Part shown: positions 1 to 64,000 of the stretch, piece by piece
Layout of the letters: each line of letters opens with the position of its first letter
Position numbering within the stretch: position 1 is the first letter of the stretch
Assembly (NCBI RefSeq): GCF_000703085.1
Contig: NZ_JNLL01000002.1
Span: 1-64,000, forward strand
DNA: 64,000 nt
Direction of reading: 5' to 3'
DNA from: Persephonella sp. KM09-Lau-8
GTDB taxonomy: Bacteria > Aquificota > Aquificia > Aquificales > Hydrogenothermaceae
Notes under the pieces: generated by a model
The model's database searches: none
Seen by the model: only the letters and a program-made list of their open reading frames with translations
What the model was told of the DNA's origin: nothing
Program-made: the position numbers and the translations under genes

Positions 1-1
1 A

Positions 2-292
2 TCCGGACAAGATCAGATTGACAAAGAACACATAACAATAGCAACAATACACTCAGCAAAGGGTCTGGAGTTCCCTGTAGTATTCATTCCTGCACTGGAA
101 GAAGGAATCCTTCCCTCCGGAACAGATATTCATGAAGAATTAAGGGTTCTATACGTAGCAATTACAAGAGCTAAAGACCTTCTGTTTCTTTCTGCCGCAA
201 AATATAGAAAAGGATTTGACGGAATACCCCAAAAAACAAAGCCGTCAAGGTTCCTAAAAAACATCACAAAAGTTTATAAAACAAAAGTCTAG
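2..292 (+). CDS. UvrD/PcrA-like DNA helicase, C-terminal fragment
   Basis: This is the end of a gene that starts upstream of the window; 96 codons remain. It is a superfamily 1 ATP-dependent DNA helicase of the UvrD/Rep/PcrA type. The fragment shows the motif V block TIHSAKGLEFPVVFIP followed by GILP, and the motif VI block ELRVLYVAITRAKD, in the usual order and spacing. Such enzymes unwind DNA in repair, replication restart and plasmid replication. The reading frame is intact to a TAG stop. The next gene's ribosome binding site lies only 15 bases further on, so the two are probably co-transcribed. Confidence 0.9.
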   Translation, partial: SGQDQIDKEHITIATIHSAKGLEFPVVFIPALEEGILPSGTDIHEELRVLYVAITRAKDLLFLSAAKYRKGFDGIPQKTKPSRFLKNITKVYKTKV

Positions 293-318
293 TAAAACAT
301 AAAAAAGGAGGTTAAAAG

Positions 319-845
319 TTGAAAAATATGTCCTAATAAATCAAATCTTAAGAACAATAGAAAAGAAACATATAAAAACTTTTGGGTGGGTAGGAAAAGG
401 AAATCTATCGAAAATATACGGAAAAAATAGCTACATGTTATACGACTCCTTCCCACCTCTTGACATGCAGAACTACCAAGAAAAAGTAACTAACTTAAGA
501 AAGGTGGTGGCCTTCTATTCGGCAATACTCAATACATACGAAGCTATAGAAGAAGCAGAAATAAAGATAGAAACCCCTGACCAATTTAAAAGATTTGCAA
601 GAAGCTACGAAGTTATTTTTGAGCCTTCTCCAAAAGAAGGAGCTCTATGGATAGGAGTTGGTTTTGCAAAAGAAGAACATCCTTATATACAAATCGACAA
701 GCTTATTCAAAAATCAAAAGAAGAAATAAGAAAAACCCTAAACATAATGAAAAAAGCACAAAAAGAAATGCCTGGAGAAATCTGGGAAAAAGTGTTAATC
801 GGATTAAATCATCCCCTCAGCAAAAATTTCACCAAAACAATGTAA
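319..845 (+). pseudogene. Unknown protein, apparent frameshift near its start
   Basis: I do not recognise the family. An open frame runs to 845, but its first ATG at 435 has no ribosome binding site. A good GGAGG at 307-311 stands 7 bases before a TTG at 319, and that frame stops after five codons. Adding one base to the five-A run at 322-326 joins the TTG to the long frame and gives about 175 residues. A single-base loss, real or a sequencing error, is the simplest reading. The protein would be soluble, with a helical C-terminus. It sits at the head of the PRTRC cassette and may belong to it. It shows no JAB metal-binding motif, so it is not the expected deubiquitinase-like PRTRC-A. Confidence 0.5.
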
Positions 846-863
846 GAGAAAAATTTCTCTTAC
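842..863. repeat. 22-bp perfect palindrome, family A copy 1
   Basis: Arms GTAAGAGAAA and TTTCTCTTAC flank a two-base centre. It overlaps the TAA stop of the preceding gene and ends just before the ribosome binding site of the next. The same palindrome recurs at 9927 and 10832 next to parA and parB, and as a close variant at 31290. It could be a parS-like partition site, an operator or an RNA hairpin. It lacks a T tract, which argues against a simple terminator. Confidence 0.85.
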
Positions 864-874
864 TGGAGGAAAAA

Positions 875-1114
875 ATGGCTGTAATAACAATTTTTGACCT
901 TGCTAAACTTGGAATCAACTACCCTAAATGTCCTGCATGCTCATATGAATCATCAATATTTCTAACAGCTGAAGATCCAACTGAGGACATTATTGAAATC
1001 TTTAAGAAGGATGAACTGGAAAAACTTGAAACACCCCCTATATGTAACAACTGCTTCTGTGAAATTTTAAACGAAAACAAAAGTTATAAATTCAAATACT
1101 TTACAAGGAGGTAA
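875..1114 (+). CDS. Small zinc-ribbon protein (79 aa)
   Basis: The start is the ATG at 875, preceded by GGAGG at 866-870. The protein has two CxxC pairs, CPAC near residue 19 and CNNC near residue 60, about 40 residues apart, as in a zinc ribbon. The family is not recognised. It ends just before the ubiquitin-like PRTRC gene and its stop overlaps that gene's ribosome binding site, so they form one operon. A role as an adaptor or nucleic-acid-binding partner of the cassette is only inference. Confidence 0.75.
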   Translation: MAVITIFDLAKLGINYPKCPACSYESSIFLTAEDPTEDIIEIFKKDELEKLETPPICNNCFCEILNENKSYKFKYFTRR

Positions 1115-1117
1115 AAA

Positions 1118-1333
1118 ATGTCATCAAATCCAAAAACAGAAAAAGTAGTAGTTGAATTTAACGGAAAAAAATGGGAGTTTGACTATGCCCCAGACCTTGA
1201 TGAAAAACACTTCAAAAAAATACTTGCTACAGAAGCTCCCGAAATTGTAAATGCAAATGCAAAAACCTCCTACACGGATAACGGAAAAACCAAAGTAATA
1301 AAATTTGAAAAAAGTATAGGGTATAAAGGATGA
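1118..1333 (+). CDS. PRTRC protein C, ubiquitin-like (71 aa)
   Basis: This matches the PRTRC-C / prokaryotic ubiquitin-like family, the small beta-grasp protein of the ParB-related, ThiF-related cassette. It has the family's usual length of about 70 residues, an N-terminal segment VVEFNGKKWEF, a central 'L..ILA...PEIVNA' helix region, and the typical tail in which a hydrophobic strand leads to IGYKG. It ends directly on a Gly, so it could be activated by the E1-like partner without processing. GGAGG lies 6 bases before the ATG. Its last codons overlap the start of the next small gene. What it modifies is not known. Confidence 0.8.
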   Translation: MSSNPKTEKVVVEFNGKKWEFDYAPDLDEKHFKKILATEAPEIVNANAKTSYTDNGKTKVIKFEKSIGYKG

Positions 1334-1559
1334 AGCTAAAAGAAGAAAAGAGCAGTATTCTACTGGAAAGAATTACAGAAATTGAAGAAAAAGCAAAAAC
1401 GTTGAAAATATGCAAATTGAAGAGCTGAAAAAATTCATGGATGAAACACTTCAGCTAATAGAAGACTATAAAACAAACCAGGGAAAAGCAGAAAAACTCA
1501 TAGAATCCATAAAAAACACTCCTCCAGTACCAAACACAAAAATAAGACAATTATTATAA
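1330..1559 (+). pseudogene. Small helical protein, apparent frameshift
   Basis: An ATG at 1330 overlaps the end of the ubiquitin-like gene and opens a Glu/Lys-rich frame that stops after about 33 codons. A second frame with an ATG at 1410 continues the same coiled-coil character for 49 codons to 1559 (MQIEELKKFMDETLQLIEDY...). Adding one base in the A runs at 1388-1408 fuses them into one protein of about 76 residues. The alternative is two overlapping mini-genes. No family is recognised. It lies inside the PRTRC operon. Confidence 0.5.
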
Positions 1560-1569
1560 AGGGCAAGTT

Positions 1570-2754
1570 ATGATAAAAATAAACGAAGATAAAGTATTTA
1601 AGAGGCTTAATCTAATATCCAGCAAATATTTAATAAAATCCCTAGCTAAAAAAAAGCCTCTGGTAATTAAAGATGAAAAAAACAGACTTGAAGAAATTAA
1701 AAAGGTATTAAATCTGCTACAACAAAATGAATACACAATACCCTATCTTTTTAAAACTCTTTTCATAGATGAATATATGGAAATATTCGGCCATTTTTCT
1801 CAGGCTTTCTCTATCCATGAATGTTTTACAAAAGAAGAAAAAGAAATACCTATCCTTGCATTTATGTTAAAAAAAGACTTCATTCCGGTTCCTTCCTTCT
1901 ATCCTATCCTTCAATTAAAATACCCTGAAAGTTTTGCAGTAGCTCTTTATCTTACAGAAATAAATGACTTCACTCAGGAATATATAGATTTGGAATATTA
2001 TGCAGACCCTACAACATATAGAAAATTTAACTTTACATACAGTGCAGTTCCAATATCAGTATTTCTTACTCTTTTTTCCGAATATAACCAGATATATGAT
2101 AACTTTACTTCTCCATATGAAACAATAAAAGCAAGTATATACCCAAGCTACGGGTATAACCATCTGCTTGCCTACGAAGCAAAAAAAATAACTCAAAATT
2201 TCAAAGACAGAAAAGAACTTGCCCAGTTTATAAAAAACGAAAAAAGGGAAATAAAAAATGAGTATTACCTGGAAGAAATATATGAAAACTATTTTCTGGA
2301 AGAACTTTCCCCTTGCGAAATAGAAGCAATATTAATACTGCCCAGAAACATAATATCTATATATACTCTCACAGGAAAGCAACCTAAAGAAACAGTGGCA
2401 GAAATAGTCTACGACACATTCAAAGACAAAACCGATAAAAAAATTCTGGAAAAATTAATAAAGGATGTATTCGAAACAGAAGGTGAATTTAACAGAATAC
2501 ATTTAGAAGCAAAAAAAGTACTGGAAGGAACCCTGGATGCTCCCTCAACAATAACCCTTCTGGAAATTTCCGAAAAAGAAAAAGCAAAAAAGCTAATAAA
2601 TATGTTCAAAAACGGACTTAAAAATCTGGAAGAGTTCAAAGAAATCCAGATAAAAAACGTAAAAAAACACCTTTTTGAAGCCGCTAAAAAACTGGAAAAA
2701 GTTTCAAAAGAAAAAACGGAGAATGAAAAATGGAAAAAAATCTTAGCAGCCTAA
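1570..2754 (+). CDS. Unknown protein in the PRTRC cassette (394 aa)
   Basis: This soluble protein of 394 residues has no motif I recognise. It is rich in aromatic residues in the middle (residues 90-200) and highly charged and helical at the C-terminus (residues 290-394). It lies between the ubiquitin-like gene and the E2-like gene and overlaps the latter by 25 bases, so the two are translationally coupled. The position suits PRTRC protein F or another accessory subunit, but I see no residue signature that proves it. A profile search against the PRTRC E and F families would decide. Confidence 0.7.
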   Translation: MIKINEDKVFKRLNLISSKYLIKSLAKKKPLVIKDEKNRLEEIKKVLNLLQQNEYTIPYLFKTLFIDEYMEIFGHFSQAFSIHECFTKEEKEIPILAFMLKKDFIPVPSFYPILQLKYPESFAVALYLTEINDFTQEYIDLEYYADPTTYRKFNFTYSAVPISVFLTLFSEYNQIYDNFTSPYETIKASIYPSYGYNHLLAYEAKKITQNFKDRKELAQFIKNEKREIKNEYYLEEIYENYFLEELSPCEIEAILILPRNIISIYTLTGKQPKETVAEIVYDTFKDKTDKKILEKLIKDVFETEGEFNRIHLEAKKVLEGTLDAPSTITLLEISEKEKAKKLINMFKNGLKNLEEFKEIQIKNVKKHLFEAAKKLEKVSKEKTENEKWKKILAA

Positions 2755-3431
2755 TAGAAAAACTTGAAAAATCTTTTAACCTTATATCCATATCCGAAAA
2801 ACCTGTAATGAGTATACTAATTTTTAGAGATTCCCCTTTTGTTGCAGTGGTAGATAAAGAAAAAAACCAAAAAAAACTTGTCCTCATAGAAGAACTTGTT
2901 GAAAGCTTTTTAGAAAACTTTGAAGGAAAAAAAGAATCACTAACATTTGTAGAAAAAGGCCTTAGAGCCTACAACAAAAAATTCAAAATATACGAACTTC
3001 CAGAAAAAGAATACACATTGAGCTATTTAAAAGATTCAAAAATAAAGAAAAAAAAGTTTCTGGTTCCAAAAAGAATATGGATAATCCCTGAAAACGTAAA
3101 AAATTTCCATAAAGTATTTGCAATAGAAAAGTGGGAAAAAGAAAATACAATACTCTACCAAATGCCTTTCCCTAACACACATACAAATGGAAATATATGC
3201 TGGGGATTAAACAACAAGAAAACAGAAATCATAAAAAACCCTTACCAAATTGACAAAATATATTTTGAACAATCTGTCTTTACCCAGGATATATCTTCAA
3301 ACCTTGTTTACAAAACCAAAGAAAAAACCTACAACGCAATGGAATTTCTTGAAAATTTCAATAAAGTAAACAACTACAAAAATCTAACCCCAATTGGAAC
3401 ACTCCAAGAAGTTATAAAATTGGAGGATTAA
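2730..3431 (+). CDS. PRTRC protein B, E2-like conjugating protein (233 aa)
   Basis: This is likely the E2/UBC-fold member of the PRTRC cassette (prokaryotic E2 family D). Around residues 146-160 it reads FPNTHTNGNICWGL, close to the HPN...NG.ICL box around the active cysteine of classical E2 enzymes. Cys157 would be the thioester residue. The N-terminal half (1-115) is a mixed alpha/beta region as in PRTRC-B, and the length is normal for that family. It overlaps the upstream gene and is followed one base later by the E1-like gene. Expected role: accept the ubiquitin-like protein from the E1-like protein and pass it to a target. The target is unknown. Confidence 0.75.
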   Translation: MEKNLSSLIEKLEKSFNLISISEKPVMSILIFRDSPFVAVVDKEKNQKKLVLIEELVESFLENFEGKKESLTFVEKGLRAYNKKFKIYELPEKEYTLSYLKDSKIKKKKFLVPKRIWIIPENVKNFHKVFAIEKWEKENTILYQMPFPNTHTNGNICWGLNNKKTEIIKNPYQIDKIYFEQSVFTQDISSNLVYKTKEKTYNAMEFLENFNKVNNYKNLTPIGTLQEVIKLED

Positions 3432-3432
3432 A

Positions 3433-4251
3433 TTGAAATTCTTCATGCCTGAAAAGCCATCATATAAAATAACTCTAATAGGATGTGGTGGAACTGGAGG
3501 ATATATAGCCCAGGCTTTATCCAGAATTGCCTTTGAAAGTGAGAAAGAAATAAATCTGATATTTATAGACGGAGATGCTGTTGAAGAAAAAAATGTAGGA
3601 AGGCAAAATTTTTACTACGCAGAAATCGGAGAAAATAAAGCATCCGTCCTCGCTGAAAGATTTTCCTTTGCATATGGAATAGACATAGAAGTAGTACCTA
3701 AATTTTTAAATAGCACTGAATATCAATTCCTGAAAATCCTTTCCCTTTCGGATATTATCATATCAGCTGTAGACTCTGCAGCTGCAAGAAAAGAAATACA
3801 CGAGTGCTTAGAGGCAATACACACCACAATAAAAAACAGAATTGAAAGAAATTTACCAATTGATGACTTGGGATATATGATATGGATAGATTCAGGAAAC
3901 AATGAATCTTCAGGACAAATACTGATAGGCAACTCATTCGATGAAAAAATAATAAAAATGCAAAAAAACAAAGAATCTTTATCTTTCCTGCCTTATCCTT
4001 CCATTTCTGAACCTGACATAATAAATAAAAAAAAGGAAAAAAAACATTCTCCTCGGATAAGCTGTGCAGAAAGAATTGCATTAAAAGAACAATCAACAAC
4101 AATAAATCTCCTTATGGCTTCAGTAGTCTCATCAATGGTAAACAGCCTTGTAGAAGGAAAAGGAATAGAAAGCTATAAGGTGTTTGTAAATGAAGAAATT
4201 CCGGGGGTGTTCCCGGTTTATGTGTCAGAGGCTTTAAAGAACAAAAGTTAA
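3433..4251 (+). CDS. PRTRC ThiF family protein, E1-like (272 aa)
   Basis: This is a ThiF/MoeB/E1-type adenylating protein. Residues 14-24 hold the Rossmann ATP loop LIGCGGTGGYI. Residues 43-60 read FIDGDAVEEKNVGRQNF, the E1 signature with the Arg and Asn that contact ATP. IISAVDSAAARKEI follows near residue 110, and an IDSGN...GQILIG strand near 150, as in the PRTRC ThiF family. No obvious crossover-loop Cys is seen, as in other short E1-like PRTRC members. The start is a TTG with GGAGG nine bases upstream. It should adenylate the C-terminal Gly of the ubiquitin-like protein encoded at 1118. Confidence 0.85.
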   Translation: MKFFMPEKPSYKITLIGCGGTGGYIAQALSRIAFESEKEINLIFIDGDAVEEKNVGRQNFYYAEIGENKASVLAERFSFAYGIDIEVVPKFLNSTEYQFLKILSLSDIIISAVDSAAARKEIHECLEAIHTTIKNRIERNLPIDDLGYMIWIDSGNNESSGQILIGNSFDEKIIKMQKNKESLSFLPYPSISEPDIINKKKEKKHSPRISCAERIALKEQSTTINLLMASVVSSMVNSLVEGKGIESYKVFVNEEIPGVFPVYVSEALKNKS

Positions 4252-4260
4252 AAAAATAGG

Positions 4261-4284
4261 TTTGATTTCTAAATAAAAATCAAA
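4261..4284. repeat. 24-bp inverted repeat, family B copy 1
   Basis: TTTGATTT and AAATCAAA flank an 8-base AT-rich spacer, just before the ribosome binding site of the methylase-like gene. The same 24-bp layout is found at 16542, 17288 and 31989 before other genes, and as a perfect 10-bp-arm version at 61783. It is likely an operator or an RNA stem-loop in the 5' leader. Confidence 0.8.
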
Positions 4285-4298
4285 AATCGGAGTGCAAC

Positions 4299-5051
4299 GT
4301 GAAGCAATACAACTACCCAAACCTTATCAAAGCTTTTGCCCAGCAAAAATTTGGCTATCCAAACGAATACGATGCCTCCCAGATTTTCCTTGATGCCCTG
4401 TTCTTTCTATCCACCGGAGTAAAAAACAAAACACTTGAAAACCTCAAGGAAAAGGAAAAAGAACTCCTTGGAAAAGCAGTCGGTGAATTTCTCGTTGAAG
4501 CATCAAAAGAACCATTCACAGATATACTTGGAGATTACATACTCGAAACAAAATCAAAAAAAGATAAACAATGGAAAGGGCAGTTCTTTACCCCTCAAAC
4601 GGTATGCGATTTTATGGCACAAACAACAGTAGCTGACGTAACTGAGGAAGAAATATTTCAGAGAATAAAAAACGGTAAAAGTTACATGGTAGCCGAACCT
4701 TCAGCAGGTTCAGGAAGAATGATATTATCAGCCGCAAAAGAACTAAAGAAAAAAATTTCATTTGAACTCACAACTTACCTTGAAGTATGGGCAACAGATA
4801 TTGATATCACATGCGTGAAAATGACAGCCATAAATACCGCTATATGGGGAATACCAACAGCAGTAGTCTGGGGAGATGCACTAATACCTAAAGAAACAGA
4901 TAAGGTTTTCTACAACGTACCCTTTGCAGTGCTAAAAAACAACCAGAAAAAAATGAAAAAACTCAAAAAAACAATTGATTCTCTAAAAAAACTACTTGAA
5001 ACAAAACCAGAAGCAGAAGAATCAAAACTCTTATCCCTCTGGGACATTTAA
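4299..5051 (+). CDS. N6-adenine methylase-like protein with degenerate catalytic motif (250 aa)
   Basis: The fold is that of type I/HsdM-like DNA methylases: KGQFFTPQTVCDFM near residue 92, a SAM-binding EPSAGSGRM near 133, and an acidic strand VWATDID near 165. The catalytic motif should read NPPY/F. Here the aligned position near residue 206 reads NVPF, which may weaken or abolish methyl transfer. The C-terminus is short and coiled. The start is a GTG with CGGAG seven bases upstream. A family B inverted repeat lies in its leader. No specificity subunit or restriction gene is nearby, so it may be an orphan regulator or an inactive homologue. Confidence 0.7.
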   Translation: MKQYNYPNLIKAFAQQKFGYPNEYDASQIFLDALFFLSTGVKNKTLENLKEKEKELLGKAVGEFLVEASKEPFTDILGDYILETKSKKDKQWKGQFFTPQTVCDFMAQTTVADVTEEEIFQRIKNGKSYMVAEPSAGSGRMILSAAKELKKKISFELTTYLEVWATDIDITCVKMTAINTAIWGIPTAVVWGDALIPKETDKVFYNVPFAVLKNNQKKMKKLKKTIDSLKKLLETKPEAEESKLLSLWDI

Positions 5052-5086
5052 ATTCCAAAAGTTTTTTCTAAAAAACGGAGGAAAAA

Positions 5087-6532
5087 ATGGAAAACTTTAT
5101 TAAAAAACTAAAAAATTTTTACAAAGCAGGATACCCAGTCCTCCTGATACAAACCCACGAAGAAAAAAGATTGGAAGAAAAGATTCTACTCACATTTAAG
5201 AATAAAGAAATCCTATCCTGGGATATGATAAAAGGACTATACAGCCTGAATAAAAACGAAGAAATTGAAAACGTAAAAGATATAATAGAAGCTATCTTAA
5301 AAACAGAAACCCTACCGGATGAATCCATATACATAATAAAGGATCTACACTTTTTCTTTGAAGACGCTGCCGTAGTAAGAGCAATTAAAACAGCATCTGA
5401 AGAAGCAAAAAAGAAAGGAATCACTATACTAATACCTTCTCCAACAGTAAAAATTCCCATTGAACTGGAAAAAGACATAACAGTTCTGGAAATGCCCCTC
5501 CCTACAGAAACAGAAATAGAAAAACTGGCAAAAATGATAGTAAAGGAAAACAACCTTAAAATACAGGTTAAAAAAGAAAACATTATGACAGCAAAAGGCT
5601 TAACAATAAATGAAGCTGAAAACGCAATAGCCCTATCCATAATAATGAAACACAACATAGATAAACACATACTTGAAGAACAAAAACTCCAGGCAGTCAA
5701 AAAATCTGGATTACTGGAGATATATAAACCTGTAAATCCCGACGAAATAGGAGGACTTGAAAACCTAAAAACATACATAAAAAATAGAAAAAAGGGATTT
5801 GAAAACCTAAATCTTCCTACACCAAAAGGAATACTCCTTACAGGAATACCTGGAACTGGAAAATCTTTATCAGCAAAAGCTACCGCATCTATACTAGGAT
5901 TCCCTCTTGTTAAACTCGACATATCAGGACTAAAGAGCTCTTTGGTGGGAGAATCTGAAGCAAAACTAAGAGAAGCATTAAAACTTATAGACGCTATAGC
6001 TCCGGTAGTGGTATGGATTGACGAAATAGAAAAAGCCCTCGGAGGAGTTCTCTCATCAAATAGAACAGATGGAGGAACAACTGCCTCAATGTTTGGATAT
6101 CTACTCACCTGGATGCAGGAGTCAGAAACTCCTAAATACATAGTAGCAACATCAAATGACATAGAGGAACTCCTCCAAATATCGCACGGAGCATTAATAA
6201 GAAGGTTTGATGATGTATTCTTCGTAGACATACCTGACCTGCAAGAAAGAAAAGAAATAATAAAAATAATGAACAGGAAATACAACGCACAAATACCGGA
6301 AGAGATGGCAGAAAAAATGGAAAACTGGACAGGAGCTGAAATAGAAAAATTCGTAATATCATCCCTCTATGATGGAATAGATGAAGCTCTCAAATCAATA
6401 AAACCAATATATCTTCAAAACAAAGAAAAAATAGAAAAACTCAAAAAATGGGCAAAAGATAATGCCAGAATTGCAAACAAAAAAACAAAAGTTTCTAAAA
6501 CAACAAGAAAAATAGATTTAGACATCATATAG
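5087..6532 (+). CDS. Ycf46-like AAA ATPase, paralogue 1 (481 aa)
   Basis: This is an AAA+ ATPase of the Ycf46 type. Residues 1-200 form an N-terminal domain starting with a strand PVLLIQTHEEKR. The ATPase domain has Walker A GIPGTGKS at about 253-260, LVGESEAKLREAL near 290, Walker B VVWIDEIEK near 307 and a DGGTTASMFGYLLTWMQE segment. The usual 'PPELLRKGRFDE' stretch is replaced by LLQISHGALIRRFDD, so the arginine-finger region is altered although RRF remains. GGAGG lies 8 bases upstream, and a CCAAAAGTT motif precedes that. A paralogue is at 18196. It sits directly before the clamp-like gene, which may hint at a DNA-linked role. Confidence 0.85.
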   Translation: MENFIKKLKNFYKAGYPVLLIQTHEEKRLEEKILLTFKNKEILSWDMIKGLYSLNKNEEIENVKDIIEAILKTETLPDESIYIIKDLHFFFEDAAVVRAIKTASEEAKKKGITILIPSPTVKIPIELEKDITVLEMPLPTETEIEKLAKMIVKENNLKIQVKKENIMTAKGLTINEAENAIALSIIMKHNIDKHILEEQKLQAVKKSGLLEIYKPVNPDEIGGLENLKTYIKNRKKGFENLNLPTPKGILLTGIPGTGKSLSAKATASILGFPLVKLDISGLKSSLVGESEAKLREALKLIDAIAPVVVWIDEIEKALGGVLSSNRTDGGTTASMFGYLLTWMQESETPKYIVATSNDIEELLQISHGALIRRFDDVFFVDIPDLQERKEIIKIMNRKYNAQIPEEMAEKMENWTGAEIEKFVISSLYDGIDEALKSIKPIYLQNKEKIEKLKKWAKDNARIANKKTKVSKTTRKIDLDII

Positions 6533-6543
6533 GAGGAACTAAA

Positions 6544-7707
6544 ATGGCAGTAAAAGAAACGTTACAGCTTGAAATTTCAGGAAAAAACATTCAAAAACCT
6601 CTATTACTTGCAACACTTTTCACAGGCACAAAAGAAGAAACCTTCAAAGAACTGTTTAAAGACATAATCATCTCCGTTCTACCTAACAAGGAAATAGGAG
6701 TAATAAAAGCAACAACCGGAAGAGAATATATCAAAATCTCATTCAAAATAGAAGAACCGGTTGATGAAAAAATAGATATCAGAATAGGAGCTGACCAGGT
6801 AAAAAGATTAAGCTCCATTCTCGAAAACTTCAAACTGGAAGTAAACGAGAAAAACTACATCGTAAAATCAAAGAAAACAAAAATAAATCTTGCAAAGCTT
6901 CCCCCTCAACCTCTTATAGAACAAATGGAATTCCTGAATGTTAAGGAATCTGAATCCCAAAAAATAACAAAAATAGAAGGACAAAAACTGTATGACTTAC
7001 TCAAAAACATCTACACAATCGCAGAACAAGACCCTATTAGAATAACATTTGCAAAACAAAATATAACAGTCCAATCAGTAAATTCCGCTAAATCCCTTGC
7101 CTGTATAAATGAAGAACCTCTCCCATGTAAAAAAGAAACAACAATATTTCTGCCAAAAACCTCAACACAAAAAATACTAACATTCGCGAAAGCATTCAAA
7201 GAAAAAAATATTGAAATTCTACTGTCTAAAGATAATACCAAACTAATACTTATGAGCCCAATATCAATGCTAATCGTATTCCTCGAAGCTGAAGGAACAC
7301 CAGATGCTTCAAGCCTGGCTAAATCCATAGATGCTCAACAAGATGAAACAATAATAGCAAAAGCAAAAGACATAATGAAAGCAATCGAACTTATAAAAAC
7401 AGTAGATCCATCAGCAACTGTCACAACAGAAATACAAATAGAAAACGGAAAAATAAAAATGAAGACAGTGGGCTCAGAAATAGGAATAGTAGAAGAAGAA
7501 ATAGAAGTCATACAACAAAACAATCAAAAGTTAGAATTATACTTCTCACCTAAGCTCCTTGAAAAAAGCATAACAACTATCACAGAAAACCTGGAAGAAA
7601 ACATAATTATAAAAATAAAGGACATAAAAGAAAAAGGTGGAATATTCCTGGTATCAAAAGAAGAAAATGAAGACCTAAAAACTATATTTGCAGGAATTAC
7701 AAGATAA
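6544..7707 (+). CDS. Divergent DnaN-like sliding-clamp protein (387 aa)
   Basis: The length and general layout of this protein fit a bacterial beta clamp made of three repeated domains. The clearest part is the last third, residues 285-387. There a strand pattern EIQIENGKIKMKTVGSEIGIVEEEIEV is followed by a FSPKLLEKSI helix and ENIIIKIKD, as in DnaN domain 3. An acidic region before it, residues 190-250, resembles domain 2 (IFLPKTSTQKILTFAKAFKEKNIEILL). Similarity is weak, so a structure model is needed. If right, it would be an element-encoded processivity factor. GGAGG lies eight bases before the ATG, and it is co-oriented with the AAA ATPase upstream. Confidence 0.55.
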   Translation: MAVKETLQLEISGKNIQKPLLLATLFTGTKEETFKELFKDIIISVLPNKEIGVIKATTGREYIKISFKIEEPVDEKIDIRIGADQVKRLSSILENFKLEVNEKNYIVKSKKTKINLAKLPPQPLIEQMEFLNVKESESQKITKIEGQKLYDLLKNIYTIAEQDPIRITFAKQNITVQSVNSAKSLACINEEPLPCKKETTIFLPKTSTQKILTFAKAFKEKNIEILLSKDNTKLILMSPISMLIVFLEAEGTPDASSLAKSIDAQQDETIIAKAKDIMKAIELIKTVDPSATVTTEIQIENGKIKMKTVGSEIGIVEEEIEVIQQNNQKLELYFSPKLLEKSITTITENLEENIIIKIKDIKEKGGIFLVSKEENEDLKTIFAGITR

Positions 7708-7717
7708 GGGGAAAAAA

Positions 7718-9055
7718 ATGAGCATACTTTTAGACTTGATAGAAGAAACCCAAAAAGCAAATCCTACTAGTATTAAAACAGCAAAAAACAGTCCCGAAAT
7801 ACTAAAACTCCAAAAAATAAAAACCAGGAAAATACCTATCCTTAAATCAAACCTGGAAGCAATAGAGTCTGCCAGAAAAAGGAAATTCCTTCCTCAATTT
7901 ACATCTGTAAATCTACAAAACTCAATACTAAACCCCGAGACGGTAGAAGCCCTCTACCATCTCTCTTTCAGTAAAGGGATAGATAAAGAATACGTAAGAA
8001 AACTTATAAAAGAAAGTATAACTAAAGCGGTCTACCAAAATCCTGAGAAGAAAATCTTAATAGATCTATTCAACGTTGCAAACCAAACCGAAACGGAAAA
8101 GGACTTTGTTGATTTTATTGAGGCTTACTCTCAAATATCTCATAACGAACAACCTCCGGAAATAAACTGGACAAACCTTCAGGAAATAGTTACCTTAATC
8201 CCTTTCTATAGCCTAGAAAAAGAAACGATAAAAATATTAACAAATAAAGCAAACCCTGTTGTGGCGGTTTTCCCAAAAAATAAAACAAAAATATTCTTTA
8301 CCGAAGAATCCCCCTTAAAAGCCTACTTTATGCAAAAAAGTACCAACAGTGAAAAAATAGAAGATATATTTCTCAAAGCCATTAAAGATATTAAAGATAA
8401 TTCTATTGATATCAGTATATTGTTCTTAGAAGAAAAAGAAATAAAACTGAACTCTAAAGAAGACATCATAGCAATAAGAAAGGCCACACAAACAAAAGGA
8501 ATAATAAAAGAGGGATATGCAAAAGATTCCATTGCCTCTCTGGAATCTGCAATAACAAAAACAAAAAATAATGGAATATTAATAGTCCAAGGAAATGCAA
8601 ATCTAATGATTCACCAGAAAATAAGCATCAAAAAACATCAAAAGGTGGCAGTACCAGTAATATCAATCCTTTCAAATACTAATGAAAATAACGAAAACCA
8701 AGAACCAATATCAGTACACGCAATAAACCTAAAAACAGGAAAAATTGAAGAAGTAAAAGCCAACAAAACAATATCAGTATTCTGTGTAATGGACTACGAA
8801 GAATTTATGCACTCTCGGTTAGAACAAGAATATATTCCCCTCTATGCAGACTCCTTCCAAGGTTTAAATTCAAAAATAGTTCAAGAAAGAATCACAGAAC
8901 TAGAACTAATAATAAAACAAAAAGCTATAAACACAGCTAAAGAATATCTTCTAAAAACAATAAAGTCCTTACATTCAGAATTCTCACTAAAAAACAAAAC
9001 ACTGGTAGCAACAATCTTAAAAAATATAGAAAAAGAAATAGAGAAAAAAACATAA
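7718..9055 (+). CDS. Unknown protein (444 aa), possibly the first part of a longer one
   Basis: The start chosen is the ATG at 7718, behind AAGGGGA. No domain is recognised. The protein is charged and mostly helical, with a mixed alpha/beta middle (residues 150-370) that contains VSVHAINLKTGKIEEVKA-like strands. It stops at 9055, right after a seven-A run at 9044-9050. The frame behind it stays open for another 290 codons with no start codon. One extra A in that run would join both into a protein of about 735 residues. See the entry at 9061. Confidence 0.7.
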   Translation: MSILLDLIEETQKANPTSIKTAKNSPEILKLQKIKTRKIPILKSNLEAIESARKRKFLPQFTSVNLQNSILNPETVEALYHLSFSKGIDKEYVRKLIKESITKAVYQNPEKKILIDLFNVANQTETEKDFVDFIEAYSQISHNEQPPEINWTNLQEIVTLIPFYSLEKETIKILTNKANPVVAVFPKNKTKIFFTEESPLKAYFMQKSTNSEKIEDIFLKAIKDIKDNSIDISILFLEEKEIKLNSKEDIIAIRKATQTKGIIKEGYAKDSIASLESAITKTKNNGILIVQGNANLMIHQKISIKKHQKVAVPVISILSNTNENNENQEPISVHAINLKTGKIEEVKANKTISVFCVMDYEEFMHSRLEQEYIPLYADSFQGLNSKIVQERITELELIIKQKAINTAKEYLLKTIKSLHSEFSLKNKTLVATILKNIEKEIEKKT

Positions 9056-9060
9056 ACTCC

Positions 9061-9930
9061 CTTGAAAAAGTAAATATCTTTGCAGAAAAAATAAGCAGAT
9101 ACATTGGGGGAATAGAAAAAGTAAAAAGAAATATCCTGATAGAAATACTTTCGGAAAAAAAGAAAAAGCCTATAAACTCATCAAGAGAAAAAAGAAAAAA
9201 AGAACTGACTACACTGGCAGAAAGGCTCTTTAAAAAACTAACAGGAAGCGACATTCTTACCTTATACCACATAAACATAGTAGGTAAAATACTGAGTGAA
9301 GATAAAAACATAGTTGCACTGGAATCTTCAAAAGCAGCCAAATTAATAACAAAAGGACAAACAAAGTTTATTAAACCCTTTGAATTTGTTTTCTCTAAAG
9401 AGGATTTTATTCAGCTAATACTACATCAAGCCTTCCCGGACAATACTAATTACCTAGAAAAACAACTAAAGCAATATATTCAAAACGCTGAAAAAATAAA
9501 ATCTAACGAACAAACCCATCTCAAAAATGCAACAAAAGAAGTCCTCAATCTAATCAATGCAGCTACGAATAAAAACTTTAAAAAACTAAGAGAAGCATTA
9601 AGATATGTATTCTCAGAAGATTTCCCTGGAAAAATAAACAGAAAAGTCATGTTAATTGAAACAAAGAAAGCTCAATATAACGTAACAAGATACTTCTCCG
9701 AAATTCTCGACATGATAGGAGAAGGATATGGAAAAACAATACTAGAAACAAATACAATGCACAAAATATATAAAGAAATACCAGGTGTAATACAAAAAAT
9801 AAAAACCTTATTCTACTACATAGAAAACAAAGAAAATGCCGTGTCAAAAATGTCAATAAAGAAAACATTGGAAAAAATAAATGCCGTTGAGGAGGAACTT
9901 CAGGCTATAAAAGAATCAAACAAAAAGTAA
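9061..9930 (+). pseudogene. Probable continuation of the gene at 7718 after a frameshift
   Basis: This frame is open from 8941 to 9930 with no ATG before 9649, no ribosome binding site, and coding-like composition throughout. It begins as SLEKVNIFAEKISRYIGG. It continues as a charged helical protein ending in EEELQAIKESNKK. It lines up with the end of the preceding gene if one A is added to the seven-A run at 9044-9050. An internal start at 9649 would give a 93-residue protein but is preceded by no ribosome binding site. The function is unknown. The stop overlaps palindrome family A copy 2. Confidence 0.55.
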
Positions 9931-9948
9931 GAGAAAAATTTCTCTTAC
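9927..9948. repeat. 22-bp perfect palindrome, family A copy 2
   Basis: The arms and centre are identical to the copy at 842. It lies between the unknown gene and parA and overlaps the TAA stop of the former. A half-copy, GTAAGAGA followed by ATCTC, lies about 30 bases later at 9979-9995, directly before parA's start. Confidence 0.85.
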
Positions 9949-10007
9949 AACTAAAGAAAAATTTTTTAATGACGAAAAAGTAAGAGAAATAATCTCGGGG
10001 TGCGAAA

Positions 10008-10835
10008 ATGGGAAAAATAATAGGAGTAGCAAACATAAAAGGCGGAGTAGGAAAAACTTCACTAACAAACGCCCTTGCTCATGAGCTCTCAAACATGGGA
10101 AAAAAAGTCCTAGTTATAGATGCAGACCCTCAAGCATCTCAAACATATCTATTTGGCATAGATCAGGACGAAATTCTTGAAGAAAAATATGAAAAACACT
10201 CAATTTTGAATATATACCAAAACAAAGAATGTGTCCCCTTCGAATACAATCAAAACCTTCACGTAATATTCTCATCCAGAATACTGCAAGAATCAACAGA
10301 AAGTAGGATTAAACCGGGATTAGAACTGGTGCTTAACAGATGGCTTATAAAAAATAAAGTAAGAGAAAATTACGACTTTACACTCATAGATCCCCCCTCA
10401 AACAGAGGAGTGCTAATGATTTCAACAATTCTGGCAAGTGACTACGTTCTAATACCTCAAAGGCTTACTCTCTTAGATGAAACAGGAACCGTAGAACTAT
10501 TCCTAGAAATGTCAACGCAAGCAGAACTGAGGGGAAAAGAAATAAAAATACTCGGCCTTGTTCCGGTCTTTTTTGATAAAAGAAGCAAACTATACAGAGA
10601 AAAACTGATAAAACTGAAAGATGAAATTAAGAGTTTCGTTGAAGGTGACGAATTTTTATCTATAGAAAAAGAAGAAGTCTTTTTCAGCCCAATAAGACAA
10701 CTGTCTGTATGGGTAAAAGCACAAGAAGAACAAATTCCTCTCAGAGAGTACATATTAAACAAGGATAGAAGCTACATGTCGGTTTTAGAAGAAGTTAAAA
10801 AAGTAACAATAGAGATTTTAGAAACAGCAAAGTAA
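10008..10835 (+). CDS. parA: ParA-family partition ATPase (275 aa)
   Basis: This is a deviant Walker-type ATPase that drives plasmid or chromosome segregation with ParB. The deviant Walker A KGGVGKT is at residues 11-17 and VIDADPQ at 37-42. A switch region with LIDPPSNRGVLM lies near residue 125. There is no N-terminal DNA-binding extension, so it is the short type, like Soj. The start ATG follows GGGGTG. parB follows 30 bases later. Palindromes of family A flank the gene on both sides, which is where autoregulation or centromere sites are expected. Confidence 0.95.
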   Translation: MGKIIGVANIKGGVGKTSLTNALAHELSNMGKKVLVIDADPQASQTYLFGIDQDEILEEKYEKHSILNIYQNKECVPFEYNQNLHVIFSSRILQESTESRIKPGLELVLNRWLIKNKVRENYDFTLIDPPSNRGVLMISTILASDYVLIPQRLTLLDETGTVELFLEMSTQAELRGKEIKILGLVPVFFDKRSKLYREKLIKLKDEIKSFVEGDEFLSIEKEEVFFSPIRQLSVWVKAQEEQIPLREYILNKDRSYMSVLEEVKKVTIEILETAK

Positions 10836-10853
10836 GAGAAAAATTTCTCTTAA
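10832..10853. repeat. Palindrome, family A copy 3, between parA and parB
   Basis: GTAAGAGAAA, two A bases, then TTTCTCTTAA: the same as copies 1 and 2 except for the last base. It overlaps the parA stop codon and ends six bases before the parB ribosome binding site AGGAGA. Confidence 0.8.
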
Positions 10854-10865
10854 AAGGAGAAGAAA

Positions 10866-11831
10866 ATGGCTCTGTTTAAAAATAAAAAACTATCAGAGAA
10901 AAAAAGAAAAACAATAACAGCCAAAGATGAACTTCTATCAAAAGCAGAAAACATAATTGAGGAATCAAAAAACATAGAACCAACACTAATCAACATTGAA
11001 GAAATTATCCCCCCTAAATTCCATGACAGAACCTATATAGATATAGAAACACTAGAAGAACTTAAAGAAAACATAAAAAAGTTTGGACTAATAGAACCTA
11101 TAGTAGTAAGAAAGAAAAATGGAAAATATGAAAGAATAGCCGGATATAGAAGACTGGAAGCTTTTAAAAAACTATACAAAGAAACAAAAGATGACAGATG
11201 GAAAAAAATACCCGCTGTTATACTGAATGTTGATGACGATACAGCAATAGCAATAATGCTTTCAGAAAACATACACAGAGATAACCTATCAGACTACGAT
11301 AAACTACTGGCAATACTACAGTTAATAGAATTTAAAATGAAAATGTCAGAGGATGATGTCAAAAAATTCCTAAACAAACTAACAAATAAGGAATCAGGCA
11401 GATCAAAAAAAGAAATAACAGAAGAAGAAATAAAACAACTTCAACAACTGGAAAGACTCCTTTCGTACTTCAAAATAAAAAACTGGAAAACATTCAAAAA
11501 AATGCTCTCCCTTCTAGACATACCTGAATATCTAAGACAGATAATAAGGGATACTAAAATACCATATTACATTGCAATAGAACTAAAAAAGCTCAAAAAC
11601 GAAAAATTAGTCAGAAAAATTGTAGAAAAAATAAAACAAGAAAACTTAACCTACGAAGAAATAAAACAGCTAATAAAACAATACAGAAAAGAAGAGATAA
11701 AAGAAAACTCCTTCCCCTACAAGTCAATAAATAAATCCCTAAGGCAAAAATGGAAAAAGCTGCCTGAAGATAAAAAAAGACAAATAGATAAACTAATGAA
11801 AGAAATAGAACAAATTCTAAAATCGGCATAA
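10866..11831 (+). CDS. parB: ParB-family partition DNA-binding protein (321 aa)
   Basis: This is the centromere-binding partner of ParA. The N-terminal ParB/Srx domain runs from about residue 40 and includes the GYRRLEA box at 93-99 and ENIHRDNLS at 134-142, the CTP-binding and switch motifs. A helix-turn-helix region follows (residues 145-245). The C-terminus is Lys-rich and helical, as expected for dimerisation. It is the second gene of the parAB pair. The family A palindromes are the natural candidates for its binding site, but this is inference. Confidence 0.93.
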   Translation: MALFKNKKLSEKKRKTITAKDELLSKAENIIEESKNIEPTLINIEEIIPPKFHDRTYIDIETLEELKENIKKFGLIEPIVVRKKNGKYERIAGYRRLEAFKKLYKETKDDRWKKIPAVILNVDDDTAIAIMLSENIHRDNLSDYDKLLAILQLIEFKMKMSEDDVKKFLNKLTNKESGRSKKEITEEEIKQLQQLERLLSYFKIKNWKTFKKMLSLLDIPEYLRQIIRDTKIPYYIAIELKKLKNEKLVRKIVEKIKQENLTYEEIKQLIKQYRKEEIKENSFPYKSINKSLRQKWKKLPEDKKRQIDKLMKEIEQILKSA

Positions 11832-11943
11832 AAATAAACTGGCTCTCACTTCCTATTGTTAACCCCTCTCTTTTTTCCTTTCTATCCCTTTTTCAACAAA
11901 AATCCAAAAGCTTTCACTAAAAATCAATAAAGAAGGAGAAAAA

Positions 11944-14900
11944 ATGAAAACAGAACACCAGCTTAATACAAAAATCGACAACGCAATCAAAGTAATAAAA
12001 GAAGAAAAAAAAGAACTTCAAAAACTATTAAGAGAAATAGAAAAAAAGGGTTTAATTACAACGGAAAAAATAAAACAGGAAAACAAGAAAATATCAAACC
12101 CCCAAATGCTTCATGACATCAGATTCAACAAAAGTATAAGGAGAATAAAAGAAAATACCGAATTCATCACAGAATTTAGACAAAAAAACCTATTTACACC
12201 TCATTTTCTAAACTTGTCTGCAATCCCTGTAAACCTCGGTTTAAATAAAAAACAAGAAATAAAAAAACAAATAGAAAACAAAAAAATATGGAATGTAGAC
12301 AATGAAAGCTTCTTACTACAACCATTCAAAGAAGAAATAAAGAAAAAAATAAAAAATAAAATAAAAACAAAAGCACATAAAATAAAAGAATTCCTGAAAA
12401 TCCTTGAAAACGAGATATACGACGTTATTAAAGAAGGAGGAGAAACAAAAAAAGTATTAAATGAAAAAGGAAAATTCTGGAGTCTTGCAATAACACTAAC
12501 ACCAGATAAAGAAGAACTTAAAAACATCCTTGAAATCTTAGTAACAACAGACTTTCAAAAAGTAAAAAATGAAGACCCTAAAACATTTAAAAAGATAGAA
12601 GAAGAATTCGGAAAAAAAACAGCAACAACCCTCCTCAAACACATAAAACTCTTTAAAGAAATTGACACAGAAAACCTAAACCTGATACAGCCAATAAAAA
12701 CATCTATTGTTTTATTTAATCAATATCTATCAAAAATAGAAAGGGAAACTTTAAAAGAATTCTATAAAGAAGAAAACTTCAACGATAAATACATAGAATT
12801 TCTTCAGGAAATAAAAGATATAAAGAAATACTTCAACTTAAGAGCAGACCTCACAGACGCCCAAAAAATACTTACATTCTCTTTTATCCAGGAAGTCAAA
12901 GAACACATAAGAACTTCAAAGAAGATACAACCTATAACCTTGATGAATACTTCTGAAGTCGGAACAGGAAAAACATTTACAATACCCTTCGTAACACTGG
13001 CTCTTGCCGTAGAATACCTGAAAAAATACAACAAAAAATCAACTTTCCTAATAATAACAGAAGCAAACCTGCTTCTTGAAACCAAACAAAAACTAATCAA
13101 AGAAGTAGGACTAAAGAAATACATGGTAGAAATAATAGAAAACAACAATCTCCTAACCTTTTCTCCAAAGCCCTGGAAGTACTACCTTATATCCAAAAAC
13201 AGAATATCAAAACTAGAAAAGGATACAGTAAAAGCATTTGCAAAACTTCTAAAAAACAAAGGTCTATTAATACATACAATACTGGATGAATCCTCTTATC
13301 TGAAGAATACAACATCCATAACATCAATAGCATACAAAAACCTGAAGTCTAAACTAACAAAAGAAAAAGTAATGGGATTCGAAATGCAAATGAGTGCAAC
13401 ACCAATATCAAACGACACATCAGACGCAATATACTGCGTAAACCCAAATAAAATAGTTCTGAAAAAACTGGGAAAACAAGGGCTATCCTCCTTAAATCTT
13501 TACTATAAAAATGACTTTGAGTGGGAAGAACTCACTCTAAGGGAAACCCTCAAACTTGCATCTTTATCACAGGACTGTCTCGTAAAAACAAAAAGAAAAA
13601 CCGCAACAGAACCAAAAGCAGCTGCACTTCTCTGCATGAACAGTGTAATGTTCCCGGTAATACCTAAAGAAAAGGAAGAAGAGAAAAAAGAAAAAAATAA
13701 CGAAAAGAAAAAAGAAGAACCTACACAAACCCAGCTCCAAGCATCAAAACTGGGAATATCCCTGGCAAGAAAAAAGAATGAATTAATGCACAGCGGAACA
13801 AAATCTAAAAAGGCACTGGTAGAAGCAGTAGCATCTGCAACAAAACTATCAAACTTCAAAGGAATAGACAGAATCCTAAATACAAACATAGACACCTCAG
13901 TTCAAACCAATGCCATAGTTTTAAAAACAAACATCTTAGAAGCAGCTACTTTCCACGAAATAATAGTAAACTCCAGAATAACAGCAAACTTCCAAAAATT
14001 CGGATTCCTGTCAAAACTCTTAAGACAGCTCCAGGTAGAAATTCCTACAGTGGAAGAAGAAAAAAAAGAAATAAGAAAATTTTTACTTATGCAAATACTA
14101 TATGACCTTGAAAAAATAAAAGTAACTACAAACAAAAAAAGAGACAAAAACTCAATGGAAATATACACCATAGATAAAAAAGAGTTCATCAAAGCAATAA
14201 AAGAAATCTTATCTTCAGATAATATAGAAGAGTTTATAATAAAAGAAATAGATCCTGCAATATATCTAAAAACCACCAATCTTGAAAATCAATTGAAATC
14301 AAACATCAACAATAAAACAAAGAAAGAAATAGAAAACCAGCTAAAAAAACTAAAAGAAACAAAAAAAGAATTAATAGAAACCATAATGCCTATAAACGAA
14401 ACAAATCTAAAAAAAGTAATCTCTGAAGACCTAAAAGAAATAAGAGCAGAAAAAAGAGAGAAAATAAAAATAAAACCTCTATCTCTACACTCATACAAAA
14501 ACTTTATAGAAAAGATAGAAATAGATTTAAAATCTGAAACAAAACTTGAAATACCTCTTAAAAACCCTACTATACACCAGCAAATATTCAACGAAGCCGA
14601 AGGAGATTTAACAGTGTATTCTGCACTATTTCAGGCATCTGAAAACCTGGAACTCCCAATAATATCAAAACACTTGAAAAGAGCAGCAAGAAAAATAAAA
14701 AACATACTGGAAGAAAATGGAATATCGGTAAAGGACTACAATATCGATGAAATGGTAAAGATAATAACAGAAAAAGGTTCAACCACAATAAATACAATAA
14801 GAGAAACAAAAAGATTTGCAAACAGCCACAATATACCAATACTAGCAGTAACCTCCTACAAAAACACCGTAGAAAAGTTGAAAAACGACAATGACATGAT

Positions 14901-15552
14901 AATAACAGGACAAGTTAAACAGGAAAAAAGAAAAAATATAATAGACCAGTCAAATAAGATAGAAAACAATAAAAATGTCATAGCAACAGCCCAATCAATA
15001 CTAAAAGGAATAAGCTTATACTACCTTCCATACGGGATAATGCCCGAAACACCTAAAAATGCAGAATTTAGAACACAAATAGCAGGAAGACTCAGAAACC
15101 TGTTTGAACATCACATACAAACGGTAAAAACCGCAAAAAAAGACCCTGACAAACAAAAACACTTGAAAATACTAGAAAAAAATCAAAAATTCTTTGACAT
15201 AATATCAACAGAAGTAATGCTCGCCTTCCCTTCTATACAACAAAGTAAAAACATATTAATAGAAATGACCAAATTTGCATCCCAGCATCAAGAAATAACC
15301 GGAATAGAAATGGAAGACTCTATATCTGAGTCTGACCACAACGACAAATACACTTTCAAAAAACACCAGGTAGAAAAATTCTCAGAAGAAATAGCAAAGA
15401 GAAAGGTAAAAGAAATAATAAAAATCCTTAATGGAAAAACGGAAATAACGTTTGAGGAACTAAAAACAGCAATAGATAAACACATAAAACAAACAACAGA
15501 AAAAAACTTGAAAAAAACAACAATATATCACTTAATAAAAGAAAAAGAATAA
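11944..15552 (+). CDS. Very large SF2 (SNF2/DEAD-like) helicase (1202 aa)
   Basis: This is a superfamily 2 helicase or translocase. Walker A EVGTGKT is at about 338-344, a DExx motif LDESSY near 447, motif III MSATPIS near 484, and motif VI QIAGRLRNL near 1045. The ATPase core is split by a long insertion (residues 550-970) full of charged coiled coil. The N-terminal 320 residues are also helical and have no known domain. It is much longer than usual helicases and resembles proteins of large plasmids and phages. GGAGA precedes the ATG. It ends at a strong terminator. Confidence 0.85.
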   Translation: MKTEHQLNTKIDNAIKVIKEEKKELQKLLREIEKKGLITTEKIKQENKKISNPQMLHDIRFNKSIRRIKENTEFITEFRQKNLFTPHFLNLSAIPVNLGLNKKQEIKKQIENKKIWNVDNESFLLQPFKEEIKKKIKNKIKTKAHKIKEFLKILENEIYDVIKEGGETKKVLNEKGKFWSLAITLTPDKEELKNILEILVTTDFQKVKNEDPKTFKKIEEEFGKKTATTLLKHIKLFKEIDTENLNLIQPIKTSIVLFNQYLSKIERETLKEFYKEENFNDKYIEFLQEIKDIKKYFNLRADLTDAQKILTFSFIQEVKEHIRTSKKIQPITLMNTSEVGTGKTFTIPFVTLALAVEYLKKYNKKSTFLIITEANLLLETKQKLIKEVGLKKYMVEIIENNNLLTFSPKPWKYYLISKNRISKLEKDTVKAFAKLLKNKGLLIHTILDESSYLKNTTSITSIAYKNLKSKLTKEKVMGFEMQMSATPISNDTSDAIYCVNPNKIVLKKLGKQGLSSLNLYYKNDFEWEELTLRETLKLASLSQDCLVKTKRKTATEPKAAALLCMNSVMFPVIPKEKEEEKKEKNNEKKKEEPTQTQLQASKLGISLARKKNELMHSGTKSKKALVEAVASATKLSNFKGIDRILNTNIDTSVQTNAIVLKTNILEAATFHEIIVNSRITANFQKFGFLSKLLRQLQVEIPTVEEEKKEIRKFLLMQILYDLEKIKVTTNKKRDKNSMEIYTIDKKEFIKAIKEILSSDNIEEFIIKEIDPAIYLKTTNLENQLKSNINNKTKKEIENQLKKLKETKKELIETIMPINETNLKKVISEDLKEIRAEKREKIKIKPLSLHSYKNFIEKIEIDLKSETKLEIPLKNPTIHQQIFNEAEGDLTVYSALFQASENLELPIISKHLKRAARKIKNILEENGISVKDYNIDEMVKIITEKGSTTINTIRETKRFANSHNIPILAVTSYKNTVEKLKNDNDMIITGQVKQEKRKNIIDQSNKIENNKNVIATAQSILKGISLYYLPYGIMPETPKNAEFRTQIAGRLRNLFEHHIQTVKTAKKDPDKQKHLKILEKNQKFFDIISTEVMLAFPSIQQSKNILIEMTKFASQHQEITGIEMEDSISESDHNDKYTFKKHQVEKFSEEIAKRKVKEIIKILNGKTEITFEELKTAIDKHIKQTTEKNLKKTTIYHLIKEKE

Positions 15553-15566
15553 GCTGGTGTTCTCCT

Positions 15567-15586
15567 GGAGCTTCGGCTCCCTTTTA
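15567..15586. terminator. Rho-independent terminator
   Basis: GGAGC, a TTCG tetraloop and GCTCC are followed by CTTTTAT. It lies between the helicase gene and the convergent minus-strand gene and overlaps the end of the latter, so it may serve both. Confidence 0.85.
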
Positions 15587-16081
15587 TGAAACTTTCTTGA
15601 AAAACTCAAATCTCCGTTGATTAATAACCTCAAAAAGAGATAAATATTCCCTTAAAATTGACACCATTTCCTTGGCTTCATAAGGATCCTTTACTTTTGG
15701 AATCCTGCTAGTTTTAGAAGCAAAAGAACCTGGCTTAGGAATTAAATCTATCTTATATCTCATCTTATCGTATCTTTTATCAAAATATTCTGAAAAAAAC
15801 ACATAATACTCTGTAAGCTTTAAGCCCTCTAAATTCAACGCCTTAACATAAGGAAGCATCTCCTTTTCAATATCGCTTTTTGTAAAATATACTAAGCCTA
15901 CAGAAAACCCTGCAAGAAACTCAAGTTCATCTATAACAGATTTAAAATCAGGCAGTTCAACATATTGCTTTACAATAGACAATGCATCATGAGCATCCTT
16001 TGCCTTTCTCATTTGCCTTAAAATAGAACCCCTTTTTATAAGAGGAACCTTACTCCCTGACTTTACACCATCCCTAAACAT
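15584..16081 (-). CDS. Unknown protein (165 aa)
   Basis: This single minus-strand gene sits in a plus-strand region and faces the helicase gene. The protein is soluble, mostly helical and basic at the N-terminus (FRDGVKSGSKVPLIKRGSILRQ). No family is recognised. Its coding strand is less A-rich than its neighbours and its orientation differs, so it may be a separate insertion. It shares a divergent AT-rich promoter region with the gene at 16157. Confidence 0.7.
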   Translation of the reverse strand: MFRDGVKSGSKVPLIKRGSILRQMRKAKDAHDALSIVKQYVELPDFKSVIDELEFLAGFSVGLVYFTKSDIEKEMLPYVKALNLEGLKLTEYYVFFSEYFDKRYDKMRYKIDLIPKPGSFASKTSRIPKVKDPYEAKEMVSILREYLSLFEVINQRRFEFFKKVS

Positions 16082-16106
16082 AAGAAAAACACCCCTAAAA
16101 ACCTCT

Positions 16107-16114
16107 ATTATAAT
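16107..16114. promoter_or_regulatory. Overlapping divergent -10 elements
   Basis: ATTATAAT contains TATAAT on the plus strand (16109-16114) and on the minus strand (16107-16112). It sits between two divergent genes. The plus-strand transcript would start just before a CAAAAGTT motif and the ribosome binding site of the gene at 16157. No good -35 is clear on either side. Confidence 0.4.
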
Positions 16115-16156
16115 CTTATTATAACCACAAAAGTTCTAAATTAAAGGGGCATAAAA

Positions 16157-16546
16157 ATGAAAAATTTTAAAAATGAACTGAAAGATATTGAGAATAAGTT
16201 ATTCAAAGAAATAAAAAAGCTAATAGACAAAGAAAACATAATAAAACCAGAATATGCGGAACTCCTGAAACAAAAAAGAGTTCTAGAAGAAATAAAAATA
16301 TACAAATCAACTTACAAAAAGAAGGTTGAAATAAAGGGAAAAAAATATGAATACAAACCTCTGCAGCTGCACGCAATCCTGAAAAAATCAGAAAAAACAA
16401 TAACAATAGCTCACGTTCAAAGCAGAAAAAGTAAAGAAAAATTAAACAGGCTATATAAGCTCATTCGGGCTTACCAGACTATCAGGAGAGTAGAAAAGGA
16501 ATTGAAAGAGGTAGAGAACATCAAAAAACTACTCAAAGAGGTTTGA
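16157..16546 (+). CDS. Unknown coiled-coil protein (129 aa)
   Basis: This small protein is Lys/Glu-rich and predicted almost wholly helical. It has a central basic segment YKPLQLHAILKKSEKTITIAHVQSRKSKEKL. No family is recognised. It starts behind AAAGGGG, preceded by a CAAAAGTT motif, and its end runs into the inverted repeat in the sigma factor gene's leader. A regulator of that sigma factor is possible but is guesswork from position. Confidence 0.65.
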   Translation: MKNFKNELKDIENKLFKEIKKLIDKENIIKPEYAELLKQKRVLEEIKIYKSTYKKKVEIKGKKYEYKPLQLHAILKKSEKTITIAHVQSRKSKEKLNRLYKLIRAYQTIRRVEKELKEVENIKKLLKEV

Positions 16547-16565
16547 TTTCTAAACAAAAATCAAA
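16542..16565. repeat. 24-bp inverted repeat, family B copy 2
   Basis: TTTGATTT, an 8-base spacer and AAATCAAA. It overlaps the stop of the preceding gene and lies just before the ribosome binding site of the sigma factor gene. Confidence 0.8.
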
Positions 16566-16581
16566 AAAAGGAAGGAAAAGC

Positions 16582-17292
16582 ATGAGCCAAACAAAAACCC
16601 CAACCCACCTCCCCTTTGCAATCTTTTTCACCCAAAAAATAATCCAAAAAAATCCCGCCCTAGAACCATACAGAGAAGACTTGATATCTGCAGCAATCGT
16701 TGGATTAATTGAAGCAGAAAAAAAATTTGATCCCTCCAAAGGAACCAAATTTACAACTTTTGCTGTGTACCACATAAAAAATAGAGTTTACGAAGAAATA
16801 ACAAACATTACAACAAAAGGATTAAAAAAATCCCAACCTTTAGTCGTAAAAGAATCAAAAATAAGAAAAGAACTTAAAAAAAATAAAAATGCAAGCTATG
16901 CAGAAATAAGCCAAAAAACTGATATAAAAGAAAAAAAAGTAAAACAGATAATAGAAGAAAAAAAGACCACCGTAAGCATAGAGGACTACATAGGAGAAGA
17001 TCTCCAAATAAAAGATACCTTGGGCACAGACCCAACAACAAATATGGAAAAAGAACTTGATTTACAAAAATTACAAAAGTTAATAAAAAAAGCAGTCTCA
17101 AAACTTAATGAAAAAGAAAGAAAGATCATAAAAGAAAGATACTTAAAAGAAAACAAAACCTTAAGAGAAATCGGAGAAGAAATGGGTATCTCAAAAGAAA
17201 GAGTTAGACAAATAGAAAAAAATGCTCTGGAAAAAATGAAAAGATTCATGGTCAAAAACAAGGTGGATGTAAACGATTTTATTTACTTTTGA
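16582..17292 (+). CDS. Sigma-70-family RNA polymerase sigma factor (236 aa)
   Basis: Region 2 is seen at about residues 30-75 (DLISAAIVGLIEAEKKFDPSKGTKFTTFAVYHIKNRVYEEI, split here for reading), a region 3-like helical part with SIEDYIGEDLQIKD near 135, and region 4 at about 175-225 with LREIGEEMGISKERVRQIEKNALEKM. I take the ATG at 16582 behind GGAAGGA; an upstream ATG at 16543 would include the inverted repeat. The size and region order suit a group 3 or alternative sigma. It suggests the element has its own promoter class. Confidence 0.92.
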   Translation: MSQTKTPTHLPFAIFFTQKIIQKNPALEPYREDLISAAIVGLIEAEKKFDPSKGTKFTTFAVYHIKNRVYEEITNITTKGLKKSQPLVVKESKIRKELKKNKNASYAEISQKTDIKEKKVKQIIEEKKTTVSIEDYIGEDLQIKDTLGTDPTTNMEKELDLQKLQKLIKKAVSKLNEKERKIIKERYLKENKTLREIGEEMGISKERVRQIEKNALEKMKRFMVKNKVDVNDFIYF

Positions 17293-17311
17293 TTTCTATT
17301 TAAGAATCAAA
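17288..17311. repeat. 24-bp inverted repeat, family B copy 3
   Basis: TTTGATTTCT, four bases, AAGAATCAAA: the same length and position as the other copies, with one mismatch in the arms. It overlaps the sigma factor stop codon and precedes the DUF1257 gene. Confidence 0.75.
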
Positions 17312-17327
17312 AATAGGGAGGCAACAG

Positions 17328-17693
17328 ATGAGCCACACTGCAACCTATGAAGCAATCCTTTCCGACAGGGAAGCCCTAATAAAAGCCCTGCAAAAACTTG
17401 GTTTATCATACCACGAAGGGGTGGCAAAACTATTTCAAACCACAGAAAAGGGAATCGTCGTAAACCTTCCGGGATGGAGATACCCAATAGTCATAAGAAA
17501 AGATGGAACAGTTGCTTACGACAACTACAATGGAAGATGGGGGAATATAGAAAAACTCCATGAACTAAACGTAACATATGCACTGGAACAAGCTAAAACT
17601 AACGCCTTAAAAAGAGGCTACAGAGTTAAAGAACACCAGGTAAACGGTAAAACCAGACTTGAGATGATAAAAATAAATTCAGGAGGAAGGTAA
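17328..17693 (+). CDS. DUF1257 (Ycf35-like) protein (121 aa)
   Basis: The N-terminus MSHTATYEAILSDREALIKAL has the family's opening 'MSH.....I.D.EAL..AL..LG'. A conserved PGWRYPIVIRKDG strand pair follows, then YALEQAKTNALKRGYRV. The length is normal. Ycf35/DUF1257 proteins occur in cyanobacteria, plastids and scattered bacteria; their role is not established. Its stop overlaps the start of the DUF2997 gene. With the Ycf46-like ATPase three genes on, this is a Ycf35-Ycf46 type cluster. Confidence 0.85.
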   Translation: MSHTATYEAILSDREALIKALQKLGLSYHEGVAKLFQTTEKGIVVNLPGWRYPIVIRKDGTVAYDNYNGRWGNIEKLHELNVTYALEQAKTNALKRGYRVKEHQVNGKTRLEMIKINSGGR

Positions 17694-17890
17694 TGAAAAA
17701 AATAATAATGACAGTTGACCCTAAAACAGGAGAAATAGAAATCGAAACAACAGGATTTAAAGGAAAAGAATGTATAGAAGAAACAAAATGGCTTGAAAAA
17801 GCCATAGGCAAAGCTACCAACATCAAGAAAAAACCAGAATACTACCAAAAAACAACAAAAAAACAGGAGAACAAAAGATGGAGAAAATAA
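17693..17890 (+). CDS. DUF2997 small protein (65 aa)
   Basis: Its pattern fits the DUF2997 family: a first strand MKKIIMTVDPKTGEIEIET, then GFKGKECIEETKWLEKAIGKA and a PEYYQ motif near the end. Members are about 65 residues and are often found beside DUF1257. The single Cys in GKEC is a family feature. The start overlaps the DUF1257 stop, and its own end overlaps the next gene by 13 bases, so translation is coupled. Confidence 0.8.
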   Translation: MKKIIMTVDPKTGEIEIETTGFKGKECIEETKWLEKAIGKATNIKKKPEYYQKTTKKQENKRWRK

Positions 17891-18192
17891 TAATAGAAAT
17901 TGAAAAAGACGGAACTATAAAAGGGTTCGCAGATGAAGTCCCAAACTTCATATCAGTAAAGGAAATTGAAAGAAAAAGAGTATCAAGAATAGTCCCCAAA
18001 AACTTACCACTCAGAATCGCATTTGTTATCATACGCTCCCTTGTTTCAGACAACTCTAAAATCGCAAACTGGACAAGAAACTGGAAATGTAACTGGATTG
18101 TAGTCATAGGAAAAAAACAGTACGGCCCATTTAAAAACAGAACAAAAGCTATAGAGTTTGAAAAAGAAATAATCAGAAAAACCTGGAGGTAA
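17878..18192 (+). CDS. Unknown small protein in the Ycf35/Ycf46 cluster (104 aa)
   Basis: It starts like the DUF2997 protein (MEKIIIEIEKDGTIKGFADEV) and may have arisen by duplication of its first strand. A longer second part contains WTRNWKCNWIVVIGKKQYGPFKNRTKAIEFEKE, a strand-turn-helix pattern typical of small DNA- or phage-linked domains. The family is not recognised. It overlaps the previous gene and is followed after three bases by the AAA ATPase. Confidence 0.7.
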   Translation: MEKIIIEIEKDGTIKGFADEVPNFISVKEIERKRVSRIVPKNLPLRIAFVIIRSLVSDNSKIANWTRNWKCNWIVVIGKKQYGPFKNRTKAIEFEKEIIRKTWR

Positions 18193-18195
18193 AAC

Positions 18196-19658
18196 ATGAA
18201 CCTCAGAAATCTCTTTAAATCAAACATACCAATTATATGGATTGAAACACACGAATACGAAAGAGCAAAAAAAGAAGTTGAAAAAATCGCATCTGAAGAA
18301 GGAAAAGATATAAGAACCTGGACAATAACAAAAGGAATACAAGGAGAAAACTTAAAACCCAAAGAAGAAGGATTTCTCAAACCAGAAGAAGAACCTTATG
18401 ACACACCTGAAGTTCCTCTAAACTATATAACCAACCCCGAAATAAACTCAACAACCTTGATAGTAATGGACTTCCACAGATTTCTGGATTCTGCAGAAAT
18501 CCTCAGAAAAATGCTTGATGTATACGAAGAAGCAAGAAAAAACTTTAACCAACTAATAATAATATCCCCTGTAACAGATATTCCAACTGAAATAGAAAAA
18601 TACGTAACCTTAATAGAACTCCCTCTCCCTGACCAAGAAACACTAAAAGAAACCCTTGAAAAAATAGTGTCCGACCACGAAGGACTCCTTGATGAAAAAT
18701 GGGAAAAACAATTCTGGACAAACCCCAACATAACAAAAGAAATATGCAGAGCTGCCTCGGGACTCACACTTAACGAGTTTGAAAATGCAGTAACACTATC
18801 AATAGCATCAAAAAACAAAATAGACATAAAGGATATATTTGAACAGAAAAAACAAATGATTCTTAAAACAGCAGGACTCCAAATCTTCGACCCAAAAGAA
18901 ATAGACGAAGTAAAAGGGCTTGACAGAGCAAAAGAATACATAACCAAAGCAATAAAATCCGGCCTCGGAAAAGGGTCTCTACTTGTCGGAATACCGGGAA
19001 CAGGAAAATCTCTTCTGGCTAAACAGGTAGGCAGAATAACAGGACTTCCAACAATCATACTTGACCTTGGAATGATTTTTGGATCACTTGTTGGGGAATC
19101 AGAGAGAAGAATATCCCATGCACTCAAAACTGTCGAAGCAATGGCTCCCTGCATCCTCTTCATCGACGAACTTGAAAAAGGGATTTCAGGAATTAACTCA
19201 TCCGCTATGACTGACGGTGGAACAGGCTCAAGAGTCTTCGGAAAATTTCTCACATGGTTAAATGACAAGAATTCAGGAGTCTACGTAATAGCCACAGCGA
19301 ACGACCTATCCTTAATACCCCCGAATTCTTAAGAAGCGGCAGATGGGACTGGATATTTTTCGTTGACACCCCAGACGAAGAAACAACCCAGGAAATACTC
19401 AAATACTACTGTGAAAAATACTCTATAGAATATGAACCAATAGACCTTAAAGACTACACAGGTGCAGAAATAAAGGCAATAGTAGAAAACGCAAAAATAC
19501 TTGGATGCAGCCTGCAAGAAGCCAAAAATTCAGTGATAAATATTGCAAAAAGTAGAAAACAAGAAATAGAAAATATGAGAAAAGAAGCCAAGGAAAAATA
19601 CATCCCCGCAACATACCCCAAAAAAGCAAAGAAACAATACAGAAAAATAAAAGCCTAA
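18196..19658 (+). pseudogene. Ycf46-like AAA ATPase, paralogue 2, frameshifted
   Basis: This is homologous along its length to the intact gene at 5087. Walker A GIPGTGKS is at about 265-272, LVGESERRISHAL follows, Walker B CILFIDELEK is near 319 and DGGTGSRVFGKFLTWL after it. The frame stops at 19332 inside the segment that should read IPPEFLRSGRWDW. Adding one C to the five-C run at 19318-19322 restores EFLRSGRWDWIFFVDTPDEE and carries the frame to 19656. The full protein would have about 487 residues, close to 481 for the paralogue. Unlike the paralogue, it keeps the canonical LRSGR arginine-finger region. Confidence 0.85.
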
Positions 19659-19714
19659 AAAACAAAATTCCAAAAGTTTTCAAAGCAATCAATTCTATCA
19701 ACAAGGAGCAAACA

Positions 19715-20169
19715 ATGGATAACTCTATTTTTAACGAAATGGCAGATCCGAAAAAATAAAATTCACGTGCCAAAAAACATGTGGCCACCTTTGTTGCACA
19801 TTCAACTATATAATACTTGATCCAGTAGAAATAAGAGAAATAGCAAGAGCAGGATTCAAAGACTACATAATTCAATCTATCCCTTTTCCTTTTATACCCA
19901 AAATAGGTAAAGGCTCAAAAGTGCCCATGCTAATAAAACCAGAAGGATACGCCTGCTCATTTATGGAAATAAAAGAAGATGTCCCTGTATGCATACTACA
20001 CAACACAGAAGTAAAACCCGCACAATGCCGAGCATACCCTGGAGGAAGAATGGAAGACTCTACAGGAGAAATAAAAACAATTGCAATGAAGCCAGAAACA
20101 ACATTATGCCCCAAGAAGCTTTCCAAGAAGGTGAAACTCTGGAAGAAATTATTAAAAAAATACCTATAG
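19715..20169 (+). pseudogene. YkgJ-like Cys-cluster protein, frameshifted
   Basis: The ATG at 19715 follows AAGGAG, but the frame stops after 14 codons at a six-A run (19751-19756). One more A joins it to a frame reading FTCQKTCGHLCCTFNYIILDP, then CSF, VCILHNTEVKPAQCRAYPGG and TLCPKKL. The set of Cys residues and the 'KP.QCR.YP' motif are those of YkgJ-type proteins, thought to bind a metal or Fe-S centre. The protein would have about 151 residues. The end may also be shifted: a seven-A run at 20154-20160 could join it to the next gene. Confidence 0.7.
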
Positions 20170-20726
20170 AAAACTTTAAAAAAAGAAACAAAATAGTCCT
20201 TGAAATACACAAAAACAAAAAACTAACAGAAACCCTCGATAAAATAAACTTTGCACAGGAATTCTTGATTGCAGTAAATACAATAGAAAAGATAATCCAA
20301 CAGGAAAATCTAACTGTAGAACTATTTCTCAAAATATACCAAGAAGTAATCGGAAAGGTTCTAAATAAACCAGATGAAGAACTCCTATCCGAAGTAATAG
20401 CAATAACGGCGAAATCCTATCCTGTTGTTCCCTATGAAATAGGAAAAGCCATAGAAAAAGACAGTTACCATCCACTAAAGAATATACTTGAAACACTAAA
20501 AATACCTAACAATATAAAACCTGCCATAGAATTCTTTAAAAACATCAAACAAGTATACTTTACAACAGCAGGAATAACCCCTGAAAAAATATCAAAAGAA
20601 CTAAAACCTACAATAGAAAGGTCAAATGTATACCAAAAAATAGTAAGAGAAACCATTCAGGAGGTAGAGGTTAATGACCCCCAGATACCAAATGGCAGAA
20701 AAAATAATGGAAGAAATAATAAATAA
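20106..20726 (+). CDS. Unknown helical protein (206 aa), possibly fused to the YkgJ-like protein
   Basis: The first usable ATG, at 20106, lies inside the preceding gene and has no ribosome binding site. One extra A in the run at 20154-20160 would instead continue the YkgJ-like frame into this one, making a protein of about 340 residues. The sequence from residue 18 on is helical, with INFAQEFLIAVNTIEKII and similar segments. No family is recognised. The end overlaps the next gene by about 50 bases. Confidence 0.5.
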   Translation: MPQEAFQEGETLEEIIKKIPIENFKKRNKIVLEIHKNKKLTETLDKINFAQEFLIAVNTIEKIIQQENLTVELFLKIYQEVIGKVLNKPDEELLSEVIAITAKSYPVVPYEIGKAIEKDSYHPLKNILETLKIPNNIKPAIEFFKNIKQVYFTTAGITPEKISKELKPTIERSNVYQKIVRETIQEVEVNDPQIPNGRKNNGRNNK

Positions 20727-21276
20727 GATAGAAAAAAGCAAGATCTCCGCACATGAACCCTGGAATAGCATCAAAGAACTAATAGAAAAAAAAGAAAAAA
20801 GAGAACTTGCAAAAGAGGAGTTCACATGGATGTCCTATTTTATGGAATCACCTCTAAACTTTGACTACGAAAAATGGAAAGAAAAAAAAGAAACATTAGA
20901 AAAAAGCATAATTTTAGGAAAATTTATCCTAAACCTAGCAGAAAACGAAATAATAAAACTAAACCCAAAAAAACGCGTCATACAAGCACATCCCTACAAC
21001 TACTTCAAAGTCTTTGTCAACTTCTATGAGCTTGAAATACATATAGAATTTGTAAACAAAACAAAAGAAAAAATAGAAAAACTGCTAAACACTAAAAAAG
21101 AAAATCCTCACCTGAAAGACTATGTAAAAGCTATGGAAAAAGAATTGGAAAACACCAAAAACCATATCAAATGGTTGGAAGAAAAGATAAACTCCCCAAA
21201 ACAGATATTTAACAAAAAACAAAACAATAAAAGTTACCAAATAACAACCAGAAAACTTTCATTAAAGGAGAACTGA
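20674..21276 (+). CDS. Unknown protein (200 aa)
   Basis: The ATG at 20674 has AGGAGG 12 bases upstream. The protein is soluble, helical and rich in Lys/Glu, with a Trp-containing middle (EEFTWMSYFMESPLNFDYEKW) and a C-terminal coiled coil. No family is recognised. It overlaps the preceding gene and is followed by a small Cys-containing gene. Confidence 0.65.
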   Translation: MTPRYQMAEKIMEEIINKIEKSKISAHEPWNSIKELIEKKEKRELAKEEFTWMSYFMESPLNFDYEKWKEKKETLEKSIILGKFILNLAENEIIKLNPKKRVIQAHPYNYFKVFVNFYELEIHIEFVNKTKEKIEKLLNTKKENPHLKDYVKAMEKELENTKNHIKWLEEKINSPKQIFNKKQNNKSYQITTRKLSLKEN

Positions 21277-21277
21277 T

Positions 21278-21445
21278 ATGGGAAGAATCTGTTACAAATA
21301 CAACAAAGAAAAAGATACATTCGAAAAAATTGACTGCAAGGAGAAAGAATATGAAAAAGATAAAAGTACTCCTAATACTGTTAATGTTAATAAACCCTGC
21401 GATATCCCAAACAAAAGAGTCCAAAATAAGAGAAAAAATAGATAA
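21278..21445 (+). CDS. Small unknown protein (55 aa)
   Basis: An ATG at 21278 sits seven bases behind AAAGGAG. The product starts MGRICYKYNKEKDTFEKIDC and has three Cys residues; the last third is basic and looks less natural. It overlaps the transglycosylase gene by about 95 bases in another frame. It may be a real small protein with coupled translation, or only a leader. No family is recognised. Confidence 0.4.
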   Translation: MGRICYKYNKEKDTFEKIDCKEKEYEKDKSTPNTVNVNKPCDIPNKRVQNKRKNR

Positions 21446-21899
21446 AACCAACTTCGACGATGCTATTTTAGATGTATGTACAGGAAATCCGCAACTATGC
21501 AAAGTAGTAACAAACCCAAAAATATACTCCTTCATGAAGAAAAACTACAAAAAAGCCCTTTACACTATAGCAAAAATAGAAAGTGGATTCAGATTCAAGC
21601 ACGGAAAAAGAAACAAATACGACAGAGGTTTCTTTCAAATAAACACCAAGATATGGACACCTGCTAAAATAGAAAAACACCTGGGCATAAAAACCACAGT
21701 ATGGAAAATAACACACAACATACAAATTCAAACTGAAATAGCTCTAAGAATATGGATATATAATACCGCAATATACGTACTAAAAAACAAAAAGCATCCT
21801 TCGAACCTAACCCAATATATATCCCTATACCATAACCCATCAAAAATCTCCCTCAAATACCAAAAAAAGGTTCAAAAAATAATATGGAGTAAGCTATGA
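21351..21899 (+). CDS. Secreted lytic transglycosylase (SLT/VirB1-like, 182 aa)
   Basis: The ATG at 21351 follows AAGGAG and starts a signal peptide (KKIKVLLILLMLINPAISQ). The mature part carries the transglycosylase fold: ALYTIAKIESGF with the catalytic Glu77, then RGFFQINTKIW and a late YISLYHNPS repeat-type motif. Such enzymes cut the glycan strands of peptidoglycan without water. On plasmids they often open the wall for a type IV secretion machine; in phages they help entry. No other secretion genes are recognised nearby. Confidence 0.8.
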   Translation: MKKIKVLLILLMLINPAISQTKESKIREKIDKTNFDDAILDVCTGNPQLCKVVTNPKIYSFMKKNYKKALYTIAKIESGFRFKHGKRNKYDRGFFQINTKIWTPAKIEKHLGIKTTVWKITHNIQIQTEIALRIWIYNTAIYVLKNKKHPSNLTQYISLYHNPSKISLKYQKKVQKIIWSKL

Positions 21900-22528
21900 A
21901 AACAAAGAAAAAAAGAAACTTAAAAACAATGCTAAAAAAATTCCCTGGCTATTTCATGAGCTTCCAAGCCAACAAAAATGAACCAACCTTTTACAACTAC
22001 AGATTCGACAAAAAAGAAAAATACGGAATATCTATATCTGTAAAGGACCCTAATATCATAAAAAGAGCAATACAGGAAAAAATAATAGACAAACCTCAAC
22101 TTCTCAGAATCAAAAGAATAAACCAAAAATTCCAAAAAAAAGAAACAGAAAACTATTATGTGTTCTTTGAAAGTGAAGACAAAAAGAAAATAAAAGAAGC
22201 CGAAAAAGAAATAAGAAAAATAATAAAAAACTATCCTGAAGAAATTATAGAACCTGAACCACTTTTACCACTAGAAAGTGAAGATGATGATAACTTTAAA
22301 TTTAAAGACATTCCTATCCAACTCTCAGAAGAAATCATAAAATACAGAAAAAAACTAAATAGATTTTATTTAAACATCATTCTGAAACAGGACGAAGATA
22401 TCCAAACAGCACTGGTAATAGACTCAGGACAACCACACTACAGAATCCTTATAAAAGACGATTCCCCTATAAACCAAAAAAACATCTTGGAAAAAAACGG
22501 AAAAAAATATATCATAGTCCCAGCATAG
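21896..22528 (+). CDS. Unknown protein (210 aa)
   Basis: It starts four bases inside the transglycosylase gene, so the two are coupled. The N-terminus is very basic (MKTKKKRNLKTMLKKF), then come beta-rich segments with aromatic residues (FQANKNEPTFYNYRFDKKEKYGISI). An acidic linker near residue 125 has EPLLPLESEDDD. No family is recognised. Confidence 0.65.
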   Translation: MKTKKKRNLKTMLKKFPGYFMSFQANKNEPTFYNYRFDKKEKYGISISVKDPNIIKRAIQEKIIDKPQLLRIKRINQKFQKKETENYYVFFESEDKKKIKEAEKEIRKIIKNYPEEIIEPEPLLPLESEDDDNFKFKDIPIQLSEEIIKYRKKLNRFYLNIILKQDEDIQTALVIDSGQPHYRILIKDDSPINQKNILEKNGKKYIIVPA

Positions 22529-22537
22529 GAGGAAAAA

Positions 22538-23011
22538 ATGAAAATAGACTTTATCCCTGAATACACATATTACATATCAAAATACGGAAAAAGACCTTGT
22601 GCAACAGTGGAAGTCAAAGTAATAAAAACAAACACCAAAATAGTAGTAATAGCAACAGATCTTCTATCTCACAACGAAAATCTTCCGTGCAAGTCCTCAA
22701 TAACAAACACAGTGGAACACTTCATAAAAGAATTTTTTAATAAAATGAAAAGAGACAATCCAAAACTGAAAATAGAAGACATTATCTGGATTGAACATTA
22801 TAGGGAACGAGGATCTCCAGGGGATTCCCTGCCGGAAACATACGACCTTGTGACCCCTATAAATCCTATATTCAACAACGAAGGATATATAGAAAAGGTT
22901 AGACCAAACTGGAAAAGACTGATTATGGATGAAATGGATGAAGAAAAAAGAAAAGGAATAACACTTGAAGAAGTCCTAACCGAACTCAAAAAAAGAAATT
23001 TGTTAAAATAA
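22538..23011 (+). CDS. Unknown protein (157 aa)
   Basis: GGAGG lies 6 bases before the ATG. The N-terminal half is beta-rich (IDFIPEYTYYISKYGKRPCATVEVKVIKTNTKIVVI, shown here only as a pattern). HFIKEFFNKMKRDNP and an IIWIEHYRERGSPGD loop follow. The second half ends in an acidic helix. The layout recalls small plasmid proteins that report a numeric value per row, but no family is assigned. Confidence 0.65.
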   Translation: MKIDFIPEYTYYISKYGKRPCATVEVKVIKTNTKIVVIATDLLSHNENLPCKSSITNTVEHFIKEFFNKMKRDNPKLKIEDIIWIEHYRERGSPGDSLPETYDLVTPINPIFNNEGYIEKVRPNWKRLIMDEMDEEKRKGITLEEVLTELKKRNLLK

Positions 23012-23029
23012 ATAAAAAACTGGAGAAAA

Positions 23030-23452
23030 ATGAAAACAGAACAAATAATACTTCAAACAGCAAAAGAAATGGGATTCAAACTAACTCAAAAACACGCAAA
23101 AATAATAGAATTCGAGATAGAAAAATATAAAGATTTTTTTAAAGATATTCTAGAAAAAAAAGAACCTATAATAAAAGAGTTTTTCACAGGAAAAAATAAA
23201 GATGGAGAAAAAGTGCTGGGCGTCCTATTTGAAAACCCATACAAAAACGCAGAAATAATAGATGAAAAAACAGGGAAAATAATTTCTATTAACCAAATAC
23301 CCCTCGCAAAAATATTTAATTACATAGCACTAATAATAAACCTAGAAAAACCTGAGAAGACCGAACTAAATATACTAAATACTCAAACAATATTAGACCT
23401 TGAAAGCTATACAACCGAAAAAAATAACGCATTAAGTCTAACTAGAAATTAA
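23030..23452 (+). CDS. Unknown protein (140 aa)
   Basis: It is a soluble, helical N-terminal part (residues 1-50) followed by a small beta region with GVLFENPYKNAEIIDEKTGKII. No family is recognised. CTGGAG lies six bases before the ATG. It lies in the same run of closely spaced genes as the lipoprotein that follows. Confidence 0.6.
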   Translation: MKTEQIILQTAKEMGFKLTQKHAKIIEFEIEKYKDFFKDILEKKEPIIKEFFTGKNKDGEKVLGVLFENPYKNAEIIDEKTGKIISINQIPLAKIFNYIALIINLEKPEKTELNILNTQTILDLESYTTEKNNALSLTRN

Positions 23453-23465
23453 AGGAGAAAAGACA

Positions 23466-24020
23466 ATGAGAAAGACAAATCTAAAAACAATATTCTGGAT
23501 CATTCTTATCTCTGTAATTTCTTTTTCCTGTAGCACTCCTTTAAAAACCCAAACAATACATATAAAATCTCCATTCGACCCAAATGAAGTAAACTGGTTT
23601 TACAAAAAAGGTAAAAACACAATCACGGGACAAGCATTTCTGAGAACCAGAAGTGGAGAAGTAAGAACCTGTGCAGGTTATGAAGTATCACTAATCCCTT
23701 TTTCCAAATATGCTGAAGAAAGAATGAAAGCTTTTTATGGAAATAGCCAAAAAGGTTTTTTTAATATTCAAAACCTCTTCTTCAAACAAATTGAATTCGT
23801 ACCTGACAGCCCTGAATATCTGAAAACAAAAAAAACAACCATTTGTGATGCAAACGGAAGATTCAAATTCGAAAATCTACCAGATGGAGAATACTTTATA
23901 GTAACAAGAGTTATATGGGAAGTTCCGTCGTACTCTGGATCGTATCCCGTAGGCGGATATCTAATGCAAAGAGTTAAATTAAAAGGAGGAGAAACCAAAG
24001 AAATAATACTGACTAATTAA
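23466..24020 (+). CDS. Lipoprotein with carboxypeptidase-regulatory-like fold (184 aa)
   Basis: The N-terminus is a lipoprotein signal: basic start, hydrophobic IFWIILISVISF and a Cys in SFSCS at residue 22. The mature part has ITGQAFLRTRSGEVRTCAGYEVSLIP and later CDANGRFKFENLPDGEYFIVT, the pattern of a carboxypeptidase-regulatory or SpaA-like beta domain. A role at the membrane, perhaps in surface exclusion or envelope binding, is inference. AAAGGAG precedes the ATG. Confidence 0.7.
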   Translation: MRKTNLKTIFWIILISVISFSCSTPLKTQTIHIKSPFDPNEVNWFYKKGKNTITGQAFLRTRSGEVRTCAGYEVSLIPFSKYAEERMKAFYGNSQKGFFNIQNLFFKQIEFVPDSPEYLKTKKTTICDANGRFKFENLPDGEYFIVTRVIWEVPSYSGSYPVGGYLMQRVKLKGGETKEIILTN

Positions 24021-24022
24021 AC

Positions 24023-24319
24023 TTGGTATGCTACTGCCCTGCATGTAAAGAAATTAACGAAACTTTCGAAGAAATAACCTACTCAGCACATTCCTTCTGC
24101 TATCAAAACGGAGAAATAAAAGATGACTATCCAGAACCGGACTTAGATTACTCTAAAGTAGTTTGCAGAAACTGCAGTAAAGAGTTCAAAAACGAACCTA
24201 TTGGAAACTTTGAAATAGACGTAGAGAAAAACAACATAAAGATTCCAGAAAACCTAAAGAAATATCAAGAAATAATAAAAGAAAAAATTCTAAAACCAAA
24301 AGGAGATAAAAATGAGTAA
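24023..24319 (+). CDS. Zinc-ribbon-like small protein (98 aa)
   Basis: It starts with a TTG directly after the lipoprotein stop codon, with GGAGGAG about 35 bases upstream and no nearer site, so the start is uncertain. CYCPACKE at the N-terminus and CRNCSKEFKN near residue 48 give two CxxC-type pairs. A long charged helix follows. No family is recognised. It overlaps the next gene by eight bases. Confidence 0.55.
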   Translation: MVCYCPACKEINETFEEITYSAHSFCYQNGEIKDDYPEPDLDYSKVVCRNCSKEFKNEPIGNFEIDVEKNNIKIPENLKKYQEIIKEKILKPKGDKNE

Positions 24320-24935
24320 AACACCTCCTCCGTGGAATCTAACAAGAAAACAATATGAAAACATCCTTGAGATCCCTTTTAAGGAAAAATCTAAAGAAAA
24401 ACTTGAAATCTTTAAGTTTTACTTCGAAAACTTTTTACTAACAGGAATGATAGATCACTACGAGTGGGTAAGGGAAGCCCTGATAAAAGGAAAAAACGTC
24501 CCTGAAAAGGTTATATCTGATTACCAGAACCTAAAAATAAAAGAAAAACCAGCTGCAATTATTTGGCCAGAATACAAAAACTTTCCCAAAAACATAGAAG
24601 TTTCAACATGGATTGATAAAACAACAAGAAAACATCCTGCACTCATAAATTTCCTTGCAAAAATACTGGAAAAAGCAATAGTCAAAATTCCCGACAAACC
24701 CTTTTCAAGAATCCACATCTACATTACCGAAGAACCAAATATCCAGATTCTCCCCTTCCAGCTAAATCCTCCCGAAGAAATAAAACCTTACTTGCTAACA
24801 ACAAGAAAAGCTATAAGAGAAACAATTTCCGGACTAAAAGAGCTTGAAAAGAAGGCTACTAAAAACGCAATAAAAAAAATGGGGGTTGATCCCTTTAAGA
24901 TATTGGAAGAAATAGCAAAACACTACAAAAACTAA
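24312..24935 (+). CDS. Unknown protein (207 aa)
   Basis: GGAG lies behind the ATG. The protein is soluble, with many helices and aromatic residues (WNLTRKQYENILEIPFKEK, IDHYEWVREALIKG). The C-terminal half is basic. No family is recognised. It is the last gene before a 200-base promoter region and the IS607-type element. Confidence 0.65.
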   Translation: MSKTPPPWNLTRKQYENILEIPFKEKSKEKLEIFKFYFENFLLTGMIDHYEWVREALIKGKNVPEKVISDYQNLKIKEKPAAIIWPEYKNFPKNIEVSTWIDKTTRKHPALINFLAKILEKAIVKIPDKPFSRIHIYITEEPNIQILPFQLNPPEEIKPYLLTTRKAIRETISGLKELEKKATKNAIKKMGVDPFKILEEIAKHYKN

Positions 24936-25041
24936 AAATCTAAGCAAATGATTCTTATACAAAAAACAAAAGTTATTTAAACAAATCTAAACAAAATAAA
25001 AAGGACAATTAAGAAATACACAGAAAGCTTGCAATCTTTCC

Positions 25042-25070
25042 TTGACAAAAAAATTTTTTTCTCCTATTCT
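25042..25070 (+). promoter_or_regulatory. Sigma-70-type promoter
   Basis: TTGACA at 25042-25047 and TATTCT at 25065-25070 with a 17-base spacer. Behind it lies CGGAGG at 25091-25096 and then the left end of the IS607-type element. The promoter plus ribosome binding site probably belonged to the membrane gene at 27403 before the insertion. It now may drive the recombinase gene. Confidence 0.65.
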
Positions 25071-25145
25071 TCCTTTACAAAATAAAAAAACGGAGGTAAA
25101 CAACAGTTTCCACAAACTGTAAAAAACTATAAAATCATAATTACT

Positions 25146-25744
25146 ATGGAGCAGAAATTGTTAACTATAAAAAATATAAAAGAGGCTTATGGAATAAGTA
25201 GAACAACTCTTATAAATTGGGAGAAAAAAAAAGATTATTATCTCCAATAAGAACACCAGGGGGACAAAGAAGATATAGAAGGGAAGATATAGAAAAAATT
25301 TTACAATTAACAGATAAAGAAGAAAATGAACCAAAAGCAGATACAGTTATTTATGCAAGAGTATCAACAAAAAAACAAGAAGAATATTTAAAAAATCAAA
25401 TAAAAAGATTAGAAAAGTTTGCAAAGGAGAATGGATACAAATATGAAATAATTTCGGAAATAGCAAGTGGAGTAAACGAAAAAAGGAGAGGTTTAAGAAA
25501 GCTATTAAATAAAATAAAAAGAGGGGAAGTAAAAACAGTAATAATAGAATATCCAGACAGACTTGCCAGATTTGGATATGAATATTTAAAGTTTTTTATG
25601 GAAACATTTGGGGTAAAGCTAATAGTAGTAAACGGAAAAGAAGAAACAGAAGATTTAAACAAAGAACTTGCAGAAGATTTAATAGCAATAGTTACATCAT
25701 TTTCTGCGAGGATATATGGAGCAAGAGGCGGAAAGAAAAAATGA
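25146..25744 (+). pseudogene. tnpA: IS607-family serine recombinase TnpA, split at a nine-A run
   Basis: The ATG at 25146 starts a MerR-type helix-turn-helix (LTIKNIKEAYGISRTTLINWEKK). The frame breaks at a run of nine A at 25224-25232. The other frame reads RLLSPIRTPGGQRRYRRED, then the recombinase domain with YARVSTKKQ (catalytic Ser) and IIEYPDRLARFGYEYL. One base more, or two less, joins the parts; two less gives the usual spacing between the Trp and IRTPGG. RNA polymerase slippage on an A9 run could make the full protein, as known for some bacterial genes. A TTG at 25217 gives only the second part. Confidence 0.85.
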
Positions 25745-27369
25745 TAACCCTACAATGCAAACTAACTTTCGAAAATGAAAAAGATAAACAAAAACTACTT
25801 GAATTAATGAGACAATTCTCATCTTGCAATAGATACGCATACAACAGACTACTTGAAGGACACAAAAGAAAAGAGTTAAAAAAAGACTTGCAAAAAGTAT
25901 TTAATCTAAACAGTAGATACTGCGATGATGCAATATTTAAAGCACAAAGTCTTATAAACGCCTGTAAAGAAAGAGGACAAAATCCAAAAAAAGTAATATT
26001 TGGAGGCAGAAAACTATTTGAGAAACTAAGCAAGAAACACCTAAACGGACAACAAAGAGAGATGCTCAAACAAAAGTGGGAAGAGAGAAGGAAAGGATAT
26101 TTATACTCAAGAGGAGACAAAAGCAAAAAAGGAAATCTAAATATAAGGATAATATGTGAAAAAGAAGGATTAAAACTAAGGATAAACACAGGAGAAAGAA
26201 ACTGGATAACAGCAAACATAAAAAGAGCAGTAAACAGAGAAAATGACAAATGGACAGAATTTATTGCAAGATTATTAGAAGCAGAGAAAACGAAAGAATA
26301 CTTTCCATACTCAGTAGAGATAAGACAAATAAACGGACAAATTTACGCATTTATAAGTTTAGAGGAAGAACTACCAAAGCAGCCAATAATAACAAAAGAA
26401 GAAGGAATAATAGGGGTAGATATAAACGCAAAACCATTTCATCTAGCACTAGTAACAGTTAAACCAGATGGAAACCTACAAACAGTAAACAAAATATCAC
26501 TACACGACCTTATAAACAAAACAAAGAACCAAAGAGAATATTTAAGCTGGCAAATAGCCCATCAGATAGTAGAGATAGCAATAACACAAGATAAAGCAAT
26601 AGCAATAGAAAAGTTAGACACAATACCAAAAGGAAACAAAGGAGATGGAAGCAAGAAATCAAGAAAAATCAAACAACAATGGATATACAGAGGAATACTT
26701 GAGAAAATAAAGACATTAGCAAAAAGAGAAGGAATACAGGTAATAGAAGTAAACCCAGCATACACATCAATAATAGGGATGCTAAAATATGCACCCCAAT
26801 ACAGTTTAGATAAAGACACAGCAGGAGCATTTGTAGTAGCACGGAGAGGATTAGGATTAAAAGAGGAACTGCCAAAACACTATAAAAACCTAATATCGGA
26901 TGAAGAATACATACAATATGCGATGAGCAAGATAGAAGAAGAAAAACAAAAGGCAGAAGAAAAATTAAACACAGAGAAAAATCCATACAAGAAGAAACCG
27001 TTAAAAAGAAAACTACAAGAACTTAACAAACAGATTAAAATATTACAAAGTCTTAACAGTGAGCCACAGACCCAACAACCTGTAAACCAAAGGAAGGAAC
27101 AGGTGAGGGGCTACAAAAGGAGTAGTTACAAACTGTGGCAAGTTGTTAAGGTAGCCCTTACTATCCCTGTTCTGGGTAAGTCTATGTCAAGAGACTTATC
27201 ACCCCTGAAGCCTATACTGGTGGAAGGGGAGTGGGACAGGGTAGTGAGTCGGTTAGCTCCTGTTGCTTGGGACAGGGGCTATGGTGTGGATAAATACCGC
27301 CAGCTGGGGACATATCCACACCTGAAAAAGGCGGAATACAAATACCCCAGCCCAAAGTGTGAAAGTTAG
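25741..27369 (+). CDS. tnpB: TnpB-type RNA-guided nuclease of the IS607 element (542 aa)
   Basis: This is a TnpB protein, a relative of Cas12 that uses an omega RNA made from the element's end to cut DNA. The RuvC residues are present: D227 in GVDINA, E290 in AIEKLD and D359 in DKDTAGAFVVARRG. The usual CxxC zinc ribbon between the last two is missing, as in one TnpB branch. The last 90 residues (about 450-542) have a different, Trp/Pro/Gly-rich composition and lie on GC-richer DNA. This is expected if an RNA gene overlaps the end of the coding sequence. It starts at the stop of tnpA. Confidence 0.85.
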   Translation: MITLQCKLTFENEKDKQKLLELMRQFSSCNRYAYNRLLEGHKRKELKKDLQKVFNLNSRYCDDAIFKAQSLINACKERGQNPKKVIFGGRKLFEKLSKKHLNGQQREMLKQKWEERRKGYLYSRGDKSKKGNLNIRIICEKEGLKLRINTGERNWITANIKRAVNRENDKWTEFIARLLEAEKTKEYFPYSVEIRQINGQIYAFISLEEELPKQPIITKEEGIIGVDINAKPFHLALVTVKPDGNLQTVNKISLHDLINKTKNQREYLSWQIAHQIVEIAITQDKAIAIEKLDTIPKGNKGDGSKKSRKIKQQWIYRGILEKIKTLAKREGIQVIEVNPAYTSIIGMLKYAPQYSLDKDTAGAFVVARRGLGLKEELPKHYKNLISDEEYIQYAMSKIEEEKQKAEEKLNTEKNPYKKKPLKRKLQELNKQIKILQSLNSEPQTQQPVNQRKEQVRGYKRSSYKLWQVVKVALTIPVLGKSMSRDLSPLKPILVEGEWDRVVSRLAPVAWDRGYGVDKYRQLGTYPHLKKAEYKYPSPKCES

Positions 27370-27390
27370 TTTTTTACACTTTGGTTTACC
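27170..27390 (+). ncRNA. Candidate omega RNA overlapping the tnpB 3' end
   Basis: This stretch is much richer in G and C than its surroundings and holds successive inverted repeats. TAAGTCT/AGACTTA lies in about 27177-27199. AGCTCCTGT/ACAGGGGCT is at 27255-27263 and 27272-27280. GGTGTGGATA/TATCCACACC is at 27283-27292 and 27313-27322. CCAAAGTGT/ACACTTTGG is at 27352-27384. Such structured RNA at the 3' end of tnpB is known to guide TnpB. Guide bases would come from just past the right end. The exact RNA start is not visible. Confidence 0.6.
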
Positions 27391-27402
27391 AGGTATAAAA
27401 CG

Positions 27403-27597
27403 ATGTTCGCCTTTATACTCAAAATTTTGCTATCTTTTTTCCTTGCTCCCGTATACTTCACATGTTCATTCGCAAGCAATATCTATAATGAAAATTTTCT
27501 TTTAGCATTCGTATTCTTTGTCGCCCTTGTTGTTTCCCTTCTATTCTTTATCATTCCTGTTGCAACTTTATACACACACATAGCAAAAAATACGTAA
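27403..27597 (+). CDS. Small membrane protein (64 aa), cut off from its promoter
   Basis: It has two hydrophobic segments (residues 4-24 and 34-58) with FFLAPVYFTCSF between them, and a short polar tail. It has no ribosome binding site of its own: AAAACG precedes the ATG, and the IS607-type element lies just before. The matching promoter and CGGAGG lie on the far side of the element. It is likely silent now unless the element supplies a promoter. No family is recognised. Confidence 0.6.
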   Translation: MFAFILKILLSFFLAPVYFTCSFASNIYNENFLLAFVFFVALVVSLLFFIIPVATLYTHIAKNT

Positions 27598-27740
27598 CTG
27601 TACATAAAAGAAAACAAAATACCTAATATCGAAGCAAAAACAACAGCGATACTTACAATCCGAAGAACTTCCGTGCAATTCTGTAAAAAAGGAACATAAG
27701 CCAGATTTTCGCATCTACTTTTAACAAAAAGGAGAAGATA

Positions 27741-28163
27741 ATGAAAAGCACTATTGAAAACTTTCTAAAAAAAGAAAAATGGCTCCTAAAAGAAAAAGAA
27801 AACATAAGAAAAAAATTACTATCTAATAACTTAAAAAATCTTTTTGAAAGCCATGGATTCAAAGTAAACAAAATAACAATAGAAAAATTTAAATTCCAAA
27901 ATGAAAACGTATGGAACGAAAAAACGGAAAATGGAATTCTTATAGAAAAAATAGAAATAAAAGGTGCAATTTACGATAAAGAAGGAGAGGCCGAATTTAA
28001 CATAAATTATGAATATTTTCATAACTCCTACTCCACAGGAATGGAAAACACAGATTACAACCTTAATGTTTATTGCGATGATCTTGAATACGAAAGACTT
28101 ATAGAAAAGGAATTCCCAAAAATCCACAATCTCATAGAAAAAGCCTATTACATCAATATCTAA
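27741..28163 (+). CDS. Unknown protein (140 aa)
   Basis: AAGGAGA precedes the ATG. The protein has a charged N-terminal helix (residues 1-50), then a beta-rich part with IEIKGAIYDKEGEAEFNINYEYFHNSY and ends acidic. No family is recognised. The 140 bases before it show only AT-rich sequence. Confidence 0.6.
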   Translation: MKSTIENFLKKEKWLLKEKENIRKKLLSNNLKNLFESHGFKVNKITIEKFKFQNENVWNEKTENGILIEKIEIKGAIYDKEGEAEFNINYEYFHNSYSTGMENTDYNLNVYCDDLEYERLIEKEFPKIHNLIEKAYYINI

Positions 28164-28177
28164 AAAGGAAAGTAAAA

Positions 28178-28573
28178 ATGAACTATGAACTTGGATATTA
28201 CGAAGAAAAATTAGAAAAAGAAACAGGAATACTGAAAGAAGGATTTTATGTATGGAAAAATACCGTAAACCCTGAAGCACAAACCGAGATTGAAAGAAAA
28301 TACGAAGGCTCCCACATAATCCTCAAAGGACTCGCTCTTTTTCCCGACAAAACAGGTAAATACATAATTTCAAAAGAAGCTCTCTTAGAAAAGGAATGGA
28401 AAATCTTGGAAAGAAAAGAATTAAAAAATATGAACCTGAACGTGCTTTACAATGAAAAAATAGACGGTTTTATCTCAATACCCGGAATAATCCTTGAAAA
28501 AATACCCTATGAAAAACTAAAAGAAGAAATTGAAAATCTTCTAAAACAAAAAGAGAAAATACAAAAACTATAA
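28178..28573 (+). CDS. Unknown protein (131 aa)
   Basis: AAAGGAAAG precedes the ATG. The protein has a mixed alpha/beta N-terminal half with FYVWKNTVNPEAQTEIERKY and ends in a coiled coil (KLKEEIENLLKQKEKIQKL). No family is recognised. It probably shares a transcript with the gene at 27741. Confidence 0.6.
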   Translation: MNYELGYYEEKLEKETGILKEGFYVWKNTVNPEAQTEIERKYEGSHIILKGLALFPDKTGKYIISKEALLEKEWKILERKELKNMNLNVLYNEKIDGFISIPGIILEKIPYEKLKEEIENLLKQKEKIQKL

Positions 28574-28677
28574 AAAAACAGCCGGAAACAAAAACTCCAT
28601 AAAATTCTTTAAAAGAATAAAAACCGAAATCTTTCCATAAAACTAAAAATATGAAAAAATATTTTAAGAGGGAAAAA

Positions 28678-29124
28678 ATGAAAACTCCACAAATTACGGA
28701 AGAATTAATAGAACAACTGAAAAAGGAACTTCAGGATTGGAAAAAAGTAACCCAATCCAGAATAGAATGGGCAAATGAAACAGTAGATGAAATAATAGAA
28801 ACTCTAAAAGAAAATAACTTTAACGGAAATGATGATATAAAGCTTCTTGATTGCCCAAAACTGAAATTAGGACTTAGATACAGAGGGGCCCAAAGCATAG
28901 GATTCTATCTATACCTCGTAGACCTTGACAACAACAAAGCCCTTCCCCCATCCACCAAAAAAATAGATAGCTACGAATATCTCGGAGGAAACTTCTCTGC
29001 TCGGGTAATATATATGAACTCTATAGAAACCCTAGAAACATTGAAAAAAATACCTGAGTGGATAGAATGTATAAAAGAAAAAATAGAAACCCTAAAAAAA
29101 GAATACCAAAAAATAAAGACATAA
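28678..29124 (+). CDS. Unknown protein (148 aa)
   Basis: I take the ATG at 28678 behind GAGGGA rather than one at 28651. It has a helical start and end around a beta-rich core (LLDCPKLKLGLRYRGAQSIGFYLYLVDLDNNKALPPSTKK, cited as a pattern). No family is recognised. Confidence 0.6.
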   Translation: MKTPQITEELIEQLKKELQDWKKVTQSRIEWANETVDEIIETLKENNFNGNDDIKLLDCPKLKLGLRYRGAQSIGFYLYLVDLDNNKALPPSTKKIDSYEYLGGNFSARVIYMNSIETLETLKKIPEWIECIKEKIETLKKEYQKIKT

Positions 29125-29136
29125 ACGAAAAACAAA

Positions 29137-29619
29137 ATGAAAGAAACCACAATAAAAAAAGCAAAAGAAGAGATATCTAAACTTGAAACCCAGCTAGAAC
29201 TTCTATCAAACTACATAAGTGCAGTTCCAGGAAGCTTAATAAAAGAAGGAAATAACCTTTTCTTTGCAACAAAAGATCCAAACCTTAAGTTTAGAAAAAT
29301 TACCGAATCAAATGGAAAACACCATTTAAACCTACCAAAAAATAGTGAAATAAAAAAACTAGAAAGAAAATACAAGAAATCAAATTTAAAAATAAATGCC
29401 ATTTATCTCGCAGGAAAACTAATAACTGATGAAAAAGAAATAGAAGAAATAATCCAGAGAAAAAATCAGATAAAAGAAATTCAATTAAAAATTAGAGAGC
29501 TTCAAAAAATAATAAAAGAAAAAGAAACAGAAATAGAAAACGAAAAAAGAAAATTCCTTAAAGAAAAAAACTCTAAATGCCTATCCTGCGGAAAAACAGT
29601 GACATCCTCCCCTAATTAA
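29137..29619 (+). CDS. Coiled-coil protein (160 aa) with its 3' end replaced by a tnpB element
   Basis: It has two coiled-coil stretches (residues 5-25 and 100-145) around a small beta part. Near the end it reads NSKCLSCGKT, a CxxC that would start a zinc ribbon, but the frame then runs into the right end of the tnpB element (about 29600) and stops within it. The second half of the ribbon is probably lost, so the original protein was longer. There is no good ribosome binding site. Confidence 0.55.
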   Translation: MKETTIKKAKEEISKLETQLELLSNYISAVPGSLIKEGNNLFFATKDPNLKFRKITESNGKHHLNLPKNSEIKKLERKYKKSNLKINAIYLAGKLITDEKEIEEIIQRKNQIKEIQLKIRELQKIIKEKETEIENEKRKFLKEKNSKCLSCGKTVTSSPN

Positions 29620-29760
29620 CTAAAGTTAGGGGCTTCCTGCTTCACAGAGGTATAGCTTACACGGATATAGGGATTACTACCTAATATCCGTGCAGTGGCT
29701 TGCCTCTCCACAGGCGTTACTTCCCCACAGTCCGTAGGTAGGTTTTTTATAGTGGTTTTC
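29600..29760 (-). ncRNA. Candidate omega RNA at the 3' end of the second tnpB
   Basis: The region downstream of and overlapping the tnpB stop has a 9-bp perfect stem CACGGATAT/ATATCCGTG and a terminal stem CCCCTAA/TTAGGGG. It is richer in G and C than its flanks. The position fits the omega RNA scaffold of the IS605 group, with guide bases read from the flank below about 29605. Boundaries are estimates. Confidence 0.55.
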
Positions 29761-30923
29761 TCCACTTTTTGTAGTCCTATCTTTAGTATGTTTATCGCAG
29801 AGTTTAAGTCTCTATCAATTACTAATCCACATTTTTCACATTTGTAGGTTCTGACTGATAGTTTTATGTCCTCTTTTCTACATCCACATCTACTACACAC
29901 TTTTGTTGTAGCTTCATACTTGTCCACAGGTATAAGGGTCTCTATGTTTTGCTTTAACATAGAAATTATTCCCCCTATACCTGTGTTTTGTATCTGTTTT
30001 CCGAATAGTCCCCTGTGCCAGTTTTTGATCTGTTCTTCTTGAATTAAGACATATTCATATTTCTTTAGCAAAGATAATATCTTGTTTTTTATGTCTTTTC
30101 TTCTGTTGTAGATTTTTTGGTGTTGTCTTTGTATTTTCTGTTTTGTTTTCTGGTAGTTCCTGCTTCCTTTTTGCTGTCTTGATAGTTTCTTTTGCAGTTT
30201 CTTTAATCGTTTTGTTTCTTCCACAGAGTAGTTTATCTTTATTCCGTTTGATAGGGTTAACTGGTGTTTTATTCCAAAGTCTATTCCTATCAGTTTGTTT
30301 ATCTTTTCTTGTTTTATCTGATCCTTGTCTATATAACTGGTCAGGTATATGTAGTATCCATCAGGTTTCTTTATCAGTTCTGCTTTTGCTATGTCGCAGT
30401 TTTCTGGTAGCTGTTGTAGTCCTAATACTCTTACAGGTTTTTTTAATCCTTGCAGTTTTATCCTGTTTTTGTCTTTTAATACTTTGAATGTTATTTCATT
30501 TTGCTTTAGTGGGATATTTCTATAATCTGATTTGAATTTTAGTTTTCCTACTTTTATTCCTTTTTGTTTTGCTTTTGATAGGTCTGATAGGTTTTTCTTT
30601 ATTCTATCTAATATCCCTTGTTTCATTTGGGATGATAAACAGATTATATCTCTTGTTTCAATACCCTGAGGTGTTTTTACTTCTACTTGCTTTATTTTTT
30701 CTGTTTGTGAGTTTAATCTATTTTCTATGTCTGCAATGGTGTAGTTATACAACCATTTTGCTTCTAGGAATACTCTTTCAAGCCATTGTCTTTGATGATT
30801 ATTTAGGTTGGAATATGAGATTTTTAGCTGATAAACTTTAGGTATCTGGTTTTTTCGTTTTTCTTTAGTCTTTTTTAGGCTTTCTTTTATTTTTTGTTTT
30901 TTATCTAAAACTGTTGTAGTCAT
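29616..30923 (-). CDS. tnpB: TnpB-type RNA-guided nuclease (435 aa)
   Basis: This is a full TnpB: RuvC D215 in GIDFGIKH, a Glu near residue 296 in LIQEEQIKNW and the last Asp near 372 in DRDLNSAINIL. The zinc ribbon is intact (Cys343, 346, 362, 365). The N-terminal OrfB-type domain with LEAKWLYNYTIADIE is normal. The last 55 residues overlap the element's structured 3' end. In other TnpB elements this protein with its omega RNA cuts the empty donor site. It is not close to the IS607-type TnpB at 25741, which lacks the zinc ribbon. Confidence 0.92.
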   Translation of the reverse strand: MTTTVLDKKQKIKESLKKTKEKRKNQIPKVYQLKISYSNLNNHQRQWLERVFLEAKWLYNYTIADIENRLNSQTEKIKQVEVKTPQGIETRDIICLSSQMKQGILDRIKKNLSDLSKAKQKGIKVGKLKFKSDYRNIPLKQNEITFKVLKDKNRIKLQGLKKPVRVLGLQQLPENCDIAKAELIKKPDGYYIYLTSYIDKDQIKQEKINKLIGIDFGIKHQLTLSNGIKINYSVEETKRLKKLQKKLSRQQKGSRNYQKTKQKIQRQHQKIYNRRKDIKNKILSLLKKYEYVLIQEEQIKNWHRGLFGKQIQNTGIGGIISMLKQNIETLIPVDKYEATTKVCSRCGCRKEDIKLSVRTYKCEKCGLVIDRDLNSAINILKIGLQKVEKTTIKNLPTDCGEVTPVERQATARILGSNPYIRVSYTSVKQEAPNFS

Positions 30924-31047
30924 TTTGGAAACCTCTATAATATTATAGCAAATTAACGATTAAAGGGTTTTGAGAGTTTCTGACGAAACTCTCTGCCATT
31001 CATCCCAGTTTTAAAAAACTGGGCTTTCTGGCAATTTTTCTGTAAAA

Positions 31048-31275
31048 ATGGAAATTGAAATAATAAAACCTGAGATAATCTGCCTTGTAGGATCTACAGC
31101 TGCAAAAGCTTTCCTGGGTAAAAACATTAAAATGAACCAGATTAGAGGAAAAATAATAAGGGAAAAAGAAAAAAGCTTCTACACGATATTTCACCCCGCA
31201 TACGTCCTGAGAGGAATCAAATCAAGAAAACCAATATTCTACTCAGATATTAAAAACCTTCTCGAAAATTTCTAA
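31048..31275 (+). pseudogene. Uracil-DNA glycosylase (family 4-like), C-terminal fragment
   Basis: The 75 codons read IKPEIICLVGSTAAKAFLG, RGKIIREKEKSFYTIFHPAYVLRG and a final helix. These are the last third of a family 4-type uracil-DNA glycosylase, including the conserved HPA box that flips the base. The N-terminal part with the Fe-S cysteines is missing; the tnpB element ends about 15 bases upstream. A full enzyme has about 190 residues. So the gene was cut by the insertion, perhaps with loss of DNA. Confidence 0.75.
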
Positions 31276-31289
31276 AAATCCAAAAGTTT

Positions 31290-31309
31290 GTAAGAAAAAA
31301 TTTTCTTAC
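31290..31309. repeat. 20-bp palindrome, variant of family A
   Basis: GTAAGAAAA, two A bases, TTTTCTTAC. The spacing and position before a ribosome binding site match the family A copies near parAB, with one base pair fewer and a changed centre. It follows a CCAAAAGTTT motif. Confidence 0.65.
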
Positions 31310-31321
31310 TGAGGTAAAAAA

Positions 31322-31675
31322 ATGGAAAAACAAAAACTATTGAAAAAAATGGAAAAAATTCTGAAAGAAGAAGGATTTGATCCTGTAAAAAAGGATGAGA
31401 AAAAAAGAAAGTTTCACGTGAAGCTCTACTGCCCTTATTACTCTGAAGCTGACGGAGAATATCTAGATTGGGATATTGAAGTTGAGGAATTTATATTAAA
31501 TGGCAAAAAATACAATCCTGAAGCATTTGAGTATTTCATAAGGGATATAATAGATGAAGATTTCCACCCTGGAATGTTCTATGACCTAACATCAAAACAC
31601 CAGGAGATAACGGAAGAAAACATGTTCCAATACCTTGAATACGAGCTGAACAAATTCTGCTCAAAATACTGCTAA
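31322..31675 (+). CDS. Unknown acidic protein (117 aa)
   Basis: GAGG lies behind the palindrome at 31290. The protein is acidic and soluble, with YCPYYSEADGEYLDWDIEVEEFILNGKKYNPEAFEYFI-type strands and helices, and three Cys residues. No family is recognised. The next gene starts after its stop codon with no gap. Confidence 0.6.
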   Translation: MEKQKLLKKMEKILKEEGFDPVKKDEKKRKFHVKLYCPYYSEADGEYLDWDIEVEEFILNGKKYNPEAFEYFIRDIIDEDFHPGMFYDLTSKHQEITEENMFQYLEYELNKFCSKYC

Positions 31676-31676
31676 A

Positions 31677-31952
31677 ATGGATAAAATAAAAGCACTAATA
31701 ATAGCCTACTCAGAAAAAAACTTCGACAGCTGCACCTACTACATAGTAGAAATAAAAAAATCTGACCTGAAGAACCTCTGGACCAATGAAGAAAAATTTG
31801 TGGAAGGTCTTTTGCTAAAAATTAAAAATAAAAACCCAATAGCAGAAACAAGCTCATACACAGATTATCTCAAAAAAACAATACAGCTATCAAAAAATCA
31901 AAAGACTGAACTGGAAATAGAGATAGACTTGGGTAGGAAAAAGGTGCTGTGA
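31677..31952 (+). CDS. Unknown protein (91 aa)
   Basis: It starts one base after the stop of the previous gene, so translation is probably coupled. It is small and mixed, with KALIIAYSEKNFDSCTYYIVEIKKSDL at the N-terminus. No family is recognised. Confidence 0.55.
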   Translation: MDKIKALIIAYSEKNFDSCTYYIVEIKKSDLKNLWTNEEKFVEGLLLKIKNKNPIAETSSYTDYLKKTIQLSKNQKTELEIEIDLGRKKVL

Positions 31953-31988
31953 GGAAGGCAACCAAGGTTTTTTCAAAAAACAGGAAAG

Positions 31989-32012
31989 TTTGATTTCCAA
32001 ATAAAAATCAAA
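31989..32012. repeat. 24-bp inverted repeat, family B copy 4
   Basis: TTTGATTT, an 8-base spacer (CCAAATAA), AAATCAAA. It is nearly identical to the copies at 4261 and 16542. It lies in the leader of the gene at 32026. Confidence 0.8.
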
Positions 32013-32025
32013 AACGGATAAGAAA

Positions 32026-33237
32026 ATGGAAACCATAAACCTCAGAACGGCCCAAACAAAACTCTTCCAAAAGATATCCCAATTAAAAGAAAAAGAAAAA
32101 ATAATAAACTTCTATAGAAAAAACAAACATATCCTATCCCTTATAGACGCACAAGCCTATTACAACCCAAAAGGAAAAACTTTCTATGTACAAGGAATTG
32201 AAACAAAAGACATAACAAAAGCTCTCCTCGAAAAAATACTGGAAGAAAAGAGAAGAAAAATAATAATAGAATTGGAATTTTCACACATTGAAGCATATAG
32301 AAGAATAAAAAATCTAAAAAATAATATCCTCATGCTTGAATTCGAAAGAAATCCGTATCAAATAGGAACTCTAATACTGGATAATTACGTATACAAACAG
32401 CTCCTGGAAAATGAACATATAAGAAAAAAAGTGCTACATGACTCTAATATTCTAAAAGAAAAACTGGATATAAAAGCCGATAACTTTGAACCTTTCATAA
32501 AACTTTACATAAACAGAATAAGAGAATTAAAGAAAGACGATCCAAACTGGAAAGAAAGAAAAATATCCTTATACTGGGCAAAATCGGGACTTAAAAAAAT
32601 ATCCTTCGTATCAGCAATAGTAAAAACAAGGGTAGAAAAAAATAGAATTCAGCTTAAAATAATCGATAAACTAAACCAACCGGAAAGACTCTCCCTTTTA
32701 ACCTTACTCTTTGAAACTCAAGAAGAAATAATAGAAAAAATAAAAACCTCTCTAAAAAATATAACAGAAGATCCTGAAAAAAAGGAAATAATAGCTCAAA
32801 TAAAATTCCTTCAGCTATCTGAAAAAGTTCTCACATCTAAAAAAATCGATACAATAAAAAATTCCATAGAAAATTTCATACCCGAAATGTGTTGGAAAGA
32901 CCAAGAAATAATAATAATAAAAGATAAAGAATTAACTATAGAAAGAAACAACTATCTGGGATATTTTTATCAAAACAAACTCCCCGAACCCCTAAGAAAC
33001 ATAAACCACCTGAAAGAAGAAATAGAGTACACCAAAATAATAATAGAAGACCACTTTATAAAAAATGGATTGGAACCTTCCGCGAAAAACACAAAAAAAC
33101 TTCCAAGCCAATCCAAAAAGACAGTTTTAGAATGCATAAAGAAACTAAAACAACTTAAGAAAACATACAGAAACATCAAAGAAATAAACAACTTTATAAC
33201 AACACAAAAGCTTGGGAAACAAAAAAGCCTTTTCTAA
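32026..33237 (+). CDS. Unknown helical protein (403 aa)
   Basis: The protein is soluble and Lys/Glu/Ile-rich, with an early LRTAQTKLFQKISQLKEKEKI helix, a segment LLDAQAYYNPKGKTFYVQGIETKDI that may form a small beta unit, and many later helices. No family is recognised. A family B repeat precedes it, which groups it with the methylase-like, sigma and DUF1257 genes. It ends 10 bases before the PP-loop gene. Confidence 0.65.
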   Translation: METINLRTAQTKLFQKISQLKEKEKIINFYRKNKHILSLIDAQAYYNPKGKTFYVQGIETKDITKALLEKILEEKRRKIIIELEFSHIEAYRRIKNLKNNILMLEFERNPYQIGTLILDNYVYKQLLENEHIRKKVLHDSNILKEKLDIKADNFEPFIKLYINRIRELKKDDPNWKERKISLYWAKSGLKKISFVSAIVKTRVEKNRIQLKIIDKLNQPERLSLLTLLFETQEEIIEKIKTSLKNITEDPEKKEIIAQIKFLQLSEKVLTSKKIDTIKNSIENFIPEMCWKDQEIIIIKDKELTIERNNYLGYFYQNKLPEPLRNINHLKEEIEYTKIIIEDHFIKNGLEPSAKNTKKLPSQSKKTVLECIKKLKQLKKTYRNIKEINNFITTQKLGKQKSLF

Positions 33238-33247
33238 AGGAAAAACA

Positions 33248-34042
33248 ATGGAAACCCCAGAACAAATAGCAAGAAAAATAAAAAACAAATTTGAAATATT
33301 CTACATAGCAATATCGGGAGGAAAAGACTCTACAGCTACCGCTATATGGACACTAAAAAACCTCCCTAAAGAAAAACTCCTATTTGTTTTTGCAGATACT
33401 TCTCACGAAGCAAGGGACACATACAACTACATAAACTATCTGGAAAAAAAGCTGAACATAAAAATAGAACGGGTATTTCCACCAAAAACATTCTATGAAG
33501 CAGTAGAAAAAAAGGGATACTTCCCCTCCAAAAACTCCAGGTTCTGCACTGAAATACTGAAAAAATCAGTAAGGGACAAAGTGCTAACACAGCTGACAAA
33601 CAAAGGATACGAAAAAATATGCATAATAACAGGAGTAAGGGCTGAAGAAAGTGAAGAAAGAGCAAAATATCTAATATTCGAAGAAAGAAACGGAATCGGA
33701 ATATTTAGACCCATAATAAACTGGAAAACCCACCAGGTCTTCTCATACATAAAAGAAAACGGAATAGAAATAAATCCTTTATATAAAAAAGGTTGCACAA
33801 GAGTGGGATGCATGCCCTGCATATTTGCATCCACAACTGAAATAAAACTCTTATTTGAAGACCCTGCACTTGAAACCCAAAGAAAAAAAATACAATTCCT
33901 GGAAAAGAAAATAGGAAGACCTTTTTTTATAAACGAAACACTAAAAGATAGATACATAAGGATAAAAAGAGGATTATACAAAGAAAGGAAAAAAGAATCC
34001 CAAAGTATATGCAATATATCTGGAATATCATATTGTGAATAA
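33248..34042 (+). CDS. PP-loop ATPase, PAPS-reductase/CysH-like (264 aa)
   Basis: Residues 20-30 hold the PP-loop AISGGKDSTAT, with VFADTSHEA after it and FCTEILKKSVRD near residue 95. It also has ITGVRAEESEERA and a GCTRVGCMPCIFAS Cys cluster near 185. These are features of the PAPS-reductase-like family found on plasmids and phages and in DNA phosphorothioation (DndC). The product could activate sulfur or a base by adenylation. No other dnd genes are nearby. The ATG at 33248 follows AAAGGA; an upstream start at 33212 lacks a site. Confidence 0.8.
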   Translation: METPEQIARKIKNKFEIFYIAISGGKDSTATAIWTLKNLPKEKLLFVFADTSHEARDTYNYINYLEKKLNIKIERVFPPKTFYEAVEKKGYFPSKNSRFCTEILKKSVRDKVLTQLTNKGYEKICIITGVRAEESEERAKYLIFEERNGIGIFRPIINWKTHQVFSYIKENGIEINPLYKKGCTRVGCMPCIFASTTEIKLLFEDPALETQRKKIQFLEKKIGRPFFINETLKDRYIRIKRGLYKERKKESQSICNISGISYCE

Positions 34043-34059
34043 AACGCTAAAAGTTAATT

Positions 34060-34068
34060 TGATATAAT
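34060..34068 (+). promoter_or_regulatory. Extended -10 promoter element
   Basis: TGATATAAT gives the TGn extension directly joined to a perfect TATAAT, 26 bases before the ATG of the metalloprotease-like gene. No clear -35 is seen, which is normal for extended -10 promoters. A CTAAAAGTT motif lies just upstream. Confidence 0.55.
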
Positions 34069-34093
34069 TTCAAAAACCAAAAAGGAGAAACAA

Positions 34094-35224
34094 ATGAACC
34101 TTTACCAACTAATGCAAAAATATTATCCCAAAGACACTGAAAAAATAAAGGAAGCACTACCAAAAATGGTTGAATTTGCAAAAGAAGTTGAAGTAATACC
34201 CTGGAATGAAGAATTCCAAGTAGCAGACAAAAACCCTGAATACATAGACCAAATAAATCTCCTTGAAATGATGCTAAAAAGCGAACTTATAACAGAAGAA
34301 GAATTTAAAAAAGAAATAAGAAAAATACCCTATGCATCAAAAACACTCGGTACTGCTCTTATCCAGGAAAAAAAAGTTTCATTCAGAGATAAAATCCCGC
34401 CAATAGGAGTAATGTTTCACGAGCTTGGTCATGTATTCTTCAAAGCAAGTGATTTGGAGTGGAATGAAACATACGGAGGAGGAGAAATATACGCAAAAAT
34501 ATCAATTAATAAAATAAAAAAAATAACAGAAGAACAGATAGCTGATTTCATGAGAATATACAGACTAATATATATGGTACCTTCAGAGAAAATCGAAGAA
34601 GTCTCCTGGTTAATTGGAAAAGAAATTAAAAAAGAAATTGGAGAAAGTTTCCCGGAACACCCCCTCTCTATGATGATAATGGCAGGAAGTATACCTACTA
34701 TTGAATTTGAAAAAGGCAAAGAAGACTTTTACAACGCCTATCCACCACAAAAACTAGATGAAAAACTCAAAAACAACAAAGTAATAATAAAACCAAAATA
34801 TTTAAAAAGTGCTTTACTCCAATTCATATCTACTTACATGCAGGATGGATATATATATGGAGATCCTTTTTTTATCCAATACGCAAACGCATTTTTCAAA
34901 AATATAAAACAGATAAAACTAAAACTTATAAAAACCTTAAACCCCAAAATAAATAACGATATGAACCTTGACAAAAAAACTCAAAGCCCCATAAAAACAG
35001 ACTTTATAATAGCAACTGGATTTGATCCGGAAGAAATAACAAATCTGATAACAGAACACCTCCCTGTGGATAGAGAAGAAATAGAAATAGGAATGCTTTC
35101 AGGACTGAAAACTGTAAAATTTACAAAAGAAGCAGAAGAAAGAATAAAAGTATACCTGAAAGATAAAAAACCAAAACTCCCAAAAAAACTAGAAAAAATA
35201 TTAAAAGAATCAAACATTTTATAA
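34094..35224 (+). CDS. Predicted HELGH zinc metalloprotease (376 aa)
   Basis: Residues 105-117 read GVMFHELGHVFFK, with the HExxH zinc motif at 109-113; a Glu-rich NETYGGGE follows 14 residues later and may supply the third ligand. The rest is helical with no transmembrane segment or signal, so the enzyme is cytoplasmic. The exact peptidase family is not clear to me. It stands alone with its own promoter and AAGGAG site. Because the PRTRC cassette in this window lacks a visible JAB protease, a link to it is conceivable but unproven. Confidence 0.65.
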   Translation: MNLYQLMQKYYPKDTEKIKEALPKMVEFAKEVEVIPWNEEFQVADKNPEYIDQINLLEMMLKSELITEEEFKKEIRKIPYASKTLGTALIQEKKVSFRDKIPPIGVMFHELGHVFFKASDLEWNETYGGGEIYAKISINKIKKITEEQIADFMRIYRLIYMVPSEKIEEVSWLIGKEIKKEIGESFPEHPLSMMIMAGSIPTIEFEKGKEDFYNAYPPQKLDEKLKNNKVIIKPKYLKSALLQFISTYMQDGYIYGDPFFIQYANAFFKNIKQIKLKLIKTLNPKINNDMNLDKKTQSPIKTDFIIATGFDPEEITNLITEHLPVDREEIEIGMLSGLKTVKFTKEAEERIKVYLKDKKPKLPKKLEKILKESNIL

Positions 35225-35239
35225 ATAAGGAGACAATAA

Positions 35240-35623
35240 ATGGAAAGAAAAATAGAATGGGAATTGAAAAAACTAACAGATGAAGAACTTAAACTAACTG
35301 TACTAAGATTCCTAATAGAGAACATAAAAGAAAAAAACTACATAATAATAAAACTATATAAGGCAGCCGCTAGAATGGCCAGTATCTTCATGTTTCTGAT
35401 AATGCTAAATATAGTGGTAATATGGCTATTTAAAAACTCCCTAATAGATAAAAACAGCCTTATAATCTCAACATATATGATTGCAATGACAAGCATAATT
35501 TATATGTTTGCAGAAACCATATACTATAAAAGAATAGCTAAAATAACAGAAAAAATAGAAAAAAACGCAGAGATATACCTTAAAGAACTAAAAAGAAGAC
35601 TTTCAGAAACGGAAAAAAATTAA
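35240..35623 (+). CDS. Membrane protein with two helices (127 aa)
   Basis: Two transmembrane segments, around residues 48-68 and 75-95, lie between a charged N-terminal domain (1-45) and a C-terminal coiled coil. No signal or family is recognised. AAGGAG precedes the ATG. It follows the metalloprotease gene with a gap of 15 bases. Confidence 0.65.
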   Translation: MERKIEWELKKLTDEELKLTVLRFLIENIKEKNYIIIKLYKAAARMASIFMFLIMLNIVVIWLFKNSLIDKNSLIISTYMIAMTSIIYMFAETIYYKRIAKITEKIEKNAEIYLKELKRRLSETEKN

Positions 35624-35670
35624 TTATATTTTTAATAAAAAAGAAAAATAAAAAAAGAAAGGAGATAAAA

Positions 35671-36066
35671 ATGCAAACCAATGGATATAGGAGAGAGTTA
35701 GCATTAAGAAACGCAATATCTATAGGACTAGAATGCTCTAATCCAGATCTCTTTAGGGACAACGAAAACTTTATTATAAACAGATGGGGAGACCCTTCTG
35801 GATGGGCAAGTGCAGAAATGTTAGAAGAAAATCAATATTTCTTCCTTGAACACAAATACGTAGTAGGATATCTAATCCTAACAATAGGTAAAATATTAGA
35901 AATGTGCGGAAAGGAAGAAGAAAAAAAAGAAATAAAAAAATACCTAAAACAACTTGACGCAACACAAGAAGATGAAAAAATCCTAAAGATTATGGACACA
36001 ATAATAGACAAACATCTCTCTATAGAAAATGGAAGTTTAGAAGAACTAAGAGGATGCTGTAAATAA
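35671..36066 (+). CDS. Unknown protein (131 aa)
   Basis: AAAGGAG precedes the ATG. The protein is soluble and mostly helical, with NRWGDPSGWASAEMLEENQYFFLEHKYVVGYLIL near the middle and a Cys pair at the end (GCCK). No family is recognised. Confidence 0.6.
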   Translation: MQTNGYRRELALRNAISIGLECSNPDLFRDNENFIINRWGDPSGWASAEMLEENQYFFLEHKYVVGYLILTIGKILEMCGKEEEKKEIKKYLKQLDATQEDEKILKIMDTIIDKHLSIENGSLEELRGCCK

Positions 36067-36169
36067 AAATTAACAACAGCTGATAAAATCCTATATAGGG
36101 ATAACGGATAAGTTTGATTGCCTGTGTCTTTAAACTACGATAAAACACAAAAAAGAGGGCAAAGTAAAA

Positions 36170-36715
36170 ATGAACCAAACAATAAAACACCTAATAGAAG
36201 AACTTATCTCAACACAAGAAGCTTTAAACATAGAAATCAACAAAGGAAATCAAGGTCCAATAACCCTGGAAAATGATTGTGAATTCCACACAAACTGGGC
36301 AAGGTACGACTCCACAAAAAACATCAACAACGAATACTTCATGAGATTCTACTATCAAAATAAAAAAGCCATATACCAAGACGAGTTTCTAAATATAAAC
36401 AACCTGACAATAAGGATACTTCCAGAAAGACCCATAAAAATAATAATAGACTACGAAATTGAAAAAAACCTATCAACAAACGAATACAACGGTCTTATAA
36501 CAATTCAGGTTTTCAATGAAGATACAGGAAAGATTCTACCTCTAGTGCTCTATATAGACCAACAGGAAACCTTAGATAAGATATACGGAATAATAGAACA
36601 TTTCAAAAACACAACTGACGTAGAAGATGAAGGATACCTCTACACCGATGATTTAATCGAAATTCTAATAAAGGAACTTAAAAACTACAAAATAGACCTT
36701 GAAATCTTCGGATAA
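36170..36715 (+). CDS. Unknown protein (181 aa)
   Basis: AGGGC precedes the ATG. The protein is soluble and mixed; an early helix and a Cys-containing segment LENDCEFHTNWARYD are followed by strands such as IKIIIDYEIEKN and ILPLVLYIDQQETLD. No family is recognised. The 100 bases before it hold a short palindrome CCTATATAGG at about 36091. Confidence 0.6.
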   Translation: MNQTIKHLIEELISTQEALNIEINKGNQGPITLENDCEFHTNWARYDSTKNINNEYFMRFYYQNKKAIYQDEFLNINNLTIRILPERPIKIIIDYEIEKNLSTNEYNGLITIQVFNEDTGKILPLVLYIDQQETLDKIYGIIEHFKNTTDVEDEGYLYTDDLIEILIKELKNYKIDLEIFG

Positions 36716-36778
36716 CAAATCCTACAAAACAAAATCACCAAAAGTTCAAAACAAAAATCACACAAAAAGGAGAAAAAA

Positions 36779-37156
36779 ATGGGATATTACTCTACCCTTA
36801 GCTTTGAAGGAAAAGCAGAAAAAATAAACAAAGAAGCTCTTGAAAATCTCAATAAAATGCTACAGGAAGATAAATTCCAAGGATTTGGAGATATGGCGGT
36901 AAAGTTTGATAATGAAGGAAACCTCGAAATAGAAAGCTCTGAATACTGTGCAAAATTCTATGATAACGAAAAGTTTGCAAAGGAGCTTGCAAAAGTCATA
37001 GAGAAAGGATATGCAATCCTAAAGTTTACGGGAGAAGATGGAGAAGTTTGGGGATATTTCATTAAAAACGGCAGCTTTGAATATGCAGAAGGAATACTTC
37101 TTCCAAAAAGAATAATAGAAAGCTTAAATCTTAGTAATCTGTACTCCTGCAAATAA
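36779..37156 (+). CDS. Unknown protein (125 aa), 'MGYYS' type
   Basis: The protein opens MGYYSTLSFEGKAE, which is like a group of small phage and plasmid proteins with the same start. The middle has a GEDGEVWGYFIKNGSFEYAEG strand pair typical of that group. The role is unknown. AAAAGGAG precedes the ATG and CCAAAAGTT lies further upstream. Confidence 0.6.
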   Translation: MGYYSTLSFEGKAEKINKEALENLNKMLQEDKFQGFGDMAVKFDNEGNLEIESSEYCAKFYDNEKFAKELAKVIEKGYAILKFTGEDGEVWGYFIKNGSFEYAEGILLPKRIIESLNLSNLYSCK

Positions 37157-37178
37157 AACCCAAAGTGAGGTAAGAAAA

Positions 37179-38027
37179 ATGATAGAAATAGAAATAAAAA
37201 CAAATAAACAAAATCAAGAAATAAAAACTGAAATAGATATAAAAACAAATAAAAATATAAATAAAATAGAATTAGAAACAGAACTCTCTAAAGCTGTAAA
37301 CTCATTTTATAAAACCCCCGCAGCAATAATATACGGAGAAAAACCTTTAAACTTTAAAGTGAGCATCTCCGGAGAAAAATTTAAAGTGTCAAGCAATGTG
37401 TTTGAAACACTTGAAACCGGAGAAGTTTTTGCACTATCAGGCATAATTGAAGGGCTAAGGGAATACCTCCTGGAGGTTGAAAAAAAAGAAGCCATTCCTC
37501 CAATATCTTCAGTAATGCCAATAACAAAACAAATAAAAACATACGGAAAAAAGAAAGCTGTAATGAAAATGACCTACGAATTCAAGGGAAAAGAAAGCAT
37601 AACAGTATACCTTGGAGAATTCGGATTTAGACCTTCAGAAAACGCTACTATTTACATTGAAGTAACAGTAGGAAAACCAGACATAGAAGGAAGCACTGTA
37701 TCTATTGCTTACACAATAAAGTCTTTCGATAAATACTTCAACAGAGTCCAAAATAAAGAGCTCTATACATTTGTAAAAAACTTGCTAGAAGGGGTTTCCC
37801 AAGAAGTAATAGAAAAAGCACACATCCGTCTAATTTCAAACCAAAAAGACATAGAACAGGATAGAAACATGATCCTGGATCTACAATCAAAAGATTTTGA
37901 AATTGTATTCTCCGATGAGTTTTTATCTTCAATTGAAGACAATCCGATAAAAGCTCTATCCTTTGTGTTAACTCCTCTCTCGGTAGCTATAAGAAAAGGA
38001 ATTTTGAAAGAGAAAGATATAATATAA
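37179..38027 (+). CDS. Unknown protein (282 aa)
   Basis: The first 45 residues alternate strand-like Lys/Ile/Glu stretches (IEIEIKTNKQNQEIKTEIDIKTN) that look like internal repeats. Residues 60-150 have helices and strands with KVSISGEKFKVSSNVFET, and the C-terminal part is acidic. No family is recognised. GAGG precedes the ATG. Confidence 0.6.
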   Translation: MIEIEIKTNKQNQEIKTEIDIKTNKNINKIELETELSKAVNSFYKTPAAIIYGEKPLNFKVSISGEKFKVSSNVFETLETGEVFALSGIIEGLREYLLEVEKKEAIPPISSVMPITKQIKTYGKKKAVMKMTYEFKGKESITVYLGEFGFRPSENATIYIEVTVGKPDIEGSTVSIAYTIKSFDKYFNRVQNKELYTFVKNLLEGVSQEVIEKAHIRLISNQKDIEQDRNMILDLQSKDFEIVFSDEFLSSIEDNPIKALSFVLTPLSVAIRKGILKEKDII

Positions 38028-38075
38028 GCAAAAGTTTAAAAGAATAAATATGATCAGAGAAAAAAAGAACAAGAA

Positions 38076-38314
38076 ATGATAATAGAAGAAACCCGCTATC
38101 TATGCGACAAGAAGTTTCAAAGTTCGAGATACAAATAATTGATAATAAAGTTAGATGTATAGACAAAATAAAGGAATACGAAAATGGAAGAAATGATTCT
38201 AATAACAATTATAATAGCTATCATAATGATAAGTCTGCTGTATTTCTCAGGACTTGGAACAAAAGAGTCAGTATTAGCTATAGTAATTGCACTTATGATT
38301 ATGATTCCCTTTGA
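38076..38314 (+). pseudogene. Zinc-ribbon small protein, frameshifted copy
   Basis: From the ATG at 38076 the frame reads MIIEETRYLCDK and stops after 20 codons. In the next frame, from about 38111, it reads EVSKFEIQIIDNKVRC. Together they match, nearly residue for residue, the intact 58-residue protein at 50773 (YLCDKEVSKFEMRIIDNEVVCLC). One missing G at about 38111 explains the break. The second CxxC of the intact copy is not kept (RCIDK instead of VCLCAKC), so this copy is degenerate. It overlaps the next gene. Confidence 0.65.
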
Positions 38315-38555
38315 AGTTCTATTATACAACGAAGTAAATTCATCGCACCAAAAACAAAAAGAATATCTAAAAGAAATAAAAAATCACGTTAAAGAAGAAA
38401 AGCCTGTAATTTGCTATGAAGGAATTTTTTCTAATGTAGGTTTCCTAATCGAAAACCCGAAGCTAATTAATGATAACAAAGTCCTTTCCAAAGATAAGAA
38501 GGTATTTAATATAGGCAATTGTGAAGTCGTACAAAAAAAGAAAACTCAAAAATAA
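38184..38555 (+). CDS. Small membrane protein with KPxxC tail (123 aa)
   Basis: Two transmembrane segments (residues 2-22 and 30-50) are followed by a coiled linker and the domain KPVICYEGIFSNVGFLIENPKLINDNKVLSKDKKVFNIGNCEV, quoted as a pattern. The same domain ends the proteins at 51420 and 47834 on the minus strand, with two conserved Cys. The pair could form a disulfide outside the cytoplasm. The family is not recognised. It has a near-perfect start at 38184 behind AAGGAAT. Confidence 0.7.
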   Translation: MEEMILITIIIAIIMISLLYFSGLGTKESVLAIVIALMIMIPFEVLLYNEVNSSHQKQKEYLKEIKNHVKEEKPVICYEGIFSNVGFLIENPKLINDNKVLSKDKKVFNIGNCEVVQKKKTQK

Positions 38556-38597
38556 AAGGAATACAACACTCCTGCTTTCTTTATAAAAATTCTTTAA

Positions 38598-38756
38598 GTT
38601 AACTACCTCACAAAAAATGAGCTTGGAAAACTGAACAAGAATAACCTACAACCAATCTCCAATAAAAAAACAGGTTTTGCAATTGAAGGTAATACAATGA
38701 AATCAAACTTACTCTCAAAGAGCAAAAGAAAAAAACAGCTTGAAAACTTGTTATAA
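38598..38756 (+). pseudogene. Gene remnant without a start codon
   Basis: The frame from 38598 to 38756 is open and has coding character (NYLTKNELGKLNKNNLQPISNKKTGFAIEG, then MKSNLLSKSKRKKQLENLL), but no start codon or ribosome binding site before its internal ATG at 38697. It may be the end of a deleted gene. No family is recognised. The rest of the 230-base gap holds nothing I can identify. Confidence 0.35.
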
Positions 38757-38789
38757 TAAAACAAAACAAATAAAAAAAGAGGGACAAAA

Positions 38790-38948
38790 ATGAATTTACT
38801 CACTGCCTTATTAACAAAAAAACACGCAAAAAAAGAATGGAACAAAAAAAGATTACAATCTCATCAAGATATGCAAAAAAAATTCATCAAAGGAATTAAA
38901 GGATCAGGATTAAGTTTTAGACCACAAAATTCCGTTAAGATAATATAA
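38790..38948 (+). CDS. Small basic protein (52 aa)
   Basis: The ATG at 38790 follows AGAGGGA. The product is very basic and helical (LTKKHAKKEWNKKRLQSHQDMQKKF) and ends in SGLSFRPQNSVKII. It may bind nucleic acid. No family is recognised. A perfect AAGCTTT/AAAGCTT hairpin follows at about 38961-38979. Confidence 0.5.
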   Translation: MNLLTALLTKKHAKKEWNKKRLQSHQDMQKKFIKGIKGSGLSFRPQNSVKII

Positions 38949-38984
38949 AAACCTCGAAAAGCTTTATAAAAGCTTAAAATAACA

Positions 38985-39194
38985 ATGACAAAAAAAGCAA
39001 AACGCTACATATACTGGCTCTTCTTCCTTATAGACAGTTTCTTAATCATTCTACTTCTGATCTCAATCAATTTAAACAAAAACACTATGGCTCTGGAAGA
39101 AGCCTATAAAGTCCTTTCAATTGCTTTTATAATCACTCTTCCCGCTATCATAATTCTCCAAATAAAAATTTTCCTCTACTTAAAAGAAAAATAA
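38985..39194 (+). CDS. Small membrane protein (69 aa)
   Basis: Two transmembrane segments (residues 8-28 and 42-62) surround a short polar loop; both ends are positively charged. There is no clear ribosome binding site: AAAAGCTTAAAATAAC lies before the ATG. No family is recognised. Confidence 0.5.
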   Translation: MTKKAKRYIYWLFFLIDSFLIILLLISINLNKNTMALEEAYKVLSIAFIITLPAIIILQIKIFLYLKEK

Positions 39195-39331
39195 TACATA
39201 AGAAAACCATAAATCATCACCACCAAACAAATACACTAATAATAAAGAGCAAAAACTAGCAATTTCCCAAACAAACAAAAGTTGACTCTTTGAAAAATTT
39301 ACCTCAAAAAACATACGTAAGAGGATAAAAA

Positions 39332-40306
39332 ATGCAAAACACAAATAACGATTTAATCTTCGTAACCAAAACCTTCGAAAAAAAAGTCAAAGACCTAATA
39401 AAAGACGAGAAAACAAAAGATATAGCTAAAAAACTTGAAGAACTAAAAAACCAGTTAAAACTCATATCTCCCGACCATATCCAACAAAAAAGACTTCCAA
39501 AGCCAATAAAAACTATCCTCCCGTCTTTCATCCAAAACTTACTAGAGACACCAATAGAAAAAGTCCTGGAAACAATAAAAGAAAATTACGAAACAGTGGA
39601 GGAAGCAGTTAAAGATATAGAAAGATACTTATACTTAGCCAGAGACAACCTCTTACTGGACATAGAAGAATTAAAAATATTCAGACAAAAACTTGAAGAA
39701 TTTATTAGAAAAATAGATCAAAAAACAGCAGAAACAGAAAAACAACTAGAAGAACTTAACAAAAAAAAGAGAGAATTGGAAGAAAAAGCCCTCTCCGGCA
39801 AAGATATAACAATGGAAATTCTCGAAATAGACAGTCAACTTTTCGAAACTTCCCAGGAACTCCAGGATCTCCAAACTATCAAACAAGCAATTGGACAAGG
39901 AATCATATCAATTCATCAGCTCATAGATACAAACAAAGCTCTAATAACTGCAATAGAAAGAACCATAAAAGTTTCAAAAATCACCATAAACATAGGAATT
40001 ATCCTTAGGCAAGCTATATCCAACCAATCAAAAGCCATTAAAGCGGTGCAAGATACCCAAAATTTTGCATCGAACTTACTGCTCGAAAACGCAAATACTT
40101 TAAAGTCTCAAACAAAAGATATTCAAAAGCTCTATACCCAGCCAGTTCTGGCATTAGACAAAGTAAAAGAAGCATACAAAACACTTATATCTGCTATAGA
40201 AGAATTTGAAAATATAAAAAAGCAAGGCCATAAAATAGCAATGGAAAACATAAAAACCTTAGAAGAAATGAACAAAGAACTTGAAACAAAACTAAAAACC
40301 TTATAG
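39332..40306 (+). CDS. Coiled-coil protein (324 aa)
   Basis: Almost the whole protein is predicted helical with long heptad-like stretches (residues 15-50, 95-160 and 260-324). No membrane segment is seen. GAGG precedes the ATG. It is followed nine bases later by a membrane protein gene and then by an SPFH gene; the three probably work together, perhaps as a membrane scaffold. The family is not recognised, and similarity to toxic-anion/TelA-like proteins is only suggestive. Confidence 0.65.
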   Translation: MQNTNNDLIFVTKTFEKKVKDLIKDEKTKDIAKKLEELKNQLKLISPDHIQQKRLPKPIKTILPSFIQNLLETPIEKVLETIKENYETVEEAVKDIERYLYLARDNLLLDIEELKIFRQKLEEFIRKIDQKTAETEKQLEELNKKKRELEEKALSGKDITMEILEIDSQLFETSQELQDLQTIKQAIGQGIISIHQLIDTNKALITAIERTIKVSKITINIGIILRQAISNQSKAIKAVQDTQNFASNLLLENANTLKSQTKDIQKLYTQPVLALDKVKEAYKTLISAIEEFENIKKQGHKIAMENIKTLEEMNKELETKLKTL

Positions 40307-40314
40307 GAGAAAAA

Positions 40315-41475
40315 ATGAAGGTTTTCGCAATTGAAAAAAGCTTAGACAGCAACATTGTAGCGTTATTGGCAATTCTGTATGAAATCACACTACTTGTAAC
40401 CTTTATCCTATTTATAGGAGCAATAGTCCTCCAAGCATACCTACCCGGAATTATATATATATTGATAGGCACCCTCATTATCCTTACACCCATATACATC
40501 AGTGGAAAAATAAAAGAAAAAATAAAAAGAACACTAATAGAAAGAATAATATTTCTCTTAAACTCCAACGAAAATATATACCCGCTTGGAGAAACCAAAA
40601 TAACAAAAATTATCAAGGAAAATAACCTCATAAAAATCAACTCCCCTCTCTTAGAACTACTAGAATGCGAGGATATAAAAAAAATAGAAGAACTGTCGGG
40701 ACATAAATTCATAGCAAAAGAAGATAACGACTTAATATTTAAAAAAGAAAAAGATATAATAAAAGCAAAAAAATCTATACCGATCCCTTATGCAGACATT
40801 ATCGAAAAAGAAGCTAACGAAATTTTAAACTCCTTACCTCCTCTACTAAATGAACTTTATAAAATATTCGGTGAAGAAATAGAAAAAGGACACTGCAGAA
40901 AACTAGAATACAAAAACAACCAAATCGTAATCAAAGAAGGAAACTTGTTCCTGTGTAAAATCATAGCTGACACAAAATTTTTTCACCAAAAAATTAAATG
41001 CTACAAATTCTTGACGAAAGAAAACAAAATCCTATATAAAACAGCTGAAATAATTAACAAAAAATACCTATCTAATCTTCTTGAAAGAAAAGGCTTTAAA
41101 ATCATAAATACTTATCCAGATGAAATGATCGTAACAATACCTATATCAAAAATAAAAAAGACTGTTCAACGAGAAAAGAAAAGATACATTAACTACCCAG
41201 AAGTAGAAACATTAGAAAAAAACATAGAAAAGGCTAAGCAAAGAAAACTCACAACAGAAATACAACATGAAATAGAACAAATAGAAAAAAACTACACTCC
41301 CAAAATCGTAAGCTTATACGAAAAAGAAAAAATTACCCAAAAAGAATTTAAAGACCTAATCGAAACAATGAACAAATTTGTGGAAAAACTACCAGAAGAT
41401 GAAAATGAATTGGAAACCCTAAAAATAAAAGCATTCAAAACCTATATAGAAAAAAAATATAAAAATAAATCTTAA
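40315..41475 (+). CDS. Membrane-anchored unknown protein (386 aa)
   Basis: Two transmembrane segments (about residues 15-38 and 40-60) at the N-terminus are followed by a large cytoplasmic part that is alpha/beta in the middle (residues 150-290, with ILNSLPPLLNELYKIFGEEIEKGHC) and coiled at the end. No family is recognised. Its start is behind AGGAGA, directly after the coiled-coil gene. Confidence 0.65.
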   Translation: MKVFAIEKSLDSNIVALLAILYEITLLVTFILFIGAIVLQAYLPGIIYILIGTLIILTPIYISGKIKEKIKRTLIERIIFLLNSNENIYPLGETKITKIIKENNLIKINSPLLELLECEDIKKIEELSGHKFIAKEDNDLIFKKEKDIIKAKKSIPIPYADIIEKEANEILNSLPPLLNELYKIFGEEIEKGHCRKLEYKNNQIVIKEGNLFLCKIIADTKFFHQKIKCYKFLTKENKILYKTAEIINKKYLSNLLERKGFKIINTYPDEMIVTIPISKIKKTVQREKKRYINYPEVETLEKNIEKAKQRKLTTEIQHEIEQIEKNYTPKIVSLYEKEKITQKEFKDLIETMNKFVEKLPEDENELETLKIKAFKTYIEKKYKNKS

Positions 41476-41511
41476 AAAACCAAAAATCCAATAAAAAAGG
41501 AGGAAACAAAC

Positions 41512-42495
41512 ATGAGTCAAAACACCTATGAAACAATATTAAAGAAAATGACAAAACCCGGAATTATCATCTTTACAGCACTTATAGCATTTCTCATCTT
41601 AAACCCTTTCGTAATCATAGAAAGCGGAACTGTAGGCGTAAAAGCAACATTAGGAAAATTCGACAATCAAGAACTTATGCCAGGATTCCACCTAAAAACC
41701 CCTATCGCAGATAGAATAATAGAAGTAGACACAAAAGTTCACACTATAAACTATAAAGGAGACAAGGACCTTCCTGACAAACGTGGAGTAATCTTTAAAC
41801 CCTCAATAAACGTCCTAGACGAAAGAGGACTTCCTGTAAGAATAGAACTCACGGCTCAATATAGAGTTATTCCAGACCAAGCATCCGAGCTCTTGCAAGA
41901 ATGGGGAAGAAACTGGGAATATAAACTTGTAAACCCAACAATAAGAGATGTTGTTAGGGATGTAATAGGACAATACCCTGCTGAAAAACTTCCTGTAAAA
42001 AGACAGGAAATAGCGATAAAAATAGAGCAAGGTATCAAAGAAAACATGAGAAAAACATCAAAAGGAAAAATTGAAGTAATAGGAGTTCAGCTAAGAGATA
42101 TCAAATTACCTCCTCGCATAGCACAGAAAATAGAGGAAGTCCAGATAGCCAAACAGGAAGCTGAGAAAATGAAATACGTAGAAGAAAAAGCCAAGAAAGA
42201 ACAAGAAGTCAGAAAAATCAGAGCTGAAAGCGAAAAAATAGAAAAAATCATAAGAGCAGAAGGAGAAGCTGAAAGAAAAATAAAAGAGGCTGAAGGTAAA
42301 GCAAAAGCAAAAATTCTGGAAGCAGAAGCTCAGGCAAAAGCTAACAAACTCTTAAGTCAATCTATCGATCAAAACATCTTAAAATGGAAAAACCTGCAAG
42401 TACAAGAAAAGCTAATGGAAGCAATAAAGGAGAATAAAAACAACAACATCTTCCTAAACACCCCACAAGGAAACATGCACTATTGGGTTAAATAA
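41512..42495 (+). CDS. SPFH/band-7 (prohibitin-like) membrane protein (327 aa)
   Basis: An N-terminal membrane anchor (residues 17-36) is followed by the SPFH domain: VIIESGTVGVKATLGKF, PGFHLKTPIADRIIEVDTKVHTI, VRIELTAQYRVIPDQASEL and PTIRDVVRDVIGQYPAEKL. A long helix rich in Glu/Lys/Ala (residues 200-285) follows. Prohibitin-type proteins build ring-shaped membrane scaffolds, often together with proteases. AGGAGG is ten bases before the ATG. Confidence 0.92.
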   Translation: MSQNTYETILKKMTKPGIIIFTALIAFLILNPFVIIESGTVGVKATLGKFDNQELMPGFHLKTPIADRIIEVDTKVHTINYKGDKDLPDKRGVIFKPSINVLDERGLPVRIELTAQYRVIPDQASELLQEWGRNWEYKLVNPTIRDVVRDVIGQYPAEKLPVKRQEIAIKIEQGIKENMRKTSKGKIEVIGVQLRDIKLPPRIAQKIEEVQIAKQEAEKMKYVEEKAKKEQEVRKIRAESEKIEKIIRAEGEAERKIKEAEGKAKAKILEAEAQAKANKLLSQSIDQNILKWKNLQVQEKLMEAIKENKNNNIFLNTPQGNMHYWVK

Positions 42496-42506
42496 CAATT
42501 ATCTAA

Positions 42507-42525
42507 GGGAACCAGAAAGGTTCCC
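42507..42525 (+). terminator. Terminator-like hairpin after the SPFH gene
   Basis: GGGAACC, loop AGAAA, GGTTCCC is a perfect 7-bp stem. The T tract behind it is weak (GGGTTATTGCTTT), so it may be a terminator or an mRNA-stabilising stem. Confidence 0.55.
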
Positions 42526-42595
42526 GGGTTATTGCTTTGAGAAGACAAAATAAAAACTTAATATATAATAAAACTAAAAAGGAAAAACACAGTAA

Positions 42596-42919
42596 ATGTA
42601 CAAAGAACTAATAGTAAACGTAATAATACTTTCAATTCCTTTATCCATAATAACCTACACAGTAATAACTTTCTCGCTAAAAAATGACAAAAACATAAAA
42701 GGGATATACGCAGTAACAATACTCTCTTTATCTGGTTTATCCTCTCTCATAGTAGAAACAGTTACAACCGGATTTTGCATAACAAAGATCCCCCTGGAAG
42801 AAACACTTCCACTGTTCTTAATTTTATACACTATTCAATTCTACATCTTGGATAAGTTAATAAAAACAATCAAAACAAAAGCTACTCAGTCAAATAAACT
42901 ACAACGAGGAAGACAATGA
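42596..42919 (+). CDS. Membrane protein (107 aa)
   Basis: Three hydrophobic segments (about residues 5-27, 40-60 and 68-92) make up most of the protein; the C-terminus is basic. No family is recognised. The ribosome binding site is weak (AAGGAAAA, about 10 bases upstream). Its end overlaps the next gene by four bases. Confidence 0.6.
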   Translation: MYKELIVNVIILSIPLSIITYTVITFSLKNDKNIKGIYAVTILSLSGLSSLIVETVTTGFCITKIPLEETLPLFLILYTIQFYILDKLIKTIKTKATQSNKLQRGRQ

Positions 42920-43242
42920 AATTTAAAGAAAGATTGATCAAAGATATGGAAAGAAAAGCAAAAATACTAGAACAGGAACCAATAAGAGTCCTTAAAATAG
43001 CGGAATACATAAACAAAAATATGCCTCAAACAGTTAAAATAATGGAAATAAACGGACCCCTCCAATTAAACTGGCTTAAAGATAACCAGTATGCAACAGT
43101 CCTTTTCGACATAAACGAACCACACAAAGCAGTACCTGTAATAATAGAATTTAACGAAAATAACGAAATAACAAGCATAAAAGGATATACAGAAAAAGCC
43201 CAAGAAAAGCTAAATCAATGGATAAACAAAAATTCCACATAA
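42916..43242 (+). CDS. Unknown protein (108 aa)
   Basis: It starts with ATGA overlapping the stop of the membrane protein gene; AGGAAG lies behind the ATG. It is soluble, with a charged helical start and strands such as YATVLFDINEPHKAVPVIIEFNENNEITSI. No family is recognised. Confidence 0.6.
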   Translation: MKFKERLIKDMERKAKILEQEPIRVLKIAEYINKNMPQTVKIMEINGPLQLNWLKDNQYATVLFDINEPHKAVPVIIEFNENNEITSIKGYTEKAQEKLNQWINKNST

Positions 43243-43266
43243 TCAAAACCAATTAAAGGAACAAAA

Positions 43267-43437
43267 ATGAAACCAGAACAAAAATCAGATGTACTAATTA
43301 TAGATTCTAAAATGGACAAAAAGCTAATAAACAAACTTATAAAAAATTACACAATAAAGAAGTTAAAGAAAGCTGAACTCAAAACACTGAAACAAAAACT
43401 CCTACATCCTACACAAAGTTTTAAACCCATCAAGTAG
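43267..43437 (+). CDS. Small basic protein (56 aa)
   Basis: The ATG at 43267 has AAAGGAAC upstream. It is a Lys-rich helical protein (MKPEQKSDVLIIDSKMDKKLINKLIKN). Its stop overlaps the end of the convergent minus-strand gene by eight bases, so this is the last plus-strand gene before the minus-strand block. No family is recognised. Confidence 0.5.
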   Translation: MKPEQKSDVLIIDSKMDKKLINKLIKNYTIKKLKKAELKTLKQKLLHPTQSFKPIK

Positions 43438-43942
43438 ACCTCTCTTCATAATATTTTTCCTTCTTCAAGAACTCCTCCATTTCCCTTGACAAGACGAAAT
43501 ACTTATAAATCCCTTCAACTAATCGCTTTTCTCTAACAAAATAATACAGAAAAGTAAGAATAAACAATAAGGAGAAAAAAAACTCAATCAAAATCATTCC
43601 CTCGGTTAAAACCCCATATTTTGCATAATAACCCATAAAATACAAATTAACCATCGCAAAACCTAATACAAATGTAAGAAGAAAATGTAAAACCCTCATC
43701 CTGAAAGACTTTAAATCATCTTCTAAAAACCTATATCGTAAATCAACAATGGACTTTACTCTTTTTCTTTCCTCCGACGACAACTTCTTCCATTCTTCCA
43801 ATTCTTTTTCATAATCTTTTCTCAATCTTTCATACTTTCTTTGACTCTCCTCTAAATCCTTTAAAATTTCTTCTGCAACATCCTTCCTTTTAAAAGCCTT
43901 TTTGAAAATTGCTAAATCCATAACTACAACCCTCCTTGACAC
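43430..43942 (-). CDS. Membrane protein with coiled coil (170 aa)
   Basis: A charged N-terminal coiled coil (residues 10-75) is followed by two transmembrane segments (about 88-108 and 115-138) and a polar tail. The start overlaps the preceding gene's end, so it is coupled. No family is recognised. It is the last gene of the minus-strand block, next to the integrase end. Confidence 0.65.
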   Translation of the reverse strand: MSRRVVVMDLAIFKKAFKRKDVAEEILKDLEESQRKYERLRKDYEKELEEWKKLSSEERKRVKSIVDLRYRFLEDDLKSFRMRVLHFLLTFVLGFAMVNLYFMGYYAKYGVLTEGMILIEFFFSLLFILTFLYYFVREKRLVEGIYKYFVLSREMEEFLKKEKYYEERST

Positions 43943-44532
43943 TTAATACTATCTTTACTTATAAATCTATTAATATCTTCAATATCTAAATTATAAATAT
44001 AAATCGCAAACATAAGACCTATGAAATCCTTATAAGTCCTTATCCTAAAAATCCCTTTTCTCACCTTTTCGTATATCTCTCTTGCATAAGCATCGTAATC
44101 TGTATCTTCGTGTAAAACTTCTTTTATCTGTCCTCTGGTTATTTCTTGAAATTCCCGGTAGCTAATTCTTTTAGGACTTTCAGATTTTGGTTTTCTTAGT
44201 TTCTCTCTAATACTGTCAACCATTAACAGATTTTCTATATCATCGTCAGATAAATCAGTTTTTTCTCTTAAAACCTGCTTAAAAATATGTCTTACAGTCT
44301 GCTCTTTTTCATCTTCTTCAGGAATAAGCTGTTTTTCAATGTATTCTACTTTAAGTTTTAAAATCTTTGAAAGTAAAGAAATTATCAACCCGTTCGTAAA
44401 TATATCGTCTGATACAAGTTCCTGAAGTTTGTAAATATCTATGTCTAATGGATTAAGACCTTCTTCTTTAACCTGCCTTATCAAATCTCTATACAGATTA
44501 ATAAACTCATAAACTTCAGTCGCTACAATCAT
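43924..44532 (-). CDS. Unknown protein next to the integrase (202 aa)
   Basis: The protein is soluble and mostly helical and acidic, with EQTVRHIFKQVLREKTDLSDDDIENLLMVDSI in the middle. It starts four bases inside the integrase gene's end (ATGA overlap), so both are translated together. No family is recognised. A role with the recombinase, such as a directionality or accessory factor, is possible. Confidence 0.6.
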   Translation of the reverse strand: MIVATEVYEFINLYRDLIRQVKEEGLNPLDIDIYKLQELVSDDIFTNGLIISLLSKILKLKVEYIEKQLIPEEDEKEQTVRHIFKQVLREKTDLSDDDIENLLMVDSIREKLRKPKSESPKRISYREFQEITRGQIKEVLHEDTDYDAYAREIYEKVRKGIFRIRTYKDFIGLMFAIYIYNLDIEDINRFISKDSIKCQGGL

Positions 44533-45428
44533 AATCTTTCCAGTTCCTCAAGTTCGTCCTGAGTAGTTAGCTTTGTATAGTATTTCAGCGTTGTATTTAT
44601 ATCTTTATGCCCCACCCATTTAGCAACTGTTACAGGTTTAATTCCTTTTGCAACCATATAGCTTATATAAGTATCTCTAAATCTATGAGCCGTGATATTT
44701 ATCTGAAGCTGTTTTGAAAGCTTGTGAAAATAGCTTTTAACATTATGCCTGTCTAATACAACTATTTTCTTCTGCACATCATTGTAGTAAGTAAATAAGG
44801 TTTTATCTTTCAGTTTTGGATGCTTTCTTTTAACTATGAAATCTATAAAGTCATCTCTATATTGCCCTTTCAAAATTAAAGGAGCTTCTCTTGATTTTGA
44901 GAATTTAGAAATCTCTGGTCTAACTCTTACAAAGATTTTTCCTTCTTTTTCAATTATATCATCTGGTAGCAGCTGCACAGCTTCAGATACCCTTAAACCA
45001 AAACCATAAAGAGTTAAAGCAAGATAGTAATAAACTTTATTCGTGTTTTTTAGGTGGTCTAATATCTGTCTAAGTTCCAGCTCACTAAAAGGTCTTGCAC
45101 TTTCGGTTTTTGACCTTTCCCTGTATATCCTTTTATCTGCAAGCCACTTTCCACCTGCAAACTCAACAAATTCTTTAGTCCTGTTTAAAACCATCTTGAT
45201 AGTGGTAGGAGAAAGGTTTTTAGATTTCAGGTAATCTATAAATTTTTCTATATCAGTTTCCATTAGAATCAGATTATCAGATAACAAACCGTAATCTTCA
45301 GCCCAAACTTCAAAATGATTTAGAAGTTTCTGATATGTTTCTATTGTCCTGCCTGATAAGCCTGATTTTTTAAGCTTTTCCAAATATGAATTTGTTTTGT
45401 TTTTTAAGTTTTCTTCAAATGTTATCAT
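44529..45428 (-). CDS. Tyrosine recombinase, XerC/D-like integrase (299 aa)
   Basis: This is a site-specific recombinase with an N-terminal SAM-like core-binding domain (residues 5-95, with RTIETYQKLLNHFEVWAEDYG) and a catalytic domain. The catalytic set is visible: R146 in GFGLRVSEAV, H248 and R251 in HRFRDTYISYM, H274 in WVGHKDINTT and the Tyr nucleophile at about 283/284 in TLKYYTKL. It may serve to insert the minus-strand block or resolve plasmid dimers. No attachment repeats could be seen by eye. GATTA and a weak site precede the ATG. Confidence 0.93.
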   Translation of the reverse strand: MITFEENLKNKTNSYLEKLKKSGLSGRTIETYQKLLNHFEVWAEDYGLLSDNLILMETDIEKFIDYLKSKNLSPTTIKMVLNRTKEFVEFAGGKWLADKRIYRERSKTESARPFSELELRQILDHLKNTNKVYYYLALTLYGFGLRVSEAVQLLPDDIIEKEGKIFVRVRPEISKFSKSREAPLILKGQYRDDFIDFIVKRKHPKLKDKTLFTYYNDVQKKIVVLDRHNVKSYFHKLSKQLQINITAHRFRDTYISYMVAKGIKPVTVAKWVGHKDINTTLKYYTKLTTQDELEELERL

Positions 45429-45446
45429 CTTAATCTCCAGATTATA

Positions 45447-45770
45447 TTATGTATTTTCCAAGCAAGCATAGAATTCTTTTAGAAATTCTTTGTTCCTTGT
45501 CCAGACAGCAATCCTTCTACTATCTTGAGGTATGGTATCGTTTTCATCTCCAAATTGAAAAGATACAGCGAATACTGGATAAAAAAGAGTGTGCTTTTCA
45601 ATTTCAGAGTAGAATTTCAGATAGTCTTTTATTTTCATGTCTTCAGGCATCTCAAATTCAACAACCATATATTCTGGAGGTTGTAGTGGGTTTTCAGGAT
45701 AGTGAATGTCTAAAATCTTATACTCAGGAAAATGTCTTTTTGCTATTTCTAAGAGTTTTTCTTTTTTCAT
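45447..45770 (-). CDS. Unknown protein (107 aa)
   Basis: The protein is soluble, with a helix followed by strands (EYMVVEFEMPEDMKIKDYLKFYSEIEKH, YPVFAVSFQFGDEND). A pattern of strand-helix-strand suggests an alpha/beta sandwich. GGAG precedes the start on the minus strand. No family is recognised. Confidence 0.6.
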   Translation of the reverse strand: MKKEKLLEIAKRHFPEYKILDIHYPENPLQPPEYMVVEFEMPEDMKIKDYLKFYSEIEKHTLFYPVFAVSFQFGDENDTIPQDSRRIAVWTRNKEFLKEFYACLENT

Positions 45771-45783
45771 TTTCCTCTCCTTG

Positions 45784-45957
45784 TTAACTTCCTAAAAGGT
45801 GTGTAGAAACTACGAATGATATATAAGCTACAACAGCTGCTAAAACCAAACCCGACCCTGCTATTATTCCATCTGGAGCTTTATCTTCAAGGATAGAGAA
45901 CCAGAATAAGAAAAAACCAAATCCGAAGAATATTGACCAAACTATTGCCTCAATCAT
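45784..45957 (-). CDS. Small membrane protein (57 aa)
   Basis: I take the ATG at 45957 (MIEAIVWSIFFGFGFFLFW) behind GGGAGAGGGA; a start at 45999 would overlap the upstream gene more. It has two transmembrane segments. Its start overlaps the stop of the gene at 45954, so they are coupled. No family is recognised. Confidence 0.55.
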   Translation of the reverse strand: MIEAIVWSIFFGFGFFLFWFSILEDKAPDGIIAGSGLVLAAVVAYISFVVSTHLLGS

Positions 45958-46265
45958 TCTTCCCTCTCCCTTGTAATAAAACCAACAAACTCTGCCCATT
46001 TAACAGGAAATTCCATAGAAACTCCATCGCAAGTAATTTTGTAGTAGTTCCCCCAAATGTCCTGCCCGTGATAATCTGCCAGAAAGCAGATATATTCCTC
46101 ATTTTCAGCATCAACAAGACATTTGGTAAAGGGCAGAGGCTTTATATATGCTTCTTTTTTCATGCAAATTCTAATTTGGTCAGAATGTATAAATACTCTG
46201 AAGAACATAAAGAGCAAATTAAACATTATATAAACTGCTATTAGGAAAAGGATTAGATTTTTCAT
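45954..46265 (-). CDS. Membrane-anchored small protein (103 aa)
   Basis: An N-terminal hydrophobic segment (residues 3-22) may be a signal or anchor. The rest has four Cys residues and strands (YICFLADYHGQDIWGNYYKITCDG). No family is recognised. It belongs to the set of small membrane proteins of this block. Confidence 0.6.
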   Translation of the reverse strand: MKNLILFLIAVYIMFNLLFMFFRVFIHSDQIRICMKKEAYIKPLPFTKCLVDAENEEYICFLADYHGQDIWGNYYKITCDGVSMEFPVKWAEFVGFITREREE

Positions 46266-46281
46266 TTTACAACGCCAGTTT

Positions 46282-46383
46282 CTATTTAGCCTTGTTAGGC
46301 TTAAAAATCCATCCTATATACCAAGAAAGCCCTACGAAAGCTATACCAAGAATTAAAACAAGTATTATTAATAATGTGTCCAT
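46282..46383 (-). CDS. Very small membrane protein (33 aa)
   Basis: The ATG at 46383 is preceded on the minus strand by AGGAG at the right distance. The product is one transmembrane helix with a short basic tail (MDTLLIILVLILGIAFVG...FKPNKAK). It is shorter than most gene finders accept but is well supported by its ribosome binding site and fit between two genes. Confidence 0.55.
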   Translation of the reverse strand: MDTLLIILVLILGIAFVGLSWYIGWIFKPNKAK

Positions 46384-46386
46384 AGC

Positions 46387-46656
46387 TTATACTCCTATCT
46401 TTTTATTAATGTGTTTCAGTTCAGCTAATATCATTCCAATAGAAAATATAAATCCTAATCCAGCAAATATCCCTAATCCTATTAAAGTTATAGCTATTGG
46501 AAAATTATATTTATCAATATTCAGAATTAATGTTAAAGTTCCACCCATATCAGCAACTAAAACAAAAAATAATGTTCGTAAAATTCCTTCTAAAACTTTT
46601 GCCCTTTCAATTTCTAATTTCTTAAGCTCAATTTCTTTTTGCTCTTTGTCCATCAT
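46387..46656 (-). CDS. Membrane protein with coiled coil (89 aa)
   Basis: The start at 46656 (MMDKEQKEIELKKLEIERAK) follows AAAGGTG; a start at 46695 lacks a site. A coiled coil (residues 3-25) is followed by two transmembrane segments (about 30-48 and 55-80). No family is recognised. Confidence 0.55.
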   Translation of the reverse strand: MMDKEQKEIELKKLEIERAKVLEGILRTLFFVLVADMGGTLTLILNIDKYNFPIAITLIGLGIFAGLGFIFSIGMILAELKHINKKIGV

Positions 46657-46712
46657 AACACCTTTAAATATCTTGCATTTTTTAGTATAAATCAATTTCC
46701 ACTAAAACACAA

Positions 46713-46734
46713 TACCTTAATTAGAATTAAGGTA
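46713..46734. repeat. 22-bp perfect palindrome
   Basis: TACCTTAATT, two bases, AATTAAGGTA. It lies in the 160-base gap between two minus-strand genes, before the start of the one at 46387. It may be an operator; the layout, 10-bp arms with a two-base centre, is like family A but the sequence differs. Confidence 0.6.
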
Positions 46735-46856
46735 AATCCTTTGGTTTCAATATCTTAAAATCTATATATTGTCTAATACTTGAATATCAAAGCTTATAAG
46801 CCATCTTCGGTATCTGATTATATCCCTCGCCATCAAGATTAGTTATACTTCAATCT

Positions 46857-47624
46857 TCAAATAACTTTTGTTCTATCATCTATAACTGGCTCAATATGTA
46901 TCGCTTTTCGGATACACTCGGAAACATAATATTTTGGATTTTCTTTGCTTGGACCTTCTCCGCATGCATCTATAATCCACACAGATGTTTTAAATCCCCT
47001 TATGTATTCCTCAAACCACAGCTTTGCTGCATCATACTCTATGACAAGTTTATTACCTTCCTTTCTACATGATAATTCAAGTCTTTTTTTTCCATTATAA
47101 GCAGAACAGGAAAATTTATTGTAAAAGGATAAATCTCTGTTAAAAGGATTTTCTACTGTTAACTTTTCTTTTTTTGTTCCTTGATACTCTAAACATGCTT
47201 TTTTTACTCCATCATAAACGAGACAAGAAAACTTAGTCTTTTTGTCCATAAGAAAATTGCCTTTATGGACAATAGCATATAAAACGAAAAAAGCAACAAA
47301 AAAAACAACTGTCTTTACAAATTTACTAAAAGCTTCCTCATCACTTATGTCTGATGAAACTCTTACCAAGTTATATGTTATCCATGGCAAATATATTGCT
47401 ATTACAAAGAGAGAAAAAGTCTCTAAAAATTGGAGATACTCGGGAAGCTCAGAAGTTAAGAACTTTTTTTCATAGTAAGTATGTATATACTCATAAATTA
47501 TTATTGATGATGCAAAGACTACGGGAGAAAATGTATAGTAAAGAATATAACAAAAACCTATAAGTAATAAACTTAATGTTCCCATCATCAACTTAATTAG
47601 CTTTCCTAACCTTATGCCTAACAT
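46857..47624 (-). CDS. Membrane protein, duplicated family (255 aa)
   Basis: Three or four hydrophobic segments in residues 10-130 are followed by a soluble domain with the pattern SCLVYDGVKKACLEYQG, ENPFNRDLSFYNKFSCSAY, ELSCRK and IEYDAAKLWFEEY, then VWIID. The protein at 51868 shares this domain with the same Cys residues, so the two are paralogues in one block. The conserved Cys suggest disulfides. The family is not recognised. Confidence 0.7.
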   Translation of the reverse strand: MLGIRLGKLIKLMMGTLSLLLIGFCYILYYTFSPVVFASSIIIYEYIHTYYEKKFLTSELPEYLQFLETFSLFVIAIYLPWITYNLVRVSSDISDEEAFSKFVKTVVFFVAFFVLYAIVHKGNFLMDKKTKFSCLVYDGVKKACLEYQGTKKEKLTVENPFNRDLSFYNKFSCSAYNGKKRLELSCRKEGNKLVIEYDAAKLWFEEYIRGFKTSVWIIDACGEGPSKENPKYYVSECIRKAIHIEPVIDDRTKVI

Positions 47625-47687
47625 CTATCCCTCCTCTGAAAGAGATACTCAAACTTCATATCTCTTATTTTTTTCAGCTTTTCATAA

Positions 47688-47801
47688 TCACTTTAATAAG
47701 ACTTTTATCAACGCTATAATAAAGTCTTTATCCAATAAACTTAAGAACACGGCAAATAAAAACAACAATGGATATATCAATAATGCCCAAATAGCTGGCA
47801 T
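47688..47801 (-). CDS. Very small membrane protein (37 aa)
   Basis: The minus-strand ATG at 47801 is preceded by a strong AGGAGG. The product, MPAIWALLIYPLLFLFAVF and a short tail, is one or two short hydrophobic helices. No family is recognised. It is too short for most gene finders. Confidence 0.5.
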   Translation of the reverse strand: MPAIWALLIYPLLFLFAVFLSLLDKDFIIALIKVLLK

Positions 47802-47833
47802 CTTCCTTCCTCCTTTCTTATGTAGAGGCTTGT

Positions 47834-48100
47834 TCATTCTCCTTCTATGACTTTGCAGGTATATAGATCAAAAACTCTGTCTTTGTCCTTCCAGATAACC
47901 AAAGAATGTTTCTCATCTATCTTATAACGTTTCAGAACATATCCTGAACAAACTAAAATGGGATCCTTGGATTTTTTTATTTGCTCTAAAATGGTTTTTT
48001 CTTTTATTGGAGGTAATTCTTTTATTAAATAATGATACATAAAAAATACAGCAAAAATAATAAGAGCAATTCCTACTGTTGCTTTAAAAGATTCTAACAT
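47834..48100 (-). CDS. Small membrane-anchored protein with KPxxC-like tail (88 aa)
   Basis: One transmembrane segment (residues 8-27) is followed by a linker and DPILVCSGYVLKRYKIDEKHSLVIWKDKDRVFDLYTCKVI. The two Cys and the strand pattern match the tails of the proteins at 51420 and 38184. The role is unknown. AGGAGAAG precedes the start. Confidence 0.65.
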   Translation of the reverse strand: MLESFKATVGIALIIFAVFFMYHYLIKELPPIKEKTILEQIKKSKDPILVCSGYVLKRYKIDEKHSLVIWKDKDRVFDLYTCKVIEGE

Positions 48101-48133
48101 TTTTCTTCTCCTTCTTTTTTATTTTTCTTTTCC

Positions 48134-48391
48134 TCATTTGGAATTCTCAATTTCTTTTAAAAATATCTTTTTACAAGTTTTACATGTATAGTGGCAATGA
48201 GGGTCTGTGTCTAAACGCTTCTTTATTTCCTCTTCAGGGAAGCTAACTCCTATTGTTTCTTCCCCTAATTCATCCACATGTACCTTTCCGCATAAAGTTT
48301 TTTCCTTATTAGGTTTAGCTATATGGTAGGTATATCTATTAACCTGCCCAAACCTATCAGGTTTGTAAGCATAAAAACCAAAAATATACAT
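48134..48391 (-). CDS. Small zinc-finger-like protein (85 aa)
   Basis: The protein has KTLCGKVHVDELG in the middle and HCHYTCKTCKKIF near the end, a Cys/His cluster that could hold zinc. It is preceded by the coiled-coil gene with a three-base gap. No family is recognised. Confidence 0.6.
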   Translation of the reverse strand: MYIFGFYAYKPDRFGQVNRYTYHIAKPNKEKTLCGKVHVDELGEETIGVSFPEEEIKKRLDTDPHCHYTCKTCKKIFLKEIENSK

Positions 48392-48393
48392 TT

Positions 48394-48906
48394 TTACATC
48401 TCCTCTAATGATTTCTCCACTTCTTCTTTTTCTTTATAAAGTTCCTCAAGCCTTCCTTCCAACTGATGCAGAGAAAACTTTAAGGCAAAATCTTTAGGAT
48501 ATTTTTGTATCATTTCCTTGTCTTTCTCTATTACTTGTTTAAGATGCTGGATTTCCTCATTTACAAGCCTTAAGTGTGTTAGCTTCTCCTGAATAGATTT
48601 AATCCTTTCTTTTAACTTTTCAGGCAGTTCCTCAAAGGATAAATCCTTACCACTATGAACATCTATATTCTCTTTACTTTTCAGGAAATCTGCTCTGTGG
48701 TATGTGTATTTCTTTTTTGAAAAATGAGGACGGGCAATGTATATTGGTATTTTCTCTTTATCTATATCCTTTATAAGTGGCATGATGTTTTCCCATAAGG
48801 TATAGGGACAGTCAAGGAAATGTCTATTTTCTTCTACTATTAGAATACTGCCGTCTATTTCTTTTATGTAGTAAGCCAAAACATTGTCAATTTTCACTGG
48901 TTTCAT
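48394..48906 (-). CDS. Coiled-coil protein (170 aa)
   Basis: The N-terminal 75 residues are alpha/beta (KIDNVLAYYIKEIDGSILIVEENRHFLDCPYTLWENI as a pattern); the rest is a coiled coil of about 80 residues. No family is recognised. The start codon is followed by MKPVKIDNV with a weak site. Confidence 0.6.
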   Translation of the reverse strand: MKPVKIDNVLAYYIKEIDGSILIVEENRHFLDCPYTLWENIMPLIKDIDKEKIPIYIARPHFSKKKYTYHRADFLKSKENIDVHSGKDLSFEELPEKLKERIKSIQEKLTHLRLVNEEIQHLKQVIEKDKEMIQKYPKDFALKFSLHQLEGRLEELYKEKEEVEKSLEEM

Positions 48907-48984
48907 TTTTAAAGACCTTCTTGAAAGTTTTTTCTCTTATATAGAATTTATCTGTTTCAAAATCAGGATTGAAAATAATATAAC

Positions 48985-49512
48985 TTAATAATCTTCTAAT
49001 AGTATCCATCCTTTTCTTAAAATGTCGGGAATAGTTGGAATATAATAGTAGTCCTCATAATTATCTAAATCCTGTAAAAATAAGAAATAATATCTTCCCT
49101 GTTCAACACTTGGATTTTTAAATTCATTCATTCTTGTATAAGTGCGGGTTTCAAGAGTTATAATCTTATTCCCACTCCAGTTTTTATGTTTAATTGCCAA
49201 AAACTTATTTTCTTCAAATAGTTTTGAAACTGCATATCCAAATGTGTCTTCAATCGGTTCTTTAGCTTCTTCTACTATTTCCCATTCCCCACAAAAGTCT
49301 GAAAGTGATGGACTCCATCCTATTCTTTCTATTACAGGCTGACTGTTTACTTCAGCTATTTTTTTATGAAAGACAGCAACAGGGTAGTTAAGAAGTGGCT
49401 CAAGAGATACATATAAAGCATCTTTAGACCAGTTTTCATTTCTCACTTTTCCTTTTGATGCTAAAACTGCCATAGCTTCAAAAAATGATTTGCAAACTTT
49501 TAAATGTTCCAT
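48985..49512 (-). CDS. Unknown protein (175 aa)
   Basis: The protein has an N-terminal helix-strand part, KVCKSFFEAMAVLASKGKVRNENWSKDALYVSLEPLL, that resembles the 'DUF2829-type' small phage domain (short helix, then KV.R..W), but this is only a weak likeness. The C-terminal half is beta-rich with many Tyr. GGAGG precedes the start. The family is not assigned. Confidence 0.6.
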   Translation of the reverse strand: MEHLKVCKSFFEAMAVLASKGKVRNENWSKDALYVSLEPLLNYPVAVFHKKIAEVNSQPVIERIGWSPSLSDFCGEWEIVEEAKEPIEDTFGYAVSKLFEENKFLAIKHKNWSGNKIITLETRTYTRMNEFKNPSVEQGRYYFLFLQDLDNYEDYYYIPTIPDILRKGWILLEDY

Positions 49513-49535
49513 TTTATCCTCCTTTTATAAGATTT

Positions 49536-50180
49536 TTACTGTTTTAACCTTCTTTTTAATTCCTCATTAAATTTTCTTGCATAGTTTGGTGGATTTTTTA
49601 AAAGTTTTATATAAGCTAATTCCCAATCTCCCGTTTCTATAAGTTCTTTTGCTATGTGTTTTTTGTTGTTAGTAAGAAAAATTACCAATTCTTCCTCGTT
49701 TACTTGATGCCAATGAAGTTTGCTTAAATGAGAAGGCAAATAATCTCCAAGTAAATATCTATCTACAGGTTTCTCATAATCTTTGAATTTGTTTTGCCAG
49801 TTTTGTATAAAGGCTTTTGCTTGCTTGGTTCTTCTGTCAATTGTTAAATCTGCAACAAAATTATTTTCAACATTCTCTACTCCTATGACTTTTATAATTG
49901 GATTTATTTTTGAGTAATACACTTTTACCATATCAAATGTTATTACCCCCTGTGGTGCAGGTTTTCCTAAAAAGCTCTCTATTTGATTTTTATCAAGTTT
50001 CACCCAAAATCTTGGAGTTTCAAAACTCGGATAAATATCAAGTATATTTTCCTGTATCTTGAGTTCTTTCTTTAGATATTCTTTGTTTTTTTCTATCCAT
50101 TCTTTCCATTTCTCAAAATCGGACTTGATTTGGTTTTTTAGCTTATCTGTTGCTTTTAAAACTATTTCTGGTCTATACAT
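49536..50180 (-). CDS. Unknown protein (214 aa) with a truncated paralogue nearby
   Basis: It has a charged helical N-terminal region, a middle with strands and a C-terminus reading KNPPNYARKFNEELKRRLKQ. The last 23 codons of a paralogue remain at 51779. A segment with FLTNNKKHIAKELIETGDWELAYIKLL may form a helix repeat. No family is recognised. Confidence 0.6.
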   Translation of the reverse strand: MYRPEIVLKATDKLKNQIKSDFEKWKEWIEKNKEYLKKELKIQENILDIYPSFETPRFWVKLDKNQIESFLGKPAPQGVITFDMVKVYYSKINPIIKVIGVENVENNFVADLTIDRRTKQAKAFIQNWQNKFKDYEKPVDRYLLGDYLPSHLSKLHWHQVNEEELVIFLTNNKKHIAKELIETGDWELAYIKLLKNPPNYARKFNEELKRRLKQ

Positions 50181-50195
50181 TTTTGCCCTCCGTTT

Positions 50196-50780
50196 TTAGT
50201 TTTCTATTATCTTCTTTATCTCCACATTTGTAGAAGATGACTCATAAATTGGAGAAATGGTGATGGCTATTCCTTTGCTCTTTAATTCTTCTAAATATCC
50301 TAAATCTGAAAAAGCTTTCCTTAAACTTTCCTCTATTGAGTTAGAAGGATACAATTCTATTAACCTGTTCTTATTAATTCTCAATGTATACCCTTCAGAA
50401 CTTCTGTAATTCACTTTTATTTCAACCTCTACAACTTCAGGTTCTTTAAATATCTCATCTGCATTTTCCAGTGCAACCATAACTTTTTCATCATCAGTTT
50501 CCAAATCATTGAAAACAAAAACAGTTGCATCTGCATTTAAAATTCTTTTTAACTCTAAGACTTTTGTAGATAATGGATTGCTTAAAGGAATTATTAGAAA
50601 TATCTTTTCTCCAGAATTATCTTTCTTATCTAAAATCTCTTCTGCGTTTTCTCTTGAAATATCTGCTTTGGATAAATCATAAGTAGTAGCATTTTCTTCT
50701 GTTGCTTTCTTCCTTATAAAAGTATAAAGCCAATTAAGACTATCCTTATCTTTTTTGTATAAATAATAAACTTTAGCCAT
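50196..50780 (-). CDS. Unknown protein (194 aa)
   Basis: The N-terminal half is alpha/beta with GEKIFLIIPLSNPLSTKVLELKRILNADATVFVFNDLE, as in a Rossmann-like fold; the second half has strands. No nucleotide motif is seen. Its ATG lies inside the end of the zinc-ribbon gene at 50773 (eight-base overlap), so the two are coupled. Confidence 0.6.
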   Translation of the reverse strand: MAKVYYLYKKDKDSLNWLYTFIRKKATEENATTYDLSKADISRENAEEILDKKDNSGEKIFLIIPLSNPLSTKVLELKRILNADATVFVFNDLETDDEKVMVALENADEIFKEPEVVEVEIKVNYRSSEGYTLRINKNRLIELYPSNSIEESLRKAFSDLGYLEELKSKGIAITISPIYESSSTNVEIKKIIEN

Positions 50781-50949
50781 TTTTGTTTTCCTCCTTATTT
50801 ATTTTCTTAATTAACTTTTTTTGTTTAACTGCAATTTCTTTAAGATTGGAAAGGCATTTGGCACATAGGCATACAACTTCATTGTCAATTATTCTCATCT
50901 CAAACTTTGAAACTTCCTTGTCGCATAAATAACAGATTTCTTTTATCAT
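50773..50949 (-). CDS. Zinc-ribbon small protein (58 aa), intact copy
   Basis: The ATG at 50949 has GAGAAGGAGA upstream on the minus strand. It reads MIKEICYLCDKEVSKFEMRIIDNEVVCLCAKC, with four Cys in two CxxC pairs, then a Lys-rich helix. The plus-strand copy at 38076 is nearly the same for 27 residues but broken. This shows DNA shared between the two regions. Confidence 0.65.
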   Translation of the reverse strand: MIKEICYLCDKEVSKFEMRIIDNEVVCLCAKCLSNLKEIAVKQKKLIKKINKEENKNG

Positions 50950-50997
50950 TTCTCGTTCTCCTTCTCTTCTCCCAGTGAAGCATAATTAAGTAATTTC

Positions 50998-51360
50998 TCA
51001 ATTCCTTTCCTCATTTTTTATTCCTCTTCCTTCCTCTTCCTTTGATGCTACATCTGTTCCTACTTGTATAATGAACCCTATTAGCATTATCAAAATTCCT
51101 ATCAGAAAGACAGGAACCGACTTAAATGACATCAATATCATAAATATAAATGCTCCTATTAAAGCAAAATTGACAGGAATTGCTTTGATAGCTAATCCTA
51201 TCAGGTAAAGGCTCAAAAACGCTCCTCCTGTTATTCCTATAGCCGTATAAACTTCCTCTGGAGGAGAAAAATCCCCTCCTTCGTAATAGGAAATAAAAGA
51301 ATATAAAAATCCAATCAACACTATGTTCCATAAAATCCAACCCGCTTTTTCCATTTCCAT
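50998..51360 (-). CDS. Membrane protein (120 aa)
   Basis: Four hydrophobic segments, about residues 8-24, 38-57, 60-82 and 86-104, then a charged tail. AAAGGAGG precedes the start. No family is recognised. Confidence 0.6.
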   Translation of the reverse strand: MEMEKAGWILWNIVLIGFLYSFISYYEGGDFSPPEEVYTAIGITGGAFLSLYLIGLAIKAIPVNFALIGAFIFMILMSFKSVPVFLIGILIMLIGFIIQVGTDVASKEEEGRGIKNEERN

Positions 51361-51419
51361 TACCTCCTTTTATCTTCAGTTTCATTTTTTTCGCTTCTCT
51401 TTTATTTTGAGAGCAAGGA

Positions 51420-51755
51420 TTACTCCTTTTCAAAAACCTCACAATCAGTAATACTAAAAGCTTTATCTTTTTCTTTATCCAGAACTATTTGTTTATCTTT
51501 AATTAAAACAGGGTTTCTAACTATAGTATCTTTACAGAGTAGAGGCTTGTTATTCTGTATGGCTTTTTGAATTTTTTCAGTATAGTTTTTCTCTTCATAA
51601 ATTTTCCATATTGTTAGTCCGAATGCTATTGCTGCAACAACTACACCGACAAAAAGTCCTGCCAAAGCAAAAGAAAATTTTTCTCTATCTCTTAACGACA
51701 TAACCATAAGAGGAATAAGTGCAATTAATAGTATTATAAGGATTTTATCTTCCAT
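51420..51755 (-). CDS. Small membrane protein with KPxxC tail (111 aa)
   Basis: Two transmembrane segments (residues 5-20 and 28-50) are followed by a linker and KPLLCKDTIVRNPVLIKDKQIVLDKEKDKAFSITDCEVFEKE, quoted as a pattern. It is a paralogue of 38184 on the plus strand, with KPLLC against KPVIC and ITDCEV against IGNCEV. AGGAGG precedes the start. The role is unknown. Confidence 0.7.
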   Translation of the reverse strand: MEDKILIILLIALIPLMVMSLRDREKFSFALAGLFVGVVVAAIAFGLTIWKIYEEKNYTEKIQKAIQNNKPLLCKDTIVRNPVLIKDKQIVLDKEKDKAFSITDCEVFEKE

Positions 51756-51778
51756 TTTGTCCTCCTTCTGTGAGGTTT

Positions 51779-51850
51779 TTATTGATTTAATCTCTTTTCT
51801 AATACTTTATTAAATTCTTTTGCATAATTAGGTGCTGTGCTTTTATATCT
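51779..51850 (-). pseudogene. Remnant of a paralogue of the gene at 49536
   Basis: On the minus strand this reads STAPNYAKEFNKVLEKRLNQ and a stop. This matches the C-terminus of the protein at 49536 (NPPNYARKFNEELKRRLKQ and stop). Nothing else of the gene is left: its 5' side meets the gene at 51868. It is a trace of a duplication followed by deletion. Confidence 0.6.
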
Positions 51851-51867
51851 CAGCTACAAGCTGCCCC

Positions 51868-52554
51868 TTATATTTTCTTTGTCTTTTCATCTATTTCAGG
51901 AATGGTATAAATAGCATCAATAACCTTCCTTCTCTCTTCTATACCATATTCGTTGTTTCTTCCCCAGACTTCTATTATCCATAAAGAACCTTCAAGATTT
52001 TTTGCCTCTTTATCTTCCCACCAAAGTTCTACTGCATCGTAAAATATGATTATTTTGTTGTTCTTTTTTTTGCAAGTTAACTCTATTGTATGCCTTTTAC
52101 CGTAGCTATCAAAGTGGTCTGCATAACAGAAAATTTCATCATAGAAGCTTAATTTTCTTTTAAAGGGGTTCTCCACTTCTATTTGTCTGATTTTGCTTTT
52201 TTCATATTTCAGACATTCTCCTTTCACCTTGTCATAAAGCAGACAAGAAAAAACCTCTGTTTTGTAGAGAAGAGAGGATTTCTCTATATAAGGAACTAAC
52301 AAGAAAGTGAGAATTAAGAATACTATTAATTTAACCCAAGTTAAAGCATTTAAAAAGAACAAAATCGCAGGAATTATCATAAACAAGGAAATCATTATTA
52401 TAAGAGCCACATCTGGGGGGAAATAACCCCTATGAACCGTTGAATAAGTCATGAAAAAGGCTGAAAGAACGCTTAAAAACATCGCTAATAGTATAGCGTC
52501 TAATGGGAAAATGTTTATAACCCTCAGAAGTAGTTTTTCAGTTATCTTTTTCAT
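51868..52554 (-). CDS. Membrane protein, duplicated family (228 aa)
   Basis: Three hydrophobic segments in residues 12-100 are followed by the same soluble domain as 46857: SCLLYDKVKGECLKYEKS, ENPFKRKLSFYDEIFCYAD, ELTCKKK and IFYDAVELWWED, then LWIIE. Cys positions are kept. No family is recognised. A further small membrane gene lies upstream. Confidence 0.7.
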   Translation of the reverse strand: MKKITEKLLLRVINIFPLDAILLAMFLSVLSAFFMTYSTVHRGYFPPDVALIIMISLFMIIPAILFFLNALTWVKLIVFLILTFLLVPYIEKSSLLYKTEVFSCLLYDKVKGECLKYEKSKIRQIEVENPFKRKLSFYDEIFCYADHFDSYGKRHTIELTCKKKNNKIIIFYDAVELWWEDKEAKNLEGSLWIIEVWGRNNEYGIEERRKVIDAIYTIPEIDEKTKKI

Positions 52555-52604
52555 TTTTCCGCTTCCCTTTTATTTTGAGAATAAGGCTTTTCTCCTGTCT
52601 CCTT

Positions 52605-52775
52605 TTAATTTTCAATTTTTGATAAAATGTATGGGATTGCTATTATTACTATCATCAGAGTTATAAACGCCAAGATACTGTAGAGTAGAGAAATTTCATC
52701 TATTTCTGTTGAGAAAAGCTTAACCGCAACTATAATCGTTAAAATGAGTATTACCCCTGCAACCAATTTATACAT
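52605..52775 (-). CDS. Small membrane protein (56 aa)
   Basis: The minus-strand ATG at 52775 is 29 bases below a TTGACA/TATATT promoter. The product has two transmembrane segments (residues 3-19 and 32-51). It is the first gene of the long minus-strand operon. No family is recognised. Confidence 0.55.
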   Translation of the reverse strand: MYKLVAGVILILTIIVAVKLFSTEIDEISLLYSILAFITLMIVIIAIPYILSKIEN

Positions 52776-52803
52776 CTGTCCTACCTGATTTATGTTTTTT
52801 AAT

Positions 52804-52832
52804 AATATATCTTATTTTTGTCTAACTGTCAA
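52804..52832 (-). promoter_or_regulatory. Promoter of the minus-strand block
   Basis: On the minus strand: TTGACA at 52832-52827 and TATATT at 52809-52804 with a 17-base spacer. It faces the small membrane gene at 52775 and probably starts a long operon. A direct repeat overlaps the -35 edge. Confidence 0.7.
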
Positions 52833-52845
52833 GACATTAAGACAT
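52831..52845. promoter_or_regulatory. Direct-repeat operator between divergent promoters
   Basis: AAGACAT occurs twice with 8-base spacing, exactly between the -35 elements of the two divergent promoters. Ribbon-helix-helix repressors bind such short tandem repeats. The RHH protein at 52905 is the likely binder; this is inference. Confidence 0.5.
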
Positions 52846-52846
52846 A

Positions 52847-52874
52847 TTGATATCAAAACAAGAAGATTTATAAT
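52847..52874 (+). promoter_or_regulatory. Promoter of the RHH regulator gene
   Basis: TTGATA at 52847-52852 and TATAAT at 52869-52874 with a 16-base spacer. The regulator's AGGAGG and ATG follow within 31 bases of the -10. Confidence 0.7.
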
Positions 52875-52904
52875 ATAAATGATACTTTGGAACAGGAGGA
52901 TTAA

Positions 52905-53060
52905 ATGAAGAAAATAAAAGTTGGTTTTAAATTATCCAAAGAAATAGTTGACAAGTTAAATAGATTTTATCTGGAAAAGCAGCTGGAAGGAGAGAAGATA
53001 ACCAAGTCAGAAATCGTTGAAAGAGCTTTAAGAGAGTATCTAAAAAAAGAGAAAAAATAG
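52905..53060 (+). CDS. Ribbon-helix-helix (CopG/ParD-type) regulator (51 aa)
   Basis: AGGAGG precedes the ATG at 52905. The protein has the RHH layout: a strand KIKVGFKLSKEIVDKL, a helix, then SEIVERALREYLKKEKK. Such proteins form dimers and bind short repeats, commonly autoregulating. It is divergent from the minus-strand operon. No toxin partner gene is seen downstream on the plus strand. Confidence 0.75.
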   Translation: MKKIKVGFKLSKEIVDKLNRFYLEKQLEGEKITKSEIVERALREYLKKEKK

Positions 53061-53180
53061 TTTTATAAAAATTGTTGATAAACTCATTGGGAATTTTACG
53101 GCTAAAAGAGACACTTAAATTTCCTATCTCTATCTCCAGATATTTTTTTGCTTTTTCTATTTTGTGTTTTTATGTATATT

Positions 53181-53597
53181 CTATCCCTTATCCGTCTCTA
53201 TTAAAACTATATTAGTTTCCTGCTCTAAACTACAACTTGTATCAGAACAAGACAAAAACGGCTTCATTTTACTATTGTCCGAAAAAACAATAACTCCTCT
53301 TACGCTTCGAACATTATTTTTACAAATAACCTTATAAGGCCTTAAAAGCAAAGCTTTTAAATCTGCATCGACCACCATTTGTGCAACTAAAGTAGAACAT
53401 TCTGTCCCCTCAAGTTTAATAATGACAGGAATAGGATTTTTTGATGTCTTCTTTTCTACTTCTTTGGACAACGGAACTGAAACCTGTGAAACAACATGAC
53501 CTTGCTGACCTTCCGAACCTAATACCGTATCATTACCACCAAAACTATTTAGAACAAGAAAAGATGAAACAACTGCTGAAAAAAATAATTTTCTCAT
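53181..53597 (-). CDS. Secreted protein with conserved Cys (138 aa)
   Basis: The start at 53597 (MRKLFFSAVVSSFLVLNSFGG) follows AGGAGG and gives a clear signal peptide; a start at 53645 would not. The mature part has strands and four Cys (TECSTLV, KVICKNN, FLSCSDTSC). It is likely periplasmic with disulfides. No family is recognised. Confidence 0.65.
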   Translation of the reverse strand: MRKLFFSAVVSSFLVLNSFGGNDTVLGSEGQQGHVVSQVSVPLSKEVEKKTSKNPIPVIIKLEGTECSTLVAQMVVDADLKALLLRPYKVICKNNVRSVRGVIVFSDNSKMKPFLSCSDTSCSLEQETNIVLIETDKG

Positions 53598-53649
53598 ATA
53601 CTCTCCTCCTTTAAATAGTATCATTATAACTTTATGTATAATCACTATT

Positions 53650-53677
53650 AGTATATAAAAAACAGTAAAACTGTCAA
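53650..53677 (-). promoter_or_regulatory. Promoter of the secreted-protein gene
   Basis: On the minus strand: TTGACA at 53677-53672 and TATACT at 53655-53650 with a 16-base spacer. It lies about 50 bases before the start of the gene at 53597. Confidence 0.65.
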
Positions 53678-53924
53678 GAAAAAACAGAAACCCCTCAAAA
53701 GCTCAAAATCAAAAAAATACTTTAGAAACAAAATAGAAAGATTTAAAACTGAAAAAACTTTTCCTGTTTACATTTCCATAAAAACGCCAATAAAAAGTTT
53801 TTCTGCGATAAAACACATTAGAAAAGAAACTATCCAGCTGCCTAATGAACTAAATATTGATAATCTTACAGAAACTCAAAAATTAGCCCTTATAATAGAA
53901 TTATGTAATAGATTAAATATTTAA
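53652..53924 (+). pseudogene. Gene remnant without a start codon
   Basis: In the 350-base gap between genes a frame is open for 90 codons with coding character (KTEKTFPVYISIKTPIKSFSAIKHIRKETIQLPNELNIDNLTETQ), but has no ATG, GTG or TTG. It overlaps a minus-strand promoter. It is probably the end of a deleted gene, or a gene with an error near its start. No family is recognised. Confidence 0.35.
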
Positions 53925-53951
53925 AAACTCCCATTTAAAAGGGACACGGAA

Positions 53952-55058
53952 ATGCAAAAAACTTTTATTGAAGAACTAAGAGAAGAATTCTTAAGACAAA
54001 AAACCTATAAGATAGTCAAAAAAATGATTCCTCAAAAAGAAACAGACCCTCTTATGCTTTTTGGGCAAATAGAACAACTAACATCCAAAATTAATCCCAA
54101 AATAATAAAAAAAGACATTCTATCATTTCTAAAAAAATTCTCTCCAGCAATATACAAAGAGCTGAATTCAATGACAAAAACTGAGAGAGCTTTACAAATA
54201 AATGTATACCAAAAAATACTTGCTATTGTTTTATCCTACGAAAGAACAGAAAAAATCTCCTTCAGGGTTAGAAACAGGTTTAGTCAATTACTTTCCAAAA
54301 CTGATTTTCCAGAAGATATAACTTTAAATCAAATAGCCTTTCCATTTCCTGGATTCTTTCTGGAAATAGAAGAAAACTATATGGAAAGCGAAGGATTAAA
54401 AATAAATGAAGGCCTTATGTATATATCTATCAAAAAAGATGACCCCCTTATCTACTTTTCGCTTAACCTTATAGAAAAAGCTGAAAACCACTATGTAGTT
54501 CCGTGGTCAATTGATATAGAGTTAAAAGAAACAGATACACTACTGGATTTCTTCAATAAACTGGTAGAAGAAAATAGAAAAAAACAAATAGAAAGCAGCA
54601 AAATAGGAGCTGAACTCGGAATTTTAATAACTAAAGAGAACTCTGCAGAAATGGAAAAGGTGCATGAAAAAATAAAAGACAACGTAAGAGCTCTCATAAA
54701 CTTGATACTTTATATAAACCATATAAACGAAGACATAATAGACATATCTCAGATTCCTAAGAAATTAAAAGAAAAAAAAGAATACTATCAGAAGAAAGAC
54801 CCTAAAAAACTTGAAAAGATAAAAAGACAATTACAAACCTACCCAAAAGTATATCTAATAGGACAGAAAACATCTGAACTGGTTGAAAAAGAAATTAAAA
54901 AGGCAGGAAGTCCTAAAAAACCCCACTGGAGAAGAGGCCATATAAGATATTATGATCCTGAAAAGGAAAGAAAAAGAAAGTTTAAAAAACAATGGACTTT
55001 TGTAAGACCTACCTTAGTAAGGGGAAAAACAGAAGAGCCAAAAGAATATGTTTTGTAA
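53952..55058 (+). CDS. AcrVA2-like protein (368 aa)
   Basis: The C-terminal part (about residues 320-356) reads KPHWRRGHIRYYDPEKE, then QWTFVRPTLVRG. This recalls the conserved end of AcrVA2-family proteins on plasmids and phages, a His/Arg-rich box followed by Trp and Pro. The N-terminal two thirds are helical, with a beta-rich middle (AFPFPGFFLEIEENYM, YISIKKDDPLIYFSL), which also fits. AcrVA2 itself blocks type V CRISPR, but most homologues are of unknown role. The family call rests on the C-terminal box. GGACACGG is the only weak site before the ATG. Confidence 0.6.
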   Translation: MQKTFIEELREEFLRQKTYKIVKKMIPQKETDPLMLFGQIEQLTSKINPKIIKKDILSFLKKFSPAIYKELNSMTKTERALQINVYQKILAIVLSYERTEKISFRVRNRFSQLLSKTDFPEDITLNQIAFPFPGFFLEIEENYMESEGLKINEGLMYISIKKDDPLIYFSLNLIEKAENHYVVPWSIDIELKETDTLLDFFNKLVEENRKKQIESSKIGAELGILITKENSAEMEKVHEKIKDNVRALINLILYINHINEDIIDISQIPKKLKEKKEYYQKKDPKKLEKIKRQLQTYPKVYLIGQKTSELVEKEIKKAGSPKKPHWRRGHIRYYDPEKERKRKFKKQWTFVRPTLVRGKTEEPKEYVL

Positions 55059-55098
55059 AAGTTTTATAAAATAATTAAAAAACACCAGGGAGATTAAA

Positions 55099-55521
55099 TT
55101 GAAAGGAGTAATAAAATGGTTTTCCAAAGAACGAGGATATGGATTTATCCTAGGAGAAGATAATAAAAACTACTTTGTCCATATAAAAGATATAGAAGGA
55201 TTAGACATTCCTAAAGAAAAAGATATAGTTGAATTTGAGATAACAGAAACTGAAAAAGGAGCCCAAGCCATAAACGTAAAAATAATTGAAAAAAATACGG
55301 AAAAAAACACAGACCCTCTCGTAGTATGTGAAAACTGTAATAAAAAAATGGTACCAAGAGTTATATCTGTAGATGGAGTCCTTATAAAATCTGTATGCCC
55401 ATATTGCGGAAGCACATATAAAGACTTCAGAGGAGAAAAGGATCTAACAATTCTTATAATCTTTGGCTCTATTTTGTTTCTCTTATTCTCTTTAATATTT
55501 ATAGTGGCTATTACTTCATAA
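55099..55521 (+). CDS. Cold-shock domain, zinc-ribbon, tail-anchored protein (140 aa)
   Basis: Residues 1-62 are a cold-shock domain with IKWFSKERGYGFILG and YFVHIKDI, the two RNA-binding motifs. A zinc ribbon with Cys77, 80, 100 and 103 follows, then one C-terminal transmembrane helix (about 116-138). Cold-shock proteins are normally soluble, so the tail anchor is unusual; it would hold an RNA/DNA-binding domain at the membrane. The start is TTG behind AGGGAG. Confidence 0.8.
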   Translation: MKGVIKWFSKERGYGFILGEDNKNYFVHIKDIEGLDIPKEKDIVEFEITETEKGAQAINVKIIEKNTEKNTDPLVVCENCNKKMVPRVISVDGVLIKSVCPYCGSTYKDFRGEKDLTILIIFGSILFLLFSLIFIVAITS

Positions 55522-55538
55522 AATAAATAGAGGAAGAA

Positions 55539-56237
55539 ATGAAAAATATAATAAGGCTAAAAATATTCAGTTTCTTGCTTCTATGCTTATCTTCCGCTTT
55601 TGCAAGTGAAAAAATACCTGCAAAGGTTATTTCAATAATAGACGGAGACACAATAAAAGTACTAATAAACGAAAAAACCGAAAAAGTAAGACTTATAGGA
55701 ATAGATACTCCAGAAAGCAAACCAAACAAAAGAGCTAAACTTCAAGCAAAAAGAACCAAACAAACAATTAATGAAATCTTAGAGTTGGGACAAATGGCAA
55801 AGAAACACTTACAGTCTTACATATATCCAGGGGATACGGTTTATCTTGAATTCGATGCCCAAAAAAGAGACAAATATGGAAGGCTACTTGCTTACGTGTG
55901 GACTAATGGAATAATGGTAAATGAAAAGATGATTTGTGACGGGTATGCTTATCCGCTGACAATCCCCCCTAATGTGAAATATGCCAACCTATTTAGAAAA
56001 TGCTTTGCTAAAGCTGTAAAGTATGGTTTTGGTCTTTGGAAAAAAAAGGATTCCAACTCTTACACTGAAAGGAAAAAACCTGAAAAAACCAACAACTTCA
56101 ACCTCAAATGCAAAAACAAAAAATACTGCTACCAGATGAAAAGTTGCGAAGAAGCAAAATTTTATTTAAATGTATGCGGGATAAAAAGACTTGATAGAGA
56201 CAGAGATGGAATTCCTTGCGAAAAACTGTGTAAATAA
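55539..56237 (+). CDS. Secreted thermonuclease (SNase) with Excalibur domain (232 aa)
   Basis: A signal peptide (RLKIFSFLLLCLSSAFAS) is followed by a staphylococcal-nuclease-like domain: VISIIDGDTIKVLI, VRLIGIDTPES and DKYGRLLAYVW with the catalytic Arg residues. The C-terminal 40 residues are an Excalibur calcium-binding motif (DRDRDGIPCEKLC). It should cut DNA or RNA outside the cytoplasm. GAGGAAG precedes the ATG. Confidence 0.9.
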   Translation: MKNIIRLKIFSFLLLCLSSAFASEKIPAKVISIIDGDTIKVLINEKTEKVRLIGIDTPESKPNKRAKLQAKRTKQTINEILELGQMAKKHLQSYIYPGDTVYLEFDAQKRDKYGRLLAYVWTNGIMVNEKMICDGYAYPLTIPPNVKYANLFRKCFAKAVKYGFGLWKKKDSNSYTERKKPEKTNNFNLKCKNKKYCYQMKSCEEAKFYLNVCGIKRLDRDRDGIPCEKLCK

Positions 56238-56264
56238 TAAAAACAAGTTATAATTAATTAACAG

Positions 56265-58136
56265 ATGGAACAAGGAAAAGAAAGAAACAAAAATCAAATA
56301 AGTTTTCTTGATGATATTCCTACAGAAAAGGATGAAATACAGCTCCACTCTAAGATAGCAGATTCTCTTCTTGAAATTATAAAAACTATTGAAAACAACA
56401 AAAAGAAGGTAATAGGTTTGTTTGGCTCATGGGGTTCCGGCAAATCTACAGTAATAAAAATTCTAGAAAGCAAATTAGGTAAAAAAGAGGGAAATATTGA
56501 ATTTCTTATATTCGACTCTTGGTCACATCAAGGTGATTTCTTAAAGCGGGCTTTTTTACTGGAACTTGCAAAAAAATTTGGCATTCAAAATGAAGAACAT
56601 AACCTGAAAAATAATAATCAAAAAATAACTATAGAAAAAGCTTTAACAGGAAAGTATCTTGAAAAAACCATAGACCCTAAAATTGAAATAGACTGGAGCA
56701 GTAAAGTAATCTTATCTATAATCCTATTAGCTATTCTAATAGGGAGTTTCAACACCATATTTAATTTCTTCCACTCCCCATTTTTATACGAAATAATACC
56801 AAATTGGCTATTAGGATTTTTAACTTCGGATATTTCTACAGCAGTATTTATCTTGGCAATATTCATGATGTTACTGATTGTAATAGAGTCTATATCAAAA
56901 ACTTACTTTTTTAAGAAATCTAATATAAATGAGGTCCACTCAGTAAAAGAAGATATGGAATTTATGAGCCATGACTATAAAAAACATTTCGAAGAGATAA
57001 TATGGAAGGCAAAAAACAAACTAGAGAATATAGAAAAATTTATTATTGTCTTTGATAATCTGGATAGGGTAGAAGATGAAACCTTGATGAACACCTTATC
57101 TTTAATACAGCTTACTCAAGAAACCTTTGAAGAAATAGAAAAAAACAACAACCAAAACGAGCAAATAAAAAACATTTTAGGAAAATTCTACTTTATTATT
57201 CCTATAGATAGGGAAAGATTGGAAAATACTATTAAATCTTCAATGCCATCAGAGAAAGATTCTCAATATGCTCAAGATTTTATAGAAAAAATAATCCCTT
57301 ATAAAACAATTATTCCGGACATTTATCACAATAACTGGAGGGAGTTCTTTAATGAAAGAATTAAAGAGGCTGTACCTAAACTTTCTGAACCTACAATCAA
57401 TGAAATAAGACTGATATTCGAGAAAATAGCTACAGTTGATAACCTTACACCACGAAAAATTAAAAACTTTATCAATGATTTGGTGGAAAACTACATATTC
57501 TGGAAAGATGAAATAGATATAAGACTTCAAGCTCTATTTGTGGCCTGGTTCTATTACAGAAAAAATAAAGAAGAACCCTCCCAAAATGGTAAATTACCAG
57601 AATCACCTCAAGAAGAAGATTTAAAAACGTTAACCCTCTCTAACGAATACAACCAAAAAAACATAGAACACATACTCCTGAAACAATACTACAAAACTAA
57701 CAGTGTTTGTGATGTCTTAATAGAAGAAATGATAAAAAATATTGAAGATAAAAATATTCAAGAACTAGAAAAACTCATAAATGTAGTAAAAGAAAAACAT
57801 AAAGTTGAAAACTGTATTATCCGTATATGGGAACTAAAAGAAAAGGATTATAGCTCCAATATTAATGCTTTGCTGAATCTGATACATGTAATTAAGGAAA
57901 CTCTCGGAAAATCAGAAGATTATAAATACATATATGAAAATTTCTGGAAAAATAAATGGAAATCTTTGCTGGATAATCAACTTAAAAACCCAGAAAAAAT
58001 TGTAGATTTAAAAGAAAAAGAAATATTGGAAAAATTAATAGAAAAAAATGAAAAACTTAAGCAGTCCTTCATAGATGGAACCGTAAAAGTGATAATGGCT
58101 GAGGTTGAGGAAAAAAAAGATGATGCAATTAGATAA
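56265..58136 (+). CDS. KAP-family P-loop NTPase (623 aa)
   Basis: Walker A GLFGSWGSGKST is at 51-62, followed by LIFDSWSHQGD. Two transmembrane segments (about 145-166 and 190-210) are inserted in the ATPase, as is usual in KAP proteins, and Walker B FIIVFDNLDRVED is near 258. A sensor-type region TPRKIKNFINDLVENYIFW lies near 400. KAP NTPases are membrane-linked and are often part of phage-defence systems. The next gene overlaps it, so the two are probably one system. A TATAAT at 56249 may be its -10. Confidence 0.88.
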   Translation: MEQGKERNKNQISFLDDIPTEKDEIQLHSKIADSLLEIIKTIENNKKKVIGLFGSWGSGKSTVIKILESKLGKKEGNIEFLIFDSWSHQGDFLKRAFLLELAKKFGIQNEEHNLKNNNQKITIEKALTGKYLEKTIDPKIEIDWSSKVILSIILLAILIGSFNTIFNFFHSPFLYEIIPNWLLGFLTSDISTAVFILAIFMMLLIVIESISKTYFFKKSNINEVHSVKEDMEFMSHDYKKHFEEIIWKAKNKLENIEKFIIVFDNLDRVEDETLMNTLSLIQLTQETFEEIEKNNNQNEQIKNILGKFYFIIPIDRERLENTIKSSMPSEKDSQYAQDFIEKIIPYKTIIPDIYHNNWREFFNERIKEAVPKLSEPTINEIRLIFEKIATVDNLTPRKIKNFINDLVENYIFWKDEIDIRLQALFVAWFYYRKNKEEPSQNGKLPESPQEEDLKTLTLSNEYNQKNIEHILLKQYYKTNSVCDVLIEEMIKNIEDKNIQELEKLINVVKEKHKVENCIIRIWELKEKDYSSNINALLNLIHVIKETLGKSEDYKYIYENFWKNKWKSLLDNQLKNPEKIVDLKEKEILEKLIEKNEKLKQSFIDGTVKVIMAEVEEKKDDAIR

Positions 58137-59754
58137 AAAACTGAATTTTCTAAAAATCCTCGGAGAAATAGATAAAGATATAAATATAAAAAACGAATTA
58201 TTGCCTTTATTTGACGAGCAAATAAGAGATAAGAACATTGATGAAATAGAAATAATAGCCATCCACCTTATAGATGGTTTACAAAATAATGAAGAACTAC
58301 TTGAAGAACTTATGAAACAAAGAAACTTCAGAATTGATGAGGTAATAGCATTTATTGGAGACAAACTGAAAAATATGAATAACCCCATACCCAAAGAATA
58401 CGAAGAACTCTACCTGATAGGGTTAAGATTAAACAAAATACCTGTGGAAAAAACAGAAGATTTTATGGCCTATATAAGTAATACAATCAAAAATAATTCA
58501 GGAAATATATTTAACTTTATACAAAGAAGTCAACAAACACCTGTCGCTAAATATCTTACGGAAAAGACTTTGTTTGAAATACTAATGATACATCTTTTAA
58601 ATTACTACCAAAACAAAAATAAAGAGGAAATAAAGAAGAACCTACACTTTAGAACACAATACGACACAATAATAGGAGCCTACACCAGAATATCAAATGC
58701 TCTTAAGAATCATTTTTCTATACCTATTTCTATTATCTCTATACTGATTTTTGATTCAGATATACCTGTAAACGAAGGAAACCACATGTTTGGAGGAAAT
58801 ACAACTAATATACTTTTTACTCATCCTCTCAAAATGGAGAATGAAAAAGAAGGATATTTTCTTAAGTATCTTAAAATCTTAAAAGAACTGGACTTGTTAT
58901 ATGATTTCTTAAATAAACTTGAGCAAAGTAATATCCTTGGCATAGAAACTTATAAGCAAGAAATAGCCAAAATTATCCTTGCAAATGAACTTGCTGATAA
59001 TAAGATTATTGTTGATTTTTATATATTTTTTAAGGAAAATACTCCAGATAACCTAAAGGAAATAATAAACTCAAGAAAAAATAGGACATGGTATAAAAAG
59101 AAAGTTGTTGAGAATATAAAAAATGAAAATGCTATAAATAATACTATTCAACTTCTTATAGATAATCGGGAATGGATAAAGGATCAGAAAATAAAAAAGG
59201 AAGTTATAGACTATATAAGAAAAAATAGCCAGAACTTATTAGAAAATGACCAGCTATTTGAACTGGCAAAAATATTGATAAAAAACAACCAAAATCTTGA
59301 AATAGAATATGCAACAGGTATAGGAGAAAGGTTAAAAGAAAAATTTGACCAAAATTACGATGGTGAATTGGATGAAACTGCTAAATATATTTTTGAAAAT
59401 ATAGAAAGCTTCTTGAGTAGTAGTGCCACAGAAATACTGGCTAGTGGGGTCTTCAAATATTTAAAAAAAGTTTCGTTTAACGTTAATAAAGAGAAATCAG
59501 ACATATTTATAAAACTAATAAAATTCCTGGATAAAAAAGAAATAGATTTACCTGCAATTATCAAAAAAGTTGTGGAAAATAGTGCAAATAACCCAGAAGC
59601 ATGGAGGATTGTAAAAGAATTAGCAAAAAATAAAAAACCAACACAAGAAGAAATAGGAGACCTTGTACGGGAAATAGAAACAGTAATGAGTTTAACAGAA
59701 AATGAAAAATTAAAAGATGAGATATTAGAAATATTAAAGATATTAAAAAAATAA
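58120..59754 (+). CDS. Helical-repeat partner of the KAP NTPase (544 aa)
   Basis: The start is the ATG at 58120 (MMQLDKKLNFLKILGEIDKD), inside the end of the KAP gene, with GAGG upstream. The protein is soluble and helical throughout, with repeat-like segments in the second half, like a HEAT/ARM-type solenoid. No catalytic motif or family is recognised. Overlap with the NTPase gene suggests a stable complex. Confidence 0.7.
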   Translation: MMQLDKKLNFLKILGEIDKDINIKNELLPLFDEQIRDKNIDEIEIIAIHLIDGLQNNEELLEELMKQRNFRIDEVIAFIGDKLKNMNNPIPKEYEELYLIGLRLNKIPVEKTEDFMAYISNTIKNNSGNIFNFIQRSQQTPVAKYLTEKTLFEILMIHLLNYYQNKNKEEIKKNLHFRTQYDTIIGAYTRISNALKNHFSIPISIISILIFDSDIPVNEGNHMFGGNTTNILFTHPLKMENEKEGYFLKYLKILKELDLLYDFLNKLEQSNILGIETYKQEIAKIILANELADNKIIVDFYIFFKENTPDNLKEIINSRKNRTWYKKKVVENIKNENAINNTIQLLIDNREWIKDQKIKKEVIDYIRKNSQNLLENDQLFELAKILIKNNQNLEIEYATGIGERLKEKFDQNYDGELDETAKYIFENIESFLSSSATEILASGVFKYLKKVSFNVNKEKSDIFIKLIKFLDKKEIDLPAIIKKVVENSANNPEAWRIVKELAKNKKPTQEEIGDLVREIETVMSLTENEKLKDEILEILKILKK

Positions 59755-59783
59755 TTGCTATTTTATAAACCTCTTACTTAAGG

Positions 59784-59789
59784 TATAAT
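59784..59789 (+). promoter_or_regulatory. -10 element before the membrane gene
   Basis: A perfect TATAAT lies 20 bases before the ATG at 59810, with AGAGG in between. No matching -35 at the usual distance is clear. Confidence 0.4.
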
Positions 59790-59809
59790 GAACAAAAAAA
59801 GAGGTAGCT

Positions 59810-60493
59810 ATGACAATATTTGATCTGGCTTGGAAAATAATATTTATATACATAGTAGGAGACCTGGTTATAGGAGCTCATTTCCTTATTCATGGGATAC
59901 CCTTATCTGATATACCGGCGACAGACAAGATAATATTTTTAGCAGGTATTCTAATAGTCATATTCTCACAGCCTATATATCAATATTTCTTCAAAGATAA
60001 AATCAGAAATTTTTCTCCGGAATTATCAGTAATTGTGGGAGCAATAATAATATTTGGACTTCTTCAGGTATTTCCCGTAGGAATACCTTATGGGAAAATG
60101 CTGATTATCGACGAAAAAACAGCTCAGATAATAGAAAAAGATGATAAAGAACTTACCAGTATAATTAACAAAGTGGAAAAAGAAGGAGAAGAAATTATAT
60201 TCCTAGAGAGAAAAGGATTTTATTTAATGAAAAGAAAAGAAAATAAAGGTTTTAAAGAGTCAACACTACCATATGTAACAGAGAAAGCCGTAAAAGAGAT
60301 AAGATATTCTGTTTTTTTAGTAGATATACCGGGTCAAAACAAAAAGATACTTGTATTCAAAAACTCTTATACAGAAGTAAAAAATCTGGCTTGGTTTTTG
60401 TTATCTATAGCATTTATATATGCACTTATAAGCATAATAGGAGAAATATCCTACAAGAAAAGAAGAATCCATTATAAAACTGCCCTTGAGTAG
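59810..60493 (+). CDS. Membrane protein (227 aa)
   Basis: Three transmembrane segments in residues 5-90, then a soluble part (95-185) and one more helix near the C-terminus (190-213). AGAGG precedes the ATG. No family is recognised. It may belong to the KAP pair or stand alone with its own promoter. It overlaps the convergent minus-strand gene by 22 bases. Confidence 0.6.
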   Translation: MTIFDLAWKIIFIYIVGDLVIGAHFLIHGIPLSDIPATDKIIFLAGILIVIFSQPIYQYFFKDKIRNFSPELSVIVGAIIIFGLLQVFPVGIPYGKMLIIDEKTAQIIEKDDKELTSIINKVEKEGEEIIFLERKGFYLMKRKENKGFKESTLPYVTEKAVKEIRYSVFLVDIPGQNKKILVFKNSYTEVKNLAWFLLSIAFIYALISIIGEISYKKRRIHYKTALE

Positions 60494-61602
60494 ACAAAAG
60501 GTTCTGGAAGTTTCTTATAGGCTTCCTCTTTTTTTTCTAATCTTTTTTTATAAGCCATATCAGTTTTTAAAACGTTAGAATCTACTATTTCAATCACTTC
60601 TATTTTTCCTTCGCGAAAAACAAAAACATCAGGTCTTGCATCAGGAAGACTTACCTTAGAAAATTTGTCCGACAGCCGAAGACCCAAAATTTCTCCCATA
60701 GTTAACGTTGTCATCGGTTTATAAAGCCCTACCTTATCTTTCAATAGCCCCTGGATAAAATCCCTCTCTTTCTGGCTTTCCACAGGAATAAAGTGTTTCC
60801 TATCAGCTATAGGAAGAAGAAAAAACCTGTAAACTTTTTTTTCTCTTTGCGAATATATCTTTATCAACAAATAAGGAGGCTTTATGAAATTTCCCCTTAG
60901 TTTTACATTTCCATTACCTGCATATAGGATATCTTTGGGAATAAAAAACTCTTTATTTCCATTCTTAACAGTTCTGTAGTAATAGTAAGAAGAGTTTTTA
61001 TCTTTCTTATACAAATGAGTAACAACGTCAATCTTCACACCTACATTTTTTCTAACTAACAAATTGCCAATTGCCGTACCACTACTTATTTTTGTCTTTT
61101 TCAGGTTTTTACGGAAAATTTCCTCGAAAAAAGACACAAAAGGATTTAATATAGAACCACTAATCCTGCTCCTACCCTTGTTGAGCTCCACAAAACTTTC
61201 TGCATAACTAATATCAGCTAATACAAATAAAAAATGATTTATTATTCTAGTTGCCTTCCTGGATTTTGCATCCAAAAGTAACCTGAAACTTTTTAGTTCT
61301 ATTCTTCCATCTTCTTCCTTGACAAAACTGTCCGGTCCTTCAGGAGAAAAAACACAATCTTCTTCATGATATCTACTATATCCCCCTTGTGTCCTGAGAT
61401 AATAATGGCCATTGGATTTTAACCGAATTATGTAAAGAGGAATATGGCTTCCACCTGAAGTCTTACATCCACAGTGTATATCCACAGGAATTCCTTTTTT
61501 CTTTTTTCTCCAATAGGAAACAGATAAAATTTTTTGAAAAACAGGACTTTCTAGTTCCTTTTTCGTCTGTATCTCATAACTCTTTCCGTCTATAGTCAAC
61601 AT
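60472..61602 (-). CDS. Unknown protein with Cys/His box and nuclease-like tail (376 aa)
   Basis: The start at 61602 (MLTIDGKSYEIQTKKE) follows AAAGGAG. Residues 40-85 hold a CGCKT and a HEEDCVFS box around strands that read IIRLKSNGHYYLRTQ. This looks like the start of plasmid DUF1173-type proteins, but weakly. Near residue 345 it has ARPDVFVFREGKIEVIEIVDS and a helix with YKKRLEKKEEAYKKL, typical of PD-(D/E)xK-like nuclease folds (Asp, then E-x-hydrophobic). Family membership is not proven. Confidence 0.6.
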   Translation of the reverse strand: MLTIDGKSYEIQTKKELESPVFQKILSVSYWRKKKKGIPVDIHCGCKTSGGSHIPLYIIRLKSNGHYYLRTQGGYSRYHEEDCVFSPEGPDSFVKEEDGRIELKSFRLLLDAKSRKATRIINHFLFVLADISYAESFVELNKGRSRISGSILNPFVSFFEEIFRKNLKKTKISSGTAIGNLLVRKNVGVKIDVVTHLYKKDKNSSYYYYRTVKNGNKEFFIPKDILYAGNGNVKLRGNFIKPPYLLIKIYSQREKKVYRFFLLPIADRKHFIPVESQKERDFIQGLLKDKVGLYKPMTTLTMGEILGLRLSDKFSKVSLPDARPDVFVFREGKIEVIEIVDSNVLKTDMAYKKRLEKKEEAYKKLPEPFVYSRAVL

Positions 61603-61782
61603 GATCAACTCCTTTTTAATATATCGGTAATCCATAAAACAGATTTAATTGTCCTGATAAAGCATGCTTTATTACAAAATACGTGGCTGAGACATATAGT
61701 TTCAATGCTGCATAAACAAAAAATAGGGCTAACCATAAGCTTGATAAAAGGGAGAAAGGAAAAACCCTCTCACTAAAATTGG

Positions 61783-61806
61783 TTTGATTTCTGATTAGAA
61801 ATCAAA
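61783..61806. repeat. 24-bp perfect inverted repeat, family B copy 5
   Basis: TTTGATTTCT, four bases, AGAAATCAAA: the longest perfect arms of the family. It lies in a 258-base non-coding gap whose other sequence I cannot assign, and is not directly before a plus-strand start. It is upstream of no minus-strand gene either, so it may be a stand-alone site. Confidence 0.75.
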
Positions 61807-61860
61807 TGTGATTGCAACACTCTAAAAAAACCACCAACCAAACTTTGCAACATACCTGGC

Positions 61861-62394
61861 CTATTCCCCAGAATAATAGTCTGGCTCGAAATACCACCCA
61901 ACAGAATTAAGCCCAAAAAGAAACTTACTGTAACAGTATCCTGCACCTAGTATACTATCTTTCCCCAGATAAATCTTGTGGTCTCTTATATGCTCCTTAT
62001 TTACCAGATTGAAAAAAGCCAATAGCTCTAAAACAGGTTTTCCAAGGGGAGTAGGAGTCGTTATTATAACGTTTCTTGAAACCCTCTTAAGCTCCTTTAA
62101 GAATTGCTCCCAATTGTTCAGGTGCTCAATAACAGCAAGTGAAACAGCAAGGTCAAACTCTCTATCATTAAATGGTAGAGGCTTTTCCAGGTTGACAGTT
62201 ACATCTGCAGATGAATCTATATCACAAACCAAAACTTGATGACCTCTTTCCCGTAAAATCTTGTGAAAATCCCCTGCAGCCCCTCCTGCATCTAAAACTT
62301 TTAATGGTCTTTTATACATCTTTTCAACTTCTTCAACTAAAGGTAAAACCTTTGAATATCTAATTTTTCTGGTTAAGAAGTCTAAAACAGCCAA
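61861..62394 (-). CDS. Class I SAM-dependent methyltransferase (177 aa)
   Basis: The SAM motif I is LKVLDAGGAAGDFHKIL near residue 32, an acidic strand VLVCDIDSS follows near 55, and FDLAVSLAVIEHLNNWEQFL near 80 is the typical motif of methyltransferase type 11 proteins. The substrate cannot be told. It directly follows a GtrA gene, so it may modify a lipid-linked or surface sugar. Confidence 0.85.
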   Translation of the reverse strand: MAVLDFLTRKIRYSKVLPLVEEVEKMYKRPLKVLDAGGAAGDFHKILRERGHQVLVCDIDSSADVTVNLEKPLPFNDREFDLAVSLAVIEHLNNWEQFLKELKRVSRNVIITTPTPLGKPVLELLAFFNLVNKEHIRDHKIYLGKDSILGAGYCYSKFLFGLNSVGWYFEPDYYSGE

Positions 62395-62751
62395 TTATAT
62401 CCTCCTATACAAGTTGTAGCTCACTAAAGCCGAAAATCCTGTGGCTACAATATAAGAAAACAAAGCTTTCATACCTACTACCGAAAAAAATACATAAAAA
62501 ATGCTTACGTTAGTAACATAAGCAATTTTAGAAGAGGAAAGGTATTTGACAAACTCCATAAAAATATTCCTCTCCTGAAATTCAAAAGTAAATCTTCTGT
62601 TTAGGCTCCAGGAAAAAAATGCAGCTGTAAGAAAACTTATTATCCTGGCAGAAACACCTACATACGGGTGCAAAAACTTGAAAATAAAGTAATCAACCAA
62701 AAAAGCAAGACCACCTATGAAAATAAAGCGAGATACCTTCCTATAATCCAT
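62395..62751 (-). CDS. GtrA-family membrane protein (118 aa)
   Basis: It has four transmembrane segments and the family hallmark: FIFIGGLAFLVDYFIFKFL at the start and SWSLNRRFTFEF near residue 50. GtrA-like proteins are thought to flip lipid-linked sugars for surface polysaccharides. Its stop is adjacent to the methyltransferase start, so they are one unit. Confidence 0.9.
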   Translation of the reverse strand: MDYRKVSRFIFIGGLAFLVDYFIFKFLHPYVGVSARIISFLTAAFFSWSLNRRFTFEFQERNIFMEFVKYLSSSKIAYVTNVSIFYVFFSVVGMKALFSYIVATGFSALVSYNLYRRI

Positions 62752-62828
62752 ACCTCAATTATAACACCAAAAACAAAATTCTAATTTTCAAAAAAAAGAA
62801 AAGGAAAGTAAAAGCTTCAAATAATGAA

Positions 62829-62844
62829 GGGGGCCAAAGCCCCC
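62829..62844 (+). promoter_or_regulatory. GC-rich hairpin in the leader of the next gene
   Basis: GGGGGC, loop CAAA, GCCCCC is the most stable stem in the region. It is followed by TGAAAAAATAAAAGGAGG and the ATG at 62870. It could be a leftover terminator or a leader stem that controls translation or mRNA life. Confidence 0.5.
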
Positions 62845-62869
62845 TGAAAAAATAAAAGGAGGATAGAAA

Positions 62870-64000
62870 ATGGAATTTTTTGCATTTAGAAATGAGGACT
62901 TATCTACAGATTTTATTCTATCAGAAAAACTGAAACAGGTTGAAAATGAGTTCTACTCTGAGGACCCTGGGAACTTTTGGGACAGAACGGATGCACAGAG
63001 CTACCTTATAGACGACCCTACGTTCGTAGAAGGATACGACAAATCTCACGAAAATAAAAAATACGTTTCAACAAACCTCCTTGCAAAGCTCCTTTTTCAC
63101 AAAGAAATAAAACAGATGGAAGGAATGGGAGCTATAAAGCCTGTTACTGAAGAAGAACTCGAGCAAATAACAAAATACCTTGTAAACCACCAAATCAGAC
63201 TTTATGGAAAACTCGATCCTGAATCCTACTACTGGCTCTGGAACAAAGCAAAAGAAGACCTGCTGCACATTCTGACAGCAGAAAATGAGAATGAAGCTCT
63301 ACAGCTAATTAAGGAGTCTATTTTCTTTACCCAGGCAGAGAAACAGATGGCAGAAAACATAATAGACAAAAAAGGGGATTACCTCTGCTCCCACATAGGA
63401 ATTGCAATAGCAGAGGAAGCTGTAAAACAAAACTCTCCCCCGAACGGAAAAGTTCACATAAGACAGGGCTACTTCAAAAAAACATACAGGGTTAGCCCTC
63501 TCGCATACAGAGATTACATAGAAATACTTTTAAATCAGGCTGTGGAGCTTGAGAAAAAACTGATAACTGACTGGGAAAACTTCACTGAAAAAGACGAGAA
63601 AAAACTTGAAGAAATCAAAAACACTCTCGCAAAAATAGCCGAAATAGACAAAGAAAACATCATATATGATGGTAAAAACACAAAAGCATATCTTTCATAT
63701 CTCTACTCAAAACGAATATTAAGAGAAGTGCTTGGTACAGACAGACTTGAAGAAATCAGAATAGGTAAGGGAGAAGATATAGACTGGTACCTGATTAAAA
63801 AACATTTATGGGTGATGGTAAGAAACGCACCTATAAGAATACTGACATACACAATGGACAAAGCAGAACCTTCAAAACTGATAAGAACAATGATAATTAA
63901 AAGATATTACATAGAAGTAAAAACACTTAAGCAGCTCTCTCCTGAAGAAAGAAGAAAGTACCTCGAGGAAAATGGGTACAACAAATATACTCTGAAAAAC
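62870..64000 (+). CDS. Unknown large protein, 3' end outside the window
   Basis: GGAGG lies eight bases before the ATG. At least 377 codons are open to the window's end. The protein is soluble and rich in Glu/Lys, with many helices (NLLAKLLFHKEIKQMEGMG, LPLAYRDYIEILLNQAVELEKK-type). It starts MEFFAFRNEDLSTDFIL. No family is recognised. A GC-rich hairpin is in its leader. Confidence 0.75.
   Translation, partial: MEFFAFRNEDLSTDFILSEKLKQVENEFYSEDPGNFWDRTDAQSYLIDDPTFVEGYDKSHENKKYVSTNLLAKLLFHKEIKQMEGMGAIKPVTEEELEQITKYLVNHQIRLYGKLDPESYYWLWNKAKEDLLHILTAENENEALQLIKESIFFTQAEKQMAENIIDKKGDYLCSHIGIAIAEEAVKQNSPPNGKVHIRQGYFKKTYRVSPLAYRDYIEILLNQAVELEKKLITDWENFTEKDEKKLEEIKNTLAKIAEIDKENIIYDGKNTKAYLSYLYSKRILREVLGTDRLEEIRIGKGEDIDWYLIKKHLWVMVRNAPIRILTYTMDKAEPSKLIRTMIIKRYYIEVKTLKQLSPEERRKYLEENGYNKYTLKN

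Follow-up and report, generated by a model that had tools for sequence, protein, structure and literature searches.

Among the closest described relatives of the cassette reported here are the operons of type 6d of Iyer et al. 2006, which consist of a ubiquitin-like protein (Ubl), a JAB, an E1, an E2 and an alpha-helical protein, and whose E2 has a conserved His C-terminal to the Cys (PMC1779556). So are the PRTRC cassettes (NCBIfam TIGR03734-TIGR03742), which occur on plasmids and phages across many phyla. In such cassettes the Ubl would be made as a tail-fused precursor, and cleavage behind a Gly by PRTRC_A, a JAB metalloprotease, would be needed to release it. The Bil operon and CBASS Cap2/Cap3 share the logic of a bacterial Ubl, E1 and E2 but are separate families; in Bil, the E1 contains a Cys domain of 80 aa, and BilA is processed by the JAB (PMC11354881). 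No experimental study of PRTRC-type cassettes was found in the literature searched, where “PRTRC” appears, judging by titles and abstracts, in incidental mentions or as promoter names (one being the trc promoter).

We analysed a 64,000-nucleotide stretch of DNA (the window) from Persephonella sp. KM09-Lau-8, in which positions 319-4251 hold seven co-directional genes, including those for a Ubl, a Prok-E2_D protein and a PRTRC-type ThiF/E1, with neighbouring genes abutting or overlapping. We consider it rather likely that this operon is a self-contained Ubl conjugation relay that is JAB-less, split at the Gly, and carries in the small gene X2 the likely former tail of the modifier. An earlier note on the same DNA had placed overlapping Ubl, E2-like and ThiF/E1 genes at 875-4251; profile matches and gene coordinates confirm these core genes, but the operon starts further upstream, with the gene at 319-845, and has an extra small gene at 1330-1559.

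319..845, + strand: X1, 175 aa, first operon gene, TTG start (intact in the redundant contig end)
875..1114, + strand: 79-aa zinc-ribbon-like protein with CxxC...CxxC (CPAC...CNNC in the sequence)
1118..1333, + strand: Ubl, PRTRC_C-like, 71 aa, ending ..SIGYKG, apparently encoded in mature form (TIGR03738, E 1e-4)
1328..1333, + strand: GGATGA junction, in which the terminal Gly codon (GGA) and the stop (TGA) are overlapped by the X2 start codon (ATG) (read from the sequence)
1330..1559, + strand: X2, 76 aa, helical, a candidate for the separated tail of a Ubl precursor (intact in the contig end)
1570..2754, + strand: 394-aa protein in the PRTRC_F position between Ubl and E2 (by position)
2730..3431, + strand: putative E2-like conjugating enzyme, PRTRC_B / Prok-E2_D, 233 aa, Cys157 codon at 3198-3200 (PF14460, E 2e-11)
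3433..4251, + strand: putative E1-like ThiF adenylyltransferase, PRTRC_ThiF, candidate thioester Cys211 codon at 4063-4065 (TIGR03736, E 9e-38)

Relationship to PRTRC and type 6d operons

Compared with the PRTRC cassette of the Manganitrophus plasmid CP114559 (L021), the window has the Ubl, E2-like and ThiF genes in the same order and orientation and similarly abutting, a ParB nearby, and a large helicase-like protein in common. It differs in having no PRTRC_A JAB, in a tail-less Ubl that ends at Gly, and in components that fall below the curated equivalog cut-offs. ThiF aligns with TIGR03736 over its full length at 130 bits (cut-off 144.75), a threshold that a clear PRTRC relative, L069, also misses at 140.8 bits; the Ubl reaches 22.3 bits against TIGR03738 (cut-off 45.95), in an alignment that extends to the last model position (66/66), and the E2-like protein 32.6 bits (E 5e-8) against PRTRC_B, TIGR03737 (cut-off 131.45). 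Searches for PRTRC_E and PRTRC_F found neither, and for PRTRC_D there is only a D-like actin-fold match at C2:82669-83568, with 67.6 bits against a cut-off of 214.8. The PRTRC label given in the earlier note consequently holds for a related family and not for strict membership: no component reaches its equivalog cut-off, and PRTRC_A, E and F were not found. By its sequence matches the cassette is a divergent relative of PRTRC.

The type 6d arrangement of Ubl, E1 and E2 in one operon is present, including the C-terminal Gly of the Ubl, the mobile element setting and an extra protein at the position of the helical protein; unlike type 6d, the operon has no JAB peptidase, lacks the His after the E2 Cys, and contains the additional X1, X2 and CxxC genes. 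We therefore regard it as a JAB-less, pre-matured variant of the PRTRC/Iyer type 6d cassettes. The same core set, likewise JAB-less, recurs in another genome from this family (L034), with Ubl, E2 and E1 39-62% identical to those of the window.

The core proteins

The small protein with a Gly end is ubiquitin-like, as the earlier note had proposed. Beyond its TIGR03738 match, it is recovered by the family HMM (E 1.4e-15) and marginally by Prok_Ub (E 0.055), and its orthologue in L034, 62% identical, likewise ends in GYKG. For the fold, the model of a natural Ubl homologue shows a beta-grasp, and ubiquitin and ISG15 account for many of its structural matches, at Z 4-4.5. For the E2-like protein, the PF14460 match (44.3 bits) exceeds the 25-bit cut-off, and the catalytic Cys, Cys157 in the window, is invariant in 151/151 relatives. 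These relatives were gathered via ThiF, since the window E2 is too divergent for direct search; used as query itself, it yielded none by tblastn in plasmids or with back-translated patterns in viral contigs. Its Cys157 is followed by FTQD, with Q-D where many relatives have His; this His occurs in 54 of about 150 aligned relatives and is therefore not an absolute requirement. The predicted structure (pLDDT 87, pTM 0.76) has a UBC fold around the catalytic Cys: E2/UBC proteins fill the top 12 rows in the structural second look (Z 5.2-3.7), among them UBE2S (Z 5.2 over 114 residues), UBE2D2, Ubc13, Rad6-type and Cdc34. Foldseek on its own found nothing significant in the PDB for the two models, and both fold calls come from the second-look structural aligner together with the sequence families. 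The conjugation reading of the earlier note, which hinged on these two folds, survives both modelling tests.

The ThiF/E1-like protein, in which the earlier note saw an ATP loop, matches ThiF PF00899 (E 1e-17). Its GxGGxG, D46, R57, K69, D114 and C211, which cover the adenylation residues and the candidate thioester Cys, are essentially invariant in 170 relatives, Cys211 being so in 164/164 scored ones. Judging from families, catalytic residues and fold models, the E1 would use ATP to adenylate the Ubl at its C-terminal Gly and then load it onto Cys211, after which the E2-like protein would accept it on Cys157 and hand it to a target. Alternatively, Ubl and ThiF might work as a sulfur-carrier pair (ThiS/MoaD/CysO-like, the Gly bearing a thiocarboxylate), with the E2-like protein as a non-catalytic partner. 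The Gly end of the Ubl, a ThiF-type E1 without a separate catalytic-cysteine domain and an adenylation half that matches ThiF/MoeB strongly all suit such a pair, but the invariance of the E2-like Cys, the co-occurrence of E2-like protein and ThiF in nearly all complete loci and a cassette devoid of a sulfurtransferase make it improbable.

Accessory genes and apparent frameshifts

The frames of X1 and X2 are broken in the window copy by a lost A near 322-326 and near 1387, respectively. The far end of contig C2 is redundant, C2:161132-163841 repeating window positions 1-2706 with 15 single-base homopolymer indels, and both frames are intact there; the frameshifts are therefore assembly errors at the contig end. 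Real or programmed frameshifting is rejected on the same grounds, all differences being homopolymer indels. Two broken frames and the missing PRTRC_A, E and F could also be taken to indicate a decaying remnant that has lost its JAB, PRTRC_F and PRTRC_E and holds two pseudogenes. We deem this highly improbable, as the intact repeat removes the pseudogenes and the JAB-less cassette of L034 nevertheless keeps the core set.

X1 is matched by an L034 orthologue at E 5e-26 (32% over 151 aa) and has no other relative among the loci, and comparison does not support it as PRTRC_E. The small zinc-ribbon protein with two CxxC pairs noticed earlier is indeed embedded in the operon; it matches no family and has no relative in about 160 related PRTRC loci. 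The 394-aa protein has no family match either, its hhalign comparison with F families is not significant, so that homology to PRTRC_F is not demonstrable, and it matches its 411-aa counterpart in L034 weakly (43% over 42 aa, E 0.005).

Ubl tails and the JAB protease

Among 121 related cassettes, 84 with and 37 without JAB, a tail follows the Gly of the Ubl in 74/84 of the former and 0/37 of the latter, and in all 37 JAB-less cassettes the Ubl gene stops at the terminal Gly, often with an apparent cut-off tail encoded behind it as a gene of its own. This agrees with the earlier suggestion that a Ubl ending in Gly can do without a JAB for activation. Tail and JAB evolve in a correlated manner (ML test, LR 29.9, p 5e-6), with 7 independent JAB changes on the tree, too few to give a pairs test much power. 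Further JAB-less types beyond the 121 (L116, L141, L142, L148, L186 and L188) also end in a bare Gly. PRTRC_A is absent from 18/18 whole genomes with JAB-less cassettes and present in 4/4 JAB-containing controls, so a copy elsewhere is rejected for these 18 genomes, as is a JAB hidden between B and ThiF, which mostly overlap by 4 bases and where a lax search came up empty. A bare-Gly Ubl also occurs in 10 cassettes with JAB; therefore the JAB probably has another role, such as deconjugation, and is lost only sometimes. As far as the literature searched reaches this rule is new, although it may have been noticed before.

The rule would provide natural-experiment evidence that PRTRC_A cuts after GxKG, fixing the maturation site, and outlines a route from a protease-dependent to a protease-free modifier. 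Cyanobacteria display apparent stages of this route: a fused tail with JAB (L069, of Leptolyngbya type), a split tail with 2 extra residues and the JAB kept (L077, L079, L083), and a split tail with bare Gly and the JAB lost (L082, L086). The fused tail of cyanobacteria and Chloroflexi is a predicted helical hairpin of about 80 aa (pLDDT ~95), to which the cyanobacterial split-tail X2 is plainly homologous (hhalign 98.75%). In cyanobacteria, then, splitting the fusion at the Gly leaves the tail behind as a separate gene, and loss of the protease comes later.

X2 as a probable detached tail

The window cassette fits the cyanobacterial end state with moderate evidence, its Ubl stop overlapping the start of a tail-like small gene. 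The junction AAAGGATGA is identical in the JAB-less Planktothrix (Oscillatoriales) cassettes L082/L086, which also have a split tail gene but differ in possessing F and E and in having close relatives (L077/L079/L083) that keep the JAB. JAB-less Anaerolineae cassettes (such as L055, L087 and L113) share the gene order: a Ubl with bare GRKG is followed by a small protein ending xPxP... and then by F, E2 and ThiF. They differ in a recognisable F, in another upstream gene and in an X2 with only weak similarity to that of the window. There is moderate evidence that the window X2 resembles the Ubl tail: in a tail-HMM search of 21,415 ORFs, the L034 orthologue (L034:1308-1523) scored E 0.006 and the window X2 E 0.007 after iteration, with an unrelated coiled coil (L018:1375-2022) at E 0.008, and hhalign of X2 against the tail scored 27 (shuffles 8.8+-1.7). 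In L034, the X2 and Ubl genes are not adjacent. X2 of the window is likely a detached tail.

The earlier note saw no JAB in the window, and for PRTRC_A this extends to the whole genome: TIGR03735 gave only a weak partial match, at C2:127101-127187 with E 0.1, and a profile made from genuine PRTRC_A sequences nothing. The only true JAB of the genome is an unrelated chromosomal Prok-JAB gene (C1:858090-858452, E 1.5e-26). Together with the modest scores of X2 against the tail, it leaves room for a cassette that still depends on a JAB, trimming or deconjugating in trans, with X2 unrelated. We find this unlikely, since the Ubl already ends in Gly and there is nothing left to trim, and since most relatives within the genus have the chromosomal JAB and not one of them has the E2; the gene is therefore a housekeeping gene, with deconjugation in trans a possible activity.

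Under the favoured protease-free reading, the JAB was lost, the Ubl would be translated already mature, and a stop codon most likely split the ancestral fusion exactly at the Gly, the tail surviving as X2. The overlap of stop and start (GGATGA) could couple translation of Ubl and X2 and hold their ratio close to 1:1, which is also what cutting a fused precursor would yield. More broadly, gene fission at the terminal Gly may replace proteolytic maturation in this family, with a stop codon, sometimes merged with the start codon behind it (GGATGA), taking over from the JAB; the freed tail would then not be thrown away as a propeptide but be a conserved component, possibly an adaptor or E3-like factor made in step with the modifier. 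To this proposal we give even chances. The separate tail is a candidate functional partner that is easily overlooked if taken for a propeptide, and the thermophile version offers an E1-E2-Ubl set that is minimal and probably stable to heat, and whose purification and testing would require no protease.

Replicon setting and possible purpose

The genome measures 2.07 Mb, and the cassette resides on its second replicon, a circular plasmid of ~161 kb, with the following neighbours:

4299..5051, + strand: N6-adenine-methyltransferase-like protein, downstream neighbour (PF02384, E 2.5e-11)
5087..6532, + strand: AAA ATPase (PF00004, E 7e-22)
10008..11831, + strand: ParA and ParB partition pair (AAA_31, E 8e-31; ParB_N, E 3e-17)
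11944..15552, + strand: helicase-like protein, 1202 aa, related to a large protein encoded directly 3' of the PRTRC cassettes that Manganitrophus plasmids carry (L021, L099, L100)

PRTRC owes its name to its ParB, and the ParB-family protein 6.6 kb downstream of this cassette scores 59.6 bits against TIGR03734, below the cut-off of 278.6. This plasmid setting suggests plasmid or phage-plasmid biology as the purpose of the cassette. Identical chemistry could instead serve anti-phage or anti-plasmid defence, in the manner of CBASS Cap2 or Bil, rather than plasmid replication or partition. Bil acts in phage defence, as do the bacterial E1/E2/Ubl systems that have been tested to date. CBASS is an example (PMC10097602). 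The adjoining methyltransferase, moreover, resembles restriction methylases. Defence-system models nonetheless returned only generic E1, methyltransferase and AAA similarity for the region; no PADLOC model matches the Ubl or E2, and the ThiF matches reflect generic E1 similarity. With ParA/ParB, a sliding clamp and the helicase-like protein as neighbours, and with phages too carrying cassettes of this type, a defence role seems doubtful, if somewhat less so than dependence on the chromosomal JAB. A close relative of the methyltransferase lies beside the PRTRC cassette of L096 (L096:3326-4105, E 7.5e-88 after iteration), and tblastn relatives of the AAA ATPase occur on Manganitrophus, cyanobacterial and Thermovibrio plasmids.

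The cassette and its replicon

The cassette consists of seven co-directional genes; several of them overlap, and no gap between neighbours exceeds about 30 bases. The earlier note had read a compact, overlapping cassette at 875-4251.

Genes of the cassette (window positions; all in the same direction)
319-845, X1
875-1114, CxxC protein
1118-1333, ubiquitin-like protein (Ubl), matching PRTRC_C
1330-1559, X2
1570-2754, 394-aa protein
2730-3431, E2-like protein, matching Prok-E2_D/PRTRC_B
3433-4251, ThiF/E1, matching PRTRC_ThiF

The genome is complete (two contigs, 2.07 Mb, G+C about 31%), and the contig bearing the cassette, C2, measures 163,841 bp, of which the window covers the initial 64 kb. 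Window positions 1-2706 are repeated in its final 2,710 bp (C2:161132-163841, equal to L018:17132-19841), and the 15 differences between the copies are each a single-base indel, nearly all within homopolymer runs. C2 is therefore circular, of about 161.1 kb, with the overlap left unresolved in the assembly, and is a plasmid or phage-plasmid. Two of the 15 indels falsely interrupt genes in the window copy: the frames of X1 and X2 are broken there and intact in the redundant end, which, together with the intact counterparts in L034 (a further genome from the same family), identifies the breaks as assembly errors. L034 likewise lacks the JAMM metalloprotease PRTRC_A (JAB); it carries X1, X2, Ubl, E2, ThiF and a 411-aa protein, arranged in another order. 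This genome and L034 are the only ones of the phylum, among 136, in which the E2 was found.

The proposed E2 with Cys157 was borne out by its family match, by the invariance of the cysteine (151/151 relatives) and by a structural model. The model is of high confidence (pLDDT 87.4, pTM 0.76); Foldseek alone returned no significant match, and in a structural second look the top twelve entries were all E2/UBC proteins (UBE2S Z 5.2, 114 residues). ThiF retains its adenylation site across 170 relatives (GxGGxG loop, D46, R57, K69, D114), and C211 is Cys in all 164 scored.

Assignment of the cassette to PRTRC held only in part. It resembles PRTRC / Iyer type-6d systems in how it works and shares their descent, but every component tested falls below the curated cut-off and PRTRC_A, E and F are lacking; we therefore class it as a new JAB-less variant and not as a PRTRC member. 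The plasmid also encodes, well away from the cassette, an actin-like protein (C2:82669-83568) that gave a sub-threshold PRTRC_D match (E 6e-19).

Absence of the JAB protease

For PRTRC_A, the lack of a JAB noted for the window extends to the remaining plasmid and the chromosome, since whole-genome profile searches did not find it: TIGR03735 matched weakly and in part at C2:127101-127187 (E 0.1) and nowhere else, and no hit came from a profile built on twelve true PRTRC_A proteins. The PRTRC_A proteins of relatives retain the complete JAMM motif (E...HSH...S..D). A chromosomal Prok-JAB gene (147 aa) occurs here and in 10 of 12 relatives from the genus, hence in 11 of 13 entries; we take it as housekeeping because it is common in these relatives, all 12 of which lack the E2.

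Ubl tail and JAB across related cassettes

We fetched 160 loci via ThiF, together with the window, L034 and reference plasmids, and searched them with profiles built for JAB, E2, Ubl, ThiF and PRTRC_F. Ubl, E2 and ThiF were all present in 121 cassettes. Of these, the ones with JAB had a C-terminal Ubl extension in 74 cases and none in 10, and all 37 without JAB had no extension (L139 was reset by hand, its profile alignment having fallen two residues short of the terminal Gly). No fused-tail cassette without JAB was seen. Whole-genome searches detected PRTRC_A in 0/18 genomes with JAB-less cassettes vs 4/4 controls, and E2 and ThiF of JAB-less cassettes mostly share a four-base overlap, which leaves no space for a JAB remnant. 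Bare-Gly Ubls also occur in JAB-less cassettes too divergent for the counted set, L116 (..KTNG) and L141/L142/L148 (..DKG), and in L186/L188, likewise JAB-less and outside this set, a likely Ubl directly before ThiF ends ..HKKG.

JAB state changes at least 7 times on the E2+ThiF tree. Across independent pairs, tail and JAB almost always changed in the same direction or the tail did not differ, the opposite averaging 0.0, with 5-7 pairs being too few to reach significance. Maximum likelihood favoured dependent over independent change (LR 29.9, 4 df, p 5e-6), in a kind of test that is liberal when changes are few. The literature searched, incomplete for key papers, yielded no earlier statement of the split-tail and bare-Gly rule.

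Tail domain and gene fission

The extension has about 80 residues in cyanobacteria, Chloroflexi and related IMG/VR contigs. There it ends xPxP..(I/V)xGF and is predicted to form a helical hairpin (pLDDT about 95) after a flexible GxKG linker, the Ubl part modelling as a beta-grasp. Oscillatoriales cassettes show the fused form giving way to two genes, in three states: Ubl and tail fused in a single gene (L069); a separate tail gene with JAB retained and two residues beyond the Ubl Gly (L077, L079, L083); and a Ubl stopping at Gly with a separate tail and JAB lost (L082, L086). In L082 and L086 the separate gene is an evident homologue of the fused tail (hhalign 98.75%), and a split tail with JAB retained recurs in proteobacterial-type prophage contigs (L169, L182). 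Fission can thus come before the loss of JAB. In two loci (L131:4020-4714, L146:4087-4805) the Ubl bears an extension of its own that looks unrelated, alongside an overlapping but separate tail ORF, which may reflect frameshifts or a further arrangement.

By sequence comparison, window X2 is quite probably the detached Ubl tail. Its position and PVP ending fit, and its stop/start junction with the Ubl, GGATGA, is identical in L082/L086. Searching 21,415 ORFs with a profile of fused tails only, the top match beyond fused and evident split tails was X2 of L034 (E 0.006); window X2 reached E 0.007 after iteration, the second round of which also recruited one unrelated coiled coil. Profile-profile scores against the tail were 27.0 for window X2 (60 column shuffles: mean 8.8, maximum 14.4; reversed profile 8.4) and 21.2 for Anaerolineae X2 (shuffles: mean 9.7, maximum 14.3). 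The identity is kept short of certain because short helical proteins easily give false matches, an unrelated coiled coil having reached E 0.008.

Proposed function

In these families ThiF/E1 adenylates the C-terminal Gly, a thioester passes from E1 to E2, and JAMM proteases cleave Ubl precursors. JAB/JAMM processing of bacterial Ubl precursors in such operons was predicted in 2006 (Iyer et al., PMC1779556). The cassette would conjugate its Ubl, with translation termination at Gly substituting for JAB cleavage and the overlapping stop/start possibly holding Ubl and tail in proportion; retention of the tail points to a role of its own. That JAB is kept in 10 bare-Gly cassettes suggests that it also deconjugates, so that JAB-less systems may be irreversible or depend on a host JAB.

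The cassette neighbourhood includes ParA/ParB, a sliding clamp and a helicase-like protein, the last of which also occurs on Manganitrophus PRTRC plasmids. Related cassettes also lie on phages, some with tandem Ubl repeats and JAB. In Bacillus phage KLEB27-3 (L024:700-1449) and an IMG/VR contig (L170:3592-4698), both large phages, every repeat ends GxKG and JAB, E2 and ThiF adjoin; this tandem poly-Ubl is a polyubiquitin-like precursor. The phage-type L186:7603-7992 and L188:7672-7992, where the likely Ubl is N-terminally extended and E2 lies about 0.8 kb downstream, represent a further cassette arrangement. On a Stanieria plasmid (L019, 1682-8825) the PRTRC cassette is broken up by other genes, with transposase genes just upstream; neither Ubl nor JAB was found in it, and it is probably dead.

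Other plasmid genes

The window further encodes a divergent DNA polymerase III beta clamp (6544-7707), flanked by an AAA ATPase and an unknown gene, and a sigma-70-family factor (16543-17292) in which regions 2, 3 and 4 are present. There are two related AAA ATPase genes (5087-6532 and 18196-19332); the latter ORF stops within the AAA domain (profile position 116/131), possibly truncated or hit by another assembly frameshift. A TnpB/OrfB-type gene lies on the minus strand (29616-30923), and a 542-aa protein (25741-27369) has a weak Cas12f-like TNB match. A PAPS-reductase-domain protein (33212-34042) and a consecutive TelA-like protein, unknown gene and SPFH/Band-7 protein (39332-42495) are also plasmid-borne.
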